Source: Halorussus salilacus
Lineage (GTDB): Archaea; Halobacteriota; Halobacteria; Halobacteriales; Haladaptataceae
DNA: 64,000 nucleotides
Direction of reading: 5' to 3'
Assembly: GCF_024138125.1 (NCBI RefSeq)
Contig: NZ_CP099993.1
Location: forward strand, 1,736,001 to 1,800,000
Position numbers and translations under genes: made by a program. Within the stretch, counting starts at the first letter, position 1; every line of letters starts with the position of its first letter. The notes beneath the pieces were generated by a model, which had not been told where the DNA came from, did not search any database, and saw only the letters and a program-made list of their open reading frames with translations. Below are positions 1 through 64,000 of this stretch, in pieces.

Positions 1-208
1 CACACGCACCGGCGCGGCACGAGAAGGGCCAGTCGTAGCCCTGCGCCTCGGCGGCCTCGAGGATGTACTCGCCCTCGGCCACTTCGAGCGTGCCGTAGTC
101 CTCGTCGCCGAGGTCCGCGTCGGCGGCCTGCTCGAAGAGGTCGTCGTCGTCCATGTCCCAGCCCTGGTCGTCCAGCACTTCGTAGTTGAGGTATTCTACG
201 GTTGGCAT
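1..208 (-). CDS. fer: 2Fe-2S ferredoxin, halobacterial plant type (C-terminal part off the window)
   Basis: Reading from the ATG at 208 the protein begins [20 protein letters not shown] and reaches a [10 protein letters not shown] segment, which holds the first cysteines of the plant-type 2Fe-2S cluster loop. The acidic insert after residue 20 ([14 protein letters not shown]) is characteristic of the halobacterial ferredoxin, which carries electrons for 2-oxoacid:ferredoxin oxidoreductases in the cytoplasm. Only about 69 residues are present; the remaining cluster cysteines lie beyond the window edge. It is a single housekeeping gene, and its 5' end lies about 60 bp from the end of the neighbouring phosphate permease. 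Confidence 0.93.
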
Positions 209-270
209 CACGCGGAGTTTCGACCGCGACATGGTTAGTAGTTATTGTTTCCAGTCGATACGCCGCGACG

Positions 271-1503
271 CTACTGATAAATCGGGAAGAACCGGAACAG
301 CAGGAACGACGCGACCGCCGAGATGGAGGGCGTCAGAATCCAGAGCATGACCACTCGCGCGGTCGCCTCCGGGTCGAACAGGTCGGCGGCCTGGAGGTCC
401 GCGGGGTCCTCCTCGCCGATCTTCCGGACCTCGTCGGCGGGTTCGGCGGCGAGCGCGTTCACGCTCACCTTCGGCTTCCCGGCGTCTGGCGTGTCCTCGT
501 CTCCGTCTGCGGCGTCACCGGTGTCCGCCGTCTCGCTTCCCCGGACCGCGGCGGTCGCGGCGTCCGAGAGCCGGACCGTCCGGGTCGCCCGGCCCCAGCC
601 GAGACCGACGATACACATCGTGGCGCTGACCGCGAGGCTGGCCGGAATCCCGAGGTACGATAGCAGTGTGATGAGCGACGCCGACACCACCTCGACGATG
701 AGCGCCGCCAGCAGGGGGAGGTCGGTGAGGTCGTTGCCGACGGTGTCGAGGGTCCGCCGAGCGATGGTAAAGGCCCCGAGCGCGATGGCCCCGCCAGCGA
801 GGAAGACGCCCTGATTCATCGTGATGGCGTCGCTCCCCACGAGGGGCGCGACCGCGTTGGCGACGTTGCTCGCGCCCGCCGAGAACGCCATGTAACAGCC
901 GATCACCACCACGAGGACGCTACTCACGAGCTCGCGCCGGGAGGTGTCGGCCGCGGGGACCGGATAGGGAATCGACGCCACCCGGCCGTACTCGAACAGG
1001 GGACCCTCCGACCGGTCGATGCGGAACCACACGTCGAGGTACGGGTAGACGTACCGGCCGACGACCGCACACACCCAGAACGCGACGATGGGCGCGACGA
1101 GCCACCACGAGACGATGCGGCCCATCACGCCCCAGTCGATGTTCCCGGCCGCGACGCCCAACCCGGCGATTGCCCCGACGGCGGTCATCGAGGTGGAGGC
1201 GGGCACGCCGAACAGGTTCGAGACGAGCAGGGCGAGTCCCACGAAGAAGAGGACCCCGACGCTCGCGGGCAGGGTGAAAAGCGACGAGGGGACGATCTGC
1301 CCTCCCATCGTGGCGACGACGTTCCGACCGACGGTCCATCCGCCGAGCAACGCGAACGCGGCCATCAGTGCGCCCGCACCCGTTTTCGAGACGACGCGAC
1401 TGCCGACCGCGGGGCCGAAGGCGACGCCGGTAGAGGACCCGCCGATGTTGAACCCGACGAAGACCGCGACGCCGAGACCGACGAGTAGCAGGAGGCTGAT
1501 CAC
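271..1503 (-). CDS. PiT-family inorganic phosphate transporter (paralogue 1)
   Basis: The 410-residue integral membrane protein has about ten hydrophobic segments. It carries the two PiT signature halves: FNIGGSSTGVAFGPAVGS near the N terminus and SAGASNVANAVAPLVGS in the second half. PiT proteins are phosphate:cation symporters of the cytoplasmic membrane. A long acidic, probably cytoplasmic loop (about residues 310-375) precedes a last C-terminal helix. It lies 66 bp downstream of a second PiT gene on the same strand, so the two are a tandem pair. A weak TATA-like sequence lies near 1529. The family is clear; which ion is co-transported is not. Confidence 0.9.
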   Translation of the reverse strand: MISLLLLVGLGVAVFVGFNIGGSSTGVAFGPAVGSRVVSKTGAGALMAAFALLGGWTVGRNVVATMGGQIVPSSLFTLPASVGVLFFVGLALLVSNLFGVPASTSMTAVGAIAGLGVAAGNIDWGVMGRIVSWWLVAPIVAFWVCAVVGRYVYPYLDVWFRIDRSEGPLFEYGRVASIPYPVPAADTSRRELVSSVLVVVIGCYMAFSAGASNVANAVAPLVGSDAITMNQGVFLAGGAIALGAFTIARRTLDTVGNDLTDLPLLAALIVEVVSASLITLLSYLGIPASLAVSATMCIVGLGWGRATRTVRLSDAATAAVRGSETADTGDAADGDEDTPDAGKPKVSVNALAAEPADEVRKIGEEDPADLQAADLFDPEATARVVMLWILTPSISAVASFLLFRFFPIYQ

Positions 1504-1569
1504 GGGTACACGATTACGAGGAGGCGGCTAAGTCGTGTCGGTTCCCGTACTCGCGAGGTCGGCAGTGGC

Positions 1570-2703
1570 CTACACCGGAACGTACCGGAAGACGAGGTAC
1601 GCCACGACGGTCGCGACCGCGGGAACGACGTTCTGGAGGACGACGACCCGCGCGGTCGTGGCTGGCTGGTAGAGTTCGGCCGCGGAGGGCGACCCGTCGG
1701 TGGCGACGGGCGCGTCGGCGCTCTCGGCCGGGACGCCCACACTGGAGGCCGGGACTCGCGGGGTGTCCGGGACGCTCGCGGCGACGGTCGCCCGACCCCA
1801 GCCGAGACCGACCACGCTCATCGTGGCGATGACGACGAAGCTCGCGGGAACGCCCAGCGCCGACAGCACCGTGACGATGGACGCGCTCACGACCGCGACC
1901 ACGAGCGCGGCCACCAGCGGAAGGTCGGTGAGGTCGTTGCCGACGGTGTCGAGGGTCCGCCGGGCGATGGTGAACGCTCCGAGCGCGGTGGCCCCGGCCG
2001 CCAGCAGGATGCCCTGATTCATCGTGAGCGCACCGTTCCCGACGAGGGGCGCGACCGCGTTGGCGACGTTGCTCGCGCCCGCCGAGAACGCCATGTAACA
2101 CCCGATGAGTATCACGAGGAGGGTGCCCACGAACTCCCGGGGCGTGGTGTTCTCGCCGAGTCGGGGTCGCGGAATCCCGCCCGACGAGTCGAGGGTCACC
2201 AGCGCGCCCTCGCTGCGATGGATGGCCATCTTCTCGACCAGCGCGTCGTACCAGTACCGGCCGACGACCGCGCTGACCCAGAAGCCGATGACCGGCGCGA
2301 CGAGCCACCAGCCGACGATTTCGACGACCGCGTCCACCCGAAGCCGCCCGATGGCGAGGCCCAGCCCCACGATTGCCCCGACGGCGGTCATCGAGGTGGA
2401 GGCGGGCACGCCGAAGACGTTCCCGGCGAACAGCGCGAGACCGATGAACAGCAGGACGACGATGCTCACCCGCATGGTGAACGGGTCGCCCTGAATGAGT
2501 CCGCCCCCGAGGGTGTCGACCACGCGCCGACCGAGGGTCCACCCGCCCAGCAGGAACGAGACGCTCATGAGTCCGGCCGCGCCGACCTTCGAGACCGCTC
2601 CGCTCCCCACTGCCGGGCCGAAGGCGACGCCGGTGTTCGACCCGCCGATGTTGAATCCGACGAAGACCGCGACGAGGAGACCGACGACTAACAGGAGACT
2701 CAC
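1570..2703 (-). CDS. PiT-family inorganic phosphate transporter (paralogue 2)
   Basis: The 377-residue membrane protein aligns along its whole length with the downstream PiT gene. It has NIGGSNTGVAFGPAVGSGAV near the N terminus and SAGASNVANAVAPLVGN in the second half. Its acidic loop before the last helix is shorter and unlike that of paralogue 1. It is the promoter-proximal member of the tandem pair, and a strong TATA box is present near 2731. A third paralogue occurs at 31078. The three copies presumably differ in affinity or regulation, which is inference. Confidence 0.9.
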   Translation of the reverse strand: MSLLLVVGLLVAVFVGFNIGGSNTGVAFGPAVGSGAVSKVGAAGLMSVSFLLGGWTLGRRVVDTLGGGLIQGDPFTMRVSIVVLLFIGLALFAGNVFGVPASTSMTAVGAIVGLGLAIGRLRVDAVVEIVGWWLVAPVIGFWVSAVVGRYWYDALVEKMAIHRSEGALVTLDSSGGIPRPRLGENTTPREFVGTLLVILIGCYMAFSAGASNVANAVAPLVGNGALTMNQGILLAAGATALGAFTIARRTLDTVGNDLTDLPLVAALVVAVVSASIVTVLSALGVPASFVVIATMSVVGLGWGRATVAASVPDTPRVPASSVGVPAESADAPVATDGSPSAAELYQPATTARVVVLQNVVPAVATVVAYLVFRYVPV

Positions 2704-2723
2704 GGTTCGTACATGGCGCGTGA

Positions 2724-2738
2724 GGATTTAAATTGTGG
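2724..2738 (-). promoter_or_regulatory. TATA box of PiT paralogue 2
   Basis: On the minus strand the sequence reads AATTTAAATCC, centred about 28 nt upstream of the ATG at 2703. This is the spacing expected for a leaderless haloarchaeal transcript. Confidence 0.6.
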
Positions 2739-2788
2739 CGATTCGCCGAGGTCACGTCGCGCGATTCCCCTCGCGGAACCGCGTTCGT

Positions 2789-2823
2789 CGCGGGGCCGAC
2801 GGCCCGAGGCCGTCGGCCCCGCG
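2789..2823. repeat. GC-rich inverted repeat (16-nt arms, 3-nt loop)
   Basis: The left arm 2789-2804 and right arm 2808-2823 are exact reverse complements around CGA. It lies in the divergent gap between the PiT pair and serA, upstream of the serA TATA-like sequence. It belongs to a group of long perfect palindromes of unrelated sequence in this window. Confidence 0.75.
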
Positions 2824-2899
2824 ATGGCCCCGAAACCGAGTGCTGGCAAATGGCGCAGGCGAAGAAAGGGTTATCCGGACCGCGAGAGTCTGGGTACTC

Positions 2900-4486
2900 A
2901 TGAAGGTCCTCGTAACGGACCCCATCGCCGACGCGGGATTGGACCGGCTTCGAGACGCGGGTCACGAGGTCGAAACCGCCTACGACGTGGAGGGCGACGC
3001 GCTCCTCTCGGCGGTCTCCGACGCGAACGCGCTGGTGGTCCGGTCCGGAACCGAAGTCACCGAGGCGGTCTTCGAGGCCGCCCCGGAGCTCGTCATCGTG
3101 GGTCGCGCCGGTATCGGCGTCGACAACATCGACATCGAATCGGCGACCGAACACGGCGTCATCGTCGCCAACGCGCCCGAGGGCAACGTCCGCGCCGCCG
3201 CCGAACACACCGTCGCGATGGCGTTCGCCAGCGCGCGCTCGATTCCGCAGGCTCACGCCCGACTCCGCGACGGCGAGTGGGCCAAGGGCGAATACCTCGG
3301 GACCGAGGTCAACGGCAAGACGCTCGTCGTCGTCGGTCTCGGTCGCGTGGGCCAAGAGGTCGCCAAGAAGCTCGACTCGCTCGGGATGGACCTCGTCGCC
3401 TACGACCCCTACATCAGCGAGGACCGCGCCGCCCAGTTGGGCGCGGAACTGGTCGAACTCGACGAGTGTCTCGACCGCGCCGACTTCCTGACGGTCCACA
3501 CGCCGCTGACCCCCGAGACCGAGGGCCTCATCTCCGAGGAGGAGCTCGCCCAGATGGAGGGCGGCTACCTCGTCAACTGCGCCCGCGGCGGCGTCGTGGA
3601 CGAGGCCGCCCTCGCTGAAGCAGTCGAGGACGGCGTGCTTGCCGGGGCGGCGGTGGACGTGTTCGCCGACGAACCCGTCTCGCCCGACAACCCCCTGCTC
3701 GACGTCGAGGACGTGGTGGTCACGCCCCACCTCGGCGCGAGCACCGAGGCGGCACAGGAGAACGTCGCCACCAGCACCGCCGACCAGATCGTGGCGGCGT
3801 TCGCCGAGGAGCCGGTGGTCAACGCCCTGAACGCGCCCTCCATCGACGAGAGCGCGTTCCCCCGCGTCGAACCCTACATCGGTCTCGCCGAGACCGCCGG
3901 GAAGATCGCCACGCAACTGCTCGACCAGCGCATCGAGTCCATCGAGGTCCACTACGAGGGCGACATCGCCGAGGAGGACGTGGACCTCGTGACCGCGAGC
4001 GCCCAGAAGGGGGTGTTCCAGCCGCTCGAATGGCAGGTCAACGCGGTCAACGCCCCCCAGATCGCCGACGAGCGCGGCGTCGAAGTGACCGAATCGAAGA
4101 CCCGACAGACCGAGGACTTCCAGAGCCTCGTCCGGGTGACGGTCGCTGGCGACGACGAGTCGGTCAGCGTCGAGGGCACGCTGTTCACGGGCGGCGAGCC
4201 CAGAATCGTCCGGGTGGACGATTACCGCGTCGACGCCATCCCCCGCGGTCACATGCTCGTGGCCCGCAACGAGGACGCGCCCGGCGTCATCGGCTTCATC
4301 GGCACCGTGCTCGGGGACCACGACATTAACATCGCGGGGATGTTCAACGCCCGCGAGGCTCACGGCGGCGAGGCGCTGACCGTCTACACGCTCGACGAGC
4401 AGGTGCCCGACGAGGCCAAGGAGGCGCTGGAGGCCGACGGGCGAATCATCGAAGTGCGGTACATCGAACTGAACGGGACGGAGTAG
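2900..4486 (+). CDS. serA: D-3-phosphoglycerate dehydrogenase
   Basis: It oxidises 3-phosphoglycerate with NAD, the first step of serine synthesis. The 528-residue protein has the D-2-hydroxyacid dehydrogenase core: a Rossmann motif VVGLGRVGQEV, the catalytic Arg in NCARGGVVDE, Glu in VFADEP and His in TPHLGAST. An intervening domain follows, then a C-terminal ACT domain (DAPGVIGFIGTVLGDHDINI) that usually senses serine. The ATG at 2900 is chosen over longer in-frame starts because the fold begins directly (MKVLVTDPIADAGLDRL) and a TATA-like GGGTTATCC lies 27 nt upstream. The length matches long-form archaeal SerA. Confidence 0.95.
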   Translation: MKVLVTDPIADAGLDRLRDAGHEVETAYDVEGDALLSAVSDANALVVRSGTEVTEAVFEAAPELVIVGRAGIGVDNIDIESATEHGVIVANAPEGNVRAAAEHTVAMAFASARSIPQAHARLRDGEWAKGEYLGTEVNGKTLVVVGLGRVGQEVAKKLDSLGMDLVAYDPYISEDRAAQLGAELVELDECLDRADFLTVHTPLTPETEGLISEEELAQMEGGYLVNCARGGVVDEAALAEAVEDGVLAGAAVDVFADEPVSPDNPLLDVEDVVVTPHLGASTEAAQENVATSTADQIVAAFAEEPVVNALNAPSIDESAFPRVEPYIGLAETAGKIATQLLDQRIESIEVHYEGDIAEEDVDLVTASAQKGVFQPLEWQVNAVNAPQIADERGVEVTESKTRQTEDFQSLVRVTVAGDDESVSVEGTLFTGGEPRIVRVDDYRVDAIPRGHMLVARNEDAPGVIGFIGTVLGDHDINIAGMFNAREAHGGEALTVYTLDEQVPDEAKEALEADGRIIEVRYIELNGTE

Positions 4487-4496
4487 ACGGACGGTT

Positions 4497-5159
4497 TCAC
4501 GCCCTGTTTCTCGCGCACCACGATTCGAAACTCTGCTCGAACTCGGTGAACAGGTTCCGGTGGAAATCGCCGATGTACGGAAGCGGATACCGCTGGTCCT
4601 CGTCGGGGGCGTGTGCCAAGTAGTCGCCCGCCTCGTCGAGACTTCCTTCCGGAGTCGCTTCGAAGTCCCGCTTTTCGAAATACAGGTGATAGTAACGGAA
4701 CCCGTCTCGTGTCGATTCGGACTCTACCGACAGACACCAGTAGTCCCCGTGTTGGAAGTCGTTTCGAAGCCCCCAGAGGAACGCGAGTCTGCGGGCGTAC
4801 TCCGGCACTCCGACCTCGCTTCGGTCGGGTAAGAACGAACGTTTGGTGACCTCGCGGTCGAGCCGTTTCGTCAAGATATCTCGTATCTGCTCGTTGTACG
4901 AGTAGAGCGACGAGACGTAATTGTGGACGAGACGATACACTTCGTTTGCGACGTCGGATTCATCCGCGTCCGCATCGACCTTTACGAGGCCAGTCGTCGT
5001 AATATCATCGCAAGCCCGTGCGAGAGCGTCGAAATTACCGTGCACGATGTACGCGGACGACCGTGCCCGCTTGATGTCGCGGTCCGTCACTGGGTACGTC
5101 GGCCCACTCCGGTCCCGAAGTAACTGATCGACTGTGTTCGTCGAACCGTCGGTCCCCAT
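4497..5159 (-). CDS. HEPN-like protein with an RX4H motif, possible RNase effector
   Basis: The 220-residue protein is largely helical by sequence. It contains LRNDFQHG, in which R132 and H137 form the R-X4-6-H catalytic motif of HEPN ribonucleases, at the start of a helix as expected. The residues before it (YARRLAFLWG) and the aromatic-rich strand-like part after it resemble stand-alone HEPN proteins, but I do not recognise a named family. It starts 12 nt after the stop of a 45-codon gene, so the two form a small operon. It could act as a toxin or abortive-infection RNase; that is inference from the motif and gene pairing. Confidence 0.5.
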   Translation of the reverse strand: MGTDGSTNTVDQLLRDRSGPTYPVTDRDIKRARSSAYIVHGNFDALARACDDITTTGLVKVDADADESDVANEVYRLVHNYVSSLYSYNEQIRDILTKRLDREVTKRSFLPDRSEVGVPEYARRLAFLWGLRNDFQHGDYWCLSVESESTRDGFRYYHLYFEKRDFEATPEGSLDEAGDYLAHAPDEDQRYPLPYIGDFHRNLFTEFEQSFESWCARNRA

Positions 5160-5171
5160 GAAATGCGACAG

Positions 5172-5309
5172 CTACCCGTTGGTTCTTCCGACTCTCTCGG
5201 CGGCCGCTTCCCGGTCCTTCCGGAGTTGCTCTTCCGTCTGCCCCGTCGTCTCGGCGAGGTCTTCGACCGTCGGTACGTGGTCCAATGCCATCTCCGTTCG
5301 GTTCAACAT
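5172..5309 (-). CDS. Tiny conserved-looking protein preceding the HEPN gene, possible antitoxin
   Basis: A 45-codon frame runs from ATG 5309 to TAG 5172. It encodes a soluble, helix-prone protein with VPTVEDLAETTGQTEEQLRK in the middle, somewhat like a small DNA-binding or dimerisation module. The second ATG at 5291 would give 39 residues. It fits better with the TATA-like CTATAACTGC centred near 5327, because a leaderless start at 5309 would be too close. The gap to the HEPN gene is 12 nt. The size, the order (small gene first) and the partner suggest an antitoxin, but no family is recognised. Confidence 0.45.
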   Translation of the reverse strand: MLNRTEMALDHVPTVEDLAETTGQTEEQLRKDREAAAERVGRTNG

Positions 5310-5418
5310 TGCAACAGACTGCAGTTATAGCTTTCGTCCCGGTCGACGCTTCGAATCGGAGAGTCGCCGCCCGCCACAACCGCCGCTTATTAGTGCGACC
5401 GCTCTCCAACCCTCGCAC

Positions 5419-6285
5419 ATGAGACACCTCGGCCTGAAGGCACGAATGGCGGTCGTCGGGTCGATACTGTTCGCGTTCTACGCCGTCGCGGCGGTCGTCG
5501 CGATGGGCGCGTTCGGATTCCCGCTCCCGCTCGTCGCACTCGGGAGCGTCGCGTTCGTCGGCGTCCAGTACAAGGTCGGCAAGTGGGCCGCGCTCCGGAG
5601 CGTCGGCGCGCAGGACATGCCCGAGGACCGATACCCGGAGGTCCATCGGCGCGTCGAATCGCTCTCGGAGTCGATGGGCATCGACAAGCCCCGGCTGATG
5701 GTCGCCAGCATGGGCGTGCCCAACGCCTTCGCGGTCGGTCGCAAGGGCGCGGGCACCGTGGTCGTCTCGGAGGAACTCCTCCGACTGCTCGACCCCGACG
5801 AGGTCGAGGGCGTCCTCGCCCACGAACTCGCCCATATCCGCAACCGCGACGTGGTGATGATGGTGCTCGGACAGGGGGTCGCCTCCATCGTCGCCATCGT
5901 CGCCCAGTGGGCGGTCCTGCTGACCGGCGACAACGACCTCGCCGACTTCTTCCTCGCTCTCGTCGTCGGCCAGATAACCCAGATGCTCGTGATGGTGTTC
6001 GTGTTCGCCATCTCGCGGTACCGCGAGTACGTCGCCGACCGCGACGCCGCCGAGCAGGTCGGCGGCGAACCCCTCGCCCACGCCCTCGAAAAGATAAGCC
6101 GGGGGAGTGAACGCGCGGCGCGAAGCGCCGCGACCAACGAGCGGCGGAGCCGCGAGCGCGCCCGCGACTCCGAGATCGACTCGGAGGTCAGCGCGCTGTG
6201 CATCTTCGGCGAGGGCGGCGGCCTCGCGCGACTGTTCGCCAGCCACCCGCCGGTCGAGAAGCGCATCGAGCGCCTCCGTAACTGA
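5419..6285 (+). CDS. htpX: HtpX-like membrane-bound M48 zinc metalloprotease
   Basis: The 288-residue protein has two N-terminal membrane helices (about residues 12-31 and 35-50) and the zinc motif HELAH at residues 135-139. A further glutamate ligand lies in REYVADRDAAE, and there is a second hydrophobic pair between them. HtpX proteases degrade misfolded membrane proteins on the cytoplasmic side. The ATG at 5419 is preceded by CTTATTAG 29 nt upstream. About residues 232-247 (ERAARSAATNERRSRERA) are encoded by a palindromic DNA element also found inside argH and ribB; this stretch is not part of the usual M48 core. Confidence 0.88.
   Translation: MRHLGLKARMAVVGSILFAFYAVAAVVAMGAFGFPLPLVALGSVAFVGVQYKVGKWAALRSVGAQDMPEDRYPEVHRRVESLSESMGIDKPRLMVASMGVPNAFAVGRKGAGTVVVSEELLRLLDPDEVEGVLAHELAHIRNRDVVMMVLGQGVASIVAIVAQWAVLLTGDNDLADFFLALVVGQITQMLVMVFVFAISRYREYVADRDAAEQVGGEPLAHALEKISRGSERAARSAATNERRSRERARDSEIDSEVSALCIFGEGGGLARLFASHPPVEKRIERLRN
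6113..6157 (+). repeat. Dispersed palindromic element, copy in htpX
   Basis: This 45-bp segment is the reverse complement of the elements at 18114-18160 (argH) and 35927-35975 (ribB), with scattered mismatches. It has the GCGCGGCG...CGCCGCG hairpin on one side and GAGCGGC...GCCGCGAGC on the other. It is one nucleotide shorter than the argH copy in the middle, so its second half is read in another frame (ERRSRER). Confidence 0.6.
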
Positions 6286-6515
6286 TGGACCTCCGAACCC
6301 TGCTGGCGGCCGTCCTCGGCGTGGGCCTCGGCCTGTTCTTCGTGGCGTATCCCGGCGTCGTGATTCGAGTCCACTCCGCGGGTCGGACGCCGACCGGCCG
6401 CGACGGCGAGTACGGCGACGAGGCGACGCCAGCGCGCTGGCGTCGCCTCGTCCGTCTCGTCGGGGTCGGACTCGCACTCGCGGGTCTCTACTTCGCGTCG
6501 ACCCTGCTCGGATAG
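6285..6515 (+). CDS. Small two-helix membrane protein
   Basis: The 76-residue protein overlaps the htpX stop by one base (TGATG), so it is translationally coupled. It has hydrophobic segments at about residues 5-27 and 56-75, joined by a hydrophilic charged loop. The loop (DEATPARWRRL) is encoded by a perfect 32-bp palindrome at 6419-6450. No function is recognised; the coupling to htpX suggests a role in membrane quality control or simply co-expression. Confidence 0.7.
   Translation: MDLRTLLAAVLGVGLGLFFVAYPGVVIRVHSAGRTPTGRDGEYGDEATPARWRRLVRLVGVGLALAGLYFASTLLG
6419..6450. repeat. Perfect 32-bp palindrome inside a coding sequence
   Basis: Arms 6419-6434 and 6435-6450 are exact reverse complements without a loop. 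The palindrome codes for the loop between the two helices of the small membrane protein. Confidence 0.8.
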
Positions 6516-6542
6516 CGACTCGGATAGCGATTCGCCTCGCGG

Positions 6543-6588
6543 GTAGGCCGGTCGCCGGACGCCCGCGGGCGTCCGGCGACCGGCCTAC
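6543..6588. terminator. Perfect 46-bp palindrome between convergent genes, possible bidirectional terminator
   Basis: The 23-bp arms are exact reverse complements with no loop, and the right end covers the thrC stop codon. It sits in the 69-bp gap between convergent genes, a place suited to a bidirectional stop signal. No T run follows on either strand, so termination is inference. Confidence 0.5.
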
Positions 6589-7865
6589 TCGCCGAGGTGT
6601 TCCAGCACGCCGTCGGTGTCGGCCGGGACCGGCTCGGGCTCCGCTCCCGCGGCGGCCGCGGCGTCGGGGTCCTTCAGCAGGTGGCCGGTCGTCAGGCAGA
6701 CGACCTGCTCGTCGGCCGATATCTCGCCTGACTCGCGGAGCTTCCGGAGTCCCGCGACCGAGGCGGCGCTCGCGGGCTCGACGCCGACGCCGTCGCGCGC
6801 CAGCGCGCGCTGGGCGTCGGTTATCTCCTCGTCCGACACCGCGACCGCGGTGCCGTCGGTCTCCCGGATACCGGGCAGGGCCTTCGGCGCGTTGACGGGG
6901 TTGCCGATGCGGATGGCGGTCGCGCGGGTCTCGACCGACTCCCAGCGTCGGACCTCGTCCCACCCGTTCTCGACGGCCTCGACCATCGGGGCCGCGCCCT
7001 CGGCCTGCACGCCGGTCAGGGCTGGCACCTCTTCGGGTGCGAGTTCCCCGGCGGCGACCAGTTCGCGGAACGCCTTGAACAGCGCCGCGGTGTTGCCCGC
7101 GTTGCCGACCGGCAGGACGATGCGGTCGGGGAGGTCGCCGGTCTGGTCGCGGAACTGCTCGACGATTTCGAGGCCGATGGTCTTCTGGCCCTCCAGTCGG
7201 AAGGGGTTGAGGGAGTTGAGGAGGTAGGCCTCCCCGCGGTCGGCGAGGTCCGAGACGATGTCGAGGCAGGCGTCGAAGTTGCCGTCGACTTCGAGGATGC
7301 GCGCGCCGTGGAGGCTGGCCTGCGCGACCTTGCCCGCCGCGACCTTCCCGGCGGGCAGGAGGACGAGGACCTCGGTGTCGGCCCGCGCGCCGTAGCACGC
7401 CAGCGCGGCGCTGGTGTTGCCCGTCGAGGCGCACGCGAGTCGGTCGACGCCGAGTCGCTCGGCGACCTTCACCCCGACCGTCATCCCGCGGTCCTTGAAG
7501 CTCCCCGTGGGGTTCATCCCCTCGTGTTTGACCCGGAGGTCGGCGACGCCCGTCTCGTCCTCGATGGTCGGCACCTCGTAGAGGGGAGTGTCGCCCTCGT
7601 CGATGCTCACGCCCGAGTCGAACGGGAGCGCGTCGGCGTATCGCCAGACCCCTCGGCGTCCCTGCTCACCCCGCGCCTCGAAGTCCTCGAAGGTCGGGAG
7701 GTCTCCGTACCGGACTTCGAGGAGGCCGCCGCACGACTCGCAGGTGTAGCGGACCGCCTCGAACGGCGGATACCGGTCTCCGCACTCGATGCAGGTCAGC
7801 CAGACGCCGTCGTCTGCTCGGTCGGGCGGCGACTCGGCTCCGGCGTCGGCCAGCGTTAGCGTCAT
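6585..7865 (-). CDS. thrC: Threonine synthase
   Basis: This PLP enzyme converts O-phosphohomoserine to threonine. The 426-residue protein opens with a zinc-ribbon-like domain (CIECGDRYPPFEAVRYTCES, about residues 25-45). The PLP lysine is in NPTGSFKDRGM, and the phosphate-binding glycine loop is in LPVGNAGNTAALF. The start at 7865 (MTLTLADAG) is preferred to a 26-residue-longer frame because the extension is atypical. The gene is single, and its 3' end runs into the palindrome at 6543-6588. Confidence 0.93.
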   Translation of the reverse strand: MTLTLADAGAESPPDRADDGVWLTCIECGDRYPPFEAVRYTCESCGGLLEVRYGDLPTFEDFEARGEQGRRGVWRYADALPFDSGVSIDEGDTPLYEVPTIEDETGVADLRVKHEGMNPTGSFKDRGMTVGVKVAERLGVDRLACASTGNTSAALACYGARADTEVLVLLPAGKVAAGKVAQASLHGARILEVDGNFDACLDIVSDLADRGEAYLLNSLNPFRLEGQKTIGLEIVEQFRDQTGDLPDRIVLPVGNAGNTAALFKAFRELVAAGELAPEEVPALTGVQAEGAAPMVEAVENGWDEVRRWESVETRATAIRIGNPVNAPKALPGIRETDGTAVAVSDEEITDAQRALARDGVGVEPASAASVAGLRKLRESGEISADEQVVCLTTGHLLKDPDAAAAAGAEPEPVPADTDGVLEHLGE

Positions 7866-8044
7866 TGGGGGAACCCAGGGGATAGAGTGGCAAAAAGGGG
7901 CGGGTCGCCGACGGATTTGCCACTGCTCGGTCGTCGCTCTCACCGACCGGTCGACGACACCGATGCAACTGGTCCCGGGACTTCTCGGCCGTTTCGTTCG
8001 AAAGAATAGCGAGTCGGCGGTCGTCTCTCACTTGTTCGGCGACG

Positions 8045-8191
8045 TTAGAAGCACATGTCGTCGCAAACACACTGCGTGCTGACGTCACCGATGCTCATGC
8101 ACTCGCCAGCGAGCGCACCGGTGCTACCGGCGACGAGCAGGAATGCTGACAGTACGACTAGGAGCAGACCGATCCTGACACTTCGTTTCAT
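8045..8191 (-). CDS. 48-residue secreted cysteine-rich peptide
   Basis: From ATG 8191 the frame encodes a Sec-type signal: MKRSVR, then a long hydrophobic stretch (residues 8-28) ending in GALAG. About 19 mature residues follow with four cysteines (C31, C41, C43, C47), ending in CVCDDMCF. A TATA box (CTTAAATAGT on the minus strand, 8216-8225) lies about 29 nt upstream, which supports real transcription. No family is recognised. It could be a small bacteriocin-like or metal-binding peptide. The gene is too short for usual annotation cut-offs. Confidence 0.6.
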   Translation of the reverse strand: MKRSVRIGLLLVVLSAFLLVAGSTGALAGECMSIGDVSTQCVCDDMCF

Positions 8192-8215
8192 GTCCAGTAG
8201 TAACAAATAACGCAT

Positions 8216-8225
8216 ACTATTTAAG
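8216..8225 (-). promoter_or_regulatory. TATA box of the cysteine-rich peptide gene
   Basis: CTTAAATAGT on the minus strand, centred 29 nt upstream of ATG 8191. Confidence 0.6.
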
Positions 8226-8316
8226 ATTAATTATTGGCGAGTGGAGAGTATATTGTCTCGGGCGCAGCTACGGCTCTCCCGGCGATTCGGTCGGGCGGGG
8301 AACCCCGACCCGGGAT

Positions 8317-9273
8317 TCAGGCCGCGAGCAACCGTTCGACCTCGGTCTCGCGGTCGAACGCGTCCCGGAGGTGGGCGTCGATCTCCGAAACGGCCTCCCA
8401 CGCGCGTTCGACTCTCGGCTCGGCGACGTTCGTGAAGAACGAGTGGATCATGTCGTCGTAGTTGGTGTGTTCGACCGCCACCCCGTGGTCGGCGAGTCGC
8501 TCGGCGTACGCGATTCCCTCCTCCTGTAGCGGATCGAAGGTGGCCGTGAGGACCGTCGCGGGCGGAAGCCCGCTGAGGTCTCTGGCACGCAACGGCGAGG
8601 CGTACGGGCTCATTCCGTCGATGTCCCGCTCCAGATAGTGTTCCCACGACCACCGCAGGTCGGGCTCGGTGATGAAGTATCCCGCGTCGTCGTCGCCCCC
8701 GTCGGCGAACTCGTAGGAGAAGGTGGTCGTCGGATACACCAGCACCTGATAGTCGATGTCGGGCCCGCCCTTGTCGCGCGCGAGCAGCGACACCGCCGCC
8801 GCGAGGTTGCCCCCGGCGCTGTCCCCGCCGACGATGAGTCTGTCCGAGTCGGCACCGAGTATCTCGGTCCGAGTCGCCGCCCACTCGACGGTGGCGTAGC
8901 AGTCGCGGAGACCCGCCGGGAACGGGTGTTCGGGCGCGAGCCGGTAGTCGGGCGAGACGACGATGCAGTCCAGTTCGTCGGCGAGGACCCGGCAGACGGG
9001 GTCGTAGGACTCGACGTCGCCGAGGAGGAACCCGCCGCCGTGCATCCAGACCAGCACCGGAAACGGCCCGGGTCCGTCCGGGGTGTAGACCCGTATCGGA
9101 ACGCTACCGTCCGGCCCGGGAACCACGCTGTCCTGCACGTCGGCCAGCGACGCGGGCGGTCGCTCGACCGAGAGGTAGTCGGCGTACCCCGCGCGGGCCT
9201 CCTCGACCGAGAGGGTGTGTAGCGGGGGTACGTCCGAAACTATCGCTTCCATGTCGGGGTGTGGCTCTGACAT
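8317..9273 (-). CDS. Alpha/beta hydrolase of the hormone-sensitive lipase family (esterase)
   Basis: The 318-residue cytoplasmic hydrolase carries the HSL oxyanion motif HGGGFLLG (about residues 78-85), the nucleophile elbow GGDSAGGN, the acid in ATFDPLQEEG and the His in DDMIHSFF. These form a full Ser-Asp-His triad. Such enzymes hydrolyse short-chain acyl esters; the natural substrate is unknown. An AT-rich promoter (TTTTATATAATATA on the minus strand, 9291-9304) lies 25 nt upstream of the ATG. It is monocistronic except that the small peptide gene follows 125 bp downstream with its own promoter. Confidence 0.88.
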   Translation of the reverse strand: MSEPHPDMEAIVSDVPPLHTLSVEEARAGYADYLSVERPPASLADVQDSVVPGPDGSVPIRVYTPDGPGPFPVLVWMHGGGFLLGDVESYDPVCRVLADELDCIVVSPDYRLAPEHPFPAGLRDCYATVEWAATRTEILGADSDRLIVGGDSAGGNLAAAVSLLARDKGGPDIDYQVLVYPTTTFSYEFADGGDDDAGYFITEPDLRWSWEHYLERDIDGMSPYASPLRARDLSGLPPATVLTATFDPLQEEGIAYAERLADHGVAVEHTNYDDMIHSFFTNVAEPRVERAWEAVSEIDAHLRDAFDRETEVERLLAA

Positions 9274-9290
9274 ATTCTGCGGGATGGAAA

Positions 9291-9304
9291 TATATTATAT
9301 AAAA
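9291..9304 (-). promoter_or_regulatory. TATA box of the esterase gene
   Basis: TTTTATATAATATA on the minus strand, about 25 nt before the start codon; a strong leaderless-type haloarchaeal promoter. Confidence 0.65.
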
Positions 9305-9371
9305 GTATCTTTATGGTTTTAGGACTGAAACTCGGAAAATTAGGGATTAGAGCTGTCTAGCGGCGTCCCCA

Positions 9372-9456
9372 TGATAAACAATACCTCAGCTGAAAACACA
9401 GCTCGAACAAAATACGTTGTAACTGGTCTGTGATAAATGGTACCTCGACTGAAAAC
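9372..9456. repeat. Imperfect 26-bp direct repeat pair, 59 bp apart
   Basis: Copies at 9372-9397 and 9431-9456 share TGATAAA, TACCTC and CTGAAAAC blocks with five mismatches. No transposase is next to them. Confidence 0.55.
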
Positions 9457-9478
9457 GGCATTCGGGTTCGATTTCGGT

Positions 9479-9510
9479 CGGCGCGCGCGGTCGAACGACC
9501 GCGCGCGCCG
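9479..9510. repeat. GC-rich inverted repeat (15-nt arms, AA loop)
   Basis: The arms 9479-9493 and 9496-9510 are exact reverse complements; intergenic. Confidence 0.7.
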
Positions 9511-9940
9511 GTCGCTCTCGGCTGTCGGCCGCGCCCCATCGCGTCGGGGAACCGGTCCCGGACTCGACCGTTCGCATCCGCGGCCTGCCCCACTCGGCGG
9601 CCTCGGCGCTCGCCCGCGTCGAGTCTTCGGGTCGGTCGGGGAGGTCGCCCCGGACCGCGGTCGCGGCGCGCTCGCCCGGGGTCGCGTTCGTCCACCGTCC
9701 GGCCGAGCATCGTCACCGGCGAGCCCGAATCGTGCCAGACCGTGTCACCCCTGCGTTTCGCTTGGAGATGGCTATCAAAAGCGCCCGGTCGGTCCTGTCG
9801 GAGCGCCGTCCCGTTTCTCCCGTGCCCGGAATCGGCGTCCCCTCGGCGTTCGGTTACGCCCCCGAAAAAGACACTAACAGCGCCTGTCCTGTCTGTTTTC
9901 GACGGGAGAGTATATCTCCTCTGGCGGCGTCTCGGACCGT

Positions 9941-10399
9941 ATGGCTCAAACGACCGCCGAGACGATAGTCGGTGAAGAGACCGTACGAAACACCTGGACG
10001 AGCGCCGTCCTCGGGGGCGTCTCCGGGGGATTGGCTTTCGGCGTCCTGCTCCAGACCATGGGGATGATGCCAGCCATCGCGTCGCTCTACGGCGCGGAGA
10101 GCGCGGCGGTCGGCTGGGTCGCCCACCTGTTCCACAGTGTCATGTTCGGACTGGTGTTCGCGGCCGTCGTGGTTCGAACCGACTACCGCGACGCCGACCT
10201 GCGAACGACCGCGGTCCTCGGGGCGGGGTACGGCGTCGCCCTCTGGGCCGTCGCCGCCGCGGTCGTGATGCCCCTCTGGATGGGCGCGATGGGTCTCGAC
10301 GCGCCCGCGATTCCGAACCTCGACGTCGCCAGTCTCGCGGGCCACCTCGTCTACGGACTCGTCCTCGGCGCGGTGTTCGTGACGCTCCGACGCCGATGA
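9941..10399 (+). CDS. Four-helix membrane protein of unknown function
   Basis: The 152-residue protein has a short hydrophilic N terminus and four hydrophobic segments (about residues 22-45, 57-75, 85-108 and 125-148). Glycine-rich helices such as AVLGGVSGGLAFGVLL and a His-containing AHLFHSVMFG are visible. It resembles small haloarchaeal membrane proteins of no assigned role. It lies alone, convergent with the PIN/AbrB pair 37 bp away. Confidence 0.7.
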   Translation: MAQTTAETIVGEETVRNTWTSAVLGGVSGGLAFGVLLQTMGMMPAIASLYGAESAAVGWVAHLFHSVMFGLVFAAVVVRTDYRDADLRTTAVLGAGYGVALWAVAAAVVMPLWMGAMGLDAPAIPNLDVASLAGHLVYGLVLGAVFVTLRRR

Positions 10400-10436
10400 A
10401 GCCTTTTTCCGGAGGAACACATCGACGGCGCGACCG

Positions 10437-10880
10437 CTACGTCGCTGGCTCGGTTCTGATTCCCTCGATTTCCACCGAGACGGGGACATCCTCGAAGTCG
10501 TCGTCGGCCCCCACGAGAAGCGTTGCACCACGTTCGGCCGCGAGTGCGACTGCGAACGCGTCACCGAGCGCGATTCCGCCCTGCATCTTCACTGCCGCCG
10601 CAGTTTCCCACGAGTCGGTCGGGGAGACGAGTTCGATTCCGCCGTCGACGAAGTTGCGAACCTGACGGCGACCGAGTTCGAGGTCGTCGTCGCTCGGCCG
10701 GTCCTCGGCGTGTATCCACGCCGTCTTGTACGCGATTTCGGTCGCGGTCACTTCGCTCATCATCGCGTCGGTCTCCCCGTCGTACACCTCCCCGAGGATG
10801 CGTTCCACGCGGTCTGACCCCGGTTCGTCGTAGAGATAGGCGACGAGCGGTTCGGCGTCGAACGCGAACGACTCGCTCAT
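10437..10880 (-). CDS. PIN-domain ribonuclease toxin (VapC-like)
   Basis: The 147-residue protein has PIN-domain features: an N-terminal acidic residue in FAFDAEPLVAYLYDE, a conserved Glu in SEVTATEIAYK, and the acidic pair in GIALGDAFAVALA followed by LLVGADDDFE. PIN toxins cleave RNA in a metal-dependent way and are neutralised by a partner antitoxin. It overlaps the upstream AbrB-type gene by 4 nt (ATGA), which is the standard toxin-antitoxin arrangement. Confidence 0.85.
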   Translation of the reverse strand: MSESFAFDAEPLVAYLYDEPGSDRVERILGEVYDGETDAMMSEVTATEIAYKTAWIHAEDRPSDDDLELGRRQVRNFVDGGIELVSPTDSWETAAAVKMQGGIALGDAFAVALAAERGATLLVGADDDFEDVPVSVEIEGIRTEPAT

Positions 10881-11176
10881 CGATCCTCGTCCACGAGGGC
10901 GTCGAGGTCGTTTCGCTCGCCTTCCTTCTCCCTCGCTCGAAGTCGGTCTAACTCCGACCAGACGGCCCCCGACTCGTCGGTCTCGTCGGCGAGCGACCCC
11001 CGGAGGTCGGTCGGATGCGGTACCGGTTCGACGACGATTTCCCCGTCATTGGTCTCGCGGAACCGGACGCGACCGGGCGCGTCGATGTCGAACTTCTCCC
11101 GGAGGAACTTCGGGATGGTCGTCTGTCCCTTCTTCGAGACTCGAACGACCGCCCCGCCGTCGGTCTTACTTCTCAT
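10877..11176 (-). CDS. AbrB/MazE-type antitoxin and autoregulator
   Basis: The 99-residue protein starts with a swapped-hairpin AbrB fold (VVRVSKKGQTTIPKFLREKF...VRFRETNDGEIVVEP, about residues 10-52). A charged, probably flexible tail follows that would bind the PIN toxin. It is the first gene of the pair, typical for autoregulated modules. AT-rich sequence precedes the start (11177-11195). Confidence 0.88.
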   Translation of the reverse strand: MRSKTDGGAVVRVSKKGQTTIPKFLREKFDIDAPGRVRFRETNDGEIVVEPVPHPTDLRGSLADETDESGAVWSELDRLRAREKEGERNDLDALVDEDR

Positions 11177-11235
11177 AGAGTAATACTATTTCTCTCGTAA
11201 TACAAAAACCCTAGCTCGAACCCTCTCGAAATTCC

Positions 11236-12258
11236 CTACTTCGCCCCGAGAAGGTGCGCCAACAGCGCCTTCTGGGTGTGCATCCGGTTCTCGGCCTGGT
11301 CCCAGACCGCGGCCCGCTCGCTCTCCAGCACCTCGCCCGTTATCTCCTCGCCGCGGTGGGCGGGCAGACAGTGCATCACCGTCGCGTCGGGCGCGTTCGC
11401 GAGCAGGTCGGCGTTGACCTGGAACCCCTCGAAGTCGGCGAGTTTCTCTGTGCGGGCGTCCTCCTCGCCCATGCTGACCCACACGTCGGTGTACACCACG
11501 TCGGCACCCTCGACGGCCGCCTCGGGGTCGTGGGTGAGTTCGGGGGCCTCGCCGCGCTCGCTCGCCCGCGCCAGCACCTCGTCGTCGGGTTCGTACCCCT
11601 CCGGGGTCGCCATCGCGAGGTCGACCCCGGCCATCGCACACCCGACCGCGAACGACCGGGCGACGTTGTTGCCGTCGCCGACCCACGCCGCGGTCACGTC
11701 CTCGAAGCCGCCGAATTCCTCGTAGATGGTGAACAGGTCGGCCAGCGTCTGGCACGGGTGGGCATCGTCCGAGAGGCCGTTGACCACCGGCACCGAGGAG
11801 TGGGCCGCCATGGCTTCGAGCGCGTCGTGGTCGAACACCCGGGCCATCACGGCGTCGACGTACCGCGAGAGGACGCGGGCGGTGTCCGAGACGGGTTCCC
11901 CGCGGTCGAGGTGGGTGTTCTCCGGCCCGAGGAAGACGGCGTGACCGCCCAGTTGGGTCATCCCGGTCTCGAAGGAGACCCGGGTCCGCGTGCTGGGCTT
12001 CTCGAACAGCATGGCGAGCGTCCTGTTGGGCAGGACCGCGTGGGACTCGCCCGCGTAGTGGGCTTCCTTGAACTCCGCGGCGGTCGAGAACACCTCTGCG
12101 AGGTCGTCCTCGGAGAGGTCGTCCACGTCGAGGAGGTGGCCGACCGACTCGCCGTCCGGCGAGTCGGTCGGCCGTTCGGCTGACGAGTCGGTCGGCTGTT
12201 CGGCTGGCGGTTCGTCGGCGTTCGGTTCGGTCGCGGCGCGGGTCGCGTAGTCGCTCAT
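11236..12258 (-). CDS. argF: Ornithine carbamoyltransferase with extended N terminus
   Basis: It makes citrulline from ornithine and carbamoyl phosphate. Core motifs are the carbamoyl-phosphate loop EKPSTRTRVSFE, HPCQTLADL for ornithine, and HCLPAHRGEE. The protein is 340 residues. The first about 42 (MSDYATRAATEPNADEPPAE and on) precede the usual start of the fold (HLLDVDDLSEDDLAEV) and contain a duplicated eight-residue unit, AE-Q/R-PTDS. No ATG or GTG lies close to the core, and the ATG at 12258 overlaps the lysK stop by 4 nt, so the extension is probably real. It is the last gene of the arginine operon. Confidence 0.93.
   Translation of the reverse strand: MSDYATRAATEPNADEPPAEQPTDSSAERPTDSPDGESVGHLLDVDDLSEDDLAEVFSTAAEFKEAHYAGESHAVLPNRTLAMLFEKPSTRTRVSFETGMTQLGGHAVFLGPENTHLDRGEPVSDTARVLSRYVDAVMARVFDHDALEAMAAHSSVPVVNGLSDDAHPCQTLADLFTIYEEFGGFEDVTAAWVGDGNNVARSFAVGCAMAGVDLAMATPEGYEPDDEVLARASERGEAPELTHDPEAAVEGADVVYTDVWVSMGEEDARTEKLADFEGFQVNADLLANAPDATVMHCLPAHRGEEITGEVLESERAAVWDQAENRMHTQKALLAHLLGAK
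12144..12208. repeat. Hairpin plus 24-bp tandem duplication in the argF N-terminal extension
   Basis: An inverted repeat (10-nt arms, 12144-12167) overlaps a tandem pair at 12161-12184 and 12185-12208 that match at 22 of 24 bases. Each unit encodes eight residues in frame. Confidence 0.7.
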
Positions 12259-13310
12259 GATTGCAGGGTCTCGCAGACGTCTTCGAGGACCGCGACCGCG
12301 CGGTCGAGGTCCCCGAGGTCGAGGCGTTCGTTCGGCGCGTGGTCCAACTCGGAGTCGCCGGGGCCGTAGGTCGCCATCGGGCGGTCCCACGCCCCGGCGT
12401 AGAGGTTCATGTCGCTGGTTCCGGTCTTGCGAAGTAATCGGGGGTCGCCCCCCGCTCGTCGAATCGCCGCTCGGAACGCCCGCGCGACCTCGGTCCGGGG
12501 ACTCTCCATCACGGGGGGAATCGGATCGCCCCACGCGATTTTGCCAGCGTCCAGCTCTGCCTCGACAGTCTCGCGAATCCCGGCGGCCGACTCGCCGGGC
12601 GGAATCCGGAACTGAACCTCGGCGCTGGCCTCGACCGAGAGACCGTCGTCGGCGGTCCCGCCGGAGAACACGACCGGCTTGGCGGTGACTCGCTCGAAGA
12701 CGGGCGTGTCGTCTTCCTCCTCGAACGCCTCCTCGACCCGCGACCACCACGCCATCGCCTCCTGAATCGCGTTCGGCTCGGGCCGGGAGGTGTGAGCCGA
12801 GTCGGTGGCGACCGCGTACTCTCCCGACAGGAAGCCCCGGTAGCCGAGGGTCACGCCGTCCCAGCCCGAGGGTTCGCCGTTGATTACGGCGTCGGGCGCG
12901 TCGCGGTCCTCGACCAGAAATCGGGCCCCGCGCGAATCGGTCTCCTCGCCGACGACGCCGACGAAGCTGACGCCCGTCCGGACGGCGACGACCGCCATCG
13001 CGGCGAGCGGCCCCGTGGCGTCGACGCTCCCCCGGCCCCAGAGTTCCTTCGCCCCGTCCCCGCTTTCCTCGACGCCGACCGGAATCTCGCCCGGCACGGT
13101 GTCGACGTGGGAGGTCAGCAGGACCGAGTCGTCGGCGGGCGCGCGGACGTTGCCGACCTCGTCGAGCCACACCTCGCGGTCGCGCTCCTCGAAGAAGGCC
13201 GCGAGTCGCTCGGCGGCCTCGCGCTCCTCGCCCGAGGGTGAGGGAATCGACACGAGGGCTTCGAGCAGGTCGCGGGCCGTCTCGTCGGCCTCGGCGGCGC
13301 TCGCGCTCAC
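12255..13310 (-). CDS. lysK: [LysW]-lysine/ornithine hydrolase (M20 family)
   Basis: It releases the finished amino acid (here most likely ornithine) from the LysW carrier. The 351-residue M20 metallopeptidase shows LLTSHVDTVPG with the metal His-Asp, GRGSVDATGPLAAM with the bridging Asp, VVGEETDSRGA with the Glu pair, and KTGTSDMNLY near the end. The start is GTG at 13310, chosen because it overlaps the argD stop as GTGA and the protein begins right before the fold. The argF ATG overlaps its stop. Confidence 0.9.
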   Translation of the reverse strand: MSASAAEADETARDLLEALVSIPSPSGEEREAAERLAAFFEERDREVWLDEVGNVRAPADDSVLLTSHVDTVPGEIPVGVEESGDGAKELWGRGSVDATGPLAAMAVVAVRTGVSFVGVVGEETDSRGARFLVEDRDAPDAVINGEPSGWDGVTLGYRGFLSGEYAVATDSAHTSRPEPNAIQEAMAWWSRVEEAFEEEDDTPVFERVTAKPVVFSGGTADDGLSVEASAEVQFRIPPGESAAGIRETVEAELDAGKIAWGDPIPPVMESPRTEVARAFRAAIRRAGGDPRLLRKTGTSDMNLYAGAWDRPMATYGPGDSELDHAPNERLDLGDLDRAVAVLEDVCETLQS

Positions 13311-14446
13311 GCCGTCACCTCCGCGAGGGTCGATTCGAGCGCTTCGACCACTTCGTCGGCGTGGGACTCCTCGACCACGAGCGGCGGGAGCAGACGCACC
13401 ACGGTCCGACCCGCCGGGAGCGCCAGAATCCCGTGGTCCATCGCGAGGCGCTTCAGCGCGGCGTTCGCCCCCCTGCCGACTTCGACGCCGAGCAACAGGC
13501 CCTCGCCGCGGACCGTGCGAATCGGTAGCTCGGAACCCCTCAGTTTCGACTGGAGATGTTCGCCGACCGACGCGGCGTTCTCGGGCAGGTCCTCCTCGAC
13601 GATGACTGAGAGCGTGGCTTCGGCCGCCGCGCTCACGACCGGCCCGCCCGAGAAGGTCGAGCCGTGGGGTCCCGAATCCTCGGCGACCCAGTCGGCACAG
13701 AGGGTCGCGCCGACCGGGAGGCCGCCGCCGAGGCCCTTCGCGGAGGTCAGGATATCGGGGACGACCCCGCGCTTCTCGCAGGCCCACAGCGCCCCGGTAC
13801 GGCCGAGGCCGGTCTGAATCTCGTCGAGTATCAGGGCCGACCCGGTCTCCTCGGTGGCCTCGCGTGCGAACTGGAGGTAGCCCTCCGGGGCCGGATTCAC
13901 GCCGCCCTCGCCCTGAATCGGTTCGAGCAGGACCGCCGCGGTCTCGTCGTCGACGGCCTCTGCAAGCGCGTCCTCGTCGCCGTAGGGGACGAACTCGAAG
14001 CCCCCGGCGAGGGGTTCGAACGGTTTCTTGTACTTGGGCTTCCACGTCGCCGCGAGCGACCCCATCGTCCGGCCGTGGAACCCCTGCATCGCGGCGACCA
14101 CCTTCGAGTTCCCGGTGGCGCTCCGCGCGAACTTGATGGCGGCCTCGTTGGCCTCCGTCCCGGAGTTACAGAGCCAGACGTTCTCCAGTCCCGCGGGCGC
14201 GACCGCCGCGAGCTTCTCGTAGAGGCCGTCGCGTGCGGAGTTCGGATAGCTGGCCTGCACGAAGGTCAGTTCCTCGACCTGCGATTGGACGGCCGAGACG
14301 ACCGCGGGGTGGCAGTGACCCACCGCGGCGACCCCGTAGCTCGCGCCGAAGTCGAGGAACTGCGCGCCGTTCGCGTCGTAGAGGTGCGGTCCCTCGCCGC
14401 GCTCGACGGCGATGGGCTTTTCCGAGTAGACGAAGCCGCCCGTCAT
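13307..14446 (-). CDS. argD: [LysW]-aminoadipate/glutamate semialdehyde aminotransferase (acetylornithine aminotransferase family)
   Basis: This PLP aminotransferase of the ArgD/LysJ family would turn LysW-glutamate semialdehyde into LysW-ornithine. The 379-residue protein contains CNSGTEANEAAIKFAR, the PLP-binding ILDEIQTGLGRTG and the Schiff-base lysine in LTSAKGLGGGLP. It lies 28 nt after argB and overlaps lysK by 4 nt. Its position between the kinase and hydrolase genes places it in the carrier-bound pathway. Confidence 0.93.
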   Translation of the reverse strand: MTGGFVYSEKPIAVERGEGPHLYDANGAQFLDFGASYGVAAVGHCHPAVVSAVQSQVEELTFVQASYPNSARDGLYEKLAAVAPAGLENVWLCNSGTEANEAAIKFARSATGNSKVVAAMQGFHGRTMGSLAATWKPKYKKPFEPLAGGFEFVPYGDEDALAEAVDDETAAVLLEPIQGEGGVNPAPEGYLQFAREATEETGSALILDEIQTGLGRTGALWACEKRGVVPDILTSAKGLGGGLPVGATLCADWVAEDSGPHGSTFSGGPVVSAAAEATLSVIVEEDLPENAASVGEHLQSKLRGSELPIRTVRGEGLLLGVEVGRGANAALKRLAMDHGILALPAGRTVVRLLPPLVVEESHADEVVEALESTLAEVTA

Positions 14447-14474
14447 CCGGCCACCTCCGAGGCGATTCCGCCCG

Positions 14475-15464
14475 TCACCTGACCGCCCCCGGTTCGAACG
14501 TCGTCCCGTGGCCGGTCCGCGCGGCGGTGATGGGGTCGCGGTTGTTCGCGTCGGCGACCGTGACCGAGGCCGCGCCGCTCTCCAGCGCCTCCACGGCGGC
14601 CATGACCTTCTTCGTCATGAACCCCTCGGCGGCGTCCTCGGCGGCCTCCAACTCGGCGGGCGTCCCGACCGACTCGACCAGCGTGTCCGAGTCGTCGGGG
14701 TCCTCGTAGACGCCCGCCACGTCGGTCAGCACCACGAGTTCGCCGCCGAGCGCGGCCGCGACTGCGGCGGCCGCGCGGTCGGCGTCGGCGTTGACTGGCG
14801 TGAAGGCTTCGGCGGTTCCACCGCCTCCGCCGCGGCCCGTCGAAGACGCGCCGCGCTCCTCCCCCAGCGCGGGCACGGTCACGACCGGTACGTAGTTCCC
14901 CGCGAGCAGGGTCTCCAGCAGGTCGGCGTTGACCGACTCGATCTTGCCCGAGTGGTCGCCGCGCTTTATCTTCTTGCGGCCGTCTTCGAGCACCTTGACC
15001 GCCGACTTGCGCGGGCCGGTTAGGAGCTTGCCGTCCACGCCCGACAGCCCCACGGCGTTGACGCCCTCGTTCTGGAGTCCGGCGACGAGGTCGGTGTTGA
15101 GCTTGCCGGGCAGGACCATCTCGAACACCTCCATCGCGGTCTCGTCGGTGAACCGACCCACCACGCCGCCCGGGGTCTCGACGTACTCGGGTTGCTCGCC
15201 CATTCGCTCTAAGGTGTCGTCCACGGCGGTCGAACCGCCGTGGACGACCACCACGTCCTCGCCGTTCGCAACGAGGTGGGCGACGTCGGCGAGCGCGCCC
15301 GCCGGGTCGACGGCCCGCGCGCCGCCGACTTTCACCACGACGGGGGCGCTCTCGTCTTCCACTTTTCCGCCGTCGGTCCGGAGTCCGTCGTCGCCGAGGT
15401 CGTTGTCGATGAGTTCGGCGTGGGCCGCTTCCAGCTCCTCCTCGGTGTACTCGGTGTCGGTCAT
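14475..15464 (-). CDS. argB: [LysW]-aminoadipate/glutamate kinase
   Basis: This amino-acid kinase phosphorylates the LysW-bound substrate. The 329-residue protein has VVVKVGGARAV and VVVVHGGSTAVDDTLE at the nucleotide and substrate sites, and PVNADADRAAAAVA further on. Two deviations from the family size are visible. A hydrophilic N-terminal extension of about 43 residues is one. The other is a glycine-rich insertion (ASSTGRGGGGGTAEAF, about residues 215-230) in the loop before the NAD motif. It overlaps argC by 4 nt (ATGA). Confidence 0.92.
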   Translation of the reverse strand: MTDTEYTEEELEAAHAELIDNDLGDDGLRTDGGKVEDESAPVVVKVGGARAVDPAGALADVAHLVANGEDVVVVHGGSTAVDDTLERMGEQPEYVETPGGVVGRFTDETAMEVFEMVLPGKLNTDLVAGLQNEGVNAVGLSGVDGKLLTGPRKSAVKVLEDGRKKIKRGDHSGKIESVNADLLETLLAGNYVPVVTVPALGEERGASSTGRGGGGGTAEAFTPVNADADRAAAAVAAALGGELVVLTDVAGVYEDPDDSDTLVESVGTPAELEAAEDAAEGFMTKKVMAAVEALESGAASVTVADANNRDPITAARTGHGTTFEPGAVR

Positions 15465-16585
15465 GGACTTCCCACCGGGTGGAGTCCCTGAAATTCGAGT
15501 CCCGCGGTCTCCTCGAAGCCGAGCGCGATATTGGCGGCGTGGACCGCCTGCCCGGCCGTGCCTTTCACCAGATTGTCGATGGCGCTGAACACGACCACCC
15601 TGCCGTTCCGGGGGTCCACCTCGAACCCAACTTCGGCCATATTCGTCCCCGCGACCGCCTTGGGTTCGGGGTAGCGATAGACCCCGCTCCCGCCCGACTG
15701 GAGCCGGACGAACGGTTCGTCCTCGTAGGCCTCGCGGAAGGCGGTCCAGAGGTCGCCGGTCGAGACGGGTGAGGTCGGGAACGTGTGGCAGGTCGCGGCC
15801 GCGCCCCGGACCATGTCCACGGCGTGGGCCGTGAACGAGACCGACGCGCCGAGTTCCTGCTCGATTTCGGCCTCGTGGCGGTGGCCGGTCGGCGCGTAGG
15901 GCCGGACCACGCCCGAGCGCTCGGGGTGGCTCCCGGCCTCGCTCGCGCCCGCGCCGCCCTCCGAGGAGCCGACCTTCACGTCGGCGACGACGCTCGAACC
16001 GCCGTCCAGAATCCCCGCCTCGAACAGGGGGGAGAGGCCGAGGATGGTCGCGGTGGCGTTGCATCCCCCCGCGGCGATAAGGTCCGCGCCCGGCAGGTCC
16101 TCGCGGTGGAGTTCCGGCAGGGCGTAGACCGATTTATCGAGGAGTTCTGGCGCGTCGTGGCCGTCGTACCACTCCTCGTACTGCGCCTCTGTGTTCAGCC
16201 GGAAGTCGGCGCTCAAATCGACCACGGTGTCGGCGGCGTCGAAGAAATCGTCTATCTGGCTCATCGAGACGCCGTGGGGCGTCGCCGCGAACAGCACGTC
16301 CACCGCGTCGAGGTCGGCGGGGTCCGAAAAGCGGAGGTCGGTCCCCCGGAGGTTCGGGTGGACCGACCCGACCGACTTCCCGGCGTACCCGCGGCTGGTC
16401 GCGTCCGCGAGGTCGAAGTTCGGGTGGCCAGCGAGGAGGCGGAGGAGTTCGCCGCCAGCGAACCCCGACCCGCCGACCACGGTGGCGGTCAGGGTTTCGG
16501 CGTCCCCGGCTGTCTCTCCCGACGCGGCCGACGCTTCGGCGTCGGCCGCGTCGGTCGCGCCGCTCGTTTCGTCCGTGACGGGCAT
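15461..16585 (-). CDS. argC: [LysW]-aminoadipate/glutamyl phosphate reductase
   Basis: This NADPH-dependent reductase of the ArgC/LysY family is 374 residues long. It has ATVVGGSGFAGGELLRLLAG as the dinucleotide fold, the catalytic Cys in AAGGCNATATIL, and AHAVDMVRGAAATCH. About 32 acidic residues precede the fold (TDAADAEASAASGET and nearby). Part of that extension is encoded by a 14-nt-arm hairpin at 16521-16552. The ATG overlaps the argX stop by one base. Confidence 0.92.
   Translation of the reverse strand: MPVTDETSGATDAADAEASAASGETAGDAETLTATVVGGSGFAGGELLRLLAGHPNFDLADATSRGYAGKSVGSVHPNLRGTDLRFSDPADLDAVDVLFAATPHGVSMSQIDDFFDAADTVVDLSADFRLNTEAQYEEWYDGHDAPELLDKSVYALPELHREDLPGADLIAAGGCNATATILGLSPLFEAGILDGGSSVVADVKVGSSEGGAGASEAGSHPERSGVVRPYAPTGHRHEAEIEQELGASVSFTAHAVDMVRGAAATCHTFPTSPVSTGDLWTAFREAYEDEPFVRLQSGGSGVYRYPEPKAVAGTNMAEVGFEVDPRNGRVVVFSAIDNLVKGTAGQAVHAANIALGFEETAGLEFQGLHPVGSP
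16521..16552. repeat. Inverted repeat (14-nt arms, TTCG loop) in the argC N-terminal extension
   Basis: Arms 16521-16534 and 16539-16552 are exact reverse complements. The element codes for part of the low-complexity acidic extension of ArgC. Confidence 0.7.
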
Positions 16586-17451
16586 CAGACCACCACCTCC
16601 TGCTTCGCGCCCGCCTTCGCTTCCAGCCAGTCGACCACTTCCGCGGGCACGTCGGTCTCGACCGCGTCGTTCAGCGCCTTGAACTCGACCGTGTGGTTGA
16701 CCTCGTGGACCGTGTACGAGTCCCCGGTCTCCATCAAATCGACGCCGAGCAGACCGCCGCCGACCGCGTCGCTCGCTTGCTTCACCAGCGTCTCGGCCTC
16801 GGCGTCGAGTTCGAACGCCTCCGTCTCGGCACCCTTCGCGGCGTTCGTGAGCCAGTGGTCCGACGACCGCACCATCGCGGCGACGGGTTCGCCGTCGGTC
16901 GCAACGACCCTGATGTCGCGGCCGGGCTTGTCCACGAACTCCTGAACGTAGAACACCTTGTGCTCGTAGTGGCCGAGCGTGGCCTTGTGCTCCAGAATCG
17001 CCTCCGCGGCGCTCTTCGAGTCGATCTTCGCCATCAGGCGACCCCACGACCCGACCACGGGCTTGAGGACGCAGGGGTAGCCGAACGTCTCGATGCTCTC
17101 CATCGCCGACTCCTTGGTGAACGCCACGTCGGTCGCGGGCGTGGGCACGCCAGCCTGCGAGAGCGCGAGGCTGTTCTTCACCTTGTCGGCGCAGGTCTCG
17201 GCGGTCTCGGCCGAGTTGACGACCGGGACGCCGTACGCCTCGCAGAACTTCGTCGCGTAGAGGCTCCTGCTCGTGGCGAGACACCGGTCGACCACCACGT
17301 CGCAGTCGGCGAGGTCCTCGGGGGCGTCGTCCAGCCCGAACTGCTGGTCGCGCACGTCCACCTTGAGGACCTCGTGGCCGCGGTCGCGTAGCTCCGAGAG
17401 GAGGAGCTTCTCGTCCCTCCGAATCCGGGAGTAGAGTAATCCGACGCGCAA
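16585..17451 (-). CDS. argX: LysW-glutamate/aminoadipate ligase (ATP-grasp, RimK-like)
   Basis: It attaches the substrate amino group to the C-terminal Glu of LysW using ATP. The 288-residue ATP-grasp protein starts MRVGLLYSRIRRDEKLLLSE. It carries the active-site loop LKPVVGSWGRLMAKI and the metal-binding GVDLMETGDSYTVHEVNHTV. The start codon is TTG at 17451, one base after the lysW stop, so it depends on lysW translation. Only one ligase gene is in the operon with argG, argH and argF, which points to glutamate (arginine) as substrate rather than aminoadipate. Confidence 0.9.
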   Translation of the reverse strand: MRVGLLYSRIRRDEKLLLSELRDRGHEVLKVDVRDQQFGLDDAPEDLADCDVVVDRCLATSRSLYATKFCEAYGVPVVNSAETAETCADKVKNSLALSQAGVPTPATDVAFTKESAMESIETFGYPCVLKPVVGSWGRLMAKIDSKSAAEAILEHKATLGHYEHKVFYVQEFVDKPGRDIRVVATDGEPVAAMVRSSDHWLTNAAKGAETEAFELDAEAETLVKQASDAVGGGLLGVDLMETGDSYTVHEVNHTVEFKALNDAVETDVPAEVVDWLEAKAGAKQEVVV

Positions 17452-17452
17452 T

Positions 17453-17617
17453 TTACTCCCCCCAGTCCTCTTCGAGCTCGGGGGCTCGGTCGAGGACTGG
17501 CGGGGCTCGCTCGACGATCTCCAGTTCCGCGCCGCAGGTGGTGCAGTCGACTATCTCTCCGACTTCCGCGTCGTCGTGCAGGGTCACGTCGGCCCCGCAC
17601 TGTACGCATTCTGCCAT
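17453..17617 (-). CDS. lysW: Amino-group carrier protein LysW
   Basis: The 54-residue acidic protein has a zinc ribbon with CVQC at residues 4-7 and CTTC at 25-28. It ends in the conserved EEDWGE tail, whose last Glu carries the growing amino acid. This protein makes the whole pathway carrier-bound, unlike the acetylated bacterial route. A TATA box (TTTAAGTATG on the minus strand, 17641-17650) lies about 29 nt upstream, so lysW heads its own leaderless transcript besides any read-through from argH. It is too short for common length cut-offs. Confidence 0.95.
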   Translation of the reverse strand: MAECVQCGADVTLHDDAEVGEIVDCTTCGAELEIVERAPPVLDRAPELEEDWGE

Positions 17618-17640
17618 GGTACCCCTCTCTACCCCCCAGT

Positions 17641-17650
17641 CATACTTAAA
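17641..17650 (-). promoter_or_regulatory. TATA box upstream of lysW
   Basis: TTTAAGTATG on the minus strand, 29 nt from the lysW ATG, marking an internal promoter of the arginine locus. Confidence 0.6.
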
Positions 17651-17819
17651 CCCGTCGAAAATGTAGCTTTGATTACATAGGATAAAGTTGGCTCTAAAGG
17701 CGCGAAACGGGCAAATTCTGCGTCAGTCGAAGTCGTTTCGAGGACTTCGAGAGTATATAAATGTGGTCCCGGACGGGACCGGTCGCGGCGGTCGCGGCCG
17801 CCCCGGAATCGGTCGCGGC

Positions 17820-19328
17820 TCAGACATAGCTCGCCACCTCCGCGCGGAGTCTCTCGTCGGCCTCGGCCAGCGCCTCGCGCTCGCGAGCGAGCGCGTCGGC
17901 GTCCGTTTCGATAGCGTCATCTGCGTCAGCGAGACTCTCGGCGACCGCCTCGGGGGCGGGGCCGCCCGCCGAATCGCGGGCCGCCACGCTCGCCTCGGGG
18001 TCGAGCGCGGCCTCGACCGCCTCGCGCTCGACGTAGGCGTCGAGCGAGTCGCCGAGGACCGCCTCGGCGGCGGCGTCGAGCGCGGCGTAGTCCGCACCCG
18101 ACTCGGACGCGCCGCTCGCGGTTTCACCGCTCGCGCTTTCCGCGGCGCGTTGCGCCGCGCTGGCGACCATCTCGTGGGCCTTCCGGAAGGGAACTCCCTG
18201 CATCGCCAGCAGGTCGGCGACCCCGGTCGCGGTCGCGAAGCCCTCGCCCGCCGACTCGGCGAGCGCGTCCTCGTCCCACGTCGCGGTCGCCGCCGCACCG
18301 GCGGCGACCGCGACCGCCTCGGTCACCTCGTCCACGGCGTCCCACGCGTGGGGGGTCGCCTTCTGGAGGTCGCGGTTGTACGCGCGAGGCAGGCCCTTCA
18401 GCGTCGTCAGCAGACCGTTCAGCCCCGCGGCGGCGTCCCCGGCGGTCCCGCGAACGAGTTCGAGCGTGTCGGGGTTCTTCTTCTGGGGCATGATGGAGGA
18501 AGTCGAGGCGTAGTCGTCCGAGAGTTCGACGAGGCCCTTGTTCGAGAAGAGTATGAGGTCCTCCGCGAACCCCGAGACGGTCGCCGCGAGGTTCGCCAGC
18601 GCGGCGACGACCTCCACGAGGAAGTCGCGGGTCGAGACCGCGTCCGTGGAGTTGTCGAGGACCGACTCGAATCCCAACAGCTCGGCGGTGCGCTCCCGAC
18701 TCACGTCGAAGGGCGTCCCCGCGAACGCGGCCGAGCCGAGGGGCGAGCGGTTCACCCGGCCGTAGGCGTCGAGCAGGCGCTCGGTGTCGCGGGCCACCGC
18801 CCGCTCGTACGAGAGCAGGTAGTGGCCCACGGTGGTCGGCTGTGCGGGCTGGAGATGGGTGTAGCCAGCCATTACGGTCTCGGCGTGGTCGCTCGCGGCG
18901 TCGGCGAGCGACTCGCGGAGCGCGAGCGTGGTCTCGACCGCCCCGAGAACGTCCTCGCGCAGGCGATACCGGATGCAGGTCGCCACCTCGTCGTTCCTGC
19001 TCCGGGCGGTGTGCATCTTCCCGCCCACGTCGCCGACGCGGTCGATGACCGCGGTCTCGATGGCGGCGTGAACGTCCTCGCCGTCGGGGAGCGTGTCGAA
19101 GCCCGCCGATTCCACGCCGTCCAGCGCGGCGAGGATCGTCGCGGCCTCGTCGTCGCCGACGACGCCCTGCTCGGCGAGCATCACCACATGCGCGCGGTCG
19201 ACCGCGAGGTCGGCCGCGAAGATGCGCGCGTCGTCGTCCATCGAGGAGAGGAACCCGCGGGCGGGGCCGCCGCTGAAGCGCTCGCGACGGACCACGTCGG
19301 ACGCGGTGTCGGGTTCCTCCTCGGCCAT
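17820..19328 (-). CDS. argH: Argininosuccinate lyase
   Basis: It splits argininosuccinate to arginine and fumarate. The 502-residue protein carries the superfamily signature TSSIMPQKKNPDTLELVRG, GYTHLQPAQPTTVGHY and TARSRNDEVAT. It starts one base after the argG stop. Near residue 400 there is a low-complexity stretch (AAQRAAESASGETASGASES) encoded by the palindromic element at 18114-18160. It explains most of the extra length over the usual about 460 residues. Confidence 0.94.
   Translation of the reverse strand: MAEEEPDTASDVVRRERFSGGPARGFLSSMDDDARIFAADLAVDRAHVVMLAEQGVVGDDEAATILAALDGVESAGFDTLPDGEDVHAAIETAVIDRVGDVGGKMHTARSRNDEVATCIRYRLREDVLGAVETTLALRESLADAASDHAETVMAGYTHLQPAQPTTVGHYLLSYERAVARDTERLLDAYGRVNRSPLGSAAFAGTPFDVSRERTAELLGFESVLDNSTDAVSTRDFLVEVVAALANLAATVSGFAEDLILFSNKGLVELSDDYASTSSIMPQKKNPDTLELVRGTAGDAAAGLNGLLTTLKGLPRAYNRDLQKATPHAWDAVDEVTEAVAVAAGAAATATWDEDALAESAGEGFATATGVADLLAMQGVPFRKAHEMVASAAQRAAESASGETASGASESGADYAALDAAAEAVLGDSLDAYVEREAVEAALDPEASVAARDSAGGPAPEAVAESLADADDAIETDADALAREREALAEADERLRAEVASYV
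18114..18160 (-). repeat. Dispersed palindromic element, copy in argH
   Basis: This 47-bp segment contains GCTCGCGGTTTCACCGCTCG followed by a CGCGGCGC-GTT-GCGCCGCG hairpin. The first block is identical to that in ribB (35927 onward). It is translated as AQRAAESASGETAS. Confidence 0.7.
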
Positions 19329-19329
19329 C

Positions 19330-20583
19330 TTACTGCTCCTCCTCGCCCTCGTCGCCGCTCCCGTCGGCGAGCAGTTCCGCCTTCTTCGCCTCGGCGTCGG
19401 CCGCGACCTCGTTGGCGAGCCGCGACTGGAAGCCGTGGTACTTCGCGACGCCGGTGGCGTCCTCCTGTGCGATGCCGTCGACGGATTCGGTGTTGAACGA
19501 GGCGGCCGACTCGGAGTAGACCGCGTAGTCGCTCTCGCGGCCGACCGGGCGGGCCTGCCCGCCCTCGAACTTCACGGTCACGGTGCCCGTGACCTTCCCC
19601 TGTGTGGCGTCGACGAATCCGTCGAGGGCGTCCACGAGCGGGGCGGAGAGCAGTCCCTCGTAGGCCTTCTGGGCCCACTGGTCGTCGACCTGCGCCTTGA
19701 AGTCGCGCTCTTCCTTCGTGAGGACGAGGCCTTCGAGGGCCTCGTGGGCGTTGAGGAGGGTCGTCGCGGCGGGATGCTCGTAGTTCTCGCGGACCTTCAG
19801 GCCGAGCATGCGGTCTTCCATCATGTCGGTGCGACCGACTCCGTGGCTTCCCGCGAGGTCGTTGAGGTACTCGATGAGCTGGACGGGAGGCAGTTCTTCC
19901 CCGTCGACTGCGACGGGCTTGCCCTCCTCGAAGGCGATCTCGACGGTCTCGACGCCCTTCCCCCCGGGCGTCTCGGTCCACTCGTAGATGTCCTCCGGCG
20001 GGACGTAGCCGGGGTCTTCGAGCTTCGCGCCCTCGACCGAGCGACTCCAGAGGTTGGTGTCGATGCTCCAGTCGCCCTCGTTGCCGCCCTCGACGGGCAG
20101 GTCTTTCTCGGCGGCGTACTCCATCTCCCACTCGCGGGTGAGTCCGAGTTCGCGGACGGGCGCGATGACTTCGAGGTCCGAGTCGCGCCAGACCGCCTCG
20201 AAGCGCAACTGGTCGTTACCCTTGCCGGTGCAACCGTGGGCGATTCCCCCGCAGTCCTCGTCCTCGGCGACTTCCAGAATCGCGTCGGCGATGACCGGGC
20301 GCGCGAGCGCGGTGCCGAGTGGGTAGCCCTGATAGGTCGCGTTGGCCGCCACCGAGTCGAGACACTGCTCGGCGAACTCGGCCTTCGCGTCGACGACGTA
20401 GTGGTCTAAATCGAGCGCCTCGGCGGTCTCCTCGGCCTCGGCGAACTCTTCGGCTGGCTGGCCGACGTCCACGGTGACGCCGATCACTTCGTCGTAATCG
20501 TACTCCTCTTCGAGCAACGGGACGCAGACGGTGGTGTCGAGCCCGCCCGAGAAGGCGAGCGCGACTTTGGATGTTCCTGTCAT
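19330..20583 (-). CDS. argG: Argininosuccinate synthase
   Basis: It condenses citrulline and aspartate with ATP. The 417-residue protein starts with the PP-loop VALAFSGGLDTTVCV and has AHGCTGKGNDQLRFE for citrulline/aspartate, with TNLWSRSVEGAKLED further on. It ends in an acidic tail (DGSGDEGEEEQ). It is the first gene of the long minus-strand arginine operon. Its ATG is preceded by a 9-bp tandem repeat rather than a nearby TATA box; the closest good TATA-like sequence is about 260 bp upstream. Confidence 0.94.
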   Translation of the reverse strand: MTGTSKVALAFSGGLDTTVCVPLLEEEYDYDEVIGVTVDVGQPAEEFAEAEETAEALDLDHYVVDAKAEFAEQCLDSVAANATYQGYPLGTALARPVIADAILEVAEDEDCGGIAHGCTGKGNDQLRFEAVWRDSDLEVIAPVRELGLTREWEMEYAAEKDLPVEGGNEGDWSIDTNLWSRSVEGAKLEDPGYVPPEDIYEWTETPGGKGVETVEIAFEEGKPVAVDGEELPPVQLIEYLNDLAGSHGVGRTDMMEDRMLGLKVRENYEHPAATTLLNAHEALEGLVLTKEERDFKAQVDDQWAQKAYEGLLSAPLVDALDGFVDATQGKVTGTVTVKFEGGQARPVGRESDYAVYSESAASFNTESVDGIAQEDATGVAKYHGFQSRLANEVAADAEAKKAELLADGSGDEGEEEQ

Positions 20584-20590
20584 GTGTGGT

Positions 20591-20626
20591 GTGCTGTGGG
20601 TGCTGTGGGTGCTGTGGGCGCTGTGG
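20591..20626. repeat. 9-bp tandem repeat, four copies, next to the argG start
   Basis: Unit GTGCTGTGG; the fourth copy has one mismatch. It begins 8 bp upstream of the argG ATG. Confidence 0.8.
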
Positions 20627-20832
20627 TGTGGTCGCTGTCGTCTGAAACTGGTTCGCGGACGATACGGGTGACCTCGTTGACGAGGAAACCGGCCGAATCA
20701 GGGGATGAAAGTAGTAGTGGGGCTAGAAACGCCCCGGTCGTCGTCGCGGCGCGAAGACGGAGACGGACTCGTGGCTCTCGGCGGGAGCGAGCGCGCCCGA
20801 ACCGCGAGTCCGCGTCATTGGAACTCGATTGT

Positions 20833-20859
20833 CCCCGAGAGGTTTAAACTCTTTCGGGG
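20833..20859. promoter_or_regulatory. Symmetric TATA-like region between argG and the ligT-like gene
   Basis: Arms CCCCGAGAG and CTTTCGGGG (one mismatch) flank GTTTAAACT. TTTAAAC reads as a TATA box on both strands. Possible operator-promoter; inference only. Confidence 0.4.
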
Positions 20860-20955
20860 TGGGTTCGTTAGCCATCTACGACTGACACGTCGAAACGGGA
20901 CCGAATCGTCGGTTCGGTCGTCGGGAAGCCGGAACCTCCCGGCCCTCGGAGGCTC

Positions 20956-21026
20956 GTCGGCCGACATCCGCGCCGACCGACATCCGCGCCGACCGACATC
21001 CGCGCCGACCGACATCCGCGCCGACA
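20956..21026. repeat. 16-bp tandem repeat, about four copies
   Basis: Unit GCCGACCGACATCCGC; exact copies at 20972-20987, 20988-21003 and 21004-21019, with a degenerate copy before and a partial one after. Confidence 0.8.
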
Positions 21027-21083
21027 CCCACACCGCTCGCCGAACCGCTACCCTCTTGTGCGGTCCGGCCCGACCTCTCGGTC

Positions 21084-21590
21084 GTGTACAGCGTCGGCGT
21101 TCCGATTCCGGGCGCGGTCGAGCGACTCGCGGAGGACCTCCGCCCCCTCCTGCTCGACTTCGACTCGATTCGCGACCGCCACACCCTCGTCTGCAAGCGC
21201 CTCGGCGAGGCCCCGCCGGGCGGGGTGGCGCGACTCCGCGAGCAGGTCCGGACCGCGCTCGTCGGCGCGCCCGCGTTCGAGGCCCGAATCTCGGGCATCG
21301 ACTACTTCGAGTACCCGACCCGCGGCGAGGGGCCGGTGGTCTACCTCGACGTCGAGAGTCCCGGACTCCTCGGCGTCCACGACCGACTGATCCGGGCGTT
21401 CTCGGTCGTGGACGAACTGGAGGGCGACGACTACACGCCCCACGTCACGCTGGCGCGGGGCGGGTCGGTCGAGGCGGCCGAGCGACTCGCCGACCGCGAG
21501 ATAGCGCCCGTGACGTGGACCGTCTCACAGCTACTGCTCTGGGACGCGACCTACGAGGAGGCGGTCACGAGGTTCTCGCTTCCGGCCTGA
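21084..21590 (+). CDS. 2'-5' RNA ligase/2H phosphoesterase family protein
   Basis: The 168-residue protein has the two His motifs of the 2H superfamily: RHTLVCK near residue 33 and PHVTLARGG near residue 117. The fold-matching PIPGAVERLAEDL lies at the N terminus. Members act on 2',3'-cyclic or 2'-5' linkages in RNA; the physiological substrate in haloarchaea is unsettled. The start is GTG at 21084, placed just before the fold. It is a single gene ending at a 34-bp hairpin. Confidence 0.8.
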   Translation: MYSVGVPIPGAVERLAEDLRPLLLDFDSIRDRHTLVCKRLGEAPPGGVARLREQVRTALVGAPAFEARISGIDYFEYPTRGEGPVVYLDVESPGLLGVHDRLIRAFSVVDELEGDDYTPHVTLARGGSVEAAERLADREIAPVTWTVSQLLLWDATYEEAVTRFSLPA

Positions 21591-21608
21591 GGTCGGCGAC
21601 TCGGCTCG

Positions 21609-21642
21609 CGAGTCTCCGGCGACCTCGGTCGCCGGAGACTCG
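21609..21642. terminator. Inverted repeat (16-nt arms, TC loop) between convergent genes
   Basis: Arms 21609-21624 and 21627-21642 are exact reverse complements in the gap between the ligT-like gene and tiaS, which converge. A role in termination is inferred from position. Confidence 0.5.
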
Positions 21643-21698
21643 ATTCGACCGACCGCTCTCTGAGTCGCCCCGACTCGCTCGCCCTCCCACCGCGACGG

Positions 21699-22985
21699 TC
21701 ACTTCTCGGGGTGAGTCGGCGCGTCGAACCCGCCCCGGACCAGCGGCTTGGCGACGTGCCTGCGCGCTTCCGGCGGCACCTCGTACCACCCTGGTTCGAG
21801 TTCCCGGGGGACCTCGCGCTCGACCTTCCCCGGCGCGGTCGTCGCGCAGTCCCGACACCGGTAGCCCTGTCCGGCCCCCGCGCTCTCCATCGACCGGCCG
21901 CACTCCGGGCAGTCGGGGGTGACGAGTTCGGTCCGGTTCGGGTCCCGGAGTGCGAACTTCTCGAGCTTCAGGGTCCCCGCCGCGACCTCCCCGCAGGCGG
22001 TGATGCGGTCGCCGGGGCGGAGGTCCCGCACGCGGTCGCGGAACCGCTTGGTGGGTTCGAAGGCGGCGCACCCGATTTCGGCACCCGATTCGGGGTCGGC
22101 GAGGTCGAAGAAGACGTGGCCGCCCCGGCGGGTCTCGGGCGCGGTCGCGACCGCGCCCGAGACCCGATAGCTCCGGCCGTCCTCGACCGCTCCGACGCTC
22201 TCGGCGTCCCGGATGTGGGCGTCGGTGCCCTGATTCGTCACGAACAGCGCGCGGCGCTCGACCGGTTCGCTCTCGATGGCCGCCGCGACCCGGCCGACGG
22301 CGTCGGGGTCGTCGCCCCGGATGCCGTGGAGGATGGGTCCCGGCGTGTGGGGGACACAGACCAGTTCGCCCGTCTCGCGGTCCACGGTGTCCCACACCAC
22401 GGGGTAGGCGTCGTTCGCGGCCGCGAAGACCGAGTCGGCGTCCACCTCCCGCGGGGTCCCCCACCGGTCGCGCTCGCGGTACGTGATGCACTCGTAGGTC
22501 CACTCGCCCCGGTCGCCGCCGAACGCTCGCCACGCGCCGACCGCCGCCAGGGCCCCGATCTTCCCGCGGCCCTCTTTCCATCCGTCGGCGCGGTAGCCCG
22601 CGTTCGCGAGCAGTTCCTCGGCGTCGGCGATTGCGTGGTGGTCCCGGACCGCCTCGCGGGCGAAGTCGGCGACCGCTTCCGGAACCGCATCCGGGTCGCC
22701 CGGCGCGACGACCAGCCCCGGACTCGTCCGGGGGTCGTCGGTCTCGGCCGCCCGCGCCACCTCCTCGCGGGCGAGTTCGAAGGCGACCTCGGGGTCGGCG
22801 TCGGTGTGGACCGCGAGCGCGGCGTTCCCGCGGGTCTTGTGCTCGACCGCGGGGTTGAGTCGGACGAGGAGCAGTCGCTCGACGCTCGCCGACTCGCGAA
22901 CGCGCTCGGCGATTCGGGCCGCGAGGTAGGTCGTGCACATCCCGCGTTCGCGGGAATCGGTGTCGTCCACGCCGATGACGGTCAC
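21699..22985 (-). CDS. tiaS: tRNA(Ile2) 2-agmatinylcytidine synthetase
   Basis: It modifies C34 of tRNA-Ile2 with agmatine so that the AUA codon is read, an essential archaeal activity. The 428-residue protein opens with the family's ATP-binding start TVIGVDDTDSRERGMCTTYL. It has an OB-fold-like middle (FALRDPNRTELVTPDCPECG) and a C-terminal zinc ribbon with CPEC and CRDC pairs (about residues 360-385). The start codon is GTG at 22985. Agmatine supply links it loosely to arginine metabolism, whose genes are nearby. Confidence 0.92.
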   Translation of the reverse strand: MTVIGVDDTDSRERGMCTTYLAARIAERVRESASVERLLLVRLNPAVEHKTRGNAALAVHTDADPEVAFELAREEVARAAETDDPRTSPGLVVAPGDPDAVPEAVADFAREAVRDHHAIADAEELLANAGYRADGWKEGRGKIGALAAVGAWRAFGGDRGEWTYECITYRERDRWGTPREVDADSVFAAANDAYPVVWDTVDRETGELVCVPHTPGPILHGIRGDDPDAVGRVAAAIESEPVERRALFVTNQGTDAHIRDAESVGAVEDGRSYRVSGAVATAPETRRGGHVFFDLADPESGAEIGCAAFEPTKRFRDRVRDLRPGDRITACGEVAAGTLKLEKFALRDPNRTELVTPDCPECGRSMESAGAGQGYRCRDCATTAPGKVEREVPRELEPGWYEVPPEARRHVAKPLVRGGFDAPTHPEK

Positions 22986-23103
22986 TACTCGCGCTTGGGA
23001 CGCGGGCGATTAACGACTTTCGGACGACCGGCCGCCCGCTCCGTCTAGGTGTCGAAGCCTGAGACGCCAATCGCAAGCCGCGACCGGGACGCTCGACACA
23101 ACG

Positions 23104-23113
23104 CATATATAGG
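23104..23113 (+). promoter_or_regulatory. TATA box of the HTH regulator gene
   Basis: CATATATAGG centred 26 nt upstream of ATG 23134. Confidence 0.65.
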
Positions 23114-23133
23114 GGAATCACTTACATGCGGAT

Positions 23134-24093
23134 ATGTCCCGGTCCGCACTGGTCGGGAACGTGACCGCGATGCTGGAGGACGCGGGGTTCTCCGTGAGCG
23201 ACCGGTGTGCGATCCGGCCCAAGAGCTTCGACGTGGCGGCGCGACGCGGTCGGGACCTGTTGCTGTTGAAGGTGCTGGCGAACGTCGACGCGTTCGACGG
23301 CGCGACCGGACTGGAGATGCGGCGGCTCGGCGAGTACCTCGACGCCACGCCGCTGGTCGTCGGCCTCCGGACCCGCGACGAGGACCTCGAACCGGGCGTC
23401 GTCTACTTCCGCCACGGCGTCCCCGTCTTCAGCCCCGACACGGCGATGGAGCTGTTCGTCGAGGACATGGCACCGCTGGTCTACGCCGCGCCGGGCGGCC
23501 TCTACGTCAACATCGACGGCGACATCCTCCGCGACGAGCGCGAGGAGCGCGGCTGGAGCCTCGGCCAACTCGCCTCGGAACTCGGCGTCTCGCGGCGCAC
23601 CGTCTCGAAGTACGAGGACGGCATGAACGCCAGCGTCGAGGTGGCGCTCGAACTCGAAGAGATGTTCGAGGACGACCTCACCAGTCCCGTCGACGTGCTC
23701 GACGGGGCCGAGGAGGTCCGAGAGGGCGACCCCACCCCGGAGGACCCCGAACCCGAGAGCGACGACGAGCGCATCGTCACCGTGCTGACCCGCGCGGGCT
23801 TCGAGGTCCACCCCACGATTCGGGCACCCTTCAAGACGGTCAGCGAGGACGAGGACAGCCACGAGAACGTCCTGACCGGCCACTCGGCGTTCACCAAGGC
23901 CGCCGAGAAGCGCGCCCGCATCATGAGCTCTATCGGCCGCGTCGCTCACACCCGGTCGGTCTACTTCGTCGACGAGGCCAAGCGCGAGAACGTCGACGGG
24001 ACCGGACTGGTCGAACGCGAGGAACTGGAGGACATCGACGACCCCGACGAGCTACGGGATCTGATTCGCGAACGGGCCGAGGGACCGGCCTGA
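23134..24093 (+). CDS. HTH-type transcriptional regulator of the large archaeal family (Cro/C1-type HTH)
   Basis: The 319-residue protein has an N-terminal nuclease-like alpha/beta domain ([20 protein letters not shown], about residues 8-110). An XRE-type helix-turn-helix follows at about residues 135-160 ([20 protein letters not shown]). The C-terminal region repeats the N-terminal fold ([20 protein letters not shown]). This layout is that of the conserved archaeal putative HTH regulators of unknown target. A leaderless promoter precedes it. It is a single gene. Confidence 0.85.
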
Positions 24094-24213
24094 ACTTCGG
24101 TCGGACGTTCGCGGCGGTTTCTGGACTCGTGGGGCTTGCGCACTCGTCGCCGTCTCTACACAGCCGCTAGCCATCGACGCCGTTCGACCGAAAAATCCGA
24201 GACCGTCGCCCGT

Positions 24214-24471
24214 CTACGCCGCGCCGTCGCCGTACGTCTCTTCGAGATACGCCACGATGTCGTCGCTCTCGGCCATCCCCTCGACGCCATTCTCCTCGTC
24301 GACCAGCACCGGCACGCCGGTCTGACCGCTGACCGCCTCTACCTCGTCGCGCTCGGCGTGCGAGGAGGCGACCTCGTGGGACTCGTAGTCGAGGCCGAGT
24401 TCGTCGAGCTTGTTCACGACCTTCGCGCAGTAGGGACAGCCGTCGAGTTCGTACAGTTCGAGGTTCGCCAT
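24214..24471 (-). CDS. Glutaredoxin-like protein with CPYC motif
   Basis: The 85-residue thioredoxin-fold protein has CPYC at residues 12-15 and the cis-proline in TGVPVLVDEENG. It would reduce disulfides or glutathione-like (gamma-Glu-Cys) mixed disulfides in the cytoplasm; haloarchaea use gamma-glutamylcysteine. It also resembles the N-terminal domain of glutathione S-transferases. It is a single short gene. Confidence 0.85.
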   Translation of the reverse strand: MANLELYELDGCPYCAKVVNKLDELGLDYESHEVASSHAERDEVEAVSGQTGVPVLVDEENGVEGMAESDDIVAYLEETYGDGAA

Positions 24472-24792
24472 GTCCGTGGGTAGTGGCCTCGTCGGTAAGA
24501 GCGTGATGGTGGCGGAAGCGCGTGACGCGACTTTCGGGAGTCGATGTTTCAGTGTCGTTTTTCGGTCTTTATCGGTAACACCGCTTTCTGTCCGAACGGC
24601 GAGAAGCTAGCTACTCCCGGTACCTAGGAGAGACCGCAACCACACCCTCCCCAACCGACTGCGGTCCTCACGCCTCACTCCGTTCGGCGTTGCGGTCCTC
24701 GTCCCTCGCACGAGAATCGCGGCCCAAACCGCGGGCCGCGATTCCGCGCGCCGAGGTGAACACGAGAATACACGAAATCCGCCGTCTCCCGC
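24472..24792. other. 320-bp intergenic stretch
   Basis: No gene is supported. It contains a direct repeat of TGCGGTCCTC around a C/T-rich segment (24658-24708) and a hairpin at 24714-24744 (12-nt arms GAATCGCGGCCC, 7-nt loop). The left part is AT-richer. No tRNA or small ORF is convincing. Confidence 0.45.
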
Positions 24793-26229
24793 TCACTCCG
24801 CGCCGCGCCGGTCGTTCCACTCGGTCACCTTCCCGGTGAGCGACGAGACCCCGCGTCGAATCCGGCGGCGCTGGTACACGACTTCGCCGAGGCCCCAGCC
24901 GACCACCGCGACGCTACCGACCATGAGCGCGAGGAACTCCCAGCCGGTCATCCACACGGGCCGAATCCACGGCGTGACGTGGGCCCACGTCCGGGCGAAC
25001 TCGGTGGCCTGCGCCTCGACCGGCGTGTCCTCGAACGTCTCGACCGTCCAGAACGAGACGCCCTCGCCGTCTCGGACCGACAGGCTACTCCCGGTCAGGT
25101 CGTGGTCGCCGGACGCGTTCATGTCGGTGGCGGTCGGGCCGCCGGGTTCGTCGCCCAGCTGCATCCGCTCGACGTCGTAGGGTGCCCACGGTGCGCGGAA
25201 CTCCCAGACGACCTCGCCCTCGGGCGTGGTCTCGAACACGCGCTGGTTCATCGTGTCCACGACGAGGGTGTCGCCGTCGGGCAGTCGGTCGGCGTCGCGG
25301 GGCCAGCTGAGGCCCTCGGTTCCGATGCTCCACGTCCGAGTCCACTCGCCGTCGGTCCCCGTCTCGCCGTCCCCGCCGCCCTCGCGCTCGTACTCGACGA
25401 TGCGGTCGTTCTCGCTGTCGGCGACGAGGACGGTCGGGTCGCCGTCCTCGCTTTCGAGGTACATCGGGTTGTGTTGCTCGTAGAGGGTGTCGTGGTCGTC
25501 GTCTTCGCCGAGTCGCATCTCTATCTCGTCGGTCGAGCGATTCACGACGATGACCTGGTCGAAGTTCCGGGGCGAGGCGAGGTACTCGCCCTCGTCTATC
25601 TTGTCCACGTCGTTGACGTGGGTCCAGTCGTTCGAGGGGCCGCCCACGTCCTCGGGGTAGTGGTCGTCGAAGCGCCACTCCCAGACGATTTCGCCCCGCG
25701 TCCGGTTGTAGACGAACAGCCGGTCGTCCTTGCCGTCCTCGCGCATGTTGGCGACCAGCAGTTCGTCGTCGTTGATGAGGTCCACGTCGTGGGTGTCGGC
25801 GATTGGGAGCCGCTCGGTCCAGACGCGCTCCTGGGTGTCGGGGTCGAGTTCGTACACCAGCGTCTCGCCCTCCGCGGTGGCGGTCACGAGCAGGTGTCCG
25901 TTGTCGAGGGGGTCCACGTCGTAGAACCACGTCGCGTCGAACCCGGAGCCGTCGTGGACCCACTCGACCTCGCCGCGGGGGCCGACCGCGACGAGGCGCG
26001 CGGGCTTGTTCTCGTTGGCCATCCCCTGGAAGTGAAAGCCCTGAATCGAGATGATGGTCGTTCCGTTCGCGGGCTCGTCGACCGACGCCCGGAGGTTCCC
26101 GGGGTCCTCGTCGGTGAGGACGTAGGTCACGCCCGAGATGGTCGCGGGCGCGACGAGGAGAACGACGACCAGCGCGACGACCCCGCGGACCAGCCATCGC
26201 CGCGAGAGCGGGCGACTCGGGAGGTTCAT
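24793..26229 (-). CDS. Membrane-anchored arylsulfotransferase-like beta-propeller protein
   Basis: The 478-residue protein has an N-terminal membrane anchor (about residues 14-36) and a long extracellular propeller of the ASST type. Repeats such as GHLLVTATAEGETLVYELDP and TVLVADSENDRIVEYEREGG fit this, and a second membrane helix near residue 440 ends in a basic tail (VYQRRRIRRG). Family members transfer sulfate between phenols. Catalytic His and Arg candidates (HVNDVDKIDEGEYL, PRNFDQVIVV) are present, but I cannot confirm activity. ATG 26229 is chosen because the signal anchor begins there. Confidence 0.75.
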   Translation of the reverse strand: MNLPSRPLSRRWLVRGVVALVVVLLVAPATISGVTYVLTDEDPGNLRASVDEPANGTTIISIQGFHFQGMANENKPARLVAVGPRGEVEWVHDGSGFDATWFYDVDPLDNGHLLVTATAEGETLVYELDPDTQERVWTERLPIADTHDVDLINDDELLVANMREDGKDDRLFVYNRTRGEIVWEWRFDDHYPEDVGGPSNDWTHVNDVDKIDEGEYLASPRNFDQVIVVNRSTDEIEMRLGEDDDHDTLYEQHNPMYLESEDGDPTVLVADSENDRIVEYEREGGGDGETGTDGEWTRTWSIGTEGLSWPRDADRLPDGDTLVVDTMNQRVFETTPEGEVVWEFRAPWAPYDVERMQLGDEPGGPTATDMNASGDHDLTGSSLSVRDGEGVSFWTVETFEDTPVEAQATEFARTWAHVTPWIRPVWMTGWEFLALMVGSVAVVGWGLGEVVYQRRRIRRGVSSLTGKVTEWNDRRGAE

Positions 26230-26289
26230 GTCAGTTATCTCGCGCGGGGGTCGGTTAAAGGTACGGTCGCGGGCGAGACCGCCGTTCAC

Positions 26290-26694
26290 CTACGGGGCCG
26301 CGGCCGTGGTCCCGCCGTTATCGTTCGCGAACGGGCTGATGACGAGGTCGTCGTAGGGGAATACGGGGCGCTTGGACTGCCCGTCGTCGTCGAAGCGAAC
26401 GATTCCCAGCGCTTCGAGAGCCGTCAGTTCCTGGTGGACGTTCTTCACGTCACGACCGACGAGCCGTGCGGTCTCGCGGATACTCCCGGGCCGTTCGTCC
26501 CGGATGACCTGCAGGAGCGTGTAGGTGCGCTCGTTGAACACGTCACCCAACTGCTCGGCGTTCGAGAACGTTATCGTCGCTAACTGCTCGACGGGTTCGC
26601 CGTCGCTGAGTTTTCGAACCGCCTCGCGGCCCTCCTCGTAGAGACCGTCACCGTCTCCGATGGTGACCAGAAGTACGCTCTTGTCGTTAGCCAT
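26290..26694 (-). CDS. HTH protein of the TumA antitoxin type (HVO_A0114-like)
   Basis: The 134-residue protein contains a winged helix (RTYTLLQVIRDERPGSIRET...LVGRDVKNVHQELTALEALG, about residues 55-100), preceded by an Ig-like small region (ATITFSNAEQLGDVF). It lies 5 nt after the remnant of a TumE-type toxin gene. In haloarchaea such HTH proteins follow TumE (DUF6516) toxins and act as antitoxin and autorepressor. Here the toxin frame is broken while this gene is intact. Confidence 0.75.
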   Translation of the reverse strand: MANDKSVLLVTIGDGDGLYEEGREAVRKLSDGEPVEQLATITFSNAEQLGDVFNERTYTLLQVIRDERPGSIRETARLVGRDVKNVHQELTALEALGIVRFDDDGQSKRPVFPYDDLVISPFANDNGGTTAAAP

Positions 26695-26699
26695 GAATA

Positions 26700-27043
26700 T
26701 CACCCGTTCGTGTTCGATGGTCCGAATCGCGGCTTCGGAATCTCGTCCCAGAACCGCTCGTAGAGTTCCGCCATCCCGGGAAACTCGACGTGATTGGGTT
26801 CCGGGTCCGGTGCGACGTGGAGTTCGTGACCCTTCGTGTCTTCGTGGGCGTTATCGTAGCGACGGACCGTTCCGTCGTCCAGCGTCTTCGGGCCGGGTGT
26901 GAGCGAACCGTAGTGGAGCGTGTACCGCCACCCGACGGATACGCGTCGTCCTCTGTCCGGCGAATCGACAGCCGTACCACCGTCCCGTCGTCGTAGACGT
27001 GCGACCGGTCGAACCCGTCGAGGTCGTCTGCCGTCGGTGCCAT
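26700..27043 (-). pseudogene. TumE-type (DUF6516) toxin gene with a frameshift
   Basis: From ATG 27043 the frame encodes MAPTADDLDGFDRSHVYDD...DDAYPSG. In the next frame it continues as WRYTLHYGSLTPGPKTLDDG, RRYDNAHEDTKGHELHVAPD and EFPGMAELYERFWDEIPKPR to the stop at 26700. The YDNAHE and FP...LYERFWDE parts are those of TumE toxins. One base is missing around 26931-26933, in a run of three C on the plus strand (GGG in the coding strand). The total of 344 nt is one short of a whole number of codons. It could be a true inactivation or a sequencing error. Confidence 0.75.
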
Positions 27044-27108
27044 CTCACGTATGTTGGTTCGCCAGCCAACGGCAAAAAAGTGCTGGTCGTTCCGCCAACG
27101 CGAGCGTC

Positions 27109-28593
27109 CTACACGCTCCCCGCGAGAACGCCGCTCGTGCGCACGAAGAAGTAGACCACGAACGCGCCCGCGAGCAGCCAGTGGCCGAGTCGGGTGTCGT
27201 CGAGTTCGCCCGCGGCGAGCTTGACCACGGGGTACGAGACGATGCCCGCGGCGATGCCGTACGCGATGGAGAACGTGAACGGCATCACGAAGATGGTGAG
27301 CGCGGCCGGGATGGCGTAGGTGATGTCGTCCCACGCGATTTCGGCGACGTTCGAGAGCATGATGATGCCCACGACCACGAGGACAAGGTGGGAGGCGTAG
27401 GTGGGAATCGCGACCGCCAGCGGGACGACCGCCAGCGACGCCAGAAACAGGAGCGCGACCACGAGCGCGGTCATCCCGGTCCGACCGCCCTCCTCGACGC
27501 CCGTCGCGGATTCGATGTAGGTCGTGACCGTCGAAGTGCCGAGCATCCCGCCGACCGTGGTCCCGACCGCGTCGGCCATCAGGGGCTTTTCTATCTCGGG
27601 GAGGTTGCCGTCCTCGTCGAGGAAGCCCGCGGCCTGCGAGACGCCCGTCAGCGTTCCCGCGGTGTCGAAGAAGTCCACGAAGAAGAAGGTGAACACGACG
27701 AGCGCGAACGAGAACGCCTCGATGTTCCCGAGCCCCTCGATGAACGCGCCCGCCAGCGGCGCGATGTTGTAGCTCGCGGCGTCGTAGGTGATGGGCGCGT
27801 CGGGCACGAGCGCGACGTCGAGGAGGCTGACGCCCATCTCTTCGAGCGCAGAGTCGTCGGTCGGGTAGGCCGAGTAGCCCAGCGCGCTGGCGGCGTAGCC
27901 CAGAATCGACGTGAGGACGATGCCCGAGATGATGGACCCGCGGACGCCCCGAGCGTAGAGCGCGAGCGTCAGGAAGAGTCCGACCACCGAGACGACCGCG
28001 ACGGGGTCGGAGGCGAACACGGGGTTGAAGGTGACGAAGGTCGAGCCGTCGCCCGCGACGACCCGCATCTCTTCGAGACCGATGATGGCGAGGAAGAGCC
28101 CGATACCCGCGCCGACCGAGAGCTTGACGGGTTCGGGAAAGAGCCGGATGATGTACTTGCGCGCGCCGACCGCGGTGAGCGCCACGAAGACGATTCCCTC
28201 GACCACGACCGCGGCGAGCGCGACCTGCCAGTCGATGCCGAGACCGAGGACCACGGTGAACGCGAAGAAGGCGTTCAGTCCGAGCCCCGGCGCTTGCGCG
28301 AACGGTCGCTTGGCGTACAGCGCCATCACCAGCGTCGCGGTCGCGGCGGCGATGATGGTGACCACCGCGAGCATCTGGAAGGTCCGGTCGGGACCGATAC
28401 CTTCGGGCTGGATGGCCGCCGAGAGGATGGCCGGGTTGACCACGACGATGTAGCTCATCGTCAGGAACGTGGTCAGCCCCGCGAGCACCTCCGTCCGCAT
28501 GTTCGTGCCGTGCTCCTCGAAGTCGAAGAACTCCGCGAGCGCGCCCGACGACCCCGAGGACGGGTCGTCGGCGCTGGATTCGTTAGCTCCCAT
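27109..28593 (-). CDS. Purine (adenine/guanine/hypoxanthine) permease, AzgA-type NCS2 transporter
   Basis: The 494-residue protein has 12-14 predicted membrane helices and the family motifs TEVLAGLTTFLTMSYIVVVN and VGTSTVTTYIESATGVEEGG. It is a proton-coupled purine importer. It follows a phosphoribosyltransferase-type gene on the same strand, separated by 164 bp that holds a TATA box (28621-28633) and a palindrome, so it has its own promoter. The pair suggests purine salvage controlled by the upstream protein. Confidence 0.9.
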   Translation of the reverse strand: MGANESSADDPSSGSSGALAEFFDFEEHGTNMRTEVLAGLTTFLTMSYIVVVNPAILSAAIQPEGIGPDRTFQMLAVVTIIAAATATLVMALYAKRPFAQAPGLGLNAFFAFTVVLGLGIDWQVALAAVVVEGIVFVALTAVGARKYIIRLFPEPVKLSVGAGIGLFLAIIGLEEMRVVAGDGSTFVTFNPVFASDPVAVVSVVGLFLTLALYARGVRGSIISGIVLTSILGYAASALGYSAYPTDDSALEEMGVSLLDVALVPDAPITYDAASYNIAPLAGAFIEGLGNIEAFSFALVVFTFFFVDFFDTAGTLTGVSQAAGFLDEDGNLPEIEKPLMADAVGTTVGGMLGTSTVTTYIESATGVEEGGRTGMTALVVALLFLASLAVVPLAVAIPTYASHLVLVVVGIIMLSNVAEIAWDDITYAIPAALTIFVMPFTFSIAYGIAAGIVSYPVVKLAAGELDDTRLGHWLLAGAFVVYFFVRTSGVLAGSV

Positions 28594-28659
28594 GATGCAC
28601 GAATGAGCATACTCGCGAAAGCCTACTTAACGGTTCCCATAGAAACGCCACAATTATGC

Positions 28660-28669
28660 ACAAATTTGT
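28660..28669. promoter_or_regulatory. Palindrome ACAAATTTGT upstream of the purine permease promoter
   Basis: A perfect 10-bp palindrome about 30 bp upstream of the permease TATA box, in an AT-rich setting. It is a candidate operator for the adjacent PRTase-HTH protein; inference. Confidence 0.4.
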
Positions 28670-28757
28670 ATCAAAACTCCGGAATTGGGGGCGATATTCC
28701 GACAAACGACGCACGTCTGTGGATACGAACGCCGCCGGATCGACGACTCCGCCGTCG

Positions 28758-29474
28758 TCACTCCTCGAAGGTGGTCAGCGCGCCGACCGGCGCGTCGGTC
28801 CGTCCCTCCGCGCGCTTCATGCCCTCCTCGCCCGCCGCGATGAGCGCGAACACGCCGCCGACGCGGCCGTCGGCCCGGTCGACGATGTCCAGAAGCAACT
28901 CCTGGGTCTCGCCCGACCGGATGAGGTCGTCGACGACCAGCACCGTCTCGCCCTCGCCGATGGCGGAGGCGGGCAGGTAGTACGTCAACTCGATGCCCGA
29001 CTGGAGGCGCTGGCGCGACTCGATGAACTCCTCGACCGCGGTCTCCTTGGACTTCTTGGCGTACGCGATGCGGGCGTCGAAGTACTCCGCCATCGCCGCG
29101 CCGAGGGTGATGCCGTCGGTGGCGGCGGTCAACACCACGTCCGGCCGGTCGAATCCGAACGTCTCGGCGGCGACCGGCGCGACGAGGTCGAGGAAGGCCT
29201 GGTCGAAGACGACCTCGGAGTTGTCGACGTATCCCTCCTCGTCCACCCGAATCCGGGCTTCGAGTTCGGCCGCGAGTTCCTCGCGGCCGACGCCGCCGAC
29301 GACCGCCTTCGCGCGGTCGACGCTCGGCAGGACGTGGCCGTTGACGTACCGGTTCAGGTCGCCCGCGGGAAGGCCCGTCACCTCGGCGAGTTCGTCGTAG
29401 GTTCGCGTCTCCTTCAGCATCCGGAGGACGGCGACCGCCTGCAGTTGCAGGGTCGCCTTCTCTGCGCGGTTCAT
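28758..29474 (-). CDS. HTH-phosphoribosyltransferase protein, purine-salvage regulator or PRTase
   Basis: The 238-residue protein has an N-terminal helix-turn-helix (TYDELAEVTGLPAGDLNRYV, about residues 24-45). A type I phosphoribosyltransferase domain follows, with the PRPP loop VLVVDDLIRSGETQEL near residue 190 and VVLTAATDGITLGAA. Haloarchaeal proteins of this build sense PRPP or purines and regulate purine genes, or act as salvage PRTases. Its place upstream of the purine permease supports that. A TATA-like GGGGTATTCA lies about 31 nt before the ATG. Confidence 0.8.
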   Translation of the reverse strand: MNRAEKATLQLQAVAVLRMLKETRTYDELAEVTGLPAGDLNRYVNGHVLPSVDRAKAVVGGVGREELAAELEARIRVDEEGYVDNSEVVFDQAFLDLVAPVAAETFGFDRPDVVLTAATDGITLGAAMAEYFDARIAYAKKSKETAVEEFIESRQRLQSGIELTYYLPASAIGEGETVLVVDDLIRSGETQELLLDIVDRADGRVGGVFALIAAGEEGMKRAEGRTDAPVGALTTFEE

Positions 29475-29557
29475 ACCCGCGCACAGTCATTCCACGAACT
29501 TGAATACCCCGAAGTAACTCGAACGGAGAGTTCGCAACCCTACACAATCGGCCAACC

Positions 29558-30079
29558 CTACTCGGCGTCCAGCAGGTCCGAGGCGGTCAGTAGCGATTCG
29601 AGTTCCACGTCGTACTTCGCGAGGTTCTCGGTCGCGCCCTCCTCGCGGTCCACGACCACGAGAACGCGGTTCACGGTCGCGCCCGCCTCGCGCAGGGCCT
29701 CCACCGCATCCGCAGCGCTCTGGCCGGTCGTGGCGATGTCTTCGAGGACGACGACCTCCTCGCCCTCGTCGAGTCGTCCCTCGACGAGGTTGGCGGTGCC
29801 GTACTCCTTCTTCTGCTTGCGCGCGACGACGTAGGGGTTGCCGGTCTCGACGCTCGTGACCGCGACGAGGGGGACGCCGCCGAGCGCGACGCCCGCCAAC
29901 TTCGTCTCGCCGACGCGTTCTGCGAACGCCTCGGCGATCAACTGGAGGCAGTCGGGGTCGGTCTCGAAGAGGTACTTGTCGACGTAGTAGTCGCTGGTGC
30001 CGCCGTGCGAGAGCTCGAAATCGCCGTACCTGACCGCGTCGGCGTCCTGAAGCGCCGCGATGAGTTCCTCGTTCGCCAT
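29558..30079 (-). CDS. pyrE: Orotate phosphoribosyltransferase
   Basis: It makes OMP from orotate and PRPP in pyrimidine synthesis. The 173-residue protein starts [20 protein letters not shown], carries [19 protein letters not shown] and the PRPP motif [18 protein letters not shown] (about residues 108-125), and has the catalytic lysine in ARKQKKEYG. The size is typical for archaeal PyrE. A TATA-like TTTATCACGC lies 29 nt upstream of the ATG. It is monocistronic. Confidence 0.93.
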
Positions 30080-30225
30080 TGTGGGAAGACGGGGGTGCTT
30101 GCGTGATAAACTGTGTCCTTTGCTGTAGCTCCTCTCCGGGACCCGACCCGTCGGTACTTTCGAATTGGTACCGAGACCCCACTCAGCGTTTTAGCGTCTT
30201 TGATAAAGTACTTCAGCGGAGAGCC

Positions 30226-30234
30226 ATTTTATAC
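30226..30234 (+). promoter_or_regulatory. TATA box of the repeat-protein/PiT operon
   Basis: ATTTTATAC precedes ATG 30317 by about 87 nt, which would give a leader of roughly 60 nt, unlike most genes here. Confidence 0.45.
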
Positions 30235-30316
30235 GGATACACATGCGTTTTCTACTATTTCATGGACGGCGGAACGGACGCGCGACTGAATGCTCCGGAG
30301 ACCTCCTGGAAGGGCT

Positions 30317-31078
30317 ATGAACCCGACTCGCGTCGACTCGATTATCGACCTCGTGTACGGTCTGTTGATCGCTGTCTCGGTCGGCTTGATCGTCGTCACC
30401 GACTACGCCGTCGGAATCGCGTTCGGTTTCGGCGTCCTTCTCTCGTATCTCACCCACGTCGTCTGGAAGATGGCCCGGTTCGACCCCGACTGGATGACGA
30501 CGGTGGTCAGAGAGACGGTCGAAGAGACGGTCGGCGACACGGTCGAGAAGACCGTCGATGAAACCGTGAAGCAGTCCGTCGACGAGACGGTCGGCGACAC
30601 GGTCGCGAAGACCGTCGACGAAACTGTGGAGAAATCCGTCGGCGACACGGTCGCGAAGACCGTCGATGAAACTGTGAAGAAGTCCGTCGACGAGACGGCC
30701 GACGAGACGGTCGGTCTCGCCGTCGAGGAGAAAGTCAGCGCGACCGTCGAGGAGACCGTGGAGGAGACGGTCGGCGACACGGTCGAACAGACGGTCGAGG
30801 AGACGGTCGGCGACACGGTCGAACAGACGGTCGGGGAAACCGTCGAACAGACGGTCGAGGAGACGGTCGGCGACACGGTCGAAGAGACGGTCGGCGAGAC
30901 CGTCGAGAAGAAAGTCAGCGAAACGGTCGAAGAGACGGTCGGCGAAACGGTCGAGAAGAGAGTCGATGAGACCGTCGAGAAGAAAGTGAGCGAGACCGTC
31001 GAGCAGACGTTGGAGGAGCAACTCGAGTCCGCAGAGGACGACCCCGAGAGCGACGAAAGCGAGGGCGAGAGTAACTGA
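30317..31078 (+). CDS. Membrane-anchored protein with about 44 four-residue repeats, coupled to a PiT permease
   Basis: The 253-residue protein has two N-terminal membrane helices (about residues 12-28 and 32-50). Residues 62-235 are an unbroken array of four-residue units of the form [E/D/K/Q]-T/S-V-x, e.g. ETVEETVGDTVEKTVDETV. A Val is strictly at every fourth position, and the array ends in a short acidic tail (DDPESDESEGESN). The DNA shows a 12-nt period. No family is recognised. The stop overlaps the PiT start by one base (TGATG), so the protein is made together with the transporter and may scaffold or gate it. A start at 30290 would add nine residues. Confidence 0.75.
   Translation: MNPTRVDSIIDLVYGLLIAVSVGLIVVTDYAVGIAFGFGVLLSYLTHVVWKMARFDPDWMTTVVRETVEETVGDTVEKTVDETVKQSVDETVGDTVAKTVDETVEKSVGDTVAKTVDETVKKSVDETADETVGLAVEEKVSATVEETVEETVGDTVEQTVEETVGDTVEQTVGETVEQTVEETVGDTVEETVGETVEKKVSETVEETVGETVEKRVDETVEKKVSETVEQTLEEQLESAEDDPESDESEGESN
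30505..30990. repeat. 12-bp-period coding repeat
   Basis: Degenerate units of GAGACGGTCGNN and related sequences run for about 480 bp. Several multi-unit blocks recur (for example GTCGGCGACACGGTCGA). Expansion and contraction by whole units would keep the frame. Confidence 0.8.
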
Positions 31079-32256
31079 TGGTCGAGTTCCTGCTCGTCCT
31101 CGGCGTCCTCGTCGCGATGTTCGTCGCGTACAACATCGGTGGTGCGACGACTGGTCCGGCGTTCGGCCCGGCCGTCGGCGCGGACGCGGTCTCGAAGACC
31201 AGCGCCGCGGCGTTGATGGGTCTGTTCTTCTTCCTCGGTGCTTGGACCATCGGCCGGAACGTCGTGACGAAACTCGGAACCGAACTCGTCATCGACCCCG
31301 GCGTGTTCACGCTCGAATCGTCTATCGCGGTGCTGTTCTTTATCGGAATCGCGCTGTTCGTGGGCAACGTCTTCGGCGTGCCCGCCTCGACTTCGATGAC
31401 GGCCGTCGGGGCCATCGCGGGTCTCGGACTCGCTGGCGGTGCTCTGGACCTCGCCGTCATGGGCGAAATCGTCACTTGGTGGGTCGTCTCGCCGATTATC
31501 GGCTTCTGGGTTTCGCTGATCATCGGCCGGTACTTCTACGCGCGACTCAACCGCATGGTCGCCATCGAGCGCAGTCCCGGCCCGTTGCTCGCCGTCGACC
31601 GTTCGGGTGCGCTACCGGTCCCGCGCCTCCACCGGACGACCAACCGCCGGGAACTGGTCGGGACGATAACCGTCGTCGGAATCGGCTGTCTGATGGCGTT
31701 CAGCTCCGGGACTTCCAACATCGCCAACGCGGTCGCGCCCCTGGTCGGAAGCGGGAATCTGGCGATGAACCCGGCGATTCTCCTCGGGTGTGTCGCCGTC
31801 GCAATCGGCGCGTTCACCATCGCCCGCCGGACCCTAGAAACGATGGGGAGCGATATCACGGAACTGCCGCTGACGGCCGCGATAGTCGTGGCCACGGTGA
31901 GTTCCACTCTCGTCGTCTTCCTCTCGCTCCTCGGCATTCCCGCGAGTTTCGTCATCATCGCGACGACCTCCATCATCGGACTCGGATGGGGTCGGGCGAC
32001 CCGGCCGATGACCCTCCCCGAGGCCGTCTCCTCCGAGGATGCTTCGTCGGTCTCGGTCAACGCGCTCGCCTCCGACGAGGAGGGCGAAGAACTCCCGCCC
32101 ATCGGCGAGGAGGACCCCGAAGACCTCCCGCAGGCGGGGGCGCTGTTCGACCCCGCGACGACCGCCAGGGTCGTCCTCATGCAGAACGTCGTTCCGGCGA
32201 TAGCGACGCTCGGAGCCTATCTCACCTTCAGATTCGTCCCGATATTCGGATTCTGA
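31078..32256 (+). CDS. PiT-family inorganic phosphate transporter (paralogue 3)
   Basis: The 392-residue membrane protein is closely like the two PiT genes at 271 and 1570. It has YNIGGATTGPAFGPAVGADA and SSGTSNIANAVAPLVGSGN as its signature halves. The cytoplasmic loop before the last helix contains VSVNALASDEEGEELPPIGE, close to the loop of paralogue 1 (KVSVNALAAEPADEVRKIGE). It is translationally coupled to the four-residue-repeat protein. A hairpin followed by T residues (32255-32283) closes the operon. Confidence 0.9.
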   Translation: MVEFLLVLGVLVAMFVAYNIGGATTGPAFGPAVGADAVSKTSAAALMGLFFFLGAWTIGRNVVTKLGTELVIDPGVFTLESSIAVLFFIGIALFVGNVFGVPASTSMTAVGAIAGLGLAGGALDLAVMGEIVTWWVVSPIIGFWVSLIIGRYFYARLNRMVAIERSPGPLLAVDRSGALPVPRLHRTTNRRELVGTITVVGIGCLMAFSSGTSNIANAVAPLVGSGNLAMNPAILLGCVAVAIGAFTIARRTLETMGSDITELPLTAAIVVATVSSTLVVFLSLLGIPASFVIIATTSIIGLGWGRATRPMTLPEAVSSEDASSVSVNALASDEEGEELPPIGEEDPEDLPQAGALFDPATTARVVLMQNVVPAIATLGAYLTFRFVPIFGF

Positions 32257-32283
32257 GCGCCGTCTTCCGCGCGGCGCTCTTTT
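32255..32283 (+). terminator. Hairpin with T4 tail after the PiT gene
   Basis: Stem GAGCGCCG/CGGCGCTC (32255-32262 and 32272-32279) is followed by TTTT. It overlaps the last bases of the coding region. Confidence 0.55.
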
Positions 32284-32332
32284 CGATGCGCCCCCGCGAC
32301 GGAGACGGTTTCATCAGGTTCGTCATTCAGTT

Positions 32333-32878
32333 TCACCACGGCTCGTCCTTCAGCCCCAGCGCGTACGCGATGGCGTTCGTCCCGACGTGCAGAAGCGGCG
32401 TCACCACGACCACGACTGCCAGCACCTCCAGCGTGAACACCGACCCGAACCACTCGGGCGCTGACAGAAACGTCAGCAGGAGCGCGAAGACCACGAAGTC
32501 GAGCTGGTCGAGGCCGGGGAACGCCGCGCCGCGCTCGCGCCCCGTCCGGCGCTTGAGGAACGAGGCGGCGATGTCGCCCAGCATGGCCCCCGCCGCGAGC
32601 GCGAACCCGGCGGCGAGGGGGAAGGTCGGCAGGTCGACGCCCAGCGCCGACGAAACTGCGGGACCGACCGCGTTCAGGACGCCCGCCAGCGCCGCGCCAG
32701 CGAGGACGCCGACCGCGGTACCGCGCCACGTCTTGCCGTCGCCAAGGAGCCGCCGACCACGCCACGTCCGGCCGCCGTCTATCGGGCGACCGCCGCCCGC
32801 CAGCACCGCGGCGTTGTTCGGCACGTAGGCCGGGAGCATCGCCCACAGCGCAACCGCGACCGTCTCGAAGAGGCTCAT
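32333..32878 (-). CDS. carS: CDP-archaeol synthase
   Basis: It activates unsaturated archaetidic acid with CTP to CDP-archaeol, a core step of archaeal polar-lipid synthesis in the membrane. The 181-residue protein has five membrane helices, PAYVPNNAAVL near the N terminus, the loop LLGDGKTWRGTAVG (about residues 44-57) and DIAASFLKRRTGRERGAAFP (about 110-130), which form the CDP-alcohol site. ATG 32878 is supported by a TATA box (CGCTTAAGAC on the minus strand) 28 nt upstream. Confidence 0.93.
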   Translation of the reverse strand: MSLFETVAVALWAMLPAYVPNNAAVLAGGGRPIDGGRTWRGRRLLGDGKTWRGTAVGVLAGAALAGVLNAVGPAVSSALGVDLPTFPLAAGFALAAGAMLGDIAASFLKRRTGRERGAAFPGLDQLDFVVFALLLTFLSAPEWFGSVFTLEVLAVVVVVTPLLHVGTNAIAYALGLKDEPW

Positions 32879-33000
32879 GTCGGAGTACGCGCACGCCGGG
32901 GTCTTAAGCGCCGGTCCTTCGCCGCGTCGGCGTCTCGAAACCCGGTCGCCCACCGGCGAATAACGCAGTTTAAAGGGGTGGGAACGAAAACCGTCGCCCG

Positions 33001-33837
33001 ATGATACCGCCCATCGCCAGTCGGTTCGTGGCCGGGGAGTCGCCAGCCGAGGCGCTCGACCACGTTCGCGAACTCAACGACCGGGACGTCAAGGCCATCC
33101 TGAACCTGCTCGGCGAGCACTACGACGACCGCGGCCCCGCCGACGAGGACGCCGAGGCGTACCTCCGGCTCGTCGACGACATCGAGGGCGCCGACCTCGA
33201 CGCCTGCATCTCGGTGAAGCCCTCCCAGATCGGCCTCGACGCGGGGACCGAGGTGTTCCGCGAGAACGTCGAGCGCATCGCCGACTACGCCGCCGCCCGC
33301 GACGTGTTCGTCTGGATCGACATGGAGGACCACACGACCACCGACGCGACCCTCGACGCCTACGAGGAACTCGCGCGCAGACACGAGGGCGGGGTCGGCG
33401 TCTGCGTGCAGGCGAACCTCCGGCGGACCGCCGACGACCTGGAGCGACTCGCCGACGTGCCGGGGAAGGTGCGGCTCGTGAAGGGCGCGTACGACGAACC
33501 CGAGTCGGTCGCCATCACGGAGAAGGCGGCGGTCGACGACGCCTACGAGGAGTACCTCGAATACATGTTCGAGCACTTCGAGGGGGGAATCGCGGTCGGG
33601 AGCCACGACCCGAAGATGATTTCGCGCGCGAAGGAACTCCACGACGAGTACGGCACCGACTTCGAGGTCCAGATGCTGATGGGCGTCCGAGAGGACGCCC
33701 AGTTCGACCTCGCCGACGAGTACGAGGTGTGGCAGTACGTCCCCTACGGCGGCAAGTGGCTGTCGTACTTCTACCGGCGGGTGATGGAGCGCAAGGAGAA
33801 CCTCCTGTTCGCGCTGCGGGCCGTGCTGGGTCGGTAG
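33001..33837 (+). CDS. Proline dehydrogenase
   Basis: This FAD enzyme oxidises proline to pyrroline-5-carboxylate. The 278-residue TIM-barrel protein contains ACISVKPSQIGLDAG, VFVWIDMEDHTTTDATLDAY, RLVKGAYDEPESVAI and the C-terminal QYVPYGGKWLSYFYRRVMER with the two substrate-binding arginines. No P5C dehydrogenase gene is beside it. A TATA-like GTTTAAAG lies 29 nt upstream of the ATG. Confidence 0.9.
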   Translation: MIPPIASRFVAGESPAEALDHVRELNDRDVKAILNLLGEHYDDRGPADEDAEAYLRLVDDIEGADLDACISVKPSQIGLDAGTEVFRENVERIADYAAARDVFVWIDMEDHTTTDATLDAYEELARRHEGGVGVCVQANLRRTADDLERLADVPGKVRLVKGAYDEPESVAITEKAAVDDAYEEYLEYMFEHFEGGIAVGSHDPKMISRAKELHDEYGTDFEVQMLMGVREDAQFDLADEYEVWQYVPYGGKWLSYFYRRVMERKENLLFALRAVLGR

Positions 33838-33909
33838 ACCAGCGTGTCGCGCCTCGCTCTCGCCGCATAGCATCTAGTTTATGTTCCTGCGGTCGGTTGT
33901 TCTCCACAA

Positions 33910-34530
33910 ATGTCCTCCTGGAAACGGGACGCGGCGAGCGGCCTCATCGTCCTCCTCCCGATAATCGTCACGCTCTACATCGTCCACTGGCTGTACAGGC
34001 TCATCGCGCAGGTCCCGCTGCCCGGCGTCGAGACCGAAGCCTATCAGGTCATGCTCACCATCGTCGTGTTCGGGATGCTGGTGCTCAGCGTCGGCTACAT
34101 GATGCGGACCGCGGTCGGGTCGCTGTTCGAGGGTGCCATCGACGGCATGATGAACCGGGTCCCGGGCCTGCGGGTGATCTACAACGCCTCGAAGATGGCG
34201 GCCGAGACCGCCCTGTCGGACACCACCGACCTCCAGGCCCCGGTCAAGGTCGAGGCCTGGAACGGCATGCGGATGACCGCGTTCAAGACCGGCAAGCGGA
34301 CCGACGACGGCAAGGAACTGCTCTTCCTGCCGACCGCACCCAACATCACGACCGGCTTCGTCGTCGAGATGGACCCGGCCGACTTCGAGGAGACCGACGA
34401 GACCGTCGAGGACGCGCTGACGCGCGTCCTGAGCGCCGGATTCGGCGAGAACAGCGAGTCGGGCATCCCCATCGACGTGCAGGACGAACGGGAGTCGGGG
34501 ACCGGAACGGAGTCGCCGCCGCCGCAGTAA
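33910..34530 (+). CDS. DUF502 family membrane protein
   Basis: The 206-residue protein has two N-terminal membrane helices (about residues 12-33 and 48-66) and the DUF502 core VPGLRVIYNASKMAAETAL and FLPTAPNITTGFVVEM. Its function is not known in archaea; related plant proteins (COV/LCV) act in the secretory pathway. The tail is polar and low in complexity. It follows proline dehydrogenase by 72 bp with its own TATA-like sequence (33875-33883). Confidence 0.85.
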   Translation: MSSWKRDAASGLIVLLPIIVTLYIVHWLYRLIAQVPLPGVETEAYQVMLTIVVFGMLVLSVGYMMRTAVGSLFEGAIDGMMNRVPGLRVIYNASKMAAETALSDTTDLQAPVKVEAWNGMRMTAFKTGKRTDDGKELLFLPTAPNITTGFVVEMDPADFEETDETVEDALTRVLSAGFGENSESGIPIDVQDERESGTGTESPPPQ

Positions 34531-34551
34531 TCGGCGTCTCCTCGCGAGGAG

Positions 34552-35487
34552 CTACTCCTCGACGTAGGTGAACCACTCGTCGTGGTCGTCGGTGCGCCGT
34601 TCCACGAGGTCGAAGAACGCCGACTGTATCTCCTCGGTGACGGGACCGCGCCCGCCGTTTCCGATCTCGACGTTGTCGACCTGCCGGATGGGCGTGACCT
34701 CCGCGGCCGACCCGCTGAAGAACAGCTCGTCGGCGGTGTTGAGTTCGCCCCGCGAGATGGTCGCGTTCTCGTGGACCGTGTAGCCCAGTTCCTCCGCGAG
34801 CGTGATGACGGTGTCGCGGGTGATGCCGTCGAGGATGCTCTCGGCGAGCCCGGGGGTGTAGATCTCGTCGTCGCGGACGAGGAAGATGTTCTCGCCCGGT
34901 CCCTCGGCGACGTTGCCCTCCTTGTTGAGGACGATGGCCTCGGCGTAGCCGTTCCGGCGGGCCTCCTCGCCCGCGAGCATGCTGTTGACGTACAGGCCAG
35001 TCGTCTTGGCGTTGGTCGGAATCTGGCTGGAGGCGTGCTTGCGCCACGACGACACCATCACTTCGACGCCGTTTTCGAGCGCGTCGTCGCCCAGATACGC
35101 GCCCCACGGCCACGCCGCGATGGCGGTTCGAGTGGGGTTGTCGCCCGGGCTGACCCCGAGGCTGTCGTAGCCGTAGAAGACGATGGGCCGGATGTAACAC
35201 GACGCGAGGTCCTGCTCGGCGATGAGCCGCTTGGTCGCCGCGGTGAGTTCCTCGGGGTCGTGGTCGATTTCGAGGTCGTAGGGCTTGCACGAGTCGTACA
35301 GCCGTTCGAGGTGCTCCTCCCACCGGAAGATAGCCGGTCCGTTCTCGGTGTCGTAGGCGCGCACGCCCTCGAAGACGCCCGTCCCGTAGTGCAGTCCGTG
35401 CGTGAGGACGTGGATCTGGGCCTCGTCCCAGTCGACGAACTCGCCGTCCATCCAGATCGTGTCCACGTCCATCTCGTCGAAGCTCAT
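34552..35487 (-). CDS. ilvE: Branched-chain amino acid aminotransferase
   Basis: This PLP class IV aminotransferase interconverts valine, leucine and isoleucine with their keto acids. The 311-residue protein has HGLHYGTGVFEGVRAYDTEN near the N terminus, the PLP lysine in SQIPTNAKTTGLYVNSMLA, and EGPGENIFLVRDDEIYTP. ATG 35487 (MSFDEMDVDTIWMDGEFVDW) is the natural start; the longer frame upstream has no support. Confidence 0.93.
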   Translation of the reverse strand: MSFDEMDVDTIWMDGEFVDWDEAQIHVLTHGLHYGTGVFEGVRAYDTENGPAIFRWEEHLERLYDSCKPYDLEIDHDPEELTAATKRLIAEQDLASCYIRPIVFYGYDSLGVSPGDNPTRTAIAAWPWGAYLGDDALENGVEVMVSSWRKHASSQIPTNAKTTGLYVNSMLAGEEARRNGYAEAIVLNKEGNVAEGPGENIFLVRDDEIYTPGLAESILDGITRDTVITLAEELGYTVHENATISRGELNTADELFFSGSAAEVTPIRQVDNVEIGNGGRGPVTEEIQSAFFDLVERRTDDHDEWFTYVEE

Positions 35488-35593
35488 ACGTCCGGACAGA
35501 CGGAGGCCTCCCTTATCAGTATTGACGGTTCCGTCGCGGTCGATGATTCGGGTCTTCGAGTCCGACGGTTCCGGTCTTCGAGTCCGGCGATTT

Positions 35594-35635
35594 CGGTCGG
35601 CGCGCCGTCTCGGTACCGAGACGGCGCGCCGACCG
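35594..35635. repeat. Perfect 42-bp palindrome
   Basis: The 21-bp arms are exact reverse complements without a loop. It lies 15 bp after the ribB stop on the minus strand, between ribB and ilvE, so it could end the ribK-ribB transcript. Confidence 0.75.
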
Positions 35636-35650
35636 CGTAGAACCGACCGA

Positions 35651-36352
35651 CTACCCCAGCGCCTCCACCACGTCCGACCCCTCCAGATACGCCAGCCCGT
35701 AGCGCTCGGCGTAGGCCTGCGCGTCCTCGGGCGCGAGCGCCTCGCCGGTCTCGTCGTCGAGCATCTCGCAGACCACGACCGCGGGCTCGCGGTCCGCGGC
35801 CGCCGCGAGCGCGATTCCGAGTTCGGTGTGGCCCTCGCGGTCGGCCAGCAGATTCGGGGCGGCCCGCAGGAGGTGGACGTGGCCCGGCGACCGGAACTCC
35901 GCGGCGAACTCGACGGACTCGGGGTCGCTCGCGGTTTCACCGCTCGCTCCTTCCGAGGCGCGTTGGGCCTCGCGCGCGGCCTCGGCCAACTTCGTGATGG
36001 TCAGCGCGCGGTCCTCGTCGGTGATTCCGGTGTAGGTATCGCGGTGGTTGACCGGGAGCGAGAACGACGAGCGCTCGTCGTAGCCCAGTTCGTGGGCCTC
36101 GCTCGCGGGGTGGTCGAGCGCGTCGCCGAGGAACGGCAGGTCGAACGCGTCTGCGACCGCGTCCGAGAGCGCGACGCAGACGAGCCCGCCTGCGTCGTTG
36201 CGCAGGCGCGAGACGGCTTCCGGCGTCACCGCGCTCGCGGGATAGACGAGGTCGGTCTCGCCCTCGCGGTCGGCGGCGTCGTGGACGAGGACCGGTTCGC
36301 CCTCGCGGAACGCCTCGATGGCGGCCTCGACGCCCGCGGCGGCCTGACTCAT
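35651..36352 (-). CDS. ribB: 3,4-dihydroxy-2-butanone-4-phosphate synthase
   Basis: It forms the four-carbon precursor of riboflavin from ribulose 5-phosphate. The 233-residue protein shows the metal and substrate residues in [15 protein letters not shown] and the [12 protein letters not shown] and [10 protein letters not shown] segments. Residues around 120-140 ([18 protein letters not shown]) form a low-complexity insertion encoded by the palindromic element at 35927-35975. Its ATG overlaps the RbkR gene stop by 4 nt, so the two are coupled. Confidence 0.93.
35927..35975 (-). repeat. Dispersed palindromic element, copy in ribB
   Basis: This 49-bp segment starts with the same 20 bases as the argH copy (GCTCGCGGTTTCACCGCTCG). 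It then has TTCCG, GGCGCGTTG and a GCC-rich end with some changes. In both genes it is read in the same frame as AQRAxExASGETAS. Confidence 0.7.
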
Positions 36353-37056
36353 GGTCCCTCCTCGACGTGGACGGTGACGTGGTCGCCGTCGGCCAGCCCC
36401 AGCTCCTCGCGGAGCTTGTCGGGCGCGATGACCTCCAGCTGGTCGTCGTCGTGGTGGGTCCGTTCGGGCGCGATGGTGTGGGCTCGCTCGTACACCTCGC
36501 CGTCCTGCGTCTCCACGACTGCGGGGTAGCACACCGCGGGCCCGTAGGTCCGGTCGTCGTCCTCCCACCCGTCGATGGGCACGGGGTCGAGCGCCTCCAT
36601 CGCCGACCGGGCGCGGACGCTCTCGGCGGTGAGTTCGACGTTGAGCGTGCCGGGGAACGGCTCGTAGCCGAGCCGGTCCTCGAACTGCGCCATGTACCCC
36701 GGCAGGGAGATGTAGTGGCGGCCCTCGCCCATCCCGCTGGTGACGGTGCCCGTCAGGTCCACCCCGGCGGGCGTCTCGAAGATGCGCCGGTAGTCCTCGT
36801 ACTCGCGTTTGAGGGCCCACTCGCCGTCGTCGGTGACCGAGATCCACTGGCCGTCGCTGACCATCTCGCGCTCGACGAGCCCCGCGTCGTCGAGCCGCTG
36901 GAGCCGACGCGAGGCGGTCTGATTCGAGGCGTCGAGGTTCTCCGCGAGGGCCGAACACGAGACCTTGACCTCCCCCTCCAGCCCCCCGTCGAGCGCGAGA
37001 AGCTTCAGCGCCGCGAGTTCGTCGTACCCCACCGCGCGCGGCCGTGTTGCTGACAT
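36349..37056 (-). CDS. ribK: RbkR: HTH regulator fused to CTP-dependent riboflavin kinase
   Basis: The 235-residue protein has an N-terminal winged helix ([20 protein letters not shown], about residues 32-55). A DUF120 riboflavin kinase domain follows ([31 protein letters not shown] and [13 protein letters not shown]) that uses CTP. Such RbkR proteins make FMN and repress or activate riboflavin genes. It overlaps ribB by 4 nt. A TATA box (CCTTAAA on the minus strand, 37081-37087) lies 27 nt upstream, and its surroundings are the likely site of autoregulation. Confidence 0.93.
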
Positions 37057-37198
37057 AGGTGAGTGTCCGACCGCCCGGGCTTTAAGGATAACGGATGCGG
37101 TACGGTTCTCAGAATTGGAACGGTGTGGGTCGGGGACGCACAGTTGTAGATGCCGAACTCGGAGGCCCAGACACCTATTTTTTGCCCTCCTCCTCCGG

Positions 37199-37984
37199 TC
37201 ATTCGGTTTCCCAATCGGGGCGACTGGTCGGTGTCGGAACTACCGCTACGGAGTCCCGCAGCTCGGACTCCTGCACCCACGGTCGGCACCGGTCGTGTAA
37301 CTCGAAGAGGCGAAATTCGTTGAGGTGAACCCAGCTATACGACGCTGTATCATCGTTTTCCCGCTCACGCACTGCGTCGATGAGGTCCTCTTTCGAAACC
37401 CCTACTCCGTTCTTTCGCGCGGTTGCAGACAGCGATTCGAGTTCGTCGTCTTTCTCGTCGTCCGTGAGCTCGTCGCTGTAGTAAACCGACATCGCGGCGG
37501 CGACGACGTCGGCTTTCCCGTCGAAGTTCTCGCCGGTCATCCAGCAGTAGTCGCGGGGAAGTACGTACGACTTGTCGAAGTACGGCGTTTCGCTGATCTT
37601 CCCGAGTTCGGTCACCTCACCCCCTGCGTCCTGCTCGTAGACGCCGACGACGTAGTCGGCGTACGCGGCCAAGAGGTGGAACCGTATCCGGAACTCGGGA
37701 AGTCGGTCGAGTCCGATTTCCCGGAGGTCACCCATGACGAACGCGTACGCGCCGAGTCGCCTGTTGAGTTCGTTCTCGACGGTTCTGAGTCGGCGGACGT
37801 ACGGGTCTCGATAGCTTCCGAGGACGAAGTACGTCGTTTCCGGCGTCTGGAGATGGGATAGCTCTTCGTTTGCGAACCCGAGAATCGCGGCGGTCTCGTG
37901 AGGTTCGAGTTCGAGACCGTGGAGTGTTTCGTCTACGGCGGTCTCGATTTCATCCGCGTTCGGGGGTGTCGATGGACCCGCCAT
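37199..37984 (-). CDS. Uncharacterised protein with a deoxyribosyltransferase/TIR-like Rossmann region
   Basis: The 261-residue protein is not of a family I can name. Its middle (about residues 50-130) reads as a beta-alpha fold: [25 protein letters not shown], and [20 protein letters not shown]. The last resembles the aDyvv.v...gG...EiG strand and catalytic Glu of nucleoside deoxyribosyltransferase- or TIR-like proteins. An NADase- or nucleotide-processing role is therefore possible, but speculative. It is divergent from a winged-helix gene 115 bp away. A strong TATA box (AAAAATATAAAT on the minus strand) lies about 30 nt upstream. Confidence 0.55.
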
Positions 37985-38008
37985 CGGGTCTCGACTCGCA
38001 CCGGACCG

Positions 38009-38020
38009 ATTTATATTTTT
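38009..38020 (-). promoter_or_regulatory. TATA box of the deoxyribosyltransferase/TIR-like gene
   Basis: AAAAATATAAAT on the minus strand, about 30 nt upstream of ATG 37984, in an AT-rich divergent gap. Confidence 0.6.
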
Positions 38021-38099
38021 CCGACTAATTCGGGTATTTCATAGAAAACCAGATTGGTTGTCCCAAAGTATTATCTCCCGTCTGCCCGAAGTGTCTCGC

Positions 38100-38546
38100 A
38101 TGAGCGATAGCTCGTCGGCCAGTAACACCGGGCCGTTCGAGGAGCAACGGCGAATCTTCGACCTGCTCTCGCAGGAGACGCGCCACCTCATCATCCAGTT
38201 CGTGCTCGGACACCCGGAACACCTCGTGTCGCTCGACGAGCTGGACTACATGATTCCGAAGAGCAAAGCCGCAATCGGCGACCAGCTCGACAATCTCATC
38301 GAGGCGGGAATTTTGGACCTGTATCGCTACGAGCCGAGCGAGGACAAGCGGGACCTGCCTTCGAAGTTCTACGGACTCACCGAGCGCGGTGTCGAGATTC
38401 TCTACGAATACAAGTACCTTCGCGGCGTGCCAGTCGCGCGAGGACTGTACGAGAACACCCGCAAGTCGGAGCAAATCGAGCGACACGAGAACGCACCACG
38501 GCCCGAACTCCCCGACGCGGTTCGAGAGGCCCTCTCGATGGAATAG
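38100..38546 (+). CDS. Winged-helix transcriptional regulator
   Basis: The 148-residue protein has an ArsR/PadR-like winged helix at about residues 20-95 (LLSQETRHLIIQFVLGHPEH, KSKAAIGDQLDNLIEAGILD, KFYGLTERGVEIL). A helical tail follows. ATG 38100 is supported by AAGTATTATC about 29 nt upstream; a start 42 bp earlier would overlap the promoter. It is divergent from the gene at 37199 and may control it, which is inference. Confidence 0.8.
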   Translation: MSDSSSASNTGPFEEQRRIFDLLSQETRHLIIQFVLGHPEHLVSLDELDYMIPKSKAAIGDQLDNLIEAGILDLYRYEPSEDKRDLPSKFYGLTERGVEILYEYKYLRGVPVARGLYENTRKSEQIERHENAPRPELPDAVREALSME

Positions 38547-38561
38547 AACACCGAACCCCGA

Positions 38562-39539
38562 TTAGTCTCCCGTCACGGGGTCCCGCGCCCAGAACTCGCT
38601 TCCCTTCTTCAGCTTCGGCACCCACGTATCGTCCGTTTTCGACAGCAACGCCACCCGCGAGACGGGCACCTCCTTCAGGTACTCGTGGTCGGGCATGTGT
38701 TCCCGGACGCGCTCGGCGAACGCCACCACGTCCTCGTGGTCGAGCATCGAGGACCGTTCGACTCTGTCGCGCGACTCGCCGACGTGCATGTAGGACTTGA
38801 GTTCCACGAAGTCGGGGTCGGCGCGCTCGTAGAACCCCGCGTACCAGTCGGGGTTCTCGACGTTCTGACCGCCGACGAGCGTGGTTCGGAGGACGGTTCG
38901 CGTCTCGTCTTTCTCGGCGAGCACGTCCATCGTTTCGACCAGTTTCTCCCACGCGTCGTCCTCCATCGCCTTGACCACCTCGTCGAAGGTGTGGCGTTCG
39001 GGGGCGTCGACGCTGACGTAGAGCTGGGTCGGGTCACACTCCCGAATCACGTCGGGCCGGGTGCCGTTGCTCACGAGGAAGGTGGTGATGTCGCGGTCGT
39101 GGAACGCCTCGATGAGCTCGGGGAGATAGGGGTAGAGGGTCGGCTCGCCGTCGAGGCTGATGGCGACGTGGCGGGGTTCCATGCTCTCTTCGAACGCCTC
39201 GCGGGGCACCTCGTCGTTGCCTCCGAACCCCGAGAGGAGCTTCTTCTGGAGGCGGATCGAGGCGTCGACGACCGCCTCGGGGTCGTCCCACTCGACGTCC
39301 CCGAGTTCGTAGGCGTGACCCGCGTGGTCGCGCCAGCAGAACACACAGCGCTCGTTGCACTTGACCACGGGCGTCATCTGGATACAGCGGTGGGACTCGA
39401 TGCCGTAGAAGATATTCTTGTAGCATTTCCCCTCCCCGCGAAGGGCGTTGGCGGTCCACCCGCAGGTCTGGGCGGCGGTGTGGTTCTCGCTGTGGTACTC
39501 CGGGGAGTCCACCTGTTTGGGCCCGTCCGATTCGCTCAT
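38562..39539 (-). CDS. taw1: 4-demethylwyosine synthase (tRNA-Phe), radical SAM
   Basis: It builds the tricyclic base of wyosine at G37 of tRNA-Phe from N1-methylguanosine and pyruvate. The 325-residue protein has an extra cluster-binding Cys in TCGWTANALRGEGKCYKN, the radical SAM motif as CNERCVFCWRD (about residues 61-71), and AISLDGEPTLYPYLPELIEA. ATG 39539 is preceded by a TATA-like CGTTTTAGGG about 26 nt upstream. It is monocistronic. Confidence 0.93.
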   Translation of the reverse strand: MSESDGPKQVDSPEYHSENHTAAQTCGWTANALRGEGKCYKNIFYGIESHRCIQMTPVVKCNERCVFCWRDHAGHAYELGDVEWDDPEAVVDASIRLQKKLLSGFGGNDEVPREAFEESMEPRHVAISLDGEPTLYPYLPELIEAFHDRDITTFLVSNGTRPDVIRECDPTQLYVSVDAPERHTFDEVVKAMEDDAWEKLVETMDVLAEKDETRTVLRTTLVGGQNVENPDWYAGFYERADPDFVELKSYMHVGESRDRVERSSMLDHEDVVAFAERVREHMPDHEYLKEVPVSRVALLSKTDDTWVPKLKKGSEFWARDPVTGD

Positions 39540-39659
39540 TACCGGTTGGATGTCGTCCAACCCTAAAACGTTCTTTCTTCTCCGACCGTCCGGCCGCCCG
39601 CTCGCGCCTCCTCGGTGTGGAGCAACGCTTTTGTACGCCACCACGTCTACTGAGACGTG

Positions 39660-41411
39660 ATGGCACTTCACACGCGAGGTCGGATTCTCCGGGTCGACCT
39701 CACCGAGGAGTCCGTCGAGAGCGTCGCGGTGCCCGAAGCGTGGTTGCACCGCTACGTCGGTGGCAAGGGGTTGGGTGCCCGCTACCTCTACGAGGAACTC
39801 GACGCGGGGACCGACCCGCTGGGACCCGACAACGTCCTCATGTTCCTCCTCGGCCCGGTCTCGGGACTGCTCCCGGGCGAGTCGCGCTACGCCGCGGTCA
39901 CGAAGTCGCCGCTGACCGGCGGCTTCCTCGACTCGTACGCTGGCGGGCGGTTCCCCGAGACGCTGGCGGGCGCGCTGTCGGACCACGTCGGCGTCCTCGT
40001 CACGGGGGCGGCGTCCTCGCCGGTCAGGCTGGTCGTCGCCGACGACGACGCGACCCTCGAACCGGCGACGACGTGGGGCGAGGACGCCGCGGCGACCGCG
40101 GAGGCGTTCCCGGACGCGGCGACCGCGTGCATCGGCCCGGCGGGCGAACACCGGGTGGCGTACGCGACCATCGCCTCGGACGGCGGCGAGCACCACGCGG
40201 GTCGCGGCGGGGCGGGCGCGGTCATGGGCGCGAAGCGACTGAAGGCGGTCGTCGCCCGCGGCGACCCGCCGACCGGACTCGACGAACTCCGCGAGGAGTA
40301 CGCCGACCGCTACCGCGACGGCGACACGGGCCAGTGGTTGCGGTCGAGCGGGACGGTCGAGACGGTCGACTTCGCCGACGCGGTCGGCGCGCTCTCGACC
40401 CGCGGGTGGCAGGAGACGACGTTCGAGGGGGCCGGAGACGTGGGCATCGACGCGGTCCGGTCCAGTAGCCTCGAACGCGACTACGAGGGCGACGACGAGC
40501 GCGGCTTCCGGGTCGAGACCGACGCGGGCGAGACGATTCCGCGCGGCGCGACCGCCATGTCGCTGGGCGCTGGCCTCGGAATCGACGAGTTCGACGCGGT
40601 CGCCGCCATCGGCGAGACCTGCAACCGACTGGGGCTCGACCTCATCAGCGCCGGGAACGCGGTCGCGTGGGCCATCCGCGCCAACGAGGAGGGCCTGATA
40701 GACCGGGCGTTCGACTTCGGCGACCCGGCGGGCGCACGCGAACTGCTCACGGAGATCGCGCGCCGCGAGACCGACCTCGGCGACGCGCTGGCCGACGGCG
40801 TCGACGCCGTCGGCCAGCGCTACGACGGCGACGACCTCGTCCCGACGGTCAAGGCGATGGAGTTGCCCGCCTACGACCCCCGAGGGGCCCAGAGCATGGC
40901 GCTGGCGTACGCGACGAGCGACCGGGGGGCGTGTCACCGCCGGGCCCGGACCGTCGAGCGCGAGGTGTTCGACGGCGGCTGGACGCCCCGTCGGGCGGCC
41001 CGGGCGGTCGCCGACGAGCAGGACCAGCGGTCGGTGCTGTGGTGTCTCGTCGTCGACGACTTCGTCGGCGACGTGTTCGAGGACCTCGGCGCGGCGTGGC
41101 TGGACGCGGTCGGTCTCGAGACCGCAGGCGACCTCGAAACGGTCGGCGAACGCATCTGGACGCTGACCCGGCTCTTCAACGTCCGGGAGGGGGTCTCGCG
41201 CGCCGACGACGAGCTCCCCCCCGCGCTCGCGGAAGCGCCGGACGGGCCGGGGTCGGGCATCGACCCCGACCGCTTCGACGCGATGCTCGACGCCTACTAC
41301 GCCGAGCGCGGGTGGGGTCCCGACGGGCGACCGCTGCGCGAGACGGTCGAACGGCTCGGCCTCGACGAGGCCGTCGACGACGAGACGCGACTCGCGACCA
41401 CACAGCCATGA
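39660..41411 (+). CDS. Aldehyde ferredoxin oxidoreductase paralogue lacking the CxxCxxxC cluster motif
   Basis: The 583-residue AOR-family protein has the N-terminal start ILRVDLTEESVESV, GGKGLGARYLYEEL and the cofactor segment GEHHAGRGGAGAVMGAKRLK (about residues 175-195). The C-terminal part has CNRLGLDLISAGNAVAWAI and RGACHRRA. In canonical enzymes a CxxCxxxC motif just before ETI(x)3G binds the 4Fe-4S cluster. Here the corresponding stretch (SSSLERDYEGDDERGFRVET) has no cysteine, although a C-terminal Cys (VLWCLVVDDF) remains. It may bind the pterin but cannot hold the usual cluster. Its stop overlaps the next gene by 4 nt. Confidence 0.85.
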   Translation: MALHTRGRILRVDLTEESVESVAVPEAWLHRYVGGKGLGARYLYEELDAGTDPLGPDNVLMFLLGPVSGLLPGESRYAAVTKSPLTGGFLDSYAGGRFPETLAGALSDHVGVLVTGAASSPVRLVVADDDATLEPATTWGEDAAATAEAFPDAATACIGPAGEHRVAYATIASDGGEHHAGRGGAGAVMGAKRLKAVVARGDPPTGLDELREEYADRYRDGDTGQWLRSSGTVETVDFADAVGALSTRGWQETTFEGAGDVGIDAVRSSSLERDYEGDDERGFRVETDAGETIPRGATAMSLGAGLGIDEFDAVAAIGETCNRLGLDLISAGNAVAWAIRANEEGLIDRAFDFGDPAGARELLTEIARRETDLGDALADGVDAVGQRYDGDDLVPTVKAMELPAYDPRGAQSMALAYATSDRGACHRRARTVEREVFDGGWTPRRAARAVADEQDQRSVLWCLVVDDFVGDVFEDLGAAWLDAVGLETAGDLETVGERIWTLTRLFNVREGVSRADDELPPALAEAPDGPGSGIDPDRFDAMLDAYYAERGWGPDGRPLRETVERLGLDEAVDDETRLATTQP

Positions 41412-42241
41412 CAGACAGCATCGACTTGGACGAGATGGACGTCGAGTCCGAGGAGGTATCGAGCGCGAACAGGGGCGACTGGCTCTGGCGCGGCGAGGGC
41501 GACCCCGACGACGAACCCGACGACGGCTGGTTCGACCGCGGCGGCGACGCCGCCGCGGTCGACCACGATACCGGGACGGGAGACGACGCCGACGCCGACC
41601 TCGACGCCGACCTCGACGCCGAAACCCGAGATAGCGACCCCCTTCCGGGCGTCCCGCGGGAGAACGCAGACCGACCGGTCGGGATTCCAATCGAGAGCGG
41701 CGGGGCTGGCGGCGCGCCAGCCGCCGAGCGCGGGGGCGAGGCCGACCCGGCCGAGTCCGGGCCGGACGCGGAGTCCGGCCCGAACTCAGCCGCGGAGTCC
41801 GGCGTGGACCCCGATTCGGGTCCCGACGCGGCTCCCGGCCGGGAAGGCTCGGCCGCGAGCGGGCCCCACGGCGGCGGCGTCGACGACATGACGATGGCGC
41901 TTTCGTTCGCCGCCGCCCGCCGACTCGACGACCCCCGGTTCGCGGTGGTCGACGCGAGGGCGTGGACCGACTGGATCGGCATCGTCGGCGACGTTCCGGC
42001 CCACCGCATCAACGCCTTTCAGCGCGAGCACGGCATCGACGCCGACTTCTTCAGTGGTGCCGGACAGGGACCGGCCGACCGGCTCGCCGACATCGACGAA
42101 CACTCGATGTTCTACGCCGAGCGGATGGTCCTCGTGGGCGTCGACGGCGAGCAGCCCATCGCCGAGGCGGCCGACTGGGAGTTCGTTCGCGTCGAGGACG
42201 CCGCGGAGAAGGCCGACTGGGAGCTGTCGGACGGAGCGTGA
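41408..42241 (+). CDS. Acidic haloarchaeal protein coupled to the AOR paralogue
   Basis: The 277-residue protein has a long disordered acidic N-terminal half (about residues 1-150, with repeats such as ESGPDAESGPNS). A compact conserved C-terminal domain follows (MTMALSFAAARRLDDPRFAV, GDVPAHRINAFQREHGIDAD and SMFYAERMVLVGVDG). I recognise no function. The ATGA overlap with the AOR gene implies a shared role or partner. A helper for electron transfer or maturation is only a guess. Confidence 0.7.
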   Translation: MTDSIDLDEMDVESEEVSSANRGDWLWRGEGDPDDEPDDGWFDRGGDAAAVDHDTGTGDDADADLDADLDAETRDSDPLPGVPRENADRPVGIPIESGGAGGAPAAERGGEADPAESGPDAESGPNSAAESGVDPDSGPDAAPGREGSAASGPHGGGVDDMTMALSFAAARRLDDPRFAVVDARAWTDWIGIVGDVPAHRINAFQREHGIDADFFSGAGQGPADRLADIDEHSMFYAERMVLVGVDGEQPIAEAADWEFVRVEDAAEKADWELSDGA

Positions 42242-42289
42242 GGGCCATCGTCCCAAACCTTTAGATACGTGTTATCTAATACCATATCC

Positions 42290-42568
42290 ATGGGACTCAA
42301 ATCGGCCCTCGACCAGGCGTGGTACGTGACCCTGCCGGTGCTCGTCTTCCTGGGATGGACCGTCTTGCAGATGTTCGCGGTGTACGACTGGATATCGGTG
42401 TCCGAAGCGTTCTCGGCGGGCGCGAGGGGAACGTTCGTCGGGCCGTCGGTCGCGTCGGGCGTCGCCGGTCTCCTCGTCATGGGGGCCGTCGGGCTCCTGT
42501 TCGTGTTGCTGTACACCGAACTCGGGGAGACGACGCCCGGACCGTCGGCCTGGCCCCCCGAAGAATGA
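42290..42568 (+). CDS. Small two-helix membrane protein
   Basis: The 92-residue protein has membrane helices at about residues 12-32 and 56-78 and a short proline-rich tail. ATG 42290 has a TATA-like CCTTTAGATACG 28 nt upstream. Its stop overlaps the next gene by 4 nt (ATGA). It is a conserved haloarchaeal type of unknown function by appearance; no motif points to a role. Confidence 0.7.
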   Translation: MGLKSALDQAWYVTLPVLVFLGWTVLQMFAVYDWISVSEAFSAGARGTFVGPSVASGVAGLLVMGAVGLLFVLLYTELGETTPGPSAWPPEE

Positions 42569-42708
42569 CGCAGTTCGAGTGCGAGGAATGCGGGCAGTTG
42601 ACCCGGCTCCCGCCGGGGGACCGCCCGTCGGTCAGGATGGCGTGTCCGGTCTGTGGCGAGGAGACGACGTGGTCGCGCGCCTTCGAGGGCGAGGGGGTGT
42701 CGTTTTGA
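42565..42708 (+). CDS. 47-residue zinc-ribbon protein
   Basis: The protein has two zinc knuckles, CEEC at residues 6-9 and CPVC at 27-30, about 18 residues apart: a complete small zinc ribbon. It overlaps both neighbours by 4 nt (ATGA before, TTGA after), the middle of a three-gene coupled set. Its role is unknown; such mini-proteins are common in haloarchaea and often missed. Confidence 0.75.
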   Translation: MTQFECEECGQLTRLPPGDRPSVRMACPVCGEETTWSRAFEGEGVSF

Positions 42709-43058
42709 CCGACGAACTGACGTTCGAGGTCGACGACCGACTCCGGGCGGCCGCCGAGGAGTGGAGCGAGGCCCGCCTCACCGACTTCGAGACCGCGCTG
42801 GAGACCAAGGTCGAACAGGCGCTGCTGGAGATCGAACATCTCGTCTCGGACGCCACCGACGTGTCGTTCGAGGTCGAGGACGCGACCGTCCGCCACCGGC
42901 CGAGCGACGGCCTCGCGGCGTTCCTCGCCGACCAGTCGGCGGCGACCGGCCTCGACGAGAGCGAGATACTGAAGCTCCACGTCGGCCTGTTCGCGCGGGT
43001 GTTCCTGGAGGACGACGCGAAGCGCCCGCCGAACGCGCCGCCGACCGACGACGGCTGA
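42705..43058 (+). CDS. Helical haloarchaeal protein of unknown function
   Basis: The 117-residue protein is acidic and mostly helical (AAEEWSEARLTDFETALETK, KVEQALLEIEHLVSDATDVS), with no membrane segment. TTG at 42705 is taken as start because it overlaps the previous stop as TTGA and no ATG or GTG is nearby; earlier in-frame ATG codons lie inside the zinc-ribbon gene. It completes the coupled trio with the membrane and zinc-ribbon proteins. Function unknown. Confidence 0.65.
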   Translation: MTDELTFEVDDRLRAAAEEWSEARLTDFETALETKVEQALLEIEHLVSDATDVSFEVEDATVRHRPSDGLAAFLADQSAATGLDESEILKLHVGLFARVFLEDDAKRPPNAPPTDDG

Positions 43059-43061
43059 CCG

Positions 43062-44291
43062 TCACAGCAACGGGAACGCCCGCCCCTTCCGTGGCGGGAC
43101 GTAGAAGTTCGCGCGCGACTGCACCGTGATGAACTCGAGCAGTCCGTTGTTCTTCCGGTCGGTGACCTGCGAGTTCTCGTCGCGGAGATACCAGCCGTTC
43201 ATCGCCCGCCGAGTCCGCCGGAAGTCGGCGATGTCGCGCTGTAGCGACAGGAAGTGGACGCCAGCCTGCCCGCCGTCGACCGTGTTGAAGTCCCGCCGCA
43301 GCACCAGCGGTTCGCCGTCCTTCCGGGCGCGGGCGACCTTCTCGTGGTGGCCGACCACGCCGTGTTCCTGGGCGTGTTCGCGGGCCGCGTCGGCGAACGG
43401 CACGTCGGTCCCGAACGACTCGACGTCTTCGGGGGTCACGTCGGGCGAGAACATGTGGGTGACCCTGTCGGCGGCGTCGAAGTCGGTCCACCACCGGTCG
43501 AGGTCCTCGGTCAGGTGGCTCAGGTGCATGGTGGTCCCCCCGTCGAAGGTGCCCCCGTCGATTCGCACGCGCTGTTCGCTGGCCTGTGTCCGCTTCCTGC
43601 CGGAGAAGAAGCCGGTGAACATCGGGTCGTCGGCCGAGAGCGCGTCGGCGGGGACTCCCTCCACGTCGGCGTGTTCCCGGGGGAGGCCCGCACCCATGAA
43701 CCCGGTCCGGCGTCCCGCGACGGAGAACACCGCCCCGAGGCGGTGTTCGACCGACGCGTCGCCGAGTCGCTCGCTCGACCCGAACATCGCGTTCTCGACC
43801 CTCGTGAGGTTCGAGGCGGTGTCGCTCGACAGGACGAGCGCCGCGTCGTAGGACTGGAGGTCGGGGTCGTCGGTCCGCGAGAGGACGGTCGGGCGCTCTA
43901 TCGGCGACTTCTCGATGGCGTCGATGCGCTCGAAGTAGTCGGTCCCCCACGCCAGCGCGTGAAAGAGGCCGTCGGGTGCCCACTCGAAGGCGGCTTCGAG
44001 CGTGCGCATGGCGCGCTCGACCGTGCGCGCGGCGTCGTTCGACGGCTCGGCGTCGAGCGACAGCAGGAGCACCCGCCGATACTGCGGTTGGATGTCGTTC
44101 CCGTCGCCGTCGGTTCTGAGCGCGTCGGTCTGGCCGAACTGCGTCTCCGGTAGCGAGTCGGCGTGCGGGTTGGCCGCCAGACCCCGAACGCCCTCCCCGG
44201 CCGACGGGTCGAGGAGGCGACTGCAGCCCGCGAGTCCGACCGTCCCGGACAGCACCGCCAGCCGTTCGAGCACCGCCCGCCGGGTGGTCAT
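43062..44291 (-). CDS. Tat lipoprotein of the Dyp-peroxidase-like type
   Basis: The 409-residue protein begins with a Tat signal and lipobox (TTRRAVLERLAVLSGTVGLA then GCS), so it is exported folded and lipid-anchored. The middle and end (HMFSPDVTPEDVESFGTDVP, LRRDFNTVDGGQAGVHFLSL, RDIADFRRTRRAMNGWYL) resemble Dyp-type peroxidases. A His-based heme site is not certain from sequence. It would face the medium and could handle peroxide or iron. It is monocistronic, divergent from a small membrane-protein cluster. Confidence 0.75.
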   Translation of the reverse strand: MTTRRAVLERLAVLSGTVGLAGCSRLLDPSAGEGVRGLAANPHADSLPETQFGQTDALRTDGDGNDIQPQYRRVLLLSLDAEPSNDAARTVERAMRTLEAAFEWAPDGLFHALAWGTDYFERIDAIEKSPIERPTVLSRTDDPDLQSYDAALVLSSDTASNLTRVENAMFGSSERLGDASVEHRLGAVFSVAGRRTGFMGAGLPREHADVEGVPADALSADDPMFTGFFSGRKRTQASEQRVRIDGGTFDGGTTMHLSHLTEDLDRWWTDFDAADRVTHMFSPDVTPEDVESFGTDVPFADAAREHAQEHGVVGHHEKVARARKDGEPLVLRRDFNTVDGGQAGVHFLSLQRDIADFRRTRRAMNGWYLRDENSQVTDRKNNGLLEFITVQSRANFYVPPRKGRAFPLL

Positions 44292-44434
44292 GGCTACGCA
44301 CTAACGCACCGACGACCAAAAACACATCCCCCGTCGTTCGGGCCGTCGGCGGCGAACTATCCCGATTCAGATAGTTCCCGCGTCGGGGATAGCGGGGAGA
44401 GGTTTCTTGATGATTGGCGTGCAAACGGTGTGCA

Positions 44435-44608
44435 ATGGCGCTCGGCGGGATTCCACCGGTCGCGCACGCGGGACCGAACCTGCCGCTACCCACGGCGCTC
44501 GCCGTCCCGATACTCGCGGTGGGACTGGTGGTGGTCCTCGCGGTGGCGTACGACGCCTACCGGGTGTACGGCGAGCGCACGACGGAGTCCGACACCGACC
44601 ATGTCTGA
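44435..44608 (+). CDS. Small single-helix membrane protein (first of three)
   Basis: The 57-residue protein has one membrane helix (about residues 20-42) and a polar tail (YRVYGERTTESDTDHV). Its last eight bases overlap the start of the next gene (44601-44608). It is unannotated-looking but shares the compact overlapping organisation with its neighbours. Confidence 0.65.
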   Translation: MALGGIPPVAHAGPNLPLPTALAVPILAVGLVVVLAVAYDAYRVYGERTTESDTDHV

Positions 44609-44861
44609 ACGAACCATCGCGACGGCACCGACGCTGCTCGGGTATCTCCGGAGGGCCGTCTACGCCCTCGCCTCGCTGCTCGCGCTCGCCCTGCTGGTCG
44701 TTGGGACCATCGCGGTCATCGCCGAACTCAAGGGGACCTGGCACTGGTCCATCCACCTCGAATCCACCATCAGTTACGTCGGCGTGTTCGTCGGCTGGCT
44801 CCTGGTGGTGCTGGTCCCGCTGACGGGCGCGCTCTTCGCGGGGAGGGTCCTGTATGAGTAG
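44601..44861 (+). CDS. Small two-helix membrane protein (second of three)
   Basis: The 86-residue protein has helices at about residues 18-42 and 57-82. A linker between them reads LKGTWHWSIHLEST and is rich in Trp and His. It overlaps both neighbours by 8 nt. The third gene encodes a similar protein, so the two may form a heteromer. Function unknown. Confidence 0.7.
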   Translation: MSERTIATAPTLLGYLRRAVYALASLLALALLVVGTIAVIAELKGTWHWSIHLESTISYVGVFVGWLLVVLVPLTGALFAGRVLYE

Positions 44862-45093
44862 GCGGGCCCGCGTGCTCTCGTTGCTCGGGGTCGTCCCGCT
44901 CGTCGGCCTCCTCGCGCTCGTCGTCGGCGTGGGAACCGTCGCCCTCTACGCCGAATCGCGGAAGAACTGGACGGCGTACTTCCTGATGGAGCGGGCCATG
45001 GTCGTGGGTGCCGAGGTCGTCGTCCCGCTCGTCGCGGTCGCGCTCGTGGGTTCGCTCGTCCTCGTGTTCGTCGCACCCCGGTTCGACCGGTGA
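44854..45093 (+). CDS. Small two-helix membrane protein (third of three)
   Basis: The 79-residue protein has the same layout as the previous gene: a helix at about 8-30, a linker with a charged and aromatic segment (SRKNWTAYFLMERAMV), and a helix at about 51-73. It overlaps the second gene by 8 nt. A hairpin at 45118-45144 follows 25 bp after the stop. Confidence 0.7.
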   Translation: MSRRARVLSLLGVVPLVGLLALVVGVGTVALYAESRKNWTAYFLMERAMVVGAEVVVPLVAVALVGSLVLVFVAPRFDR

Positions 45094-45117
45094 GCGACGC
45101 CTCGGGCGGAGCGAGTC

Positions 45118-45144
45118 GGCAGGACGCCCGGCGGGCGTCCTGCC
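45118..45144 (+). terminator. Hairpin after the small membrane-protein cluster
   Basis: 12-nt exact arms (45118-45129, 45133-45144) with a GGC loop; placed 25 bp after the stop codon. Terminator role inferred from place. Confidence 0.45.
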
Positions 45145-45187
45145 ACCGAAGCTTTATCACATCGGTCTCCGTACTCGATGTTAGCTC

Positions 45188-45325
45188 ATGTCACACCAAG
45201 ACAGCGGCTGGCGACCGAAAGGCGTCGAGACCTACGACGGGTTCGACGTGTACGACCACGGGGTCTGGCCGAACGAACTCAACAAGGGCGAGGTAGACGG
45301 CGAGCTGACACTCCGCAAGGAGTGA
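45188..45325 (+). CDS. 45-residue conserved-looking small protein
   Basis: The ATG-to-TGA frame encodes MSHQDSGWRPKGVETYDGFD and ends in DGELTLRKE. It is soluble, acidic and rich in Tyr, Trp and Gly. A TATA box (GCTTTATCAC, 45151-45160) lies about 32 nt upstream. A hairpin and pyrimidine-rich repeats follow the stop. No function is recognised. Confidence 0.65.
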   Translation: MSHQDSGWRPKGVETYDGFDVYDHGVWPNELNKGEVDGELTLRKE

Positions 45326-45334
45326 CGGTGCCGT

Positions 45335-45427
45335 CGCGTCCCGAGCGACGCGCCGCGTCGCTCGGGACGCGCGATAGCGGTTCTTCTCGGCGATAGCGGT
45401 TCTTCTCGCCGATAGCCGTTCTCCCTG
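45335..45427. repeat. 37-bp hairpin followed by a 19-bp tandem repeat
   Basis: The hairpin has 18-nt exact arms (45335-45352, 45354-45371) with a one-base loop. Three copies of GCGATAGCGGTTCTTCTCG follow (45371-45389, 45390-45408, and a divergent one at 45409-45427). It lies between convergent genes; the TTCTTCTC tracts could add to termination of plus-strand transcripts. Confidence 0.7.
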
Positions 45428-45470
45428 CAACTGGGCGCTCGCCCGCGAGAGCGCGGCGTGGGCGATTCGG

Positions 45471-46103
45471 TCACCCCGGGACCATCTGTGCGACCAGTTC
45501 GTCCTCGAAGGTGACGAGTCCCCCGAACGCGAGGCTGGCCGCGAGGAACAGCCCCGGGTCGGCCTTCTCGCGCACGTCGTCGACGAACGCGTCGGCCCAC
45601 TCCAGCAGGTGCTCGTCGAGGAACACCCGCTCGAAGCCGAACGCCTCCTCCTCGCCGCGTCGCTGTCGGTCGACGAGGTGTCGCAGGAACGCGAGTTCCA
45701 CCGCGACGAAGTCGGCCTCCTCGGGGTACTCCTCCGGGGGCTCCCAGCCGACCGCGGCGTAGCTCTCCTCGACGGCCACCAGTCCGTCGCCGATGAAGTC
45801 GGTGTCCTCGCGGTAGTACGTCTCGTGGGGGAGCACCGGGGGTCGCGGGCCGACGAACAGCCGGGTGTACTCGCGTTCGAGTTCGTCGCGGACGTCGGCC
45901 ACGTCCTCGCCCCGGTTGCGCTCGATCCACGACTCCAGCATCGCGAACCCCTCGTCCATCTCGGGGGTCACCGACTCCTCCGGGAGTTCGACCTCCCCCT
46001 CGATCAGGTCGGCGACGAACGCCTCGGTGGGCGCGTCCCAGAACGCTTCGATGAGGAAGTCGATCAGTTCGAGCCGTGCCGTGTAGATTGCTTCGTCGTT
46101 CAT
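45471..46103 (-). CDS. TorD/DmsD-type molybdo-enzyme chaperone
   Basis: The 210-residue all-helical protein has the family's central motif as EYTRLFVGPRPPVLPHETYY (about residues 75-95), and the helix AFLRHLVDRQRRGEEEAFG is typical of the group. Such chaperones bind the Tat signal and guard cofactor loading of molybdopterin enzymes. Its natural client is the divergently encoded Tat-exported formate dehydrogenase. It overlaps the polyferredoxin gene by 4 nt. Confidence 0.88.
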   Translation of the reverse strand: MNDEAIYTARLELIDFLIEAFWDAPTEAFVADLIEGEVELPEESVTPEMDEGFAMLESWIERNRGEDVADVRDELEREYTRLFVGPRPPVLPHETYYREDTDFIGDGLVAVEESYAAVGWEPPEEYPEEADFVAVELAFLRHLVDRQRRGEEEAFGFERVFLDEHLLEWADAFVDDVREKADPGLFLAASLAFGGLVTFEDELVAQMVPG

Positions 46104-48226
46104 CGTGCCCGCCCTCCTTCGAACAGCAGTGCCGTGCGACAGTCGCCGCAGTACTCGAAGATGCTGTGGTCCGAGGCCGGTGCGATTCCCTCCACGAGGT
46201 CGCCGACCTCCGCCTCGATCTTGGTCGCGGTCCCGGCGCTCGCGAACGGCTTGCCACAGCGGACGCATTCGAGCATCTCGCCGTCGTGGACGCGCGACCA
46301 CGCCGGGTCCTCGCCCGCCCGGTTCTCGGGGAGCAACGAGAGGTCGAGGCCGTCGCGCATCGTTATCGCGGTCTCGGGACACCCCTCCTCGCAGAGGCCG
46401 CAGTTGACACAGCGCTCGTGGTTGAATTCGAGGTCTGCGTCGTCGGTCCGCCGGATGGCGTCGGTCGGACACAGCGTCGAACAGGTCGGCGTGAGGTTGC
46501 AGGCGTCTGCGACCTCCATCCTGCCGAAGTCCTTCAGGCCGCGGACGACCTCCCGCTCGGGGTCGACGTGGTCGAGGATGCGACGGACGCTTTCGAGCGT
46601 CCAGTCGTGACTGTTGAACGCCCGAGCGTCGTCGTCGCGAGCGCCGCCCTCGGCCTCGTACCCGTCGCTCGGGACCGGCGACTCCGCGACGGTCTCGACC
46701 GCGAACCGGGAGAGGTCCTCGACGAACGCGCCGGGGTCGTCGGCCTCGGGGGCGAAGAAGCCGACGCGCTCGCCCAGCCCAAGGTCCCGCGTCGCCCTGC
46801 CGAGTCGGTCGACGAGTTCGGCCTTCGGCTCGGGCCCCGAGTGGACGCAGTCGCCGCCACAGCCGACGATGGCGACCCCGTCGGCACCGGCGGCGAGCGC
46901 GTGCATTACGTGGGCCTCGCCGACCGTGTCGGTGCAGTTCACGCCGACCGGGAGTATCGGGGGGTACGCCAGTTCCTCCTCGCGCGCGCGTCGCCCGTAC
47001 GCGCGGAGTCGTTCGCGGGCGCGCTCCGAGCAGACGAACGCGACGATCTCGGTGTCGAGCGCGGTGTCCGACCGCCACGGGAGCCATCCGCCGTCGTCGT
47101 CTTCGGCGGTCAGAAGCGCCTCGACCTCCCGGGCTATCCGCTCGTTCGACGGTTCGCGCAGCTTCGTCGCGCCGGTCGGACACGCGCTCGTGCACGCACC
47201 GCAGTTCTGACACGAGACCGGGTCGAACGAGACCTCGTCGACGGCCGGGCGGTCGACGGCTCCGTGGGGGCAGGCGTCGACGCAGGCGGTACAGCCCTGC
47301 TGGCTCGACGCTCCGGCGGCACACACCTCCATCTCGAGGTCGAGGAAGTCGGGCTTCTCGATGCCGCCGAGGTTCGACACCACCGCCGAGACGGTGGCGG
47401 CGTCGACCGGGCCCGTGTAGAACCCCAGCTGGCCGCCGCGGGCGGGCGCGGTTCCGTCGGGGTGGACTACCTGGTCGAACTCGAGGGCCCTCGTGACGCC
47501 GTCGAGGTCGATGGCGTCTGTCGGGCAGACCTCGACCCACTCGCCGTCGGGCGCGTCGGGGTCGATATCGACGGGCTCGGCCGTCACCATCCCCTCGGGC
47601 CCCTCGGCGACGCAGTCCATGCAGGAGATGCACTCGTCGGTGACGCGGGCCTCGACGGTCACCTCGAACTCGCCGTACTCGCCCGACACGTCCACGACGC
47701 GGCCGCGTTCGACGGTCACGTCGCCGAGGTCCTCCGCGCCCTCGAAGTCCCGGCCGTCGGCCAGCAGCGTCACGTCGGCCGACTCGGCGAGCGAGCTCGC
47801 GACCGCCGGGTCGCCGACGACCGCGACGGTCTCGCCCGCCTCGCGCGAGACGGTTCGGGAGACCGCCTCCTCCCGGCGACCGGCCGCCGTCGCGTTTATC
47901 ATTCGCGCGGTCTTCTCGGTCGCGGCGTCGGCGTCGTGGACCCACGCGCACTCCTCGCGGTGGTTGACGAACTCCGCGGCCTCCGGGTGGAGACCCGTCT
48001 CCCCGACGAAGTCCCGAATCCGGTCGCGACACGACCTGTCGGGCGCGGTGACTATCAGCTCGTCGAGTTCGTACTCGTCGACCACCGCCGACATCGCGTC
48101 GAGGCCGTCCTGACAGAGCAGTTCCGAACTCGCCACCACGTCGACGTCGCGGACGCCGTCTCTGACGCCGTCGAGGTCCACCTCACACGACCCGCCACAG
48201 GAGCAGACGAAGGCACCGACGTTCAT
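46100..48226 (-). CDS. HdrA/MvhD-like polyferredoxin
   Basis: The 708-residue cytoplasmic protein starts with an HdrA-like VCSCGGSCEVDL. A Rossmann-like stretch (ETVAVVGDPAVASSLAES) follows, then ferredoxin modules with CISCMDC, CTACVDACP and CQNCGACTSACP. An MvhD-type domain (about residues 390-500, VAFVCSERARERLRAYGRRA and GADGVAIVGCGGDCVHSG) comes next, then a further ferredoxin pair (CNLTPTCSTLCP, CVNCGLCEEGCP) and a C-terminal four-cysteine zinc-like end. The FAD-binding GxGxxG of true HdrA is not seen. It likely links formate oxidation to cytoplasmic ferredoxin or heterodisulfide-like acceptors. It is coupled to the chaperone gene. Confidence 0.8.
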   Translation of the reverse strand: MNVGAFVCSCGGSCEVDLDGVRDGVRDVDVVASSELLCQDGLDAMSAVVDEYELDELIVTAPDRSCRDRIRDFVGETGLHPEAAEFVNHREECAWVHDADAATEKTARMINATAAGRREEAVSRTVSREAGETVAVVGDPAVASSLAESADVTLLADGRDFEGAEDLGDVTVERGRVVDVSGEYGEFEVTVEARVTDECISCMDCVAEGPEGMVTAEPVDIDPDAPDGEWVEVCPTDAIDLDGVTRALEFDQVVHPDGTAPARGGQLGFYTGPVDAATVSAVVSNLGGIEKPDFLDLEMEVCAAGASSQQGCTACVDACPHGAVDRPAVDEVSFDPVSCQNCGACTSACPTGATKLREPSNERIAREVEALLTAEDDDGGWLPWRSDTALDTEIVAFVCSERARERLRAYGRRAREEELAYPPILPVGVNCTDTVGEAHVMHALAAGADGVAIVGCGGDCVHSGPEPKAELVDRLGRATRDLGLGERVGFFAPEADDPGAFVEDLSRFAVETVAESPVPSDGYEAEGGARDDDARAFNSHDWTLESVRRILDHVDPEREVVRGLKDFGRMEVADACNLTPTCSTLCPTDAIRRTDDADLEFNHERCVNCGLCEEGCPETAITMRDGLDLSLLPENRAGEDPAWSRVHDGEMLECVRCGKPFASAGTATKIEAEVGDLVEGIAPASDHSIFEYCGDCRTALLFEGGRAR

Positions 48227-48345
48227 CGGTCGTGCTTGGTGTTATCACCCCTAAAACGTTTGCCCCGATTCGAGGCCCGGGCGACCCCTTCGGCGGGTCA
48301 CCGAGGCCCCTCCGGTCGGCGCACCCCTCCGGTGGGTCGCGTCGG

Positions 48346-49035
48346 CTACGTGTCCACCGGGGTGGCTCGCGCGGCCGTGGTCTTGAACGCCGCGATGAGT
48401 TCGCGGCCCTCCTCGATGTCGAGTCGGTCGACGCTTTCGGTCGTCACGACCGCCCGAATCGTCACGCCGTCTGCGACCTCGACGGTCACGGTGGCTATCG
48501 TGTCGTCGACCGCGAGGTCGCTGACGACACCCGGAATCCGGTTCCGGAGGCTGGTGTGGTCGGCCCACGGTGACCGCGGGCTCATCAGCACGACGGCGTC
48601 GGCTCGGACGGCGATTTCGACCTCCTCGGCGGTCGTGGAGAGGCGGGCCGACACGTCCCCGGCGGCCGTCCGAACGGTCGCCAGTTGGCCGTCCCGGTCG
48701 GTGACGGTCCCGGAGATGACCGACTCGGGGACCGTCGTCACGCCCGAGAGTTCGATCCGCAATCGCTCGAAGCGCTGGATGAGGTCGCGGGCGTCGTCGG
48801 TCAGTTGCGTCCCGCCCCCGTCCTTGCCGCCTCGGACGCGCCTCGTCAGCGGGCCGACGGCCGCTTCGAGTTCGACCACGCGTCGCTGCAGATGCGGATA
48901 CGAGCGGCCGAGTTCGTTCGCGGCTCCGTACATCGAGCCGTGCTCGTCGATACCGCGCAGCATCTCGACGTCGCGGCTGGTGACGGTCGTCTCACCGATG
49001 GCGAGGCGGGGTTCGAAGTCTTTCGTGAGGGTCAT
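48346..49035 (-). CDS. ModE-like HTH-TOBE regulator (tungstate/molybdate responsive)
   Basis: The 229-residue protein has an N-terminal ModE-type winged helix (about residues 18-85, GIDEHGSMYGAANELGRSYP, LQRRVVELEAAVGPLTRRV). Two TOBE-like domains follow (SGTVTDRDGQLATVRTAAGD and IATVTVEVADGVTIRAVVTT) that bind oxyanions. It sits 71 bp downstream of tupC and most likely controls the transporter and the formate dehydrogenase genes by metal supply. Confidence 0.85.
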   Translation of the reverse strand: MTLTKDFEPRLAIGETTVTSRDVEMLRGIDEHGSMYGAANELGRSYPHLQRRVVELEAAVGPLTRRVRGGKDGGGTQLTDDARDLIQRFERLRIELSGVTTVPESVISGTVTDRDGQLATVRTAAGDVSARLSTTAEEVEIAVRADAVVLMSPRSPWADHTSLRNRIPGVVSDLAVDDTIATVTVEVADGVTIRAVVTTESVDRLDIEEGRELIAAFKTTAARATPVDT

Positions 49036-49106
49036 CGATGGTCTGAGTGGGTCGAGTGATTCGAGTGGGTCGAGCGGTTCGAGGTGGTCGGACGGTACGT
49101 CCTCGG

Positions 49107-49871
49107 TCAGTACACTAACTCCCCGGAGATAAACGTTCGAGTTCGTTCGTCCGACGGGTCCTCGAAGACGACCTCCGCCGGGCCGACCTCCGTGATGCCC
49201 TCGTCGAGCAACACCGCGACGCGGTCGGCGACGCGCTCGGCCTGATGCATGTCGTGGGTCGCGACGACCACGCCGATTCCCCGGTTCCGGGCCTCCTCGA
49301 TGGCCTCCTCGATGACCGCGGTGTTCCGCGGGTCGAGGTCCGACGTGGGCTCGTCGAGTAGCAGGACGTCCGGGTCGTAGGCGACCGCGCGCGCGAACGA
49401 GACTCGCTGGGCTTCGCCCCCCGACAGCGAGTCGGCGTGCTGGTCCGCCTTGTCGGTCAACCCCACGATGTCGAGGGACTCGCGGACGGCGTCGGCGGTG
49501 CCGTTCGACCGACCGAGCGACCGGAGTCGGCTCCGGACCCGGTCGGACCACGACCGCCGGACCCGCAGCCCGTATTCGACGTTCCGGGCGACCGAGCCGT
49601 CGAAGAGGCTCGCCTCCTGAAAGACCATCCCCACGCGTCGCCGCAGCGAGAGGCGGTCGGCTCCGTCGACGGCCCAAGCGTCGGTGCCGTCGAGCGCGAC
49701 GGTCCCCTCGTCGGGTTCGAGCGAGAGCGCGAGGATGCCCAAGAGCGTCGATTTCCCGACGCCCGACGGGCCGATGACCGCGACGACCTCGCCAGCGTCG
49801 ACTTCGATGGACAGGTCGCGGAACACCGGCTCGGTTCCGTAGGACTGTGAGACGCCGGTCGCTCGGAGCAT
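49107..49871 (-). CDS. tupC: Tungstate/molybdate ABC transporter, ATP-binding subunit
   Basis: The 254-residue ATPase has Walker A GPSGVGKSTLLG (about residues 34-45), the signature LSGGEAQRVSFARA, Walker B VLLLDEPTSDLD and the switch His in VVVATHDMHQAE. It powers tungstate uptake with the neighbouring permease and binding protein. Its ATG overlaps the tupB stop by one base. Specificity for tungstate is taken from the binding protein and operon layout. Confidence 0.9.
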   Translation of the reverse strand: MLRATGVSQSYGTEPVFRDLSIEVDAGEVVAVIGPSGVGKSTLLGILALSLEPDEGTVALDGTDAWAVDGADRLSLRRRVGMVFQEASLFDGSVARNVEYGLRVRRSWSDRVRSRLRSLGRSNGTADAVRESLDIVGLTDKADQHADSLSGGEAQRVSFARAVAYDPDVLLLDEPTSDLDPRNTAVIEEAIEEARNRGIGVVVATHDMHQAERVADRVAVLLDEGITEVGPAEVVFEDPSDERTRTFISGELVY

Positions 49872-50590
49872 CAGGGTTGCACCCCCCGGTCCCCGAGGCG
49901 GACGACGACGGCGTTGACCGTCAGCACCAGCACGACTAGGAGCGCTCCGAGCAGCATCGCGGTGTCGTACTGGCCCTGCCGGGCTTCGAGCTGGATGGCG
50001 GTCGTCAGCGTCCGCGTCTTCGAGATTCCGTCGGCGCTCGTGATGTTGCCGCCCACGATGAGGACGGAGCCGACCTCGCTGATGGCGCGCCCGAACCCCG
50101 CCAGAATCGCCGTCGCGATTCCGTACCGGGCCTCCTTGACGACGACCAGCGCCACGTCGAGGCGCGTGCCCCCGAGGGCGCGCGCCGCGTCGCGGACGTT
50201 CTCGGTCACGCCGGTGACCGAGGCGAGGGTGATGGCCGTAATCGGCGGCGTCGCGAGCACGAACTGGGACATGATCATCGCCTCTCTGGTGAACACCAGG
50301 TCCAGCGGTCCGAGCGGCCCCTGATTCGAGACGGCGAACAGCACGAGGAGGCCGACGACCACGCTGGGAAACCCCATCCCCGTGTTGATGACCGACTTCA
50401 CGAACTGCTTGCCGGGGAAGTCGGCGAACCCCATCACGAGCGCGACGGGGACGCTGAACAGCGTGCTCAGCGTGACGGCGACGAGGCTCACGTACAGCGA
50501 GACGTAGACGATACTCGAAACGTACCCGTCCCTGAACGGGAGGTCGACGAGGCCCGCCAGCAGGTGTGATAGCTCGGGGTGCATGCTCAC
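49871..50590 (-). CDS. tupB: Tungstate/molybdate ABC transporter, permease subunit
   Basis: The 239-residue protein has about five membrane helices and the permease-ATPase contact loop around [39 protein letters not shown] is characteristic of TupB/ModB-like proteins. The start is the GTG at 50590, overlapping the tupA stop as GTGA; an ATG two codons later (50584) is the alternative. Confidence 0.88.
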
Positions 50591-51543
50591 TCGTCCGAGG
50601 AGTCGCTACTCCATCCCTTCGGGACGTACTGTTGGAAGTCGGGGTCTTCGGAGACGGCCTCGGGGAAGAACAGTTGTTCCCCGTTCATCTCGTAGTCCGA
50701 GATGGCGTCTTGGGCCCCGGGGCTGGTGATCCACCCGATGTAGGCCATCGCGAGGTCGTAGTTGGCGTCCTCGTGGACTCCGGGGTTGACCGCCATGATG
50801 CCGTACGGGTTCGAGAGCATCTCGGGGCCGTCCTCGATGGGGCCCTGCACTAGAATGGTGAGGTCGAGGTCCGAGCGCTGGGAGATGAACGTCCCGCGGT
50901 CCGAGAGGGTGTAGGCGTCCTGTTGGGTGGCGTTGTTCAGCGCCTCGCCCATCCCGGTGCCGGTCTCCTGATACCAGTCGCCGCCCGGTTCGGTCTCGGC
51001 GGCCTCCCAGATGTCGAGCTCCTTGGTGTGGGTTCCGGACTCGTCGCCCCGCGAGACGAACGTTGCCTCCGCGTCGGCGATGGTCTGGAACGCCTCGGTC
51101 GCAGAATCCATCCCCTCGATTCCCGCCGGGTCGCTCTCGGGGCCGACCACGACGAAGTCGTTGAACATGAGGTCCCTGCGGTTGATTCCGTAGCCGTTCC
51201 GCATGAACTCGTCTTCGAGTCCGCGGGCGTGGACCATCACCACGTCGGCGTCGCCGTTGCGAGCCGATTCGAGGGCCGCACCCGTCCCCTGTGCGACCGC
51301 GTCGACGGTCACGTCGTACATCTCCTCGAAGTCGCCGTGAATCTCGCCGAGCAGTCCCGTGTCGTAGGTGCTCGTGGTCGTCGTGAGCGTGAGCTCCTCG
51401 CCAGCCACGCCCGCCCCCTCGTCCTCGCCCGTTCCCTCGTCCTCGCTCCCCCCGACGATCCCCTGTGTCCGGGCACATCCGGCCGTGGTCGCCAGCGCTC
51501 CCGCGCCGATAGCAGTGAGGAACCGCCGCCGTTGTATCGACAT
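50587..51543 (-). CDS. tupA: Tungstate-binding lipoprotein of the ABC transporter
   Basis: The 318-residue protein has a Tat-type lipoprotein signal ([20 protein letters not shown] then GCA). After an acidic linker comes [17 protein letters not shown] (about residues 52-68), the TupA oxyanion-binding start. [20 protein letters not shown] and [20 protein letters not shown], which line the site, follow. This pattern favours tungstate over molybdate. A TATA box (51566-51575) lies 28 nt upstream, so it heads the minus-strand operon. Confidence 0.9.
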
Positions 51544-51887
51544 GTGAATACCGTCGGACTGACACCAAATATACCTTCCGCCGCCCGAGTAACCGGTCTC
51601 AGTTACCCTATCGCTCGTCGAAACGGATGGTGTCTACGTTCGGAATGACCTCATAGTGTCTCGGAGTAGTGACTTCTCCGGACGCGTGGTCCGTAGAGAT
51701 ACTTAGATAAAACCGGTTACATCATCTCGGACCCAGCCGCTCTGTGTCCCCCGATTCGCATATAATTTCTCTCCAAGCGAGCTTGAACATTACCGGGCCT
51801 TTGATAAGGACTCCCCAGAATTATTATGGCAGTTGGTATCGCGTAACACGATACGATAGGCGGAATGGACGGAAAACTGATAACACC
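51544..51887. promoter_or_regulatory. 344-bp divergent control region between tupA and the formate dehydrogenase operon
   Basis: It holds the tupA TATA box (GGTATATTTG on the minus strand, 51566-51575) and an inverted pair GTAACCGGT (51589-51597)/ACCGGTTAC (51712-51720). An inverted repeat GTATCG-CGTAACA-CGATAC lies close to the fdh start (51837-51855), with AT-rich segments (51819-51828, AATTATTATG) that may be the fdh promoter. The repeats are candidate sites for the ModE-like regulator encoded nearby. No gene is present. Confidence 0.5.
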
Positions 51888-54800
51888 ATGAGTACGGAAC
51901 CGGTATCACTCGACCTCGACCGGCGCTCGTTCCTCAAGGCGAGTGCGTTAGCAGGTAGCATAGCTCTCGGTGGAAGCGGAGCCGGACAGGTGCTGGCCCA
52001 GAGCGACGACGACGTAGACGGGACCGACACCGACGCCGAACTCACCAAGACCATCTGTAACTACTGTTCGGTCGGCTGTGGCTTCCACGGCGAACGGAAG
52101 GGCGACTCCTTCGTCGGGATGGAGCCCTGGGAGGACCACCCCATAAACGCCGGATCGCTCTGCTCGAAGGGCGCGGGCATATACGAGACCGAACACTCCG
52201 AGAAACGACTCAAGCACCCGATGATCCAGGAGAACGGCGAGTGGAGCAAGCTCTCCTGGTCGGAGGCGTACGACCGACTCGCGACCGACATCCAGGCGCT
52301 GTGGCCCGACCACGACACGAGTCCGTCGGAGGCGGTCGACGTCGACGCCGAACACAGCCGCGAGAGCGTCATGTTGCTCGGCAGCGCCCACCACTCCAAC
52401 GAGGAGGCCTACGCCATCCGGAAGCTGGCGGCGTTCATGGGCACGAACAACATCGACCACCAGGCCCGCATCTGTCACTCCACCACGGTGACCGGACTGG
52501 CCAACACCTGGGGATACGGCGCGATGACGAACACCGTCCAGGACTACCGCAACTTCGACCTGGACATCATCATCGGCCAGAACCCCGCCGAAGCCCACCC
52601 CATCGCGATGCAACACATCCTAGAGGGTCAGGCCCGCGGCGGGGACATCCTCGTCCTCGACCCCCGGTTCACCAAGACCGCGGCCCACGCCGACGAGTTC
52701 ATCCGGTTCAGACCCGGCACCGACGTGGCCCTGATGATGGGCGTGGTCAAGGACCTCCGGGACCGTCACGGCCTCGCGCTCGACTCCGACGCAGACGACA
52801 CCGGCCAGAACATGCTCGCCGACCGCGTCCAAGGCTGGGAGGACGTAGACGCCGAACTCGACCAGTACGACAAGGAGACGGTCTCGGACATCACCTGGGT
52901 GTCGGTCGAGGACATCGAACGCATCGCCGACATGATCGCCGACGCTCGCCCGCACGTACAGATCGAGTGGGCGATGGGCGGCACCCAGCACAACAACGGC
53001 ACCCAGAACATCCGCTCGTACGCGATTGCGAGCCTCGCCTCGGGGAGCGCGGCCCGGAGCGGCGGCGGCCTCCAGGTGATGCGGGGCCACGCCAACGTTC
53101 AGGGCGCGACCGACCTCGCGGTCGCCAGTCACATCCTGCCGGGCTACTACGGGCTGACTCCCGGCGGCTGGTCGTGGTGGGCAGACATCTGGGACATGAA
53201 CCCCTACACCAGCGGCTCTACGTCCTTCGCCGACCTCTACGAGAAGTTCGAGCTGATGCCCCCCGAGAAGTACGCCCGACAGAGCGCGTCGTACGGGGAC
53301 GGCGATGCGGCCGACCTGCCGCCCAACGCCGACCACGGCCCCGAGAACCCGGCCGAGAACTCGATGATGTTCCAGAACGGGCTCACGGTCGCCCGCTGGT
53401 TCGAGGCCGCGCTCGACCAGGAGGACCGCTATCAGGAGACGCCGATCTACCAGCCCGACCCGGTGAAGATCGCCTTCTTCTGGGGCCACTCGGCCAACTC
53501 CATCAGCGAGATGGAGCAGATGAAAGAGGGGATGGAGAACCTCGACCTGCTCGTGGTCATCGACCTGTTCCCGGGGGTCGCGACGGTCCTGCCCGACTAC
53601 GAGGAGGGGCCGCCGGTGCTGTTGCTCCCGGCGTCGAGCCAGTACGAGCACTATCGGTCGCTCACGAACACCAATCGGTCGGTCCAGTGGTCCGAGCCGG
53701 TCGCCCCGCCGAAGCACAACTCCAAGCCCGACCTCCAGATCATGCAGGAGCTCGCCGACCACCTCGGGTTCGGCGAGCATTTCGACTGGGGGTCCGGTTC
53801 GGAGATGTACAACGGCAAGTCGTCCTACGAGGACGTCATCCGGGAGTTCAACCTCGGGACCAACACCATCGGCTACCGCCAGACGCCCGAACGCCTCCAG
53901 CAACATCTGGAGTACGACTACGCGTTCTCCAACGAGGACCTCAAGGGCGCGGAGGGGACGCCCGTCGCGGGCGAGTACTGGATGCTCCCGTGGCCGTGCT
54001 GGGGCGAGGACCACCCCGGGACGCCCATCATCTGGAACGACGACCTCGACCCCAACGACGGGGGTCAGGACTTCCGGACCCGGTGGGGCGTCAGCGCGCC
54101 GACCCCCGAGGAGTGGGAGGAGATGTCCACCGACGAACCGTACCCGTTCGAGGAGACGCTGAACGCGGTCGGCGACCGCTACGAGAGCGAGGAGGAGGCG
54201 CTCGACCTGACGCGAGCGCCGTACGTGCCCGACTGGGCCGACGACGACGACCTCGCCGAGGACGGCCAAATCCACGGCGTGCCCGAGTACCCCGGTTGGA
54301 AGACGACGCCACCGAGGAGCCTCCTCGACCCGAACCAGCGGGTCCAGCCCGACGAGCTGACGATTCCCCAGCAACACGCGCTGGACAACAGTAGCTCGGT
54401 CTACACCGCCGCGGAGGCGCTGGCAGACCCCGACACGGGGAGCGCGGCGTTCGACGAGTACCTGAACCAGAAGATCGCCCCCGGCATCGACCCGTCGTTC
54501 TACGAGGAGTACGACTACAGCCAGCCCGACGCGCCGACCGGACGCGGGCGGGCGCGGGCGGTGGTCTGGAGCTTCCTCGACAAGGTGCCGATTCACCGCG
54601 AACCCATAGAGAGCCCGCGGCCGGACCTGGTCGAGGAGTGGCCCGCGAACGGCCAACAGCACAACTTCTACCGGCTCGACCAGAACAACGGAACCGAGCA
54701 ACAGCGGGCCAACGACATCATCCACAACAGCGACGAGGGGCCGACCCTCGACACCATCATGACGACCGGCCGTCAGGTCGAACACCAGGGCGGCGGTTCG

Positions 54801-55274
54801 GAGACGCGGTCGAACGTTCACACCGCCGACCTCCAGCCCCACATGTACGCCGAGATCACGCCCGCGAAGGCGGAGGAACTCGGCGTCGACGGCGGTGACC
54901 TCGTCGTCGTCTCCTCGACCGACCGCGGGTCGGTGCTGGTGAAGGCGCGGGTGACCGACCGTCCGAACGACGAGGAGGTGTTCCTGCCGTTCCACTGGGG
55001 CGGCGTCTTCAAGGGCAAGAGCCAGGAGGACCAGTACCCCGAGGGGACGGTTCCCTACGCCATCGGCGACTCGGTGAACGCGATCACGTCGCGCGGATAC
55101 GACGTCGAGACCCAGATGCAGGAGACGAAGGTGTCGATGGTCGCGGTCCGACCCGCGACCGACGACCTGCTGGAGGAACTCAACATGGACGTCGACCTGG
55201 AGTTCCCCCAGGACCGAGACGGCGTCGGCACGCAGAAGAGCTTCGACGTCCGCGACGGGTCGACGGTCCAATGA
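51888..55274 (+). CDS. fdhA: Formate dehydrogenase catalytic subunit, Tat-exported, Cys type (W/Mo-bis-pterin)
   Basis: It oxidises formate to CO2 outside the membrane. The 1128-residue protein has a Tat signal (DLDRRSFLKASALAGSIAL) and the N-terminal 4Fe-4S motif CNYCSVGCGFHGE. The active-site segment ARICHSTTVTGL carries Cys where bacterial FDH-N has selenocysteine. GYGAMTNTVQDYRNFD, VLDPRFTKTAAHADEFIRFR and QVMRGHANVQGATDL follow the FDH-N pattern, and the C-terminal pterin domain has TDRGSVLVKARVTDR. ATG 51888 places the twin-arginine at residues 12-13. It heads a four-gene operon. Confidence 0.9.
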   Translation: MSTEPVSLDLDRRSFLKASALAGSIALGGSGAGQVLAQSDDDVDGTDTDAELTKTICNYCSVGCGFHGERKGDSFVGMEPWEDHPINAGSLCSKGAGIYETEHSEKRLKHPMIQENGEWSKLSWSEAYDRLATDIQALWPDHDTSPSEAVDVDAEHSRESVMLLGSAHHSNEEAYAIRKLAAFMGTNNIDHQARICHSTTVTGLANTWGYGAMTNTVQDYRNFDLDIIIGQNPAEAHPIAMQHILEGQARGGDILVLDPRFTKTAAHADEFIRFRPGTDVALMMGVVKDLRDRHGLALDSDADDTGQNMLADRVQGWEDVDAELDQYDKETVSDITWVSVEDIERIADMIADARPHVQIEWAMGGTQHNNGTQNIRSYAIASLASGSAARSGGGLQVMRGHANVQGATDLAVASHILPGYYGLTPGGWSWWADIWDMNPYTSGSTSFADLYEKFELMPPEKYARQSASYGDGDAADLPPNADHGPENPAENSMMFQNGLTVARWFEAALDQEDRYQETPIYQPDPVKIAFFWGHSANSISEMEQMKEGMENLDLLVVIDLFPGVATVLPDYEEGPPVLLLPASSQYEHYRSLTNTNRSVQWSEPVAPPKHNSKPDLQIMQELADHLGFGEHFDWGSGSEMYNGKSSYEDVIREFNLGTNTIGYRQTPERLQQHLEYDYAFSNEDLKGAEGTPVAGEYWMLPWPCWGEDHPGTPIIWNDDLDPNDGGQDFRTRWGVSAPTPEEWEEMSTDEPYPFEETLNAVGDRYESEEEALDLTRAPYVPDWADDDDLAEDGQIHGVPEYPGWKTTPPRSLLDPNQRVQPDELTIPQQHALDNSSSVYTAAEALADPDTGSAAFDEYLNQKIAPGIDPSFYEEYDYSQPDAPTGRGRARAVVWSFLDKVPIHREPIESPRPDLVEEWPANGQQHNFYRLDQNNGTEQQRANDIIHNSDEGPTLDTIMTTGRQVEHQGGGSETRSNVHTADLQPHMYAEITPAKAEELGVDGGDLVVVSSTDRGSVLVKARVTDRPNDEEVFLPFHWGGVFKGKSQEDQYPEGTVPYAIGDSVNAITSRGYDVETQMQETKVSMVAVRPATDDLLEELNMDVDLEFPQDRDGVGTQKSFDVRDGSTVQ

Positions 55275-55281
55275 GGTGATC
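55273..55281 (+). promoter_or_regulatory. Shine-Dalgarno sequence of fdhB
   Basis: GAGGTGATC, fully complementary to the 3' end of haloarchaeal 16S rRNA, overlaps the fdhA stop and lies 4 nt before ATG 55286. It is a rare clear example in a window of mostly leaderless genes. Confidence 0.75.
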
Positions 55282-55285
55282 AAGA

Positions 55286-55948
55286 ATGTCAAAATCAAAT
55301 CAGGAAGTGATGGGCGACGGTGTGATGGGCGTCGGCGAGAACACCCGGATATTCCCGGACGTGGAGGCCTGCATCGACTGCGGCGGATGCGTCGTCGCCT
55401 GCAAGCGAACGTGGGACGTTCCGCGAGACGAACAACGAATCAGCATCTCCACGATGCTGGAGGGCCAAGAGGGCGAGGGCGGCCTCAACGCCTCCAGCGG
55501 TCGAGCGATGGAGCAGGGGACGAGTCCGGGCGAGACCTCGATTCCGATGCAGTGTTACCACTGCGACAACGCCCCCTGCGTGTCGGTCTGTCCGACCGAC
55601 TCGCTGGTGAGCATGGAAGACGGGTTCGTGAACGTCCGCGACAGCCTGTGCATCGGCTGTCAGTACTGCCTGTCGGCGTGTCCGTTCGGCGCGCCCCAGT
55701 TCCCCGACTCCGACGAGGGCGTCGCCGACATCGTCGGTAGCGGCGGGACGATGGACAAGTGCACGATGTGCGACGAGCGCCAGGAGGTCGGGAAGGGGCC
55801 CGCCTGCGCCGAGGAGTGTTCGACCGACGCCATCCTGGTCGGCGACGCCACCCAGATCGCAGACGAACTCGAACGGCGCGACAGCGGCGTGTTCTTCAAC
55901 GACGTCGCCATGGAGATAATCTTCGGAGACGACGCGGAGGCGTTCTGA
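55286..55948 (+). CDS. fdhB: Formate dehydrogenase iron-sulfur subunit with four 4Fe-4S sites
   Basis: The 220-residue ferredoxin-type protein has four cysteine groups: CIDCGGCVVACKRTWD, CYHCDNAPCVSVCP, CIGCQYCLSACPFG, and CTMCDERQE...CAEECSTDA. These match the electron-transfer chain of DMSO reductase and FDH-N family beta subunits. It has no signal, so it would be exported with the Tat-bearing alpha subunit. It passes electrons from formate to the membrane subunits. Confidence 0.9.
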   Translation: MSKSNQEVMGDGVMGVGENTRIFPDVEACIDCGGCVVACKRTWDVPRDEQRISISTMLEGQEGEGGLNASSGRAMEQGTSPGETSIPMQCYHCDNAPCVSVCPTDSLVSMEDGFVNVRDSLCIGCQYCLSACPFGAPQFPDSDEGVADIVGSGGTMDKCTMCDERQEVGKGPACAEECSTDAILVGDATQIADELERRDSGVFFNDVAMEIIFGDDAEAF

Positions 55949-56350
55949 ATGACGGGATACGACCTCCCCGAGGACGACGTCGACACGTACAGTCGGTCGG
56001 CGATAGTCGTGGCCGCGGCGGTCAGCCTCGCGGTCACCGCGTTGCTGGCCTGGGTCGCGGCCGGGTTCGACGTCTTCTACGAGGGACTGTTCCGGGTCGG
56101 TCCGACCGTCGAGGGCGGCGGCGTCGGGGCCGACTGGGTCGCCGGGAACACGATGCCCGCGCTCGACCTCCTCATCGCGCTGGTCCACGCCGCCGACGTG
56201 ATACTCGGCGTGTTCATCCTGTTCCTGCTGTTGCTCCACTGGGCGGCCTTCCGTCGACTGGCCGCCCGGATGCGGTCGCCCGAGGAGGCCCGCGAGGGCG
56301 TCGCCGCCGACGGGGGCACCGAGCGCCCGGAGGGAGGTGAGCCCGAATGA
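55949..56350 (+). CDS. Two-helix membrane subunit of the formate dehydrogenase operon
   Basis: The 133-residue protein has helices at about residues 19-40 and 74-98 and a charged acidic C-terminal tail. Its ATG follows the fdhB stop directly (TGAATG), and its own stop overlaps the cytochrome b gene by 4 nt. By position it should be a small membrane anchor of the complex. It has His residues (LVHAADV, LLHWAAF) that could take part in heme or quinone binding; that is inference. Confidence 0.75.
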   Translation: MTGYDLPEDDVDTYSRSAIVVAAAVSLAVTALLAWVAAGFDVFYEGLFRVGPTVEGGGVGADWVAGNTMPALDLLIALVHAADVILGVFILFLLLLHWAAFRRLAARMRSPEEAREGVAADGGTERPEGGEPE

Positions 56351-57354
56351 CGAACCTCGACCACGGGAAGTTCACGCGGATGACGACGACGTTCCACTCG
56401 TTGCTGGCGCTCGACGTGTTCGCGCTCTTCTTCACGGGGTACGCCATCATGTTCAACGACCACCTCTGGTGGCTCCTCGTGCTGATGGGCGGCAACGTCG
56501 GGGTCGTGGCGCTCCACCGCATCGCCGGGCTCGGGCTCGTGGCGCTGGTGACCTTCTGGGTCGTGATGATGCTCATCACCGACACCGGCCGTAGCAACTT
56601 CCGGAAGGTCGTCCCCACGGGCGACGACATCGCCGCGTTCGTTCAGGACGTGAAGTTCATGCTGGGTCGGGCCGACGAGCGCCACCCCAACGCCCGGCAG
56701 TTCGCGGGCTACGATTCCGACGAGGTCCCCCTGCTGTCGTACGTCGGCAAGGGCGTCGTCTTCATCTTCGCCATCGAGCTGACCCTGCTGGTGATCTCCG
56801 GGCTGCTCATCTGGAGCAAGACCGGGTTGATGCAATACTTCGCGACCAAGACCGCCGCGATGGCCTTCGTCGTCTTCCACGGCCTGCTGGGCATCATCAT
56901 GCTGATGGGCGTCATGTTCCACATCTTCGAACACGGCTTCCACCCGGCGTTCTACCCGCTGGAGACCAAGGCGTTCATCCCGCGGCGGATGATTCCCGAG
57001 AGCCACGACGACGAGGATGTCGAGGGCACCGGAATCGAACGGCTGTCGCTCGCGCCGAGCTGGAATCTGGTCGCGAACCTGATGGGGGTGCTCGTCACCG
57101 TCGGCATCGTGAGCGTCATGACCGCGAGCATCGTCGACGAGGGCTATCCCGTCCCGCGGGAGCTCGCGGTCGAGGGCGGGGTGATAGAGCTCCTGCTCAC
57201 TATCGGAATCAACATCGGCATCTTCGTGCTGTTCGTGGGACTCGTGCTGTCGCTGTACGGCAACGTCATCCGACGGCGGTGGGAGCGCCAGCTCCAGGAG
57301 CAACGCGAGCGACCGACCGCGGGCGACGGCGAGGTCGCCTCGGCCGAGGACTGA
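56347..57354 (+). CDS. Cytochrome b-type membrane subunit of formate dehydrogenase
   Basis: The 335-residue protein has six or more membrane helices and His residues in the right places for heme b: TTTFHSLLALDVF near the N terminus, VALHRIAGLG, and VVFHGLLGIIMLMGVMFHIFEHG. This is the pattern of FdnI-like cytochrome b subunits that reduce quinone. A second pair of helices near the C terminus (about 230-250, 265-300) is an addition to the bacterial form. A Shine-Dalgarno GGAGGTGA lies just upstream. It closes the operon. Confidence 0.85.
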   Translation: MTNLDHGKFTRMTTTFHSLLALDVFALFFTGYAIMFNDHLWWLLVLMGGNVGVVALHRIAGLGLVALVTFWVVMMLITDTGRSNFRKVVPTGDDIAAFVQDVKFMLGRADERHPNARQFAGYDSDEVPLLSYVGKGVVFIFAIELTLLVISGLLIWSKTGLMQYFATKTAAMAFVVFHGLLGIIMLMGVMFHIFEHGFHPAFYPLETKAFIPRRMIPESHDDEDVEGTGIERLSLAPSWNLVANLMGVLVTVGIVSVMTASIVDEGYPVPRELAVEGGVIELLLTIGINIGIFVLFVGLVLSLYGNVIRRRWERQLQEQRERPTAGDGEVASAED

Positions 57355-57389
57355 GGTCCCGTCCCGGTCGCTGAGCCCCCATCACGGCT

Positions 57390-57430
57390 GTTTCGAGGCC
57401 GCTCCGGCACGGCCGGAGCGGCCTCGAAAC
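57390..57430. terminator. Inverted repeat (19-nt arms, ACG loop) between convergent genes
   Basis: Arms 57390-57408 and 57412-57430 are exact reverse complements, 35 bp after the end of the formate dehydrogenase operon and 5 bp before the end of the opposing gene. A bidirectional stop signal is likely from position. Confidence 0.55.
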
Positions 57431-57435
57431 GGCGG

Positions 57436-57834
57436 TTACGTGATGAGGGTCGCGCCCTCCGAGGAGAGTTCGACGGTCACGTCCTGTCGGGTCTGTTCCT
57501 GAATCTGGTCGATGTTGCGGGTCAGCACCCGGAGGATGTCCTCGGGCTCCGGATAGACGAGCATGTTCCCGTCGTCGTCCTCCATCACCAGTTGGGTGTC
57601 CGAGAGCGCGACCTGATCGCCCTCGATGCTCGCGACGATGGCCTGTAGCTCCTCGGCACCCCCAGGGTCGCCCTCCTCGACCATCGTGACGTAGAGGGCG
57701 TCGAGGCCGATGAGGTCCTTGTACTCGCGCACCCGTCTGGCGCACTCGACCATGTCTCGCGTGACCGCGGTCTTCGGTTCGTTTCCGTGGTCGCCCTCGT
57801 AGCAGTGCTTGCAGACCCGGAGTTCGATTCGCAT
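57436..57834 (-). CDS. Uncharacterised protein with N-terminal CxxC
   Basis: The 132-residue acidic protein starts MRIELRVCKHCYEGDHGNEP, with CKHC at residues 8-11 as a possible metal or redox pair. A helical middle (TAVTRDMVECARRVREYKDL) and a C-terminal helix-strand region (EPEDILRVLTRNIDQIQEQT) follow. I recognise no family. It lies between the formate dehydrogenase operon and mobA, so it may serve the same system, but that is inference. The longer frame upstream overlaps mobA and is not real. Confidence 0.65.
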   Translation of the reverse strand: MRIELRVCKHCYEGDHGNEPKTAVTRDMVECARRVREYKDLIGLDALYVTMVEEGDPGGAEELQAIVASIEGDQVALSDTQLVMEDDDGNMLVYPEPEDILRVLTRNIDQIQEQTRQDVTVELSSEGATLIT

Positions 57835-57957
57835 GGCCGCCACTACGTAGCCCCCCGTATTAGGATTGTGGCACACGGTAACGCCCGACCCCACTCTCCC
57901 GGCCCCGCGACGCCACACCGGCCAAGACTCTTTACGGCGTGTCCCGAACCGACGCGT

Positions 57958-58563
57958 ATGCGAAGCGGTGTCATCCTCGCTGGCGGTCGCTCGACCCGAT
58001 TCGGCGACGCCGACAAGGCGGTCGCCGACCTCGCGGGGACCCCGATGGTCCGACGGGTCGCCGAGCGAATCGCCCCGGCGGTCGACGAGGTAATCGTCAA
58101 CTGCCGCGACGACCAGCGCGCGGCCGTCGCCGACGCGCTCGACGGACTCTCCCGCCCGGTGTCGTTCGCGCTCGACCCCGACCCCGACCTCGGTCCGACC
58201 GCCGGAATCGCGGTCGGCCTCGACGCGGCGGCCGGGGAGTACGCGCTCGTGGTCGCCTGCGACATGCCGTTCGTCGACCCGGCGTTCGTCGAGTACCTCT
58301 TCGACCGGGCCGCGGGCCGCGACGCGGCCGTCCCGCGCCCCGACGAGTGGTTCCAGCCCACGCAGGCCGTCTACCGTACCGCCGCGATGGCGTCGGCCTG
58401 CGAGCGAGTGCTCGACGCCGAGGACCGGCGGGTCATCGCCGCGCTCTCGGACCTCGATTCCGTCGTCGTCGACCGGGCCGAGATCGAGCGTCACGCGTCG
58501 ATGGAGACGTTCGAGAACCTCAACACCCGGGAGGAGTTCGATGCCGCGCACGACCGGTTCTGA
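57958..58563 (+). CDS. mobA: Molybdenum cofactor guanylyltransferase
   Basis: It adds GMP to molybdopterin (or tungstopterin), giving the bis-MGD form used by the formate dehydrogenase. The 201-residue nucleotidyltransferase has the signature GVILAGGRSTRFGDADKAVA (residues 4-23), then the metal-binding VVACDMPFVDPAFVEYL and the C-terminal MASACERVLDAEDRRV. A TATA-like CTCTTTACGG lies 25 nt upstream of ATG 57958. It matches the needs of the adjacent operon. Confidence 0.92.
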   Translation: MRSGVILAGGRSTRFGDADKAVADLAGTPMVRRVAERIAPAVDEVIVNCRDDQRAAVADALDGLSRPVSFALDPDPDLGPTAGIAVGLDAAAGEYALVVACDMPFVDPAFVEYLFDRAAGRDAAVPRPDEWFQPTQAVYRTAAMASACERVLDAEDRRVIAALSDLDSVVVDRAEIERHASMETFENLNTREEFDAAHDRF

Positions 58564-58602
58564 GGGGCGGTCGAGGGGGGTCGCCGCCCACGTCGGGAGG
58601 GG

Positions 58603-58815
58603 GTGGACGTGACGCCCAATACCGTCTCGCGGGACCGCCTCCGGGCGAACGCCGCCGACTGTCCGCTCTGTGGCCGCCAGATTCCGGAGCCGACCGAGCG
58701 ACTCGTCGCCTTCGGCCCCGTGGAATCGGTGACCGCCGACACCGCCGACGCCGTCGAATGCACGGCGTGCGGCGGCGTCTCCTTCTTCCGACCCCCGCCC
58801 GAGGAGACCGGGTGA
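58603..58815 (+). CDS. 70-residue zinc-finger-like protein
   Basis: Two CxxC pairs (CPLC at residues 20-23, CTAC at 53-56) mark a small zinc ribbon. It starts with GTG at 58603, 39 bp after mobA on the same strand, so it may share its transcript. Its function is unknown. Confidence 0.65.
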   Translation: MDVTPNTVSRDRLRANAADCPLCGRQIPEPTERLVAFGPVESVTADTADAVECTACGGVSFFRPPPEETG

Positions 58816-58843
58816 GGGCCGGGACCTCCTCGCGGTCGGCGGG

Positions 58844-59569
58844 TCACCCCTCGACGACGCCGACCAGCGGCTCGTCGGCGCGCATCTCGGCCAGCACCAC
58901 GCGCGGAACGTCGGCGCGCGCGAGGAGCTCCGCGGCGATGTCGCGCGCGGTCGCTTCGAGGGCGTCGTCGTCGACCATGTTTATCAGCGGGACGACCGTC
59001 GCGTCCTCGGGGACGCCCTTCCGGCCGCCGTCCCGGCTCGCGAGCACGGCCGCGACGTCGGCGGGTCCGAGCGTCTCGCCCGGCTCCCGGCCCGTGAGGG
59101 CGGCCACGCGGTCGACGCGGTGGACGCGCTCGTCGCCGAGCGGTTCGCCGACGACGTGGGCGCTCGCGATGGGGACCACCGTGTCGGCGGCCGCCGGTAT
59201 CCGCGGTTCCCGGTCGTCCGGGGCCTTGAACTCGCGCATCCGCGCGCCGTCGGCCTTCACGAGAAGGGAGTCGGCGTGGCGCGCGAGCTCGTCGACGGTC
59301 TCCCGGTCGTACCCGCGGTAGCGGTCCGACCGCTCGCGTTCCGGGACGACGCCGAGCGGCCGCTCGTCTGCCGATTCGACCGCAGACACCGGGTCGTCGG
59401 TGACGACGACCCGCTCGACCCACGAGTCGAAAATCGGGATTCGAACGGTGGCTGTGACGACCGCGCTGTCGAGGCGTCCGGCGAGCGTCGCCATGGTGGT
59501 CTTCTTGCCGCCCGCTCCGACGACGCAGGTCGTGCCCCGGCGGGCTTCGAGGGCGTCGACGATGTCCAT
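58844..59569 (-). CDS. YqeC-like protein (molybdo-hydroxylase accessory type)
   Basis: The 241-residue protein starts with a P-loop-like GTTCVVGAGGKKTTMATLAG (about residues 12-31). It has ADSLLVKADGARMREFKAPD in the centre and the C-terminal PLINMVDDDALEATARDIAA. This is the YqeC family, known from bacteria in clusters for selenium-dependent molybdenum hydroxylases. No selenium genes are seen here; a general role in Mo/W enzyme maturation fits its place near mobA. A TATA box (CGCTTAAACC, minus strand) lies about 27 nt upstream. Confidence 0.8.
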   Translation of the reverse strand: MDIVDALEARRGTTCVVGAGGKKTTMATLAGRLDSAVVTATVRIPIFDSWVERVVVTDDPVSAVESADERPLGVVPERERSDRYRGYDRETVDELARHADSLLVKADGARMREFKAPDDREPRIPAAADTVVPIASAHVVGEPLGDERVHRVDRVAALTGREPGETLGPADVAAVLASRDGGRKGVPEDATVVPLINMVDDDALEATARDIAAELLARADVPRVVLAEMRADEPLVGVVEG

Positions 59570-59677
59570 ATCCGGGAGACGGAGCCGCGGGGTTTAAGCG
59601 TGTCTCCGGTCCCGCGGTCGTGGCGCGAGAGACGCCCGACCAAAGGTCTTTGCCGACCCCTCTCCTCTCGCGAGACG

Positions 59678-60808
59678 ATGACACGCAGTGAGTACGACGC
59701 CGTCGTCCTCGGCGTCGGCGGCGTCGGGAGCGCGGCGGTCTACCACCTCGCGAAGCGCGGCGTCGAGGTCCTCGGCATCGAGCGCTACGACGTTCCCCAC
59801 GCGAGGGGGTCGTCGCACGGCGACACGCGCATCTTCCGGCTGACCCAGCACGAGCACCCCGACTACGTCCCGCTCGCCGAGCGGGCGGGCGAACTCTGGT
59901 GCGAACTCGAAGCCGAGTCGGGCGCGGCGCTGCTGACCCGGACGGGGTCGGTCCACGCGGGCCCCGCCGACGGGGCGAAGGTCGCCGACGCGGTGGCGTC
60001 CTGCGAGCAACACGACCTCCCCTACGAACTCCTGACCGCCCGGGAACTCCGCGAGCGGTTCCCGGGCTACCGACTTCCCGAGGGCCACCGCGGCGTCTAC
60101 CAGCCCGACGGCGGCTTTCTGGCCTGCGAGCGAGCGATAGCGACCCATGTGAATCGGGCCCACGCCCACGGCGGCACGGTCCGCGCCCGCGAGCGCGTCC
60201 TCGACTGGGAGCCCCGCGAGGACGGCGTCCGGGTCGAGACCGACCGCGACACCTACGAGGCCGACCGCCTCGTCGTGGCGACCGGCGCGTGGGCCGCCGA
60301 ACACCTCGATGTCCTCTCGGGCGCGCTGACCCCCCAACGCCGGGTGATGGCGTGGTTGCACCCCGAGGACCCCGACCTGTTCACCCCCGAGGCGTTCCCC
60401 GTGTTCAGCGTCGACGTGCCCGAGGGGAGCTTCTACGGCTTCCCGGTGTACCAGCGCCCGGGGTTCAAGTTCGGGCGAGCGCCCGAGGACCCCGAGACCG
60501 TCGACCCCGACGACCTGCGCGAACCGACGCTCGCCGACGAAGAGCGCCTGCGTCCCCTCCCCGAGACGTACTTCCCCGACGCCGCCGGACCCACGATGAA
60601 ACTCGCCTCCTGCGTCCTGACGAACTCCGAGGACGGCCACTTCTATCTCGACACCCACCCCGAGTACCCCCACGTCTCGTTCGCAGTCGGGCTGACCGGC
60701 CACGGCTTCAAGTTCGCCAGCGCGCTCGGCGAGGTGCTGGCCGACTTCGCGACCGAGGGCGACACCGACCTCCCCATCGACCCCCACCGAATCGACGGTC
60801 GGCTCTGA
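59678..60808 (+). CDS. Monomeric sarcosine/N-methyl amino acid oxidase family FAD enzyme
   Basis: The 376-residue flavoprotein starts with the FAD Rossmann motif DAVVLGVGGVGSAAVYHLAK. It has the family's SSHGDTRIFRLTQHEHPDYV. A Cys in KLASCVLTNSEDGHFYLDTH corresponds to the residue that binds FAD covalently in monomeric sarcosine oxidase. GLTGHGFKFASALGEVLADF is at the C terminus. It would oxidise sarcosine or other N-methyl amino acids to release formaldehyde, a possible source of formate; the substrate is not certain. Confidence 0.87.
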   Translation: MTRSEYDAVVLGVGGVGSAAVYHLAKRGVEVLGIERYDVPHARGSSHGDTRIFRLTQHEHPDYVPLAERAGELWCELEAESGAALLTRTGSVHAGPADGAKVADAVASCEQHDLPYELLTARELRERFPGYRLPEGHRGVYQPDGGFLACERAIATHVNRAHAHGGTVRARERVLDWEPREDGVRVETDRDTYEADRLVVATGAWAAEHLDVLSGALTPQRRVMAWLHPEDPDLFTPEAFPVFSVDVPEGSFYGFPVYQRPGFKFGRAPEDPETVDPDDLREPTLADEERLRPLPETYFPDAAGPTMKLASCVLTNSEDGHFYLDTHPEYPHVSFAVGLTGHGFKFASALGEVLADFATEGDTDLPIDPHRIDGRL

Positions 60809-60909
60809 GCCGTCGGTGGCTCGTGGGTGACCCGCGACCAGCGCGCGATTCCCGCTAGCGCGCGACCTCGCGGCCAGCCGCCAGCGTACCGCTCCGCCAC
60901 TTGCGGCCA

Positions 60910-60945
60910 GCGCGCCCCCGCGACCCGCGGGTCGCGGGGGCGCGC
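60910..60945. repeat. Perfect 36-bp GC-only palindrome
   Basis: The 18-bp arms are exact reverse complements without a loop. It lies 102 bp after the oxidase stop and 45 bp before the next gene on the same strand, so it could end the upstream transcript. Confidence 0.75.
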
Positions 60946-60990
60946 GCCCGAGAGCAAGATACATGTGGGGCGGATGAGACGAACGACGTG

Positions 60991-62994
60991 ATGCGGCGGT
61001 CCCCGACGAGACGTGAGTTCCTCGGCACCCTCGGAGCGGGAAGCCTCGCGCCCGCGAGCGTCGGGAACGTCTCGCTGGACAATGCGACCGACCCGCTCCG
61101 GTCCCACCCCTTCGCTCCCGAACCCTCGGTCGAGTGGTCGCGCGAACTCACCGACGGACGGGTCCAGCCCCTCGAACTGGCCGACGGACGGCTCTACGTC
61201 CGGACGCTGCGCTCGATTCGGGCGCTCTCGCCCGACGGCTCCGAGCGCTGGCGGGTCGAGACCGGCGACGGCCAACCCGACGTGGTGGTCGGTCCCGACT
61301 CGGCGTATCCGGAACTCGACTCGACGCTGTACGTGACCGGAGACGAGACGGTCCGCTCGCTCGACCCCGACGACGGCGACACCGGATGGCGGTACGACAC
61401 CGAGGAGTGGACCTCGATATGGGGCGTGACCCCCGAACTCGTCCTCGTGCGCGACGGGGGAGTCACCGCCCTCTCGCGGGCCGACGGAGCGGTCCGGTGG
61501 CGGTACGACTTCGACGGACACGCGTGGCTCCGGCCGCAGTACCGCGACGGACGGCTCTACGTCGGGACGTCCGAGGCCGAACTCCACGCGCTCGACGCCC
61601 GCGACGGGTCGGTCCGGTGGCGGGTCGACCGCTCGACCGGGGAGGGTATCGAGACGGAGACGCCGAGCCTGCTCGTCGCGGCGGTCGCCGACGGCCGCGT
61701 GCTCGCGTGGAACGAAGACGACGGCACGGCGACGGCGTTCGACACCGCCGACGGGACCGAACGCTGGCAGTTCCGAACGGACGAGGCCCCGACGGGGTTC
61801 CCCGGGACTGCCGCCGACGGGACCGTCTACCTCAACGACTCGGGCACGATTCGCGCGCTCGACGCCGGAGACGGTCGCGAGCGCTGGTATGCAGACCTCG
61901 GGGCGGAGTCGGAGTGGAAACCCACGCTACTCGGCAAGGGCGTCTACGTCGGGACCGAAGACGGACTCGTGGCGTTCGACCCGGACGGTCGCGAGCGCTG
62001 GCGGGTCGACGACGGAACGCTGGCTCCCCTCGAACTCGTCGACGGCGCGCTCGTCACGGCGACCCCGGACGGAACGATGTACGGTCTCGGCGTCGACGAC
62101 GGAGCGGTCCGGTGGCGCTTCGAGTTGCCCGGCGACCTCGGGTGGATACCGGTCGCGTCCGAGGGGCGCGTCTACGTCGGCACCGATTCGGGGCGGATGG
62201 TCGCGCTCTCGGACCCCGGTCCGACGCCCGTCTACGACGCCTACCGGGCCGCCACCTCGACCGCGGGCCTCGCGGTCGGCGGCCTGCTCGGCGGCGCGCT
62301 GGCGGTCGGCGCGTATCGCTACCGAAATCGCGACGACGCCGACTCCGCCTCCGACCCCGCCCTTCCGTCCGAACCGCCCGTCTTCGAGGACTACGAACTC
62401 CTCGGAACGCTCGCCGAGACCGAGGTCGCGGAGGTCCACCGGGCCCGCGCGCCGGGCGGGACCGAGGTCGCGGTCGAGCGCGTCGCCGACGCGCTCGACC
62501 GCGACGCCTTCGCCGAGGCGCTCGTAACGTGGGCCGACCTCGACCACGAGGGCGTCCTCGACGTTCGGGCGTGGGACGCCGACCCGGTGCCGTGGGTCGC
62601 GACCGAACTCCCGGACGCGACGCTCGCCGACCGCGCGGGCGACCTGACTCCGCGCGAACTCGCCCGCGCGGTCGCCGACGCCGCCGAGACGGTCCACCGC
62701 GCCCACCGCGAGGGCGTGGTCCACGGCCGACTCGCGCCCGAGAGCGTCTGGCTCGCGGGCGGCGAGGTCCGAGTCGGCGACTGGGAACTGGCGGCCGAAC
62801 TCCGCGGGGAGTTCGACGAGTCGGACACCGACCGGCTCGCCGCGATGGTCCGCGACCTGCTCGCCGACGAGCATGTGACCGAGAACGTGGATGAGGTCCT
62901 CTCGCGCGCGCTCGCCGACGACCCCGCCGACCGCTACGACTCGGCGCTCAAGTTCGCCGACGCGCTCCGGTGGGTAGCGAGGACGGAGAAATAA
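60991..62994 (+). CDS. Tat-exported PQQ beta-propeller with a membrane helix and a C-terminal pseudokinase
   Basis: The 667-residue protein has a Tat signal (TRREFLGTLGAGSLAPASV) and about nine PQQ-type propeller repeats at residues 45-410 (e.g. GRLYVGTSEAELHALDARDG, GTVYLNDSGTIRALDAGDG). One membrane helix follows at about 423-443 (TAGLAVGGLLGGALAVGAYR). The cytoplasmic part (about 465-667) follows the Ser/Thr kinase fold: VHGRLAPESVWL at the HRD place and VGDWELA at the DFG place. The VAIK lysine is replaced (VAVERV). It therefore lacks key catalytic residues and is likely a signalling pseudokinase driven by an outside sensor. Confidence 0.8.
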   Translation: MRRSPTRREFLGTLGAGSLAPASVGNVSLDNATDPLRSHPFAPEPSVEWSRELTDGRVQPLELADGRLYVRTLRSIRALSPDGSERWRVETGDGQPDVVVGPDSAYPELDSTLYVTGDETVRSLDPDDGDTGWRYDTEEWTSIWGVTPELVLVRDGGVTALSRADGAVRWRYDFDGHAWLRPQYRDGRLYVGTSEAELHALDARDGSVRWRVDRSTGEGIETETPSLLVAAVADGRVLAWNEDDGTATAFDTADGTERWQFRTDEAPTGFPGTAADGTVYLNDSGTIRALDAGDGRERWYADLGAESEWKPTLLGKGVYVGTEDGLVAFDPDGRERWRVDDGTLAPLELVDGALVTATPDGTMYGLGVDDGAVRWRFELPGDLGWIPVASEGRVYVGTDSGRMVALSDPGPTPVYDAYRAATSTAGLAVGGLLGGALAVGAYRYRNRDDADSASDPALPSEPPVFEDYELLGTLAETEVAEVHRARAPGGTEVAVERVADALDRDAFAEALVTWADLDHEGVLDVRAWDADPVPWVATELPDATLADRAGDLTPRELARAVADAAETVHRAHREGVVHGRLAPESVWLAGGEVRVGDWELAAELRGEFDESDTDRLAAMVRDLLADEHVTENVDEVLSRALADDPADRYDSALKFADALRWVARTEK

Positions 62995-63011
62995 TAATGC
63001 CTAAAGTATAG

Positions 63012-63021
63012 GAAAGTATAC
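63012..63021 (+). promoter_or_regulatory. TATA box of the Cys-rich precursor gene
   Basis: GAAAGTATAC centred about 31 nt upstream of ATG 63048 in an AT-rich spacer, after the end of the PQQ-pseudokinase gene. Confidence 0.55.
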
Positions 63022-63047
63022 GTGATTGCTGATGAGAGGTTATTCCA

Positions 63048-63812
63048 ATGACGGAGGACTCGATTACAAGAGAGGACCTGTTGAACAGTGTCGACAGTAA
63101 CCCAGACTCGAGTTTTAGGGACATTACTACAGAACGACGTCGTACACTCAAGTCCATACTCGGTGTCGTTACTGGAAGCGCCGTCGGCTCTTTTGGACTT
63201 TCCCAGCGGTCGGCCGCAATGAGTGCGGAGGAACTCGAAACTGCACGGACCGTTGCACAAGAGTACTACTCCCCACAGAAGATTCAGCAAGTGTTCCGGA
63301 CCCACGCTTCGGAATTGGTGCAACGGTTGGCACGAGATGGATATCTCGAACGTGACACCGTTTCCGTTCTTCCAACCGATCAACTACACGACTCGGTTAA
63401 ATCCTATTCCCAAGCCTCTGAGGGTGTACTTATCAACGCGACTGCATCCGGCGGGAATCCCACTGTGAAAATCCAACTAAAATACCCGCTTTCCGAGGAA
63501 AGCGAAATCGTGTTCGTCGTCGATCCACAACGCGAACGCGGTCAAGCTTTCTTTGAGGGCAACTCCGTGGAGGAGGGAGTGAGTCACTACACCGCGAACA
63601 GGACCGGGAGTGACGACGTCATCATTCGAAGTTGCGACGAAGCGTGTGAAGACACCCCCGAATATAAATGTGCTTACACCTGCAATAAATACGATGAGTG
63701 TGGTTGTGCGAACGTGAAAATATATGATAGCTGTACCGATCACGACTGCCGCGGTTGCCATCTTATTGATTACGATTGCTCTAGTTGCGGGAATTACTCC
63801 TGTGATTTCTAG
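63048..63812 (+). CDS. Tat-type precursor with a C-terminal 12-cysteine peptide (halocin C8-like layout)
   Basis: The 254-residue protein has a twin-arginine segment after a polar lead (TERRRTLKSILGVVTGSAVG, about residues 27-46) and a middle region of about 145 residues. The last 60 residues have 12 cysteines, mostly as CxxC, CxC and DC/SC pairs (CDEAC, CGC, CRGC, CSSC). Halocin C8 is made from a precursor of this layout: Tat signal, immunity-like middle, Cys-rich peptide. The peptide sequence itself is not like halocin C8. Base composition is clearly lower in GC than the neighbours, which suggests transfer. No protease or ABC exporter is seen in the window. Confidence 0.6.
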   Translation: MTEDSITREDLLNSVDSNPDSSFRDITTERRRTLKSILGVVTGSAVGSFGLSQRSAAMSAEELETARTVAQEYYSPQKIQQVFRTHASELVQRLARDGYLERDTVSVLPTDQLHDSVKSYSQASEGVLINATASGGNPTVKIQLKYPLSEESEIVFVVDPQRERGQAFFEGNSVEEGVSHYTANRTGSDDVIIRSCDEACEDTPEYKCAYTCNKYDECGCANVKIYDSCTDHDCRGCHLIDYDCSSCGNYSCDF

Positions 63813-63854
63813 CAACAGGAATTACTCCGTGAGTTATTCATCCAATCAATAAAT

Positions 63855-64000
63855 ATGTCTGATGTATCCCTCCCGAGACGAGAATTCGTAACTGCTTTTC
63901 TTACACCACTATTATTTCATTCAGATGTAACTGACGTCACGTCGATGCGGCCGTTCGTCTCCCGTCCTAAAACAGACTGGTCGGTGGAAACCGGCGGTAC
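63855..64000 (+). CDS. Tat-signal protein, probable PQQ/beta-propeller type (3' end off the window)
   Basis: The 48 residues seen begin MSDVSLPRREFVTAFLTPLL, a twin-arginine signal. After the signal comes VSRPKTDWSVETGG. The W-S-x-E-T-x-G pattern resembles the first blade of the PQQ propeller at 60991 (SVEWSRELTDG). It follows the Cys-rich precursor gene by 42 bp on the same strand, so the two may form an operon. The assignment as a second propeller rests on few residues. Confidence 0.5.
   Translation, partial: MSDVSLPRREFVTAFLTPLLFHSDVTDVTSMRPFVSRPKTDWSVETGG

What the first reader, a model, noticed from the sequence alone, without database searches (positions are those of the whole stretch)
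60991..64000. Exported PQQ sensor with cytoplasmic pseudokinase beside a 12-cysteine halocin-like precursor and a second Tat-PQQ-like gene
Seen: a Tat signal, about nine PQQ blades, one membrane helix and a kinase fold without the VAIK Lys, HRD Asp or DFG. Next come a lower-GC Tat-type precursor ending in 60 residues with 12 cysteines, and then another Tat protein whose first mature residues look like a propeller blade. Known: halocin C8 is released from a Tat precursor whose middle acts as immunity protein. Inference: the cluster may make, sense and tolerate a secreted peptide, with the propeller as outside receptor. I know of no described system with this set.
Basis: partly seen in the sequence, partly recalled or inferred. 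Interest (0 to 1): 0.78.

Follow-up and report, generated by a model that had tools for sequence, protein, structure and literature searches.

The report
Transferred toxin-like gene beside receptor genes
In a salt-loving archaeon (Halorussus), a resident surface-receptor gene with a dead kinase domain has been joined by a low-GC, 2.9-kb DNA insert that brought a second version of the receptor and a small secreted cysteine-rich protein resembling, but not related to, known archaeal antibiotics; the genes are real, but nothing shows that they form one system.

Summary
A (60991-62994) is a Tat-exported nine-bladed PQQ propeller, one membrane helix and a degenerate kinase. The Cys gene (63048-63812) is an intact Tat precursor with 12 Cys in its last 59 residues. 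The third gene, B (63855 to 65867, beyond the window), is a full A paralogue (32% identity). The contig continues into argS; there is no protease or exporter.

Cys plus the low-GC part of B form a 2,879-bp insert. A 108-bp perfect repeat lies at its two ends, in the 3' ends of A and B. A stands next to argS across Halorussus. B belongs to a second allelic lineage of the same locus, found in H. amylolyticus and H. litoreus. Only this genome carries both.

P0003 belongs to a haloarchaeal secreted Cys-rich family absent from Pfam and NCBIfam. It is not a halocin C8: no TIGR04449 hit, and no profile similarity once the Tat peptide is removed. Its sister (Halorussus G395, all 12 Cys kept) also lies near argS, without a PQQ gene. 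In the family, one other Cys gene adjoins a PQQ-kinase gene (chance about 3%).

The three-gene system is therefore not supported. Best reading: an argS-linked recombination hot spot carrying a secreted peptide and a xenologous sensor.

The parts
60991..62994 (+). Gene A (P0001, 667 aa): resident propeller-pseudokinase. Tat start, propeller about aa 41-410, membrane helix about aa 424-442, pseudokinase about aa 465-664
61111..62220 (+). Nine-bladed PQQ/BamB-type propeller of A (aa 41-410)
   Evidence: PQQ_2 2e-39; AF2 block pLDDT mostly 75-94, 36 strands; Foldseek Cake9/Cake10 TM 0.80-0.81
62383..62982 (+). Pseudokinase domain of A (VAVE / HGR / DWE instead of VAIK / HRD / DFG)
62867..62974 (+). 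Copy 1 of the 108-bp perfect direct repeat in the 3' end of A; copy 2 lies at G000:C1:1801746-1801853 (1,746-1,853 bp past the window end) in the 3' end of B
   Evidence: (100% over 108 bp)
62975..64000 (.). Left part of the low-GC insert (repeat period 2,879 bp; runs on to about C1:1801745)
   Evidence: composition; relatives without it
63048..63812 (+). Cys gene (P0003, 254 aa): Tat signal (RRR at aa 30-32), about 135-aa middle region, 12-Cys tail
63633..63809 (+). Cys-rich tail, aa 196-254, 12 Cys, all kept in the Halorussus G395 sister protein
63855..64000 (+). Start of gene B (P0002, 670 aa; ends at C1:1801867, i.e. window-equivalent position 65867): second propeller-pseudokinase, 32% identical to A; argS follows

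Best explanation
This is a recombination hot spot next to argS in a Halorussus chromosome. Gene A is the resident, genus-conserved membrane sensor: a Tat-exported nine-bladed propeller outside, one membrane helix, and a catalytically degenerate kinase domain inside that most likely works as a binding or scaffold domain. A low-GC stretch carrying a Cys-rich secreted precursor gene plus a second, diverged allele of the sensor (B) was added by recombination in the shared 3' end of the kinase coding region. This left a 108-bp perfect repeat, with B's 3' end replaced by A's native one. Shown: gene content, the repeat, the composition break, the two lineages of the locus gene, and the insert-free state in relatives. 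Inferred: the Cys protein is exported by Tat, its 59-residue tail folds with about six disulfides and is cut free by an extracellular protease encoded elsewhere (such as a halolysin), and it acts as a secreted, probably antagonistic peptide. Inferred: propeller-pseudokinases pass an outside signal to a cytoplasmic partner. A working link between the peptide and either sensor is possible but is not needed to explain the arrangement.
For: 108-bp 100% repeat and composition break. A directly upstream of argS in relatives without Cys/B. Ends 'ADALRWAVRE' in G396, G394, G376 and the SW_6_65_15 MAG match copy 2, next to argS, while copy 1 continues into a unique tail. PQQ tree: B groups with the argS-locus genes of H. 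amylolyticus and H. litoreus, support 100/99. The argS flank varies in other species: NhaC antiporter with a 381-bp duplication of the argS 5' end in H. marinus, MscS channel in G275, ABC transporter in G386, LanM in H. litoreus. Strong full-length Cys-family matches (E<1e-10) in 41 of 394 genomes of the class. Sister Cys gene near argS without PQQ. Catalytic-loop Asp lost in 22 of 23 kinase-bearing homologues. Halolysin-released antagonistic peptides are documented (PMC12893001).
Against: No donor with Cys+B next to each other was found. A Campbell-type event requires a donor circle that joins B's end to within 53 bp of the Cys start, so a different recombination path is possible. No integrase is present. 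The antimicrobial role of the Cys family is by analogy only; the tail could bind metal. A structure prediction for the Cys protein failed (pLDDT 34). H. litoreus G163:C23 has an independent Cys / PQQ-kinase neighbour pair, which a pure chance-neighbour reading must treat as coincidence (about 3%).
Confidence: 0.68

Rival explanations
1. One reading: Cys is a halocin-like peptide precursor and A/B are its outside receptors or immunity sensors, so the three genes make, sense and tolerate one peptide.
For: Same strand, 53-bp and 42-bp gaps; Cys and B arrived together on one insert. An independent Cys next to a PQQ-kinase gene in H. litoreus. A B-type propeller gene next to LanM and two small precursor-like ORFs in H. 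litoreus.
Against: A and B orthologues lack Cys neighbours. The Cys sister lacks PQQ. The H. litoreus pair is convergent. Of about 70 Cys genes in 28 genomes only two adjoin PQQ-kinase genes. Most Cys genes stand alone.
Confidence: 0.12
2. Cys+B is a small mobile cassette that moves by recombination in the kinase 3' end, with the 108-bp repeat as its exchange site (att-like), able to loop out and restore A.
For: Perfect repeat; excision would restore an A gene ending WAVRE before argS, as in relatives. A similar duplication flanks a different insert in H. marinus.
Against: No integrase or transposase in the insert; the H. marinus duplication lies in argS, not in the kinase gene, so there is no shared site; no second copy of the cassette in 394 genomes.
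Confidence: 0.12
3. The Cys family is a secreted metal-binding (metallothionein-like) or structural disulfide protein with no antagonistic role (an alternative for the Cys gene only; compatible with the recombination account).
For: Very Cys-dense tails in some members (22 Cys in one G173 protein); no exporter or immunity gene nearby; several paralogues per genome.
Against: Tat export of a precursor with a conserved middle region and variable Cys tails fits a propeptide better; only four of the tail's Cys columns are invariant in 20 members, unlike a fixed metal site.
Confidence: 0.25

Closest known systems
Halocin C8 precursors (NCBIfam TIGR04449; Sun et al. 2005, cited in PMC12893001)
   Same: Tat signal, middle domain, Cys-rich C-terminal peptide; in one genome (G073, L048) a Cys-family gene lies about 5 kb from a true halocin C8 gene
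   Different: No TIGR04449 match in P0003; no profile similarity of middle or tail after removing Tat (probability 5.6 and 1.7, control 99.7); tail of 12 Cys in 59 polar residues
AfsK (Streptomyces; PMC1262709) and RqkA/DR2518 (Deinococcus) membrane Ser/Thr kinases with PQQ propellers
   Same: Membrane protein with kinase-fold and PQQ-propeller domains on one chain
   Different: Order reversed (propeller first, kinase fold last), Tat start, kinase catalytic residues lost, different domain of life
HapP/halolysin precursor system (PMC12893001)
   Same: Secreted precursor activated by extracellular protease encoded elsewhere, as proposed for the Cys protein
   Different: The active part of HapP is its helical N-terminus; homology was not tested and is not claimed
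BamB and designed Cake propellers
   Same: Propeller fold and PQQ-type motif
   Different: BamB is eight-bladed (from general knowledge) and part of outer-membrane assembly, which archaea lack

Membership tests
Halocin C8 family | C-terminal halocin C8 domain (TIGR04449) | tested here: not met
   No hit up to E=1 for P0003; the model finds true members elsewhere, two of them in this genome
Halocin C8 family | Homologous middle (immunity) domain | tested here: not met
   hhalign without Tat: probability 5.6 and 1.7; control halves of the Cys family 99.7
Halocin C8 family | Tat-type signal | tested here: met
   RR motif invariant in 20 relatives; only weak TAT_signal_seq scores in some relatives
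Halocin C8 family | Released peptide kills other haloarchaea; middle protects producer | not testable with these tools
   needs bench work
AfsK/RqkA-type PQQ kinases | PQQ beta-propeller | tested here: met
AfsK/RqkA-type PQQ kinases | Catalytic kinase (VAIK Lys, HRD Asp, DFG Asp) | tested here: not met
   A: VAVE/HGR/DWE; B: Lys and HRD Asp lost, EWG; HRD Asp lost in 22 of 23 homologues, G409 keeps HED
AfsK/RqkA-type PQQ kinases | Kinase N-terminal, propeller C-terminal | tested here: not met
   order reversed
Integrative element | Own integrase or transposase | tested here: not met
   only the Cys ORF and B in the insert
Integrative element | Direct repeats at the ends | tested here: met
   108 bp, 100%

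The most novel reading that the evidence does not exclude
The argS locus of Halorussus is an exchange site where secreted Cys-rich or lanthionine-type peptides travel with a matching allele of the propeller-pseudokinase, which acts as cognate receptor or immunity sensor and is swapped by recombination in the kinase 3' end, like a polymorphic toxin-immunity locus.
Probability: 0.1. Interest if true: 0.8.

Novelty: new variant of a known kind. Interest (0 to 1): 0.42.

Why it matters
It points to an unnamed family of Tat-exported Cys-rich proteins, common in haloarchaea (strong matches in at least 41 of 394 genomes, several per genome in Halorussus), that neither Pfam nor NCBIfam describes and that could be a source of new archaeal antagonistic peptides. 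It also defines an archaeal propeller-pseudokinase family with two exchangeable lineages at one locus, and a clear case of gene addition by recombination at a protein-coding site.

Tried and rejected
Halocin C8 membership: rejected. Weak hits of the Cys profile to halocin C8 genes come mostly from the Tat end. Plasmid and phage origin: no Cys relative in PLSDB, INPHARED or IMG/VR; plasmid PQQ hits are 25-32% over part of the protein. Defence-system membership: PADLOC hits are generic kinase matches. Structure of the Cys protein: single-sequence model meaningless (pLDDT 34). The pseudokinase part of the A model is low-confidence, so its fold rests on sequence matches. The genome-contig scan for P0003 found nothing and the A1 alignment was too diverged for a collection scan. 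The G395 963-aa neighbour was checked as a possible protease: only a weak transglutaminase-core match. Faster evolution of the tail than of the middle, expected of a toxin under diversifying selection, was not consistent across sister pairs. Papers: nothing on PQQ pseudokinases or on this Cys-rich family in the library.

Full report
Observation. The window is G000:C1:1736001-1800000. I took the region beyond its end as locus L009 (L009 position = window position minus 57,999). Gene A (60991-62994), the Cys gene (63048-63812) and gene B (63855 to window-equivalent 65867) are intact ORFs on one strand, followed by argS. There is no protease, exporter or integrase among them. A and B are full-length relatives (32% identity). 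Both match Pfam PQQ_2 (2e-39 and 5e-30) and only weakly the kinase models. AlphaFold with four relatives gives a confident propeller at residues 41-410 with 36 strands, i.e. nine blades, and a helix at 424-442; the kinase part is low-confidence. The best PDB folds are the designed Cake10 and Cake9 propellers, ahead of BamB. Across 23 kinase-bearing relatives the catalytic-loop Asp is lost in 22, and VAIK and DFG are degenerate: a pseudokinase family.

The insert. A nucleotide search of the genome with the finding's own DNA returned a second, 100% identical 108-bp piece 2,879 bp downstream. The two copies are the 3' ends of A and of B. GC falls from about 0.73 to 0.51 (Cys) and 0.58 (B) between them and returns to about 0.70 at argS. 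In relatives, A stands directly before argS and ends in ADALRWAVRE (G396, G394, G376, and the SW_6_65_15 MAG), which matches copy 2; the tail after copy 1 is unique. So Cys plus the body of B are most simply an addition made by recombination in the kinase 3' end.

Two lineages of one locus gene. A tree of 25 propeller-pseudokinases puts A with the argS-locus genes of other Halorussus and of two genomes of the sister genus. A third lineage sits elsewhere, beside ABC transporter genes in G275 and G386. G000 alone carries both A and B. Beyond this family, the nearest argS loci of other haloarchaea show no such gene.

A variable site. Between A (or its place) and argS, relatives carry other inserts: an NhaC antiporter in H. 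marinus, with a 381-bp, 91% duplicate of the argS 5' end; an MscS channel in G275; an ABC transporter with other genes in G386; a LanM (TIGR03897, 601 bits) with two small ORFs ending CCGLSG/CCGYSG beside a kinase-less B-type gene in H. litoreus. H. litoreus was one of five isolates chosen for lanthipeptide work (PMC10105419).

The Cys family. P0003 has no Pfam, NCBIfam, PADLOC, PHROG or PDB match worth the name. A profile of 20 relatives gives strong matches (E<1e-10) in 41 of 394 genomes of the class, a lower bound because few candidates per genome were scored. The layout is Tat signal, about 120-residue conserved middle, and a tail with roughly 6-22 Cys. With the Tat part removed, neither middle nor tail resembles halocin C8 precursors, while halves of the family find each other. 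This genome also has two true halocin C8-type genes elsewhere. The closest relative of P0003 is in G395 (40% identity, all 12 tail Cys kept, support 100/99), near argS between NhaC and a 963-aa Tat protein, with no PQQ gene.

Co-occurrence. In 28 genomes of the family I expect about 0.03 Cys / PQQ-kinase neighbour pairs by chance outside G000 and see one (G163:C23, convergent). This is my own estimate from the listed counts (sum over genomes of Cys genes times PQQ genes times two neighbours, divided by about 4,300 genes); both gene kinds sit in variable regions, so the true chance is higher. Most Cys genes stand alone.

Mechanism. Most likely A and B are surface sensors whose propeller meets an outside ligand and whose pseudokinase binds a cytoplasmic partner; this is inferred from architecture. 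The Cys protein is most likely a secreted propeptide, its tail freed by a protease from elsewhere, as shown for another haloarchaeal precursor (PMC12893001). A peptide-receptor pairing with B stays open at about 10%.

Limits. The repeat rests on one assembly without reads. The fold of the Cys protein is unknown, and no functional claim about it has been tested.

Noticed in passing
L112 (G163:C16, H. litoreus) 1871-7593: LanM lanthipeptide synthetase and two small ORFs ending in CCGLSG/CCGYSG lie beside a kinase-less B-type propeller gene at the argS locus
   Followed up: partly
L064 (G024, H. marinus) 5139-5517 and 7290-7664: 381-bp, 91% duplicate of the argS 5' end flanks an inserted NhaC antiporter gene between A and argS
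   Followed up: partly
L113, L115, L173-L179: A third propeller-pseudokinase lineage; in G275 and G386 it lies beside ABC transporter genes that look PhnCDE-like from their translations
   Followed up: partly
G000:C1:2024555 and 633978; G000:C1:2002492, 456427, 1502271: The same genome holds two halocin C8-domain genes and three further Cys-family genes
   Followed up: partly
L048 (G073) 6796-7524 and 12453-13208: A Cys-family gene about 5 kb from a true halocin C8 gene, with an ABC transporter between
   Followed up: no
L119 (G173) 6521-7183: Cys-family member with 22 Cys, metallothionein-like in density
   Followed up: no
51744-57354: Formate dehydrogenase-like cluster (Tat molybdopterin subunit, ferredoxin-type subunit, membrane subunits), judged from the translations only
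   Followed up: no
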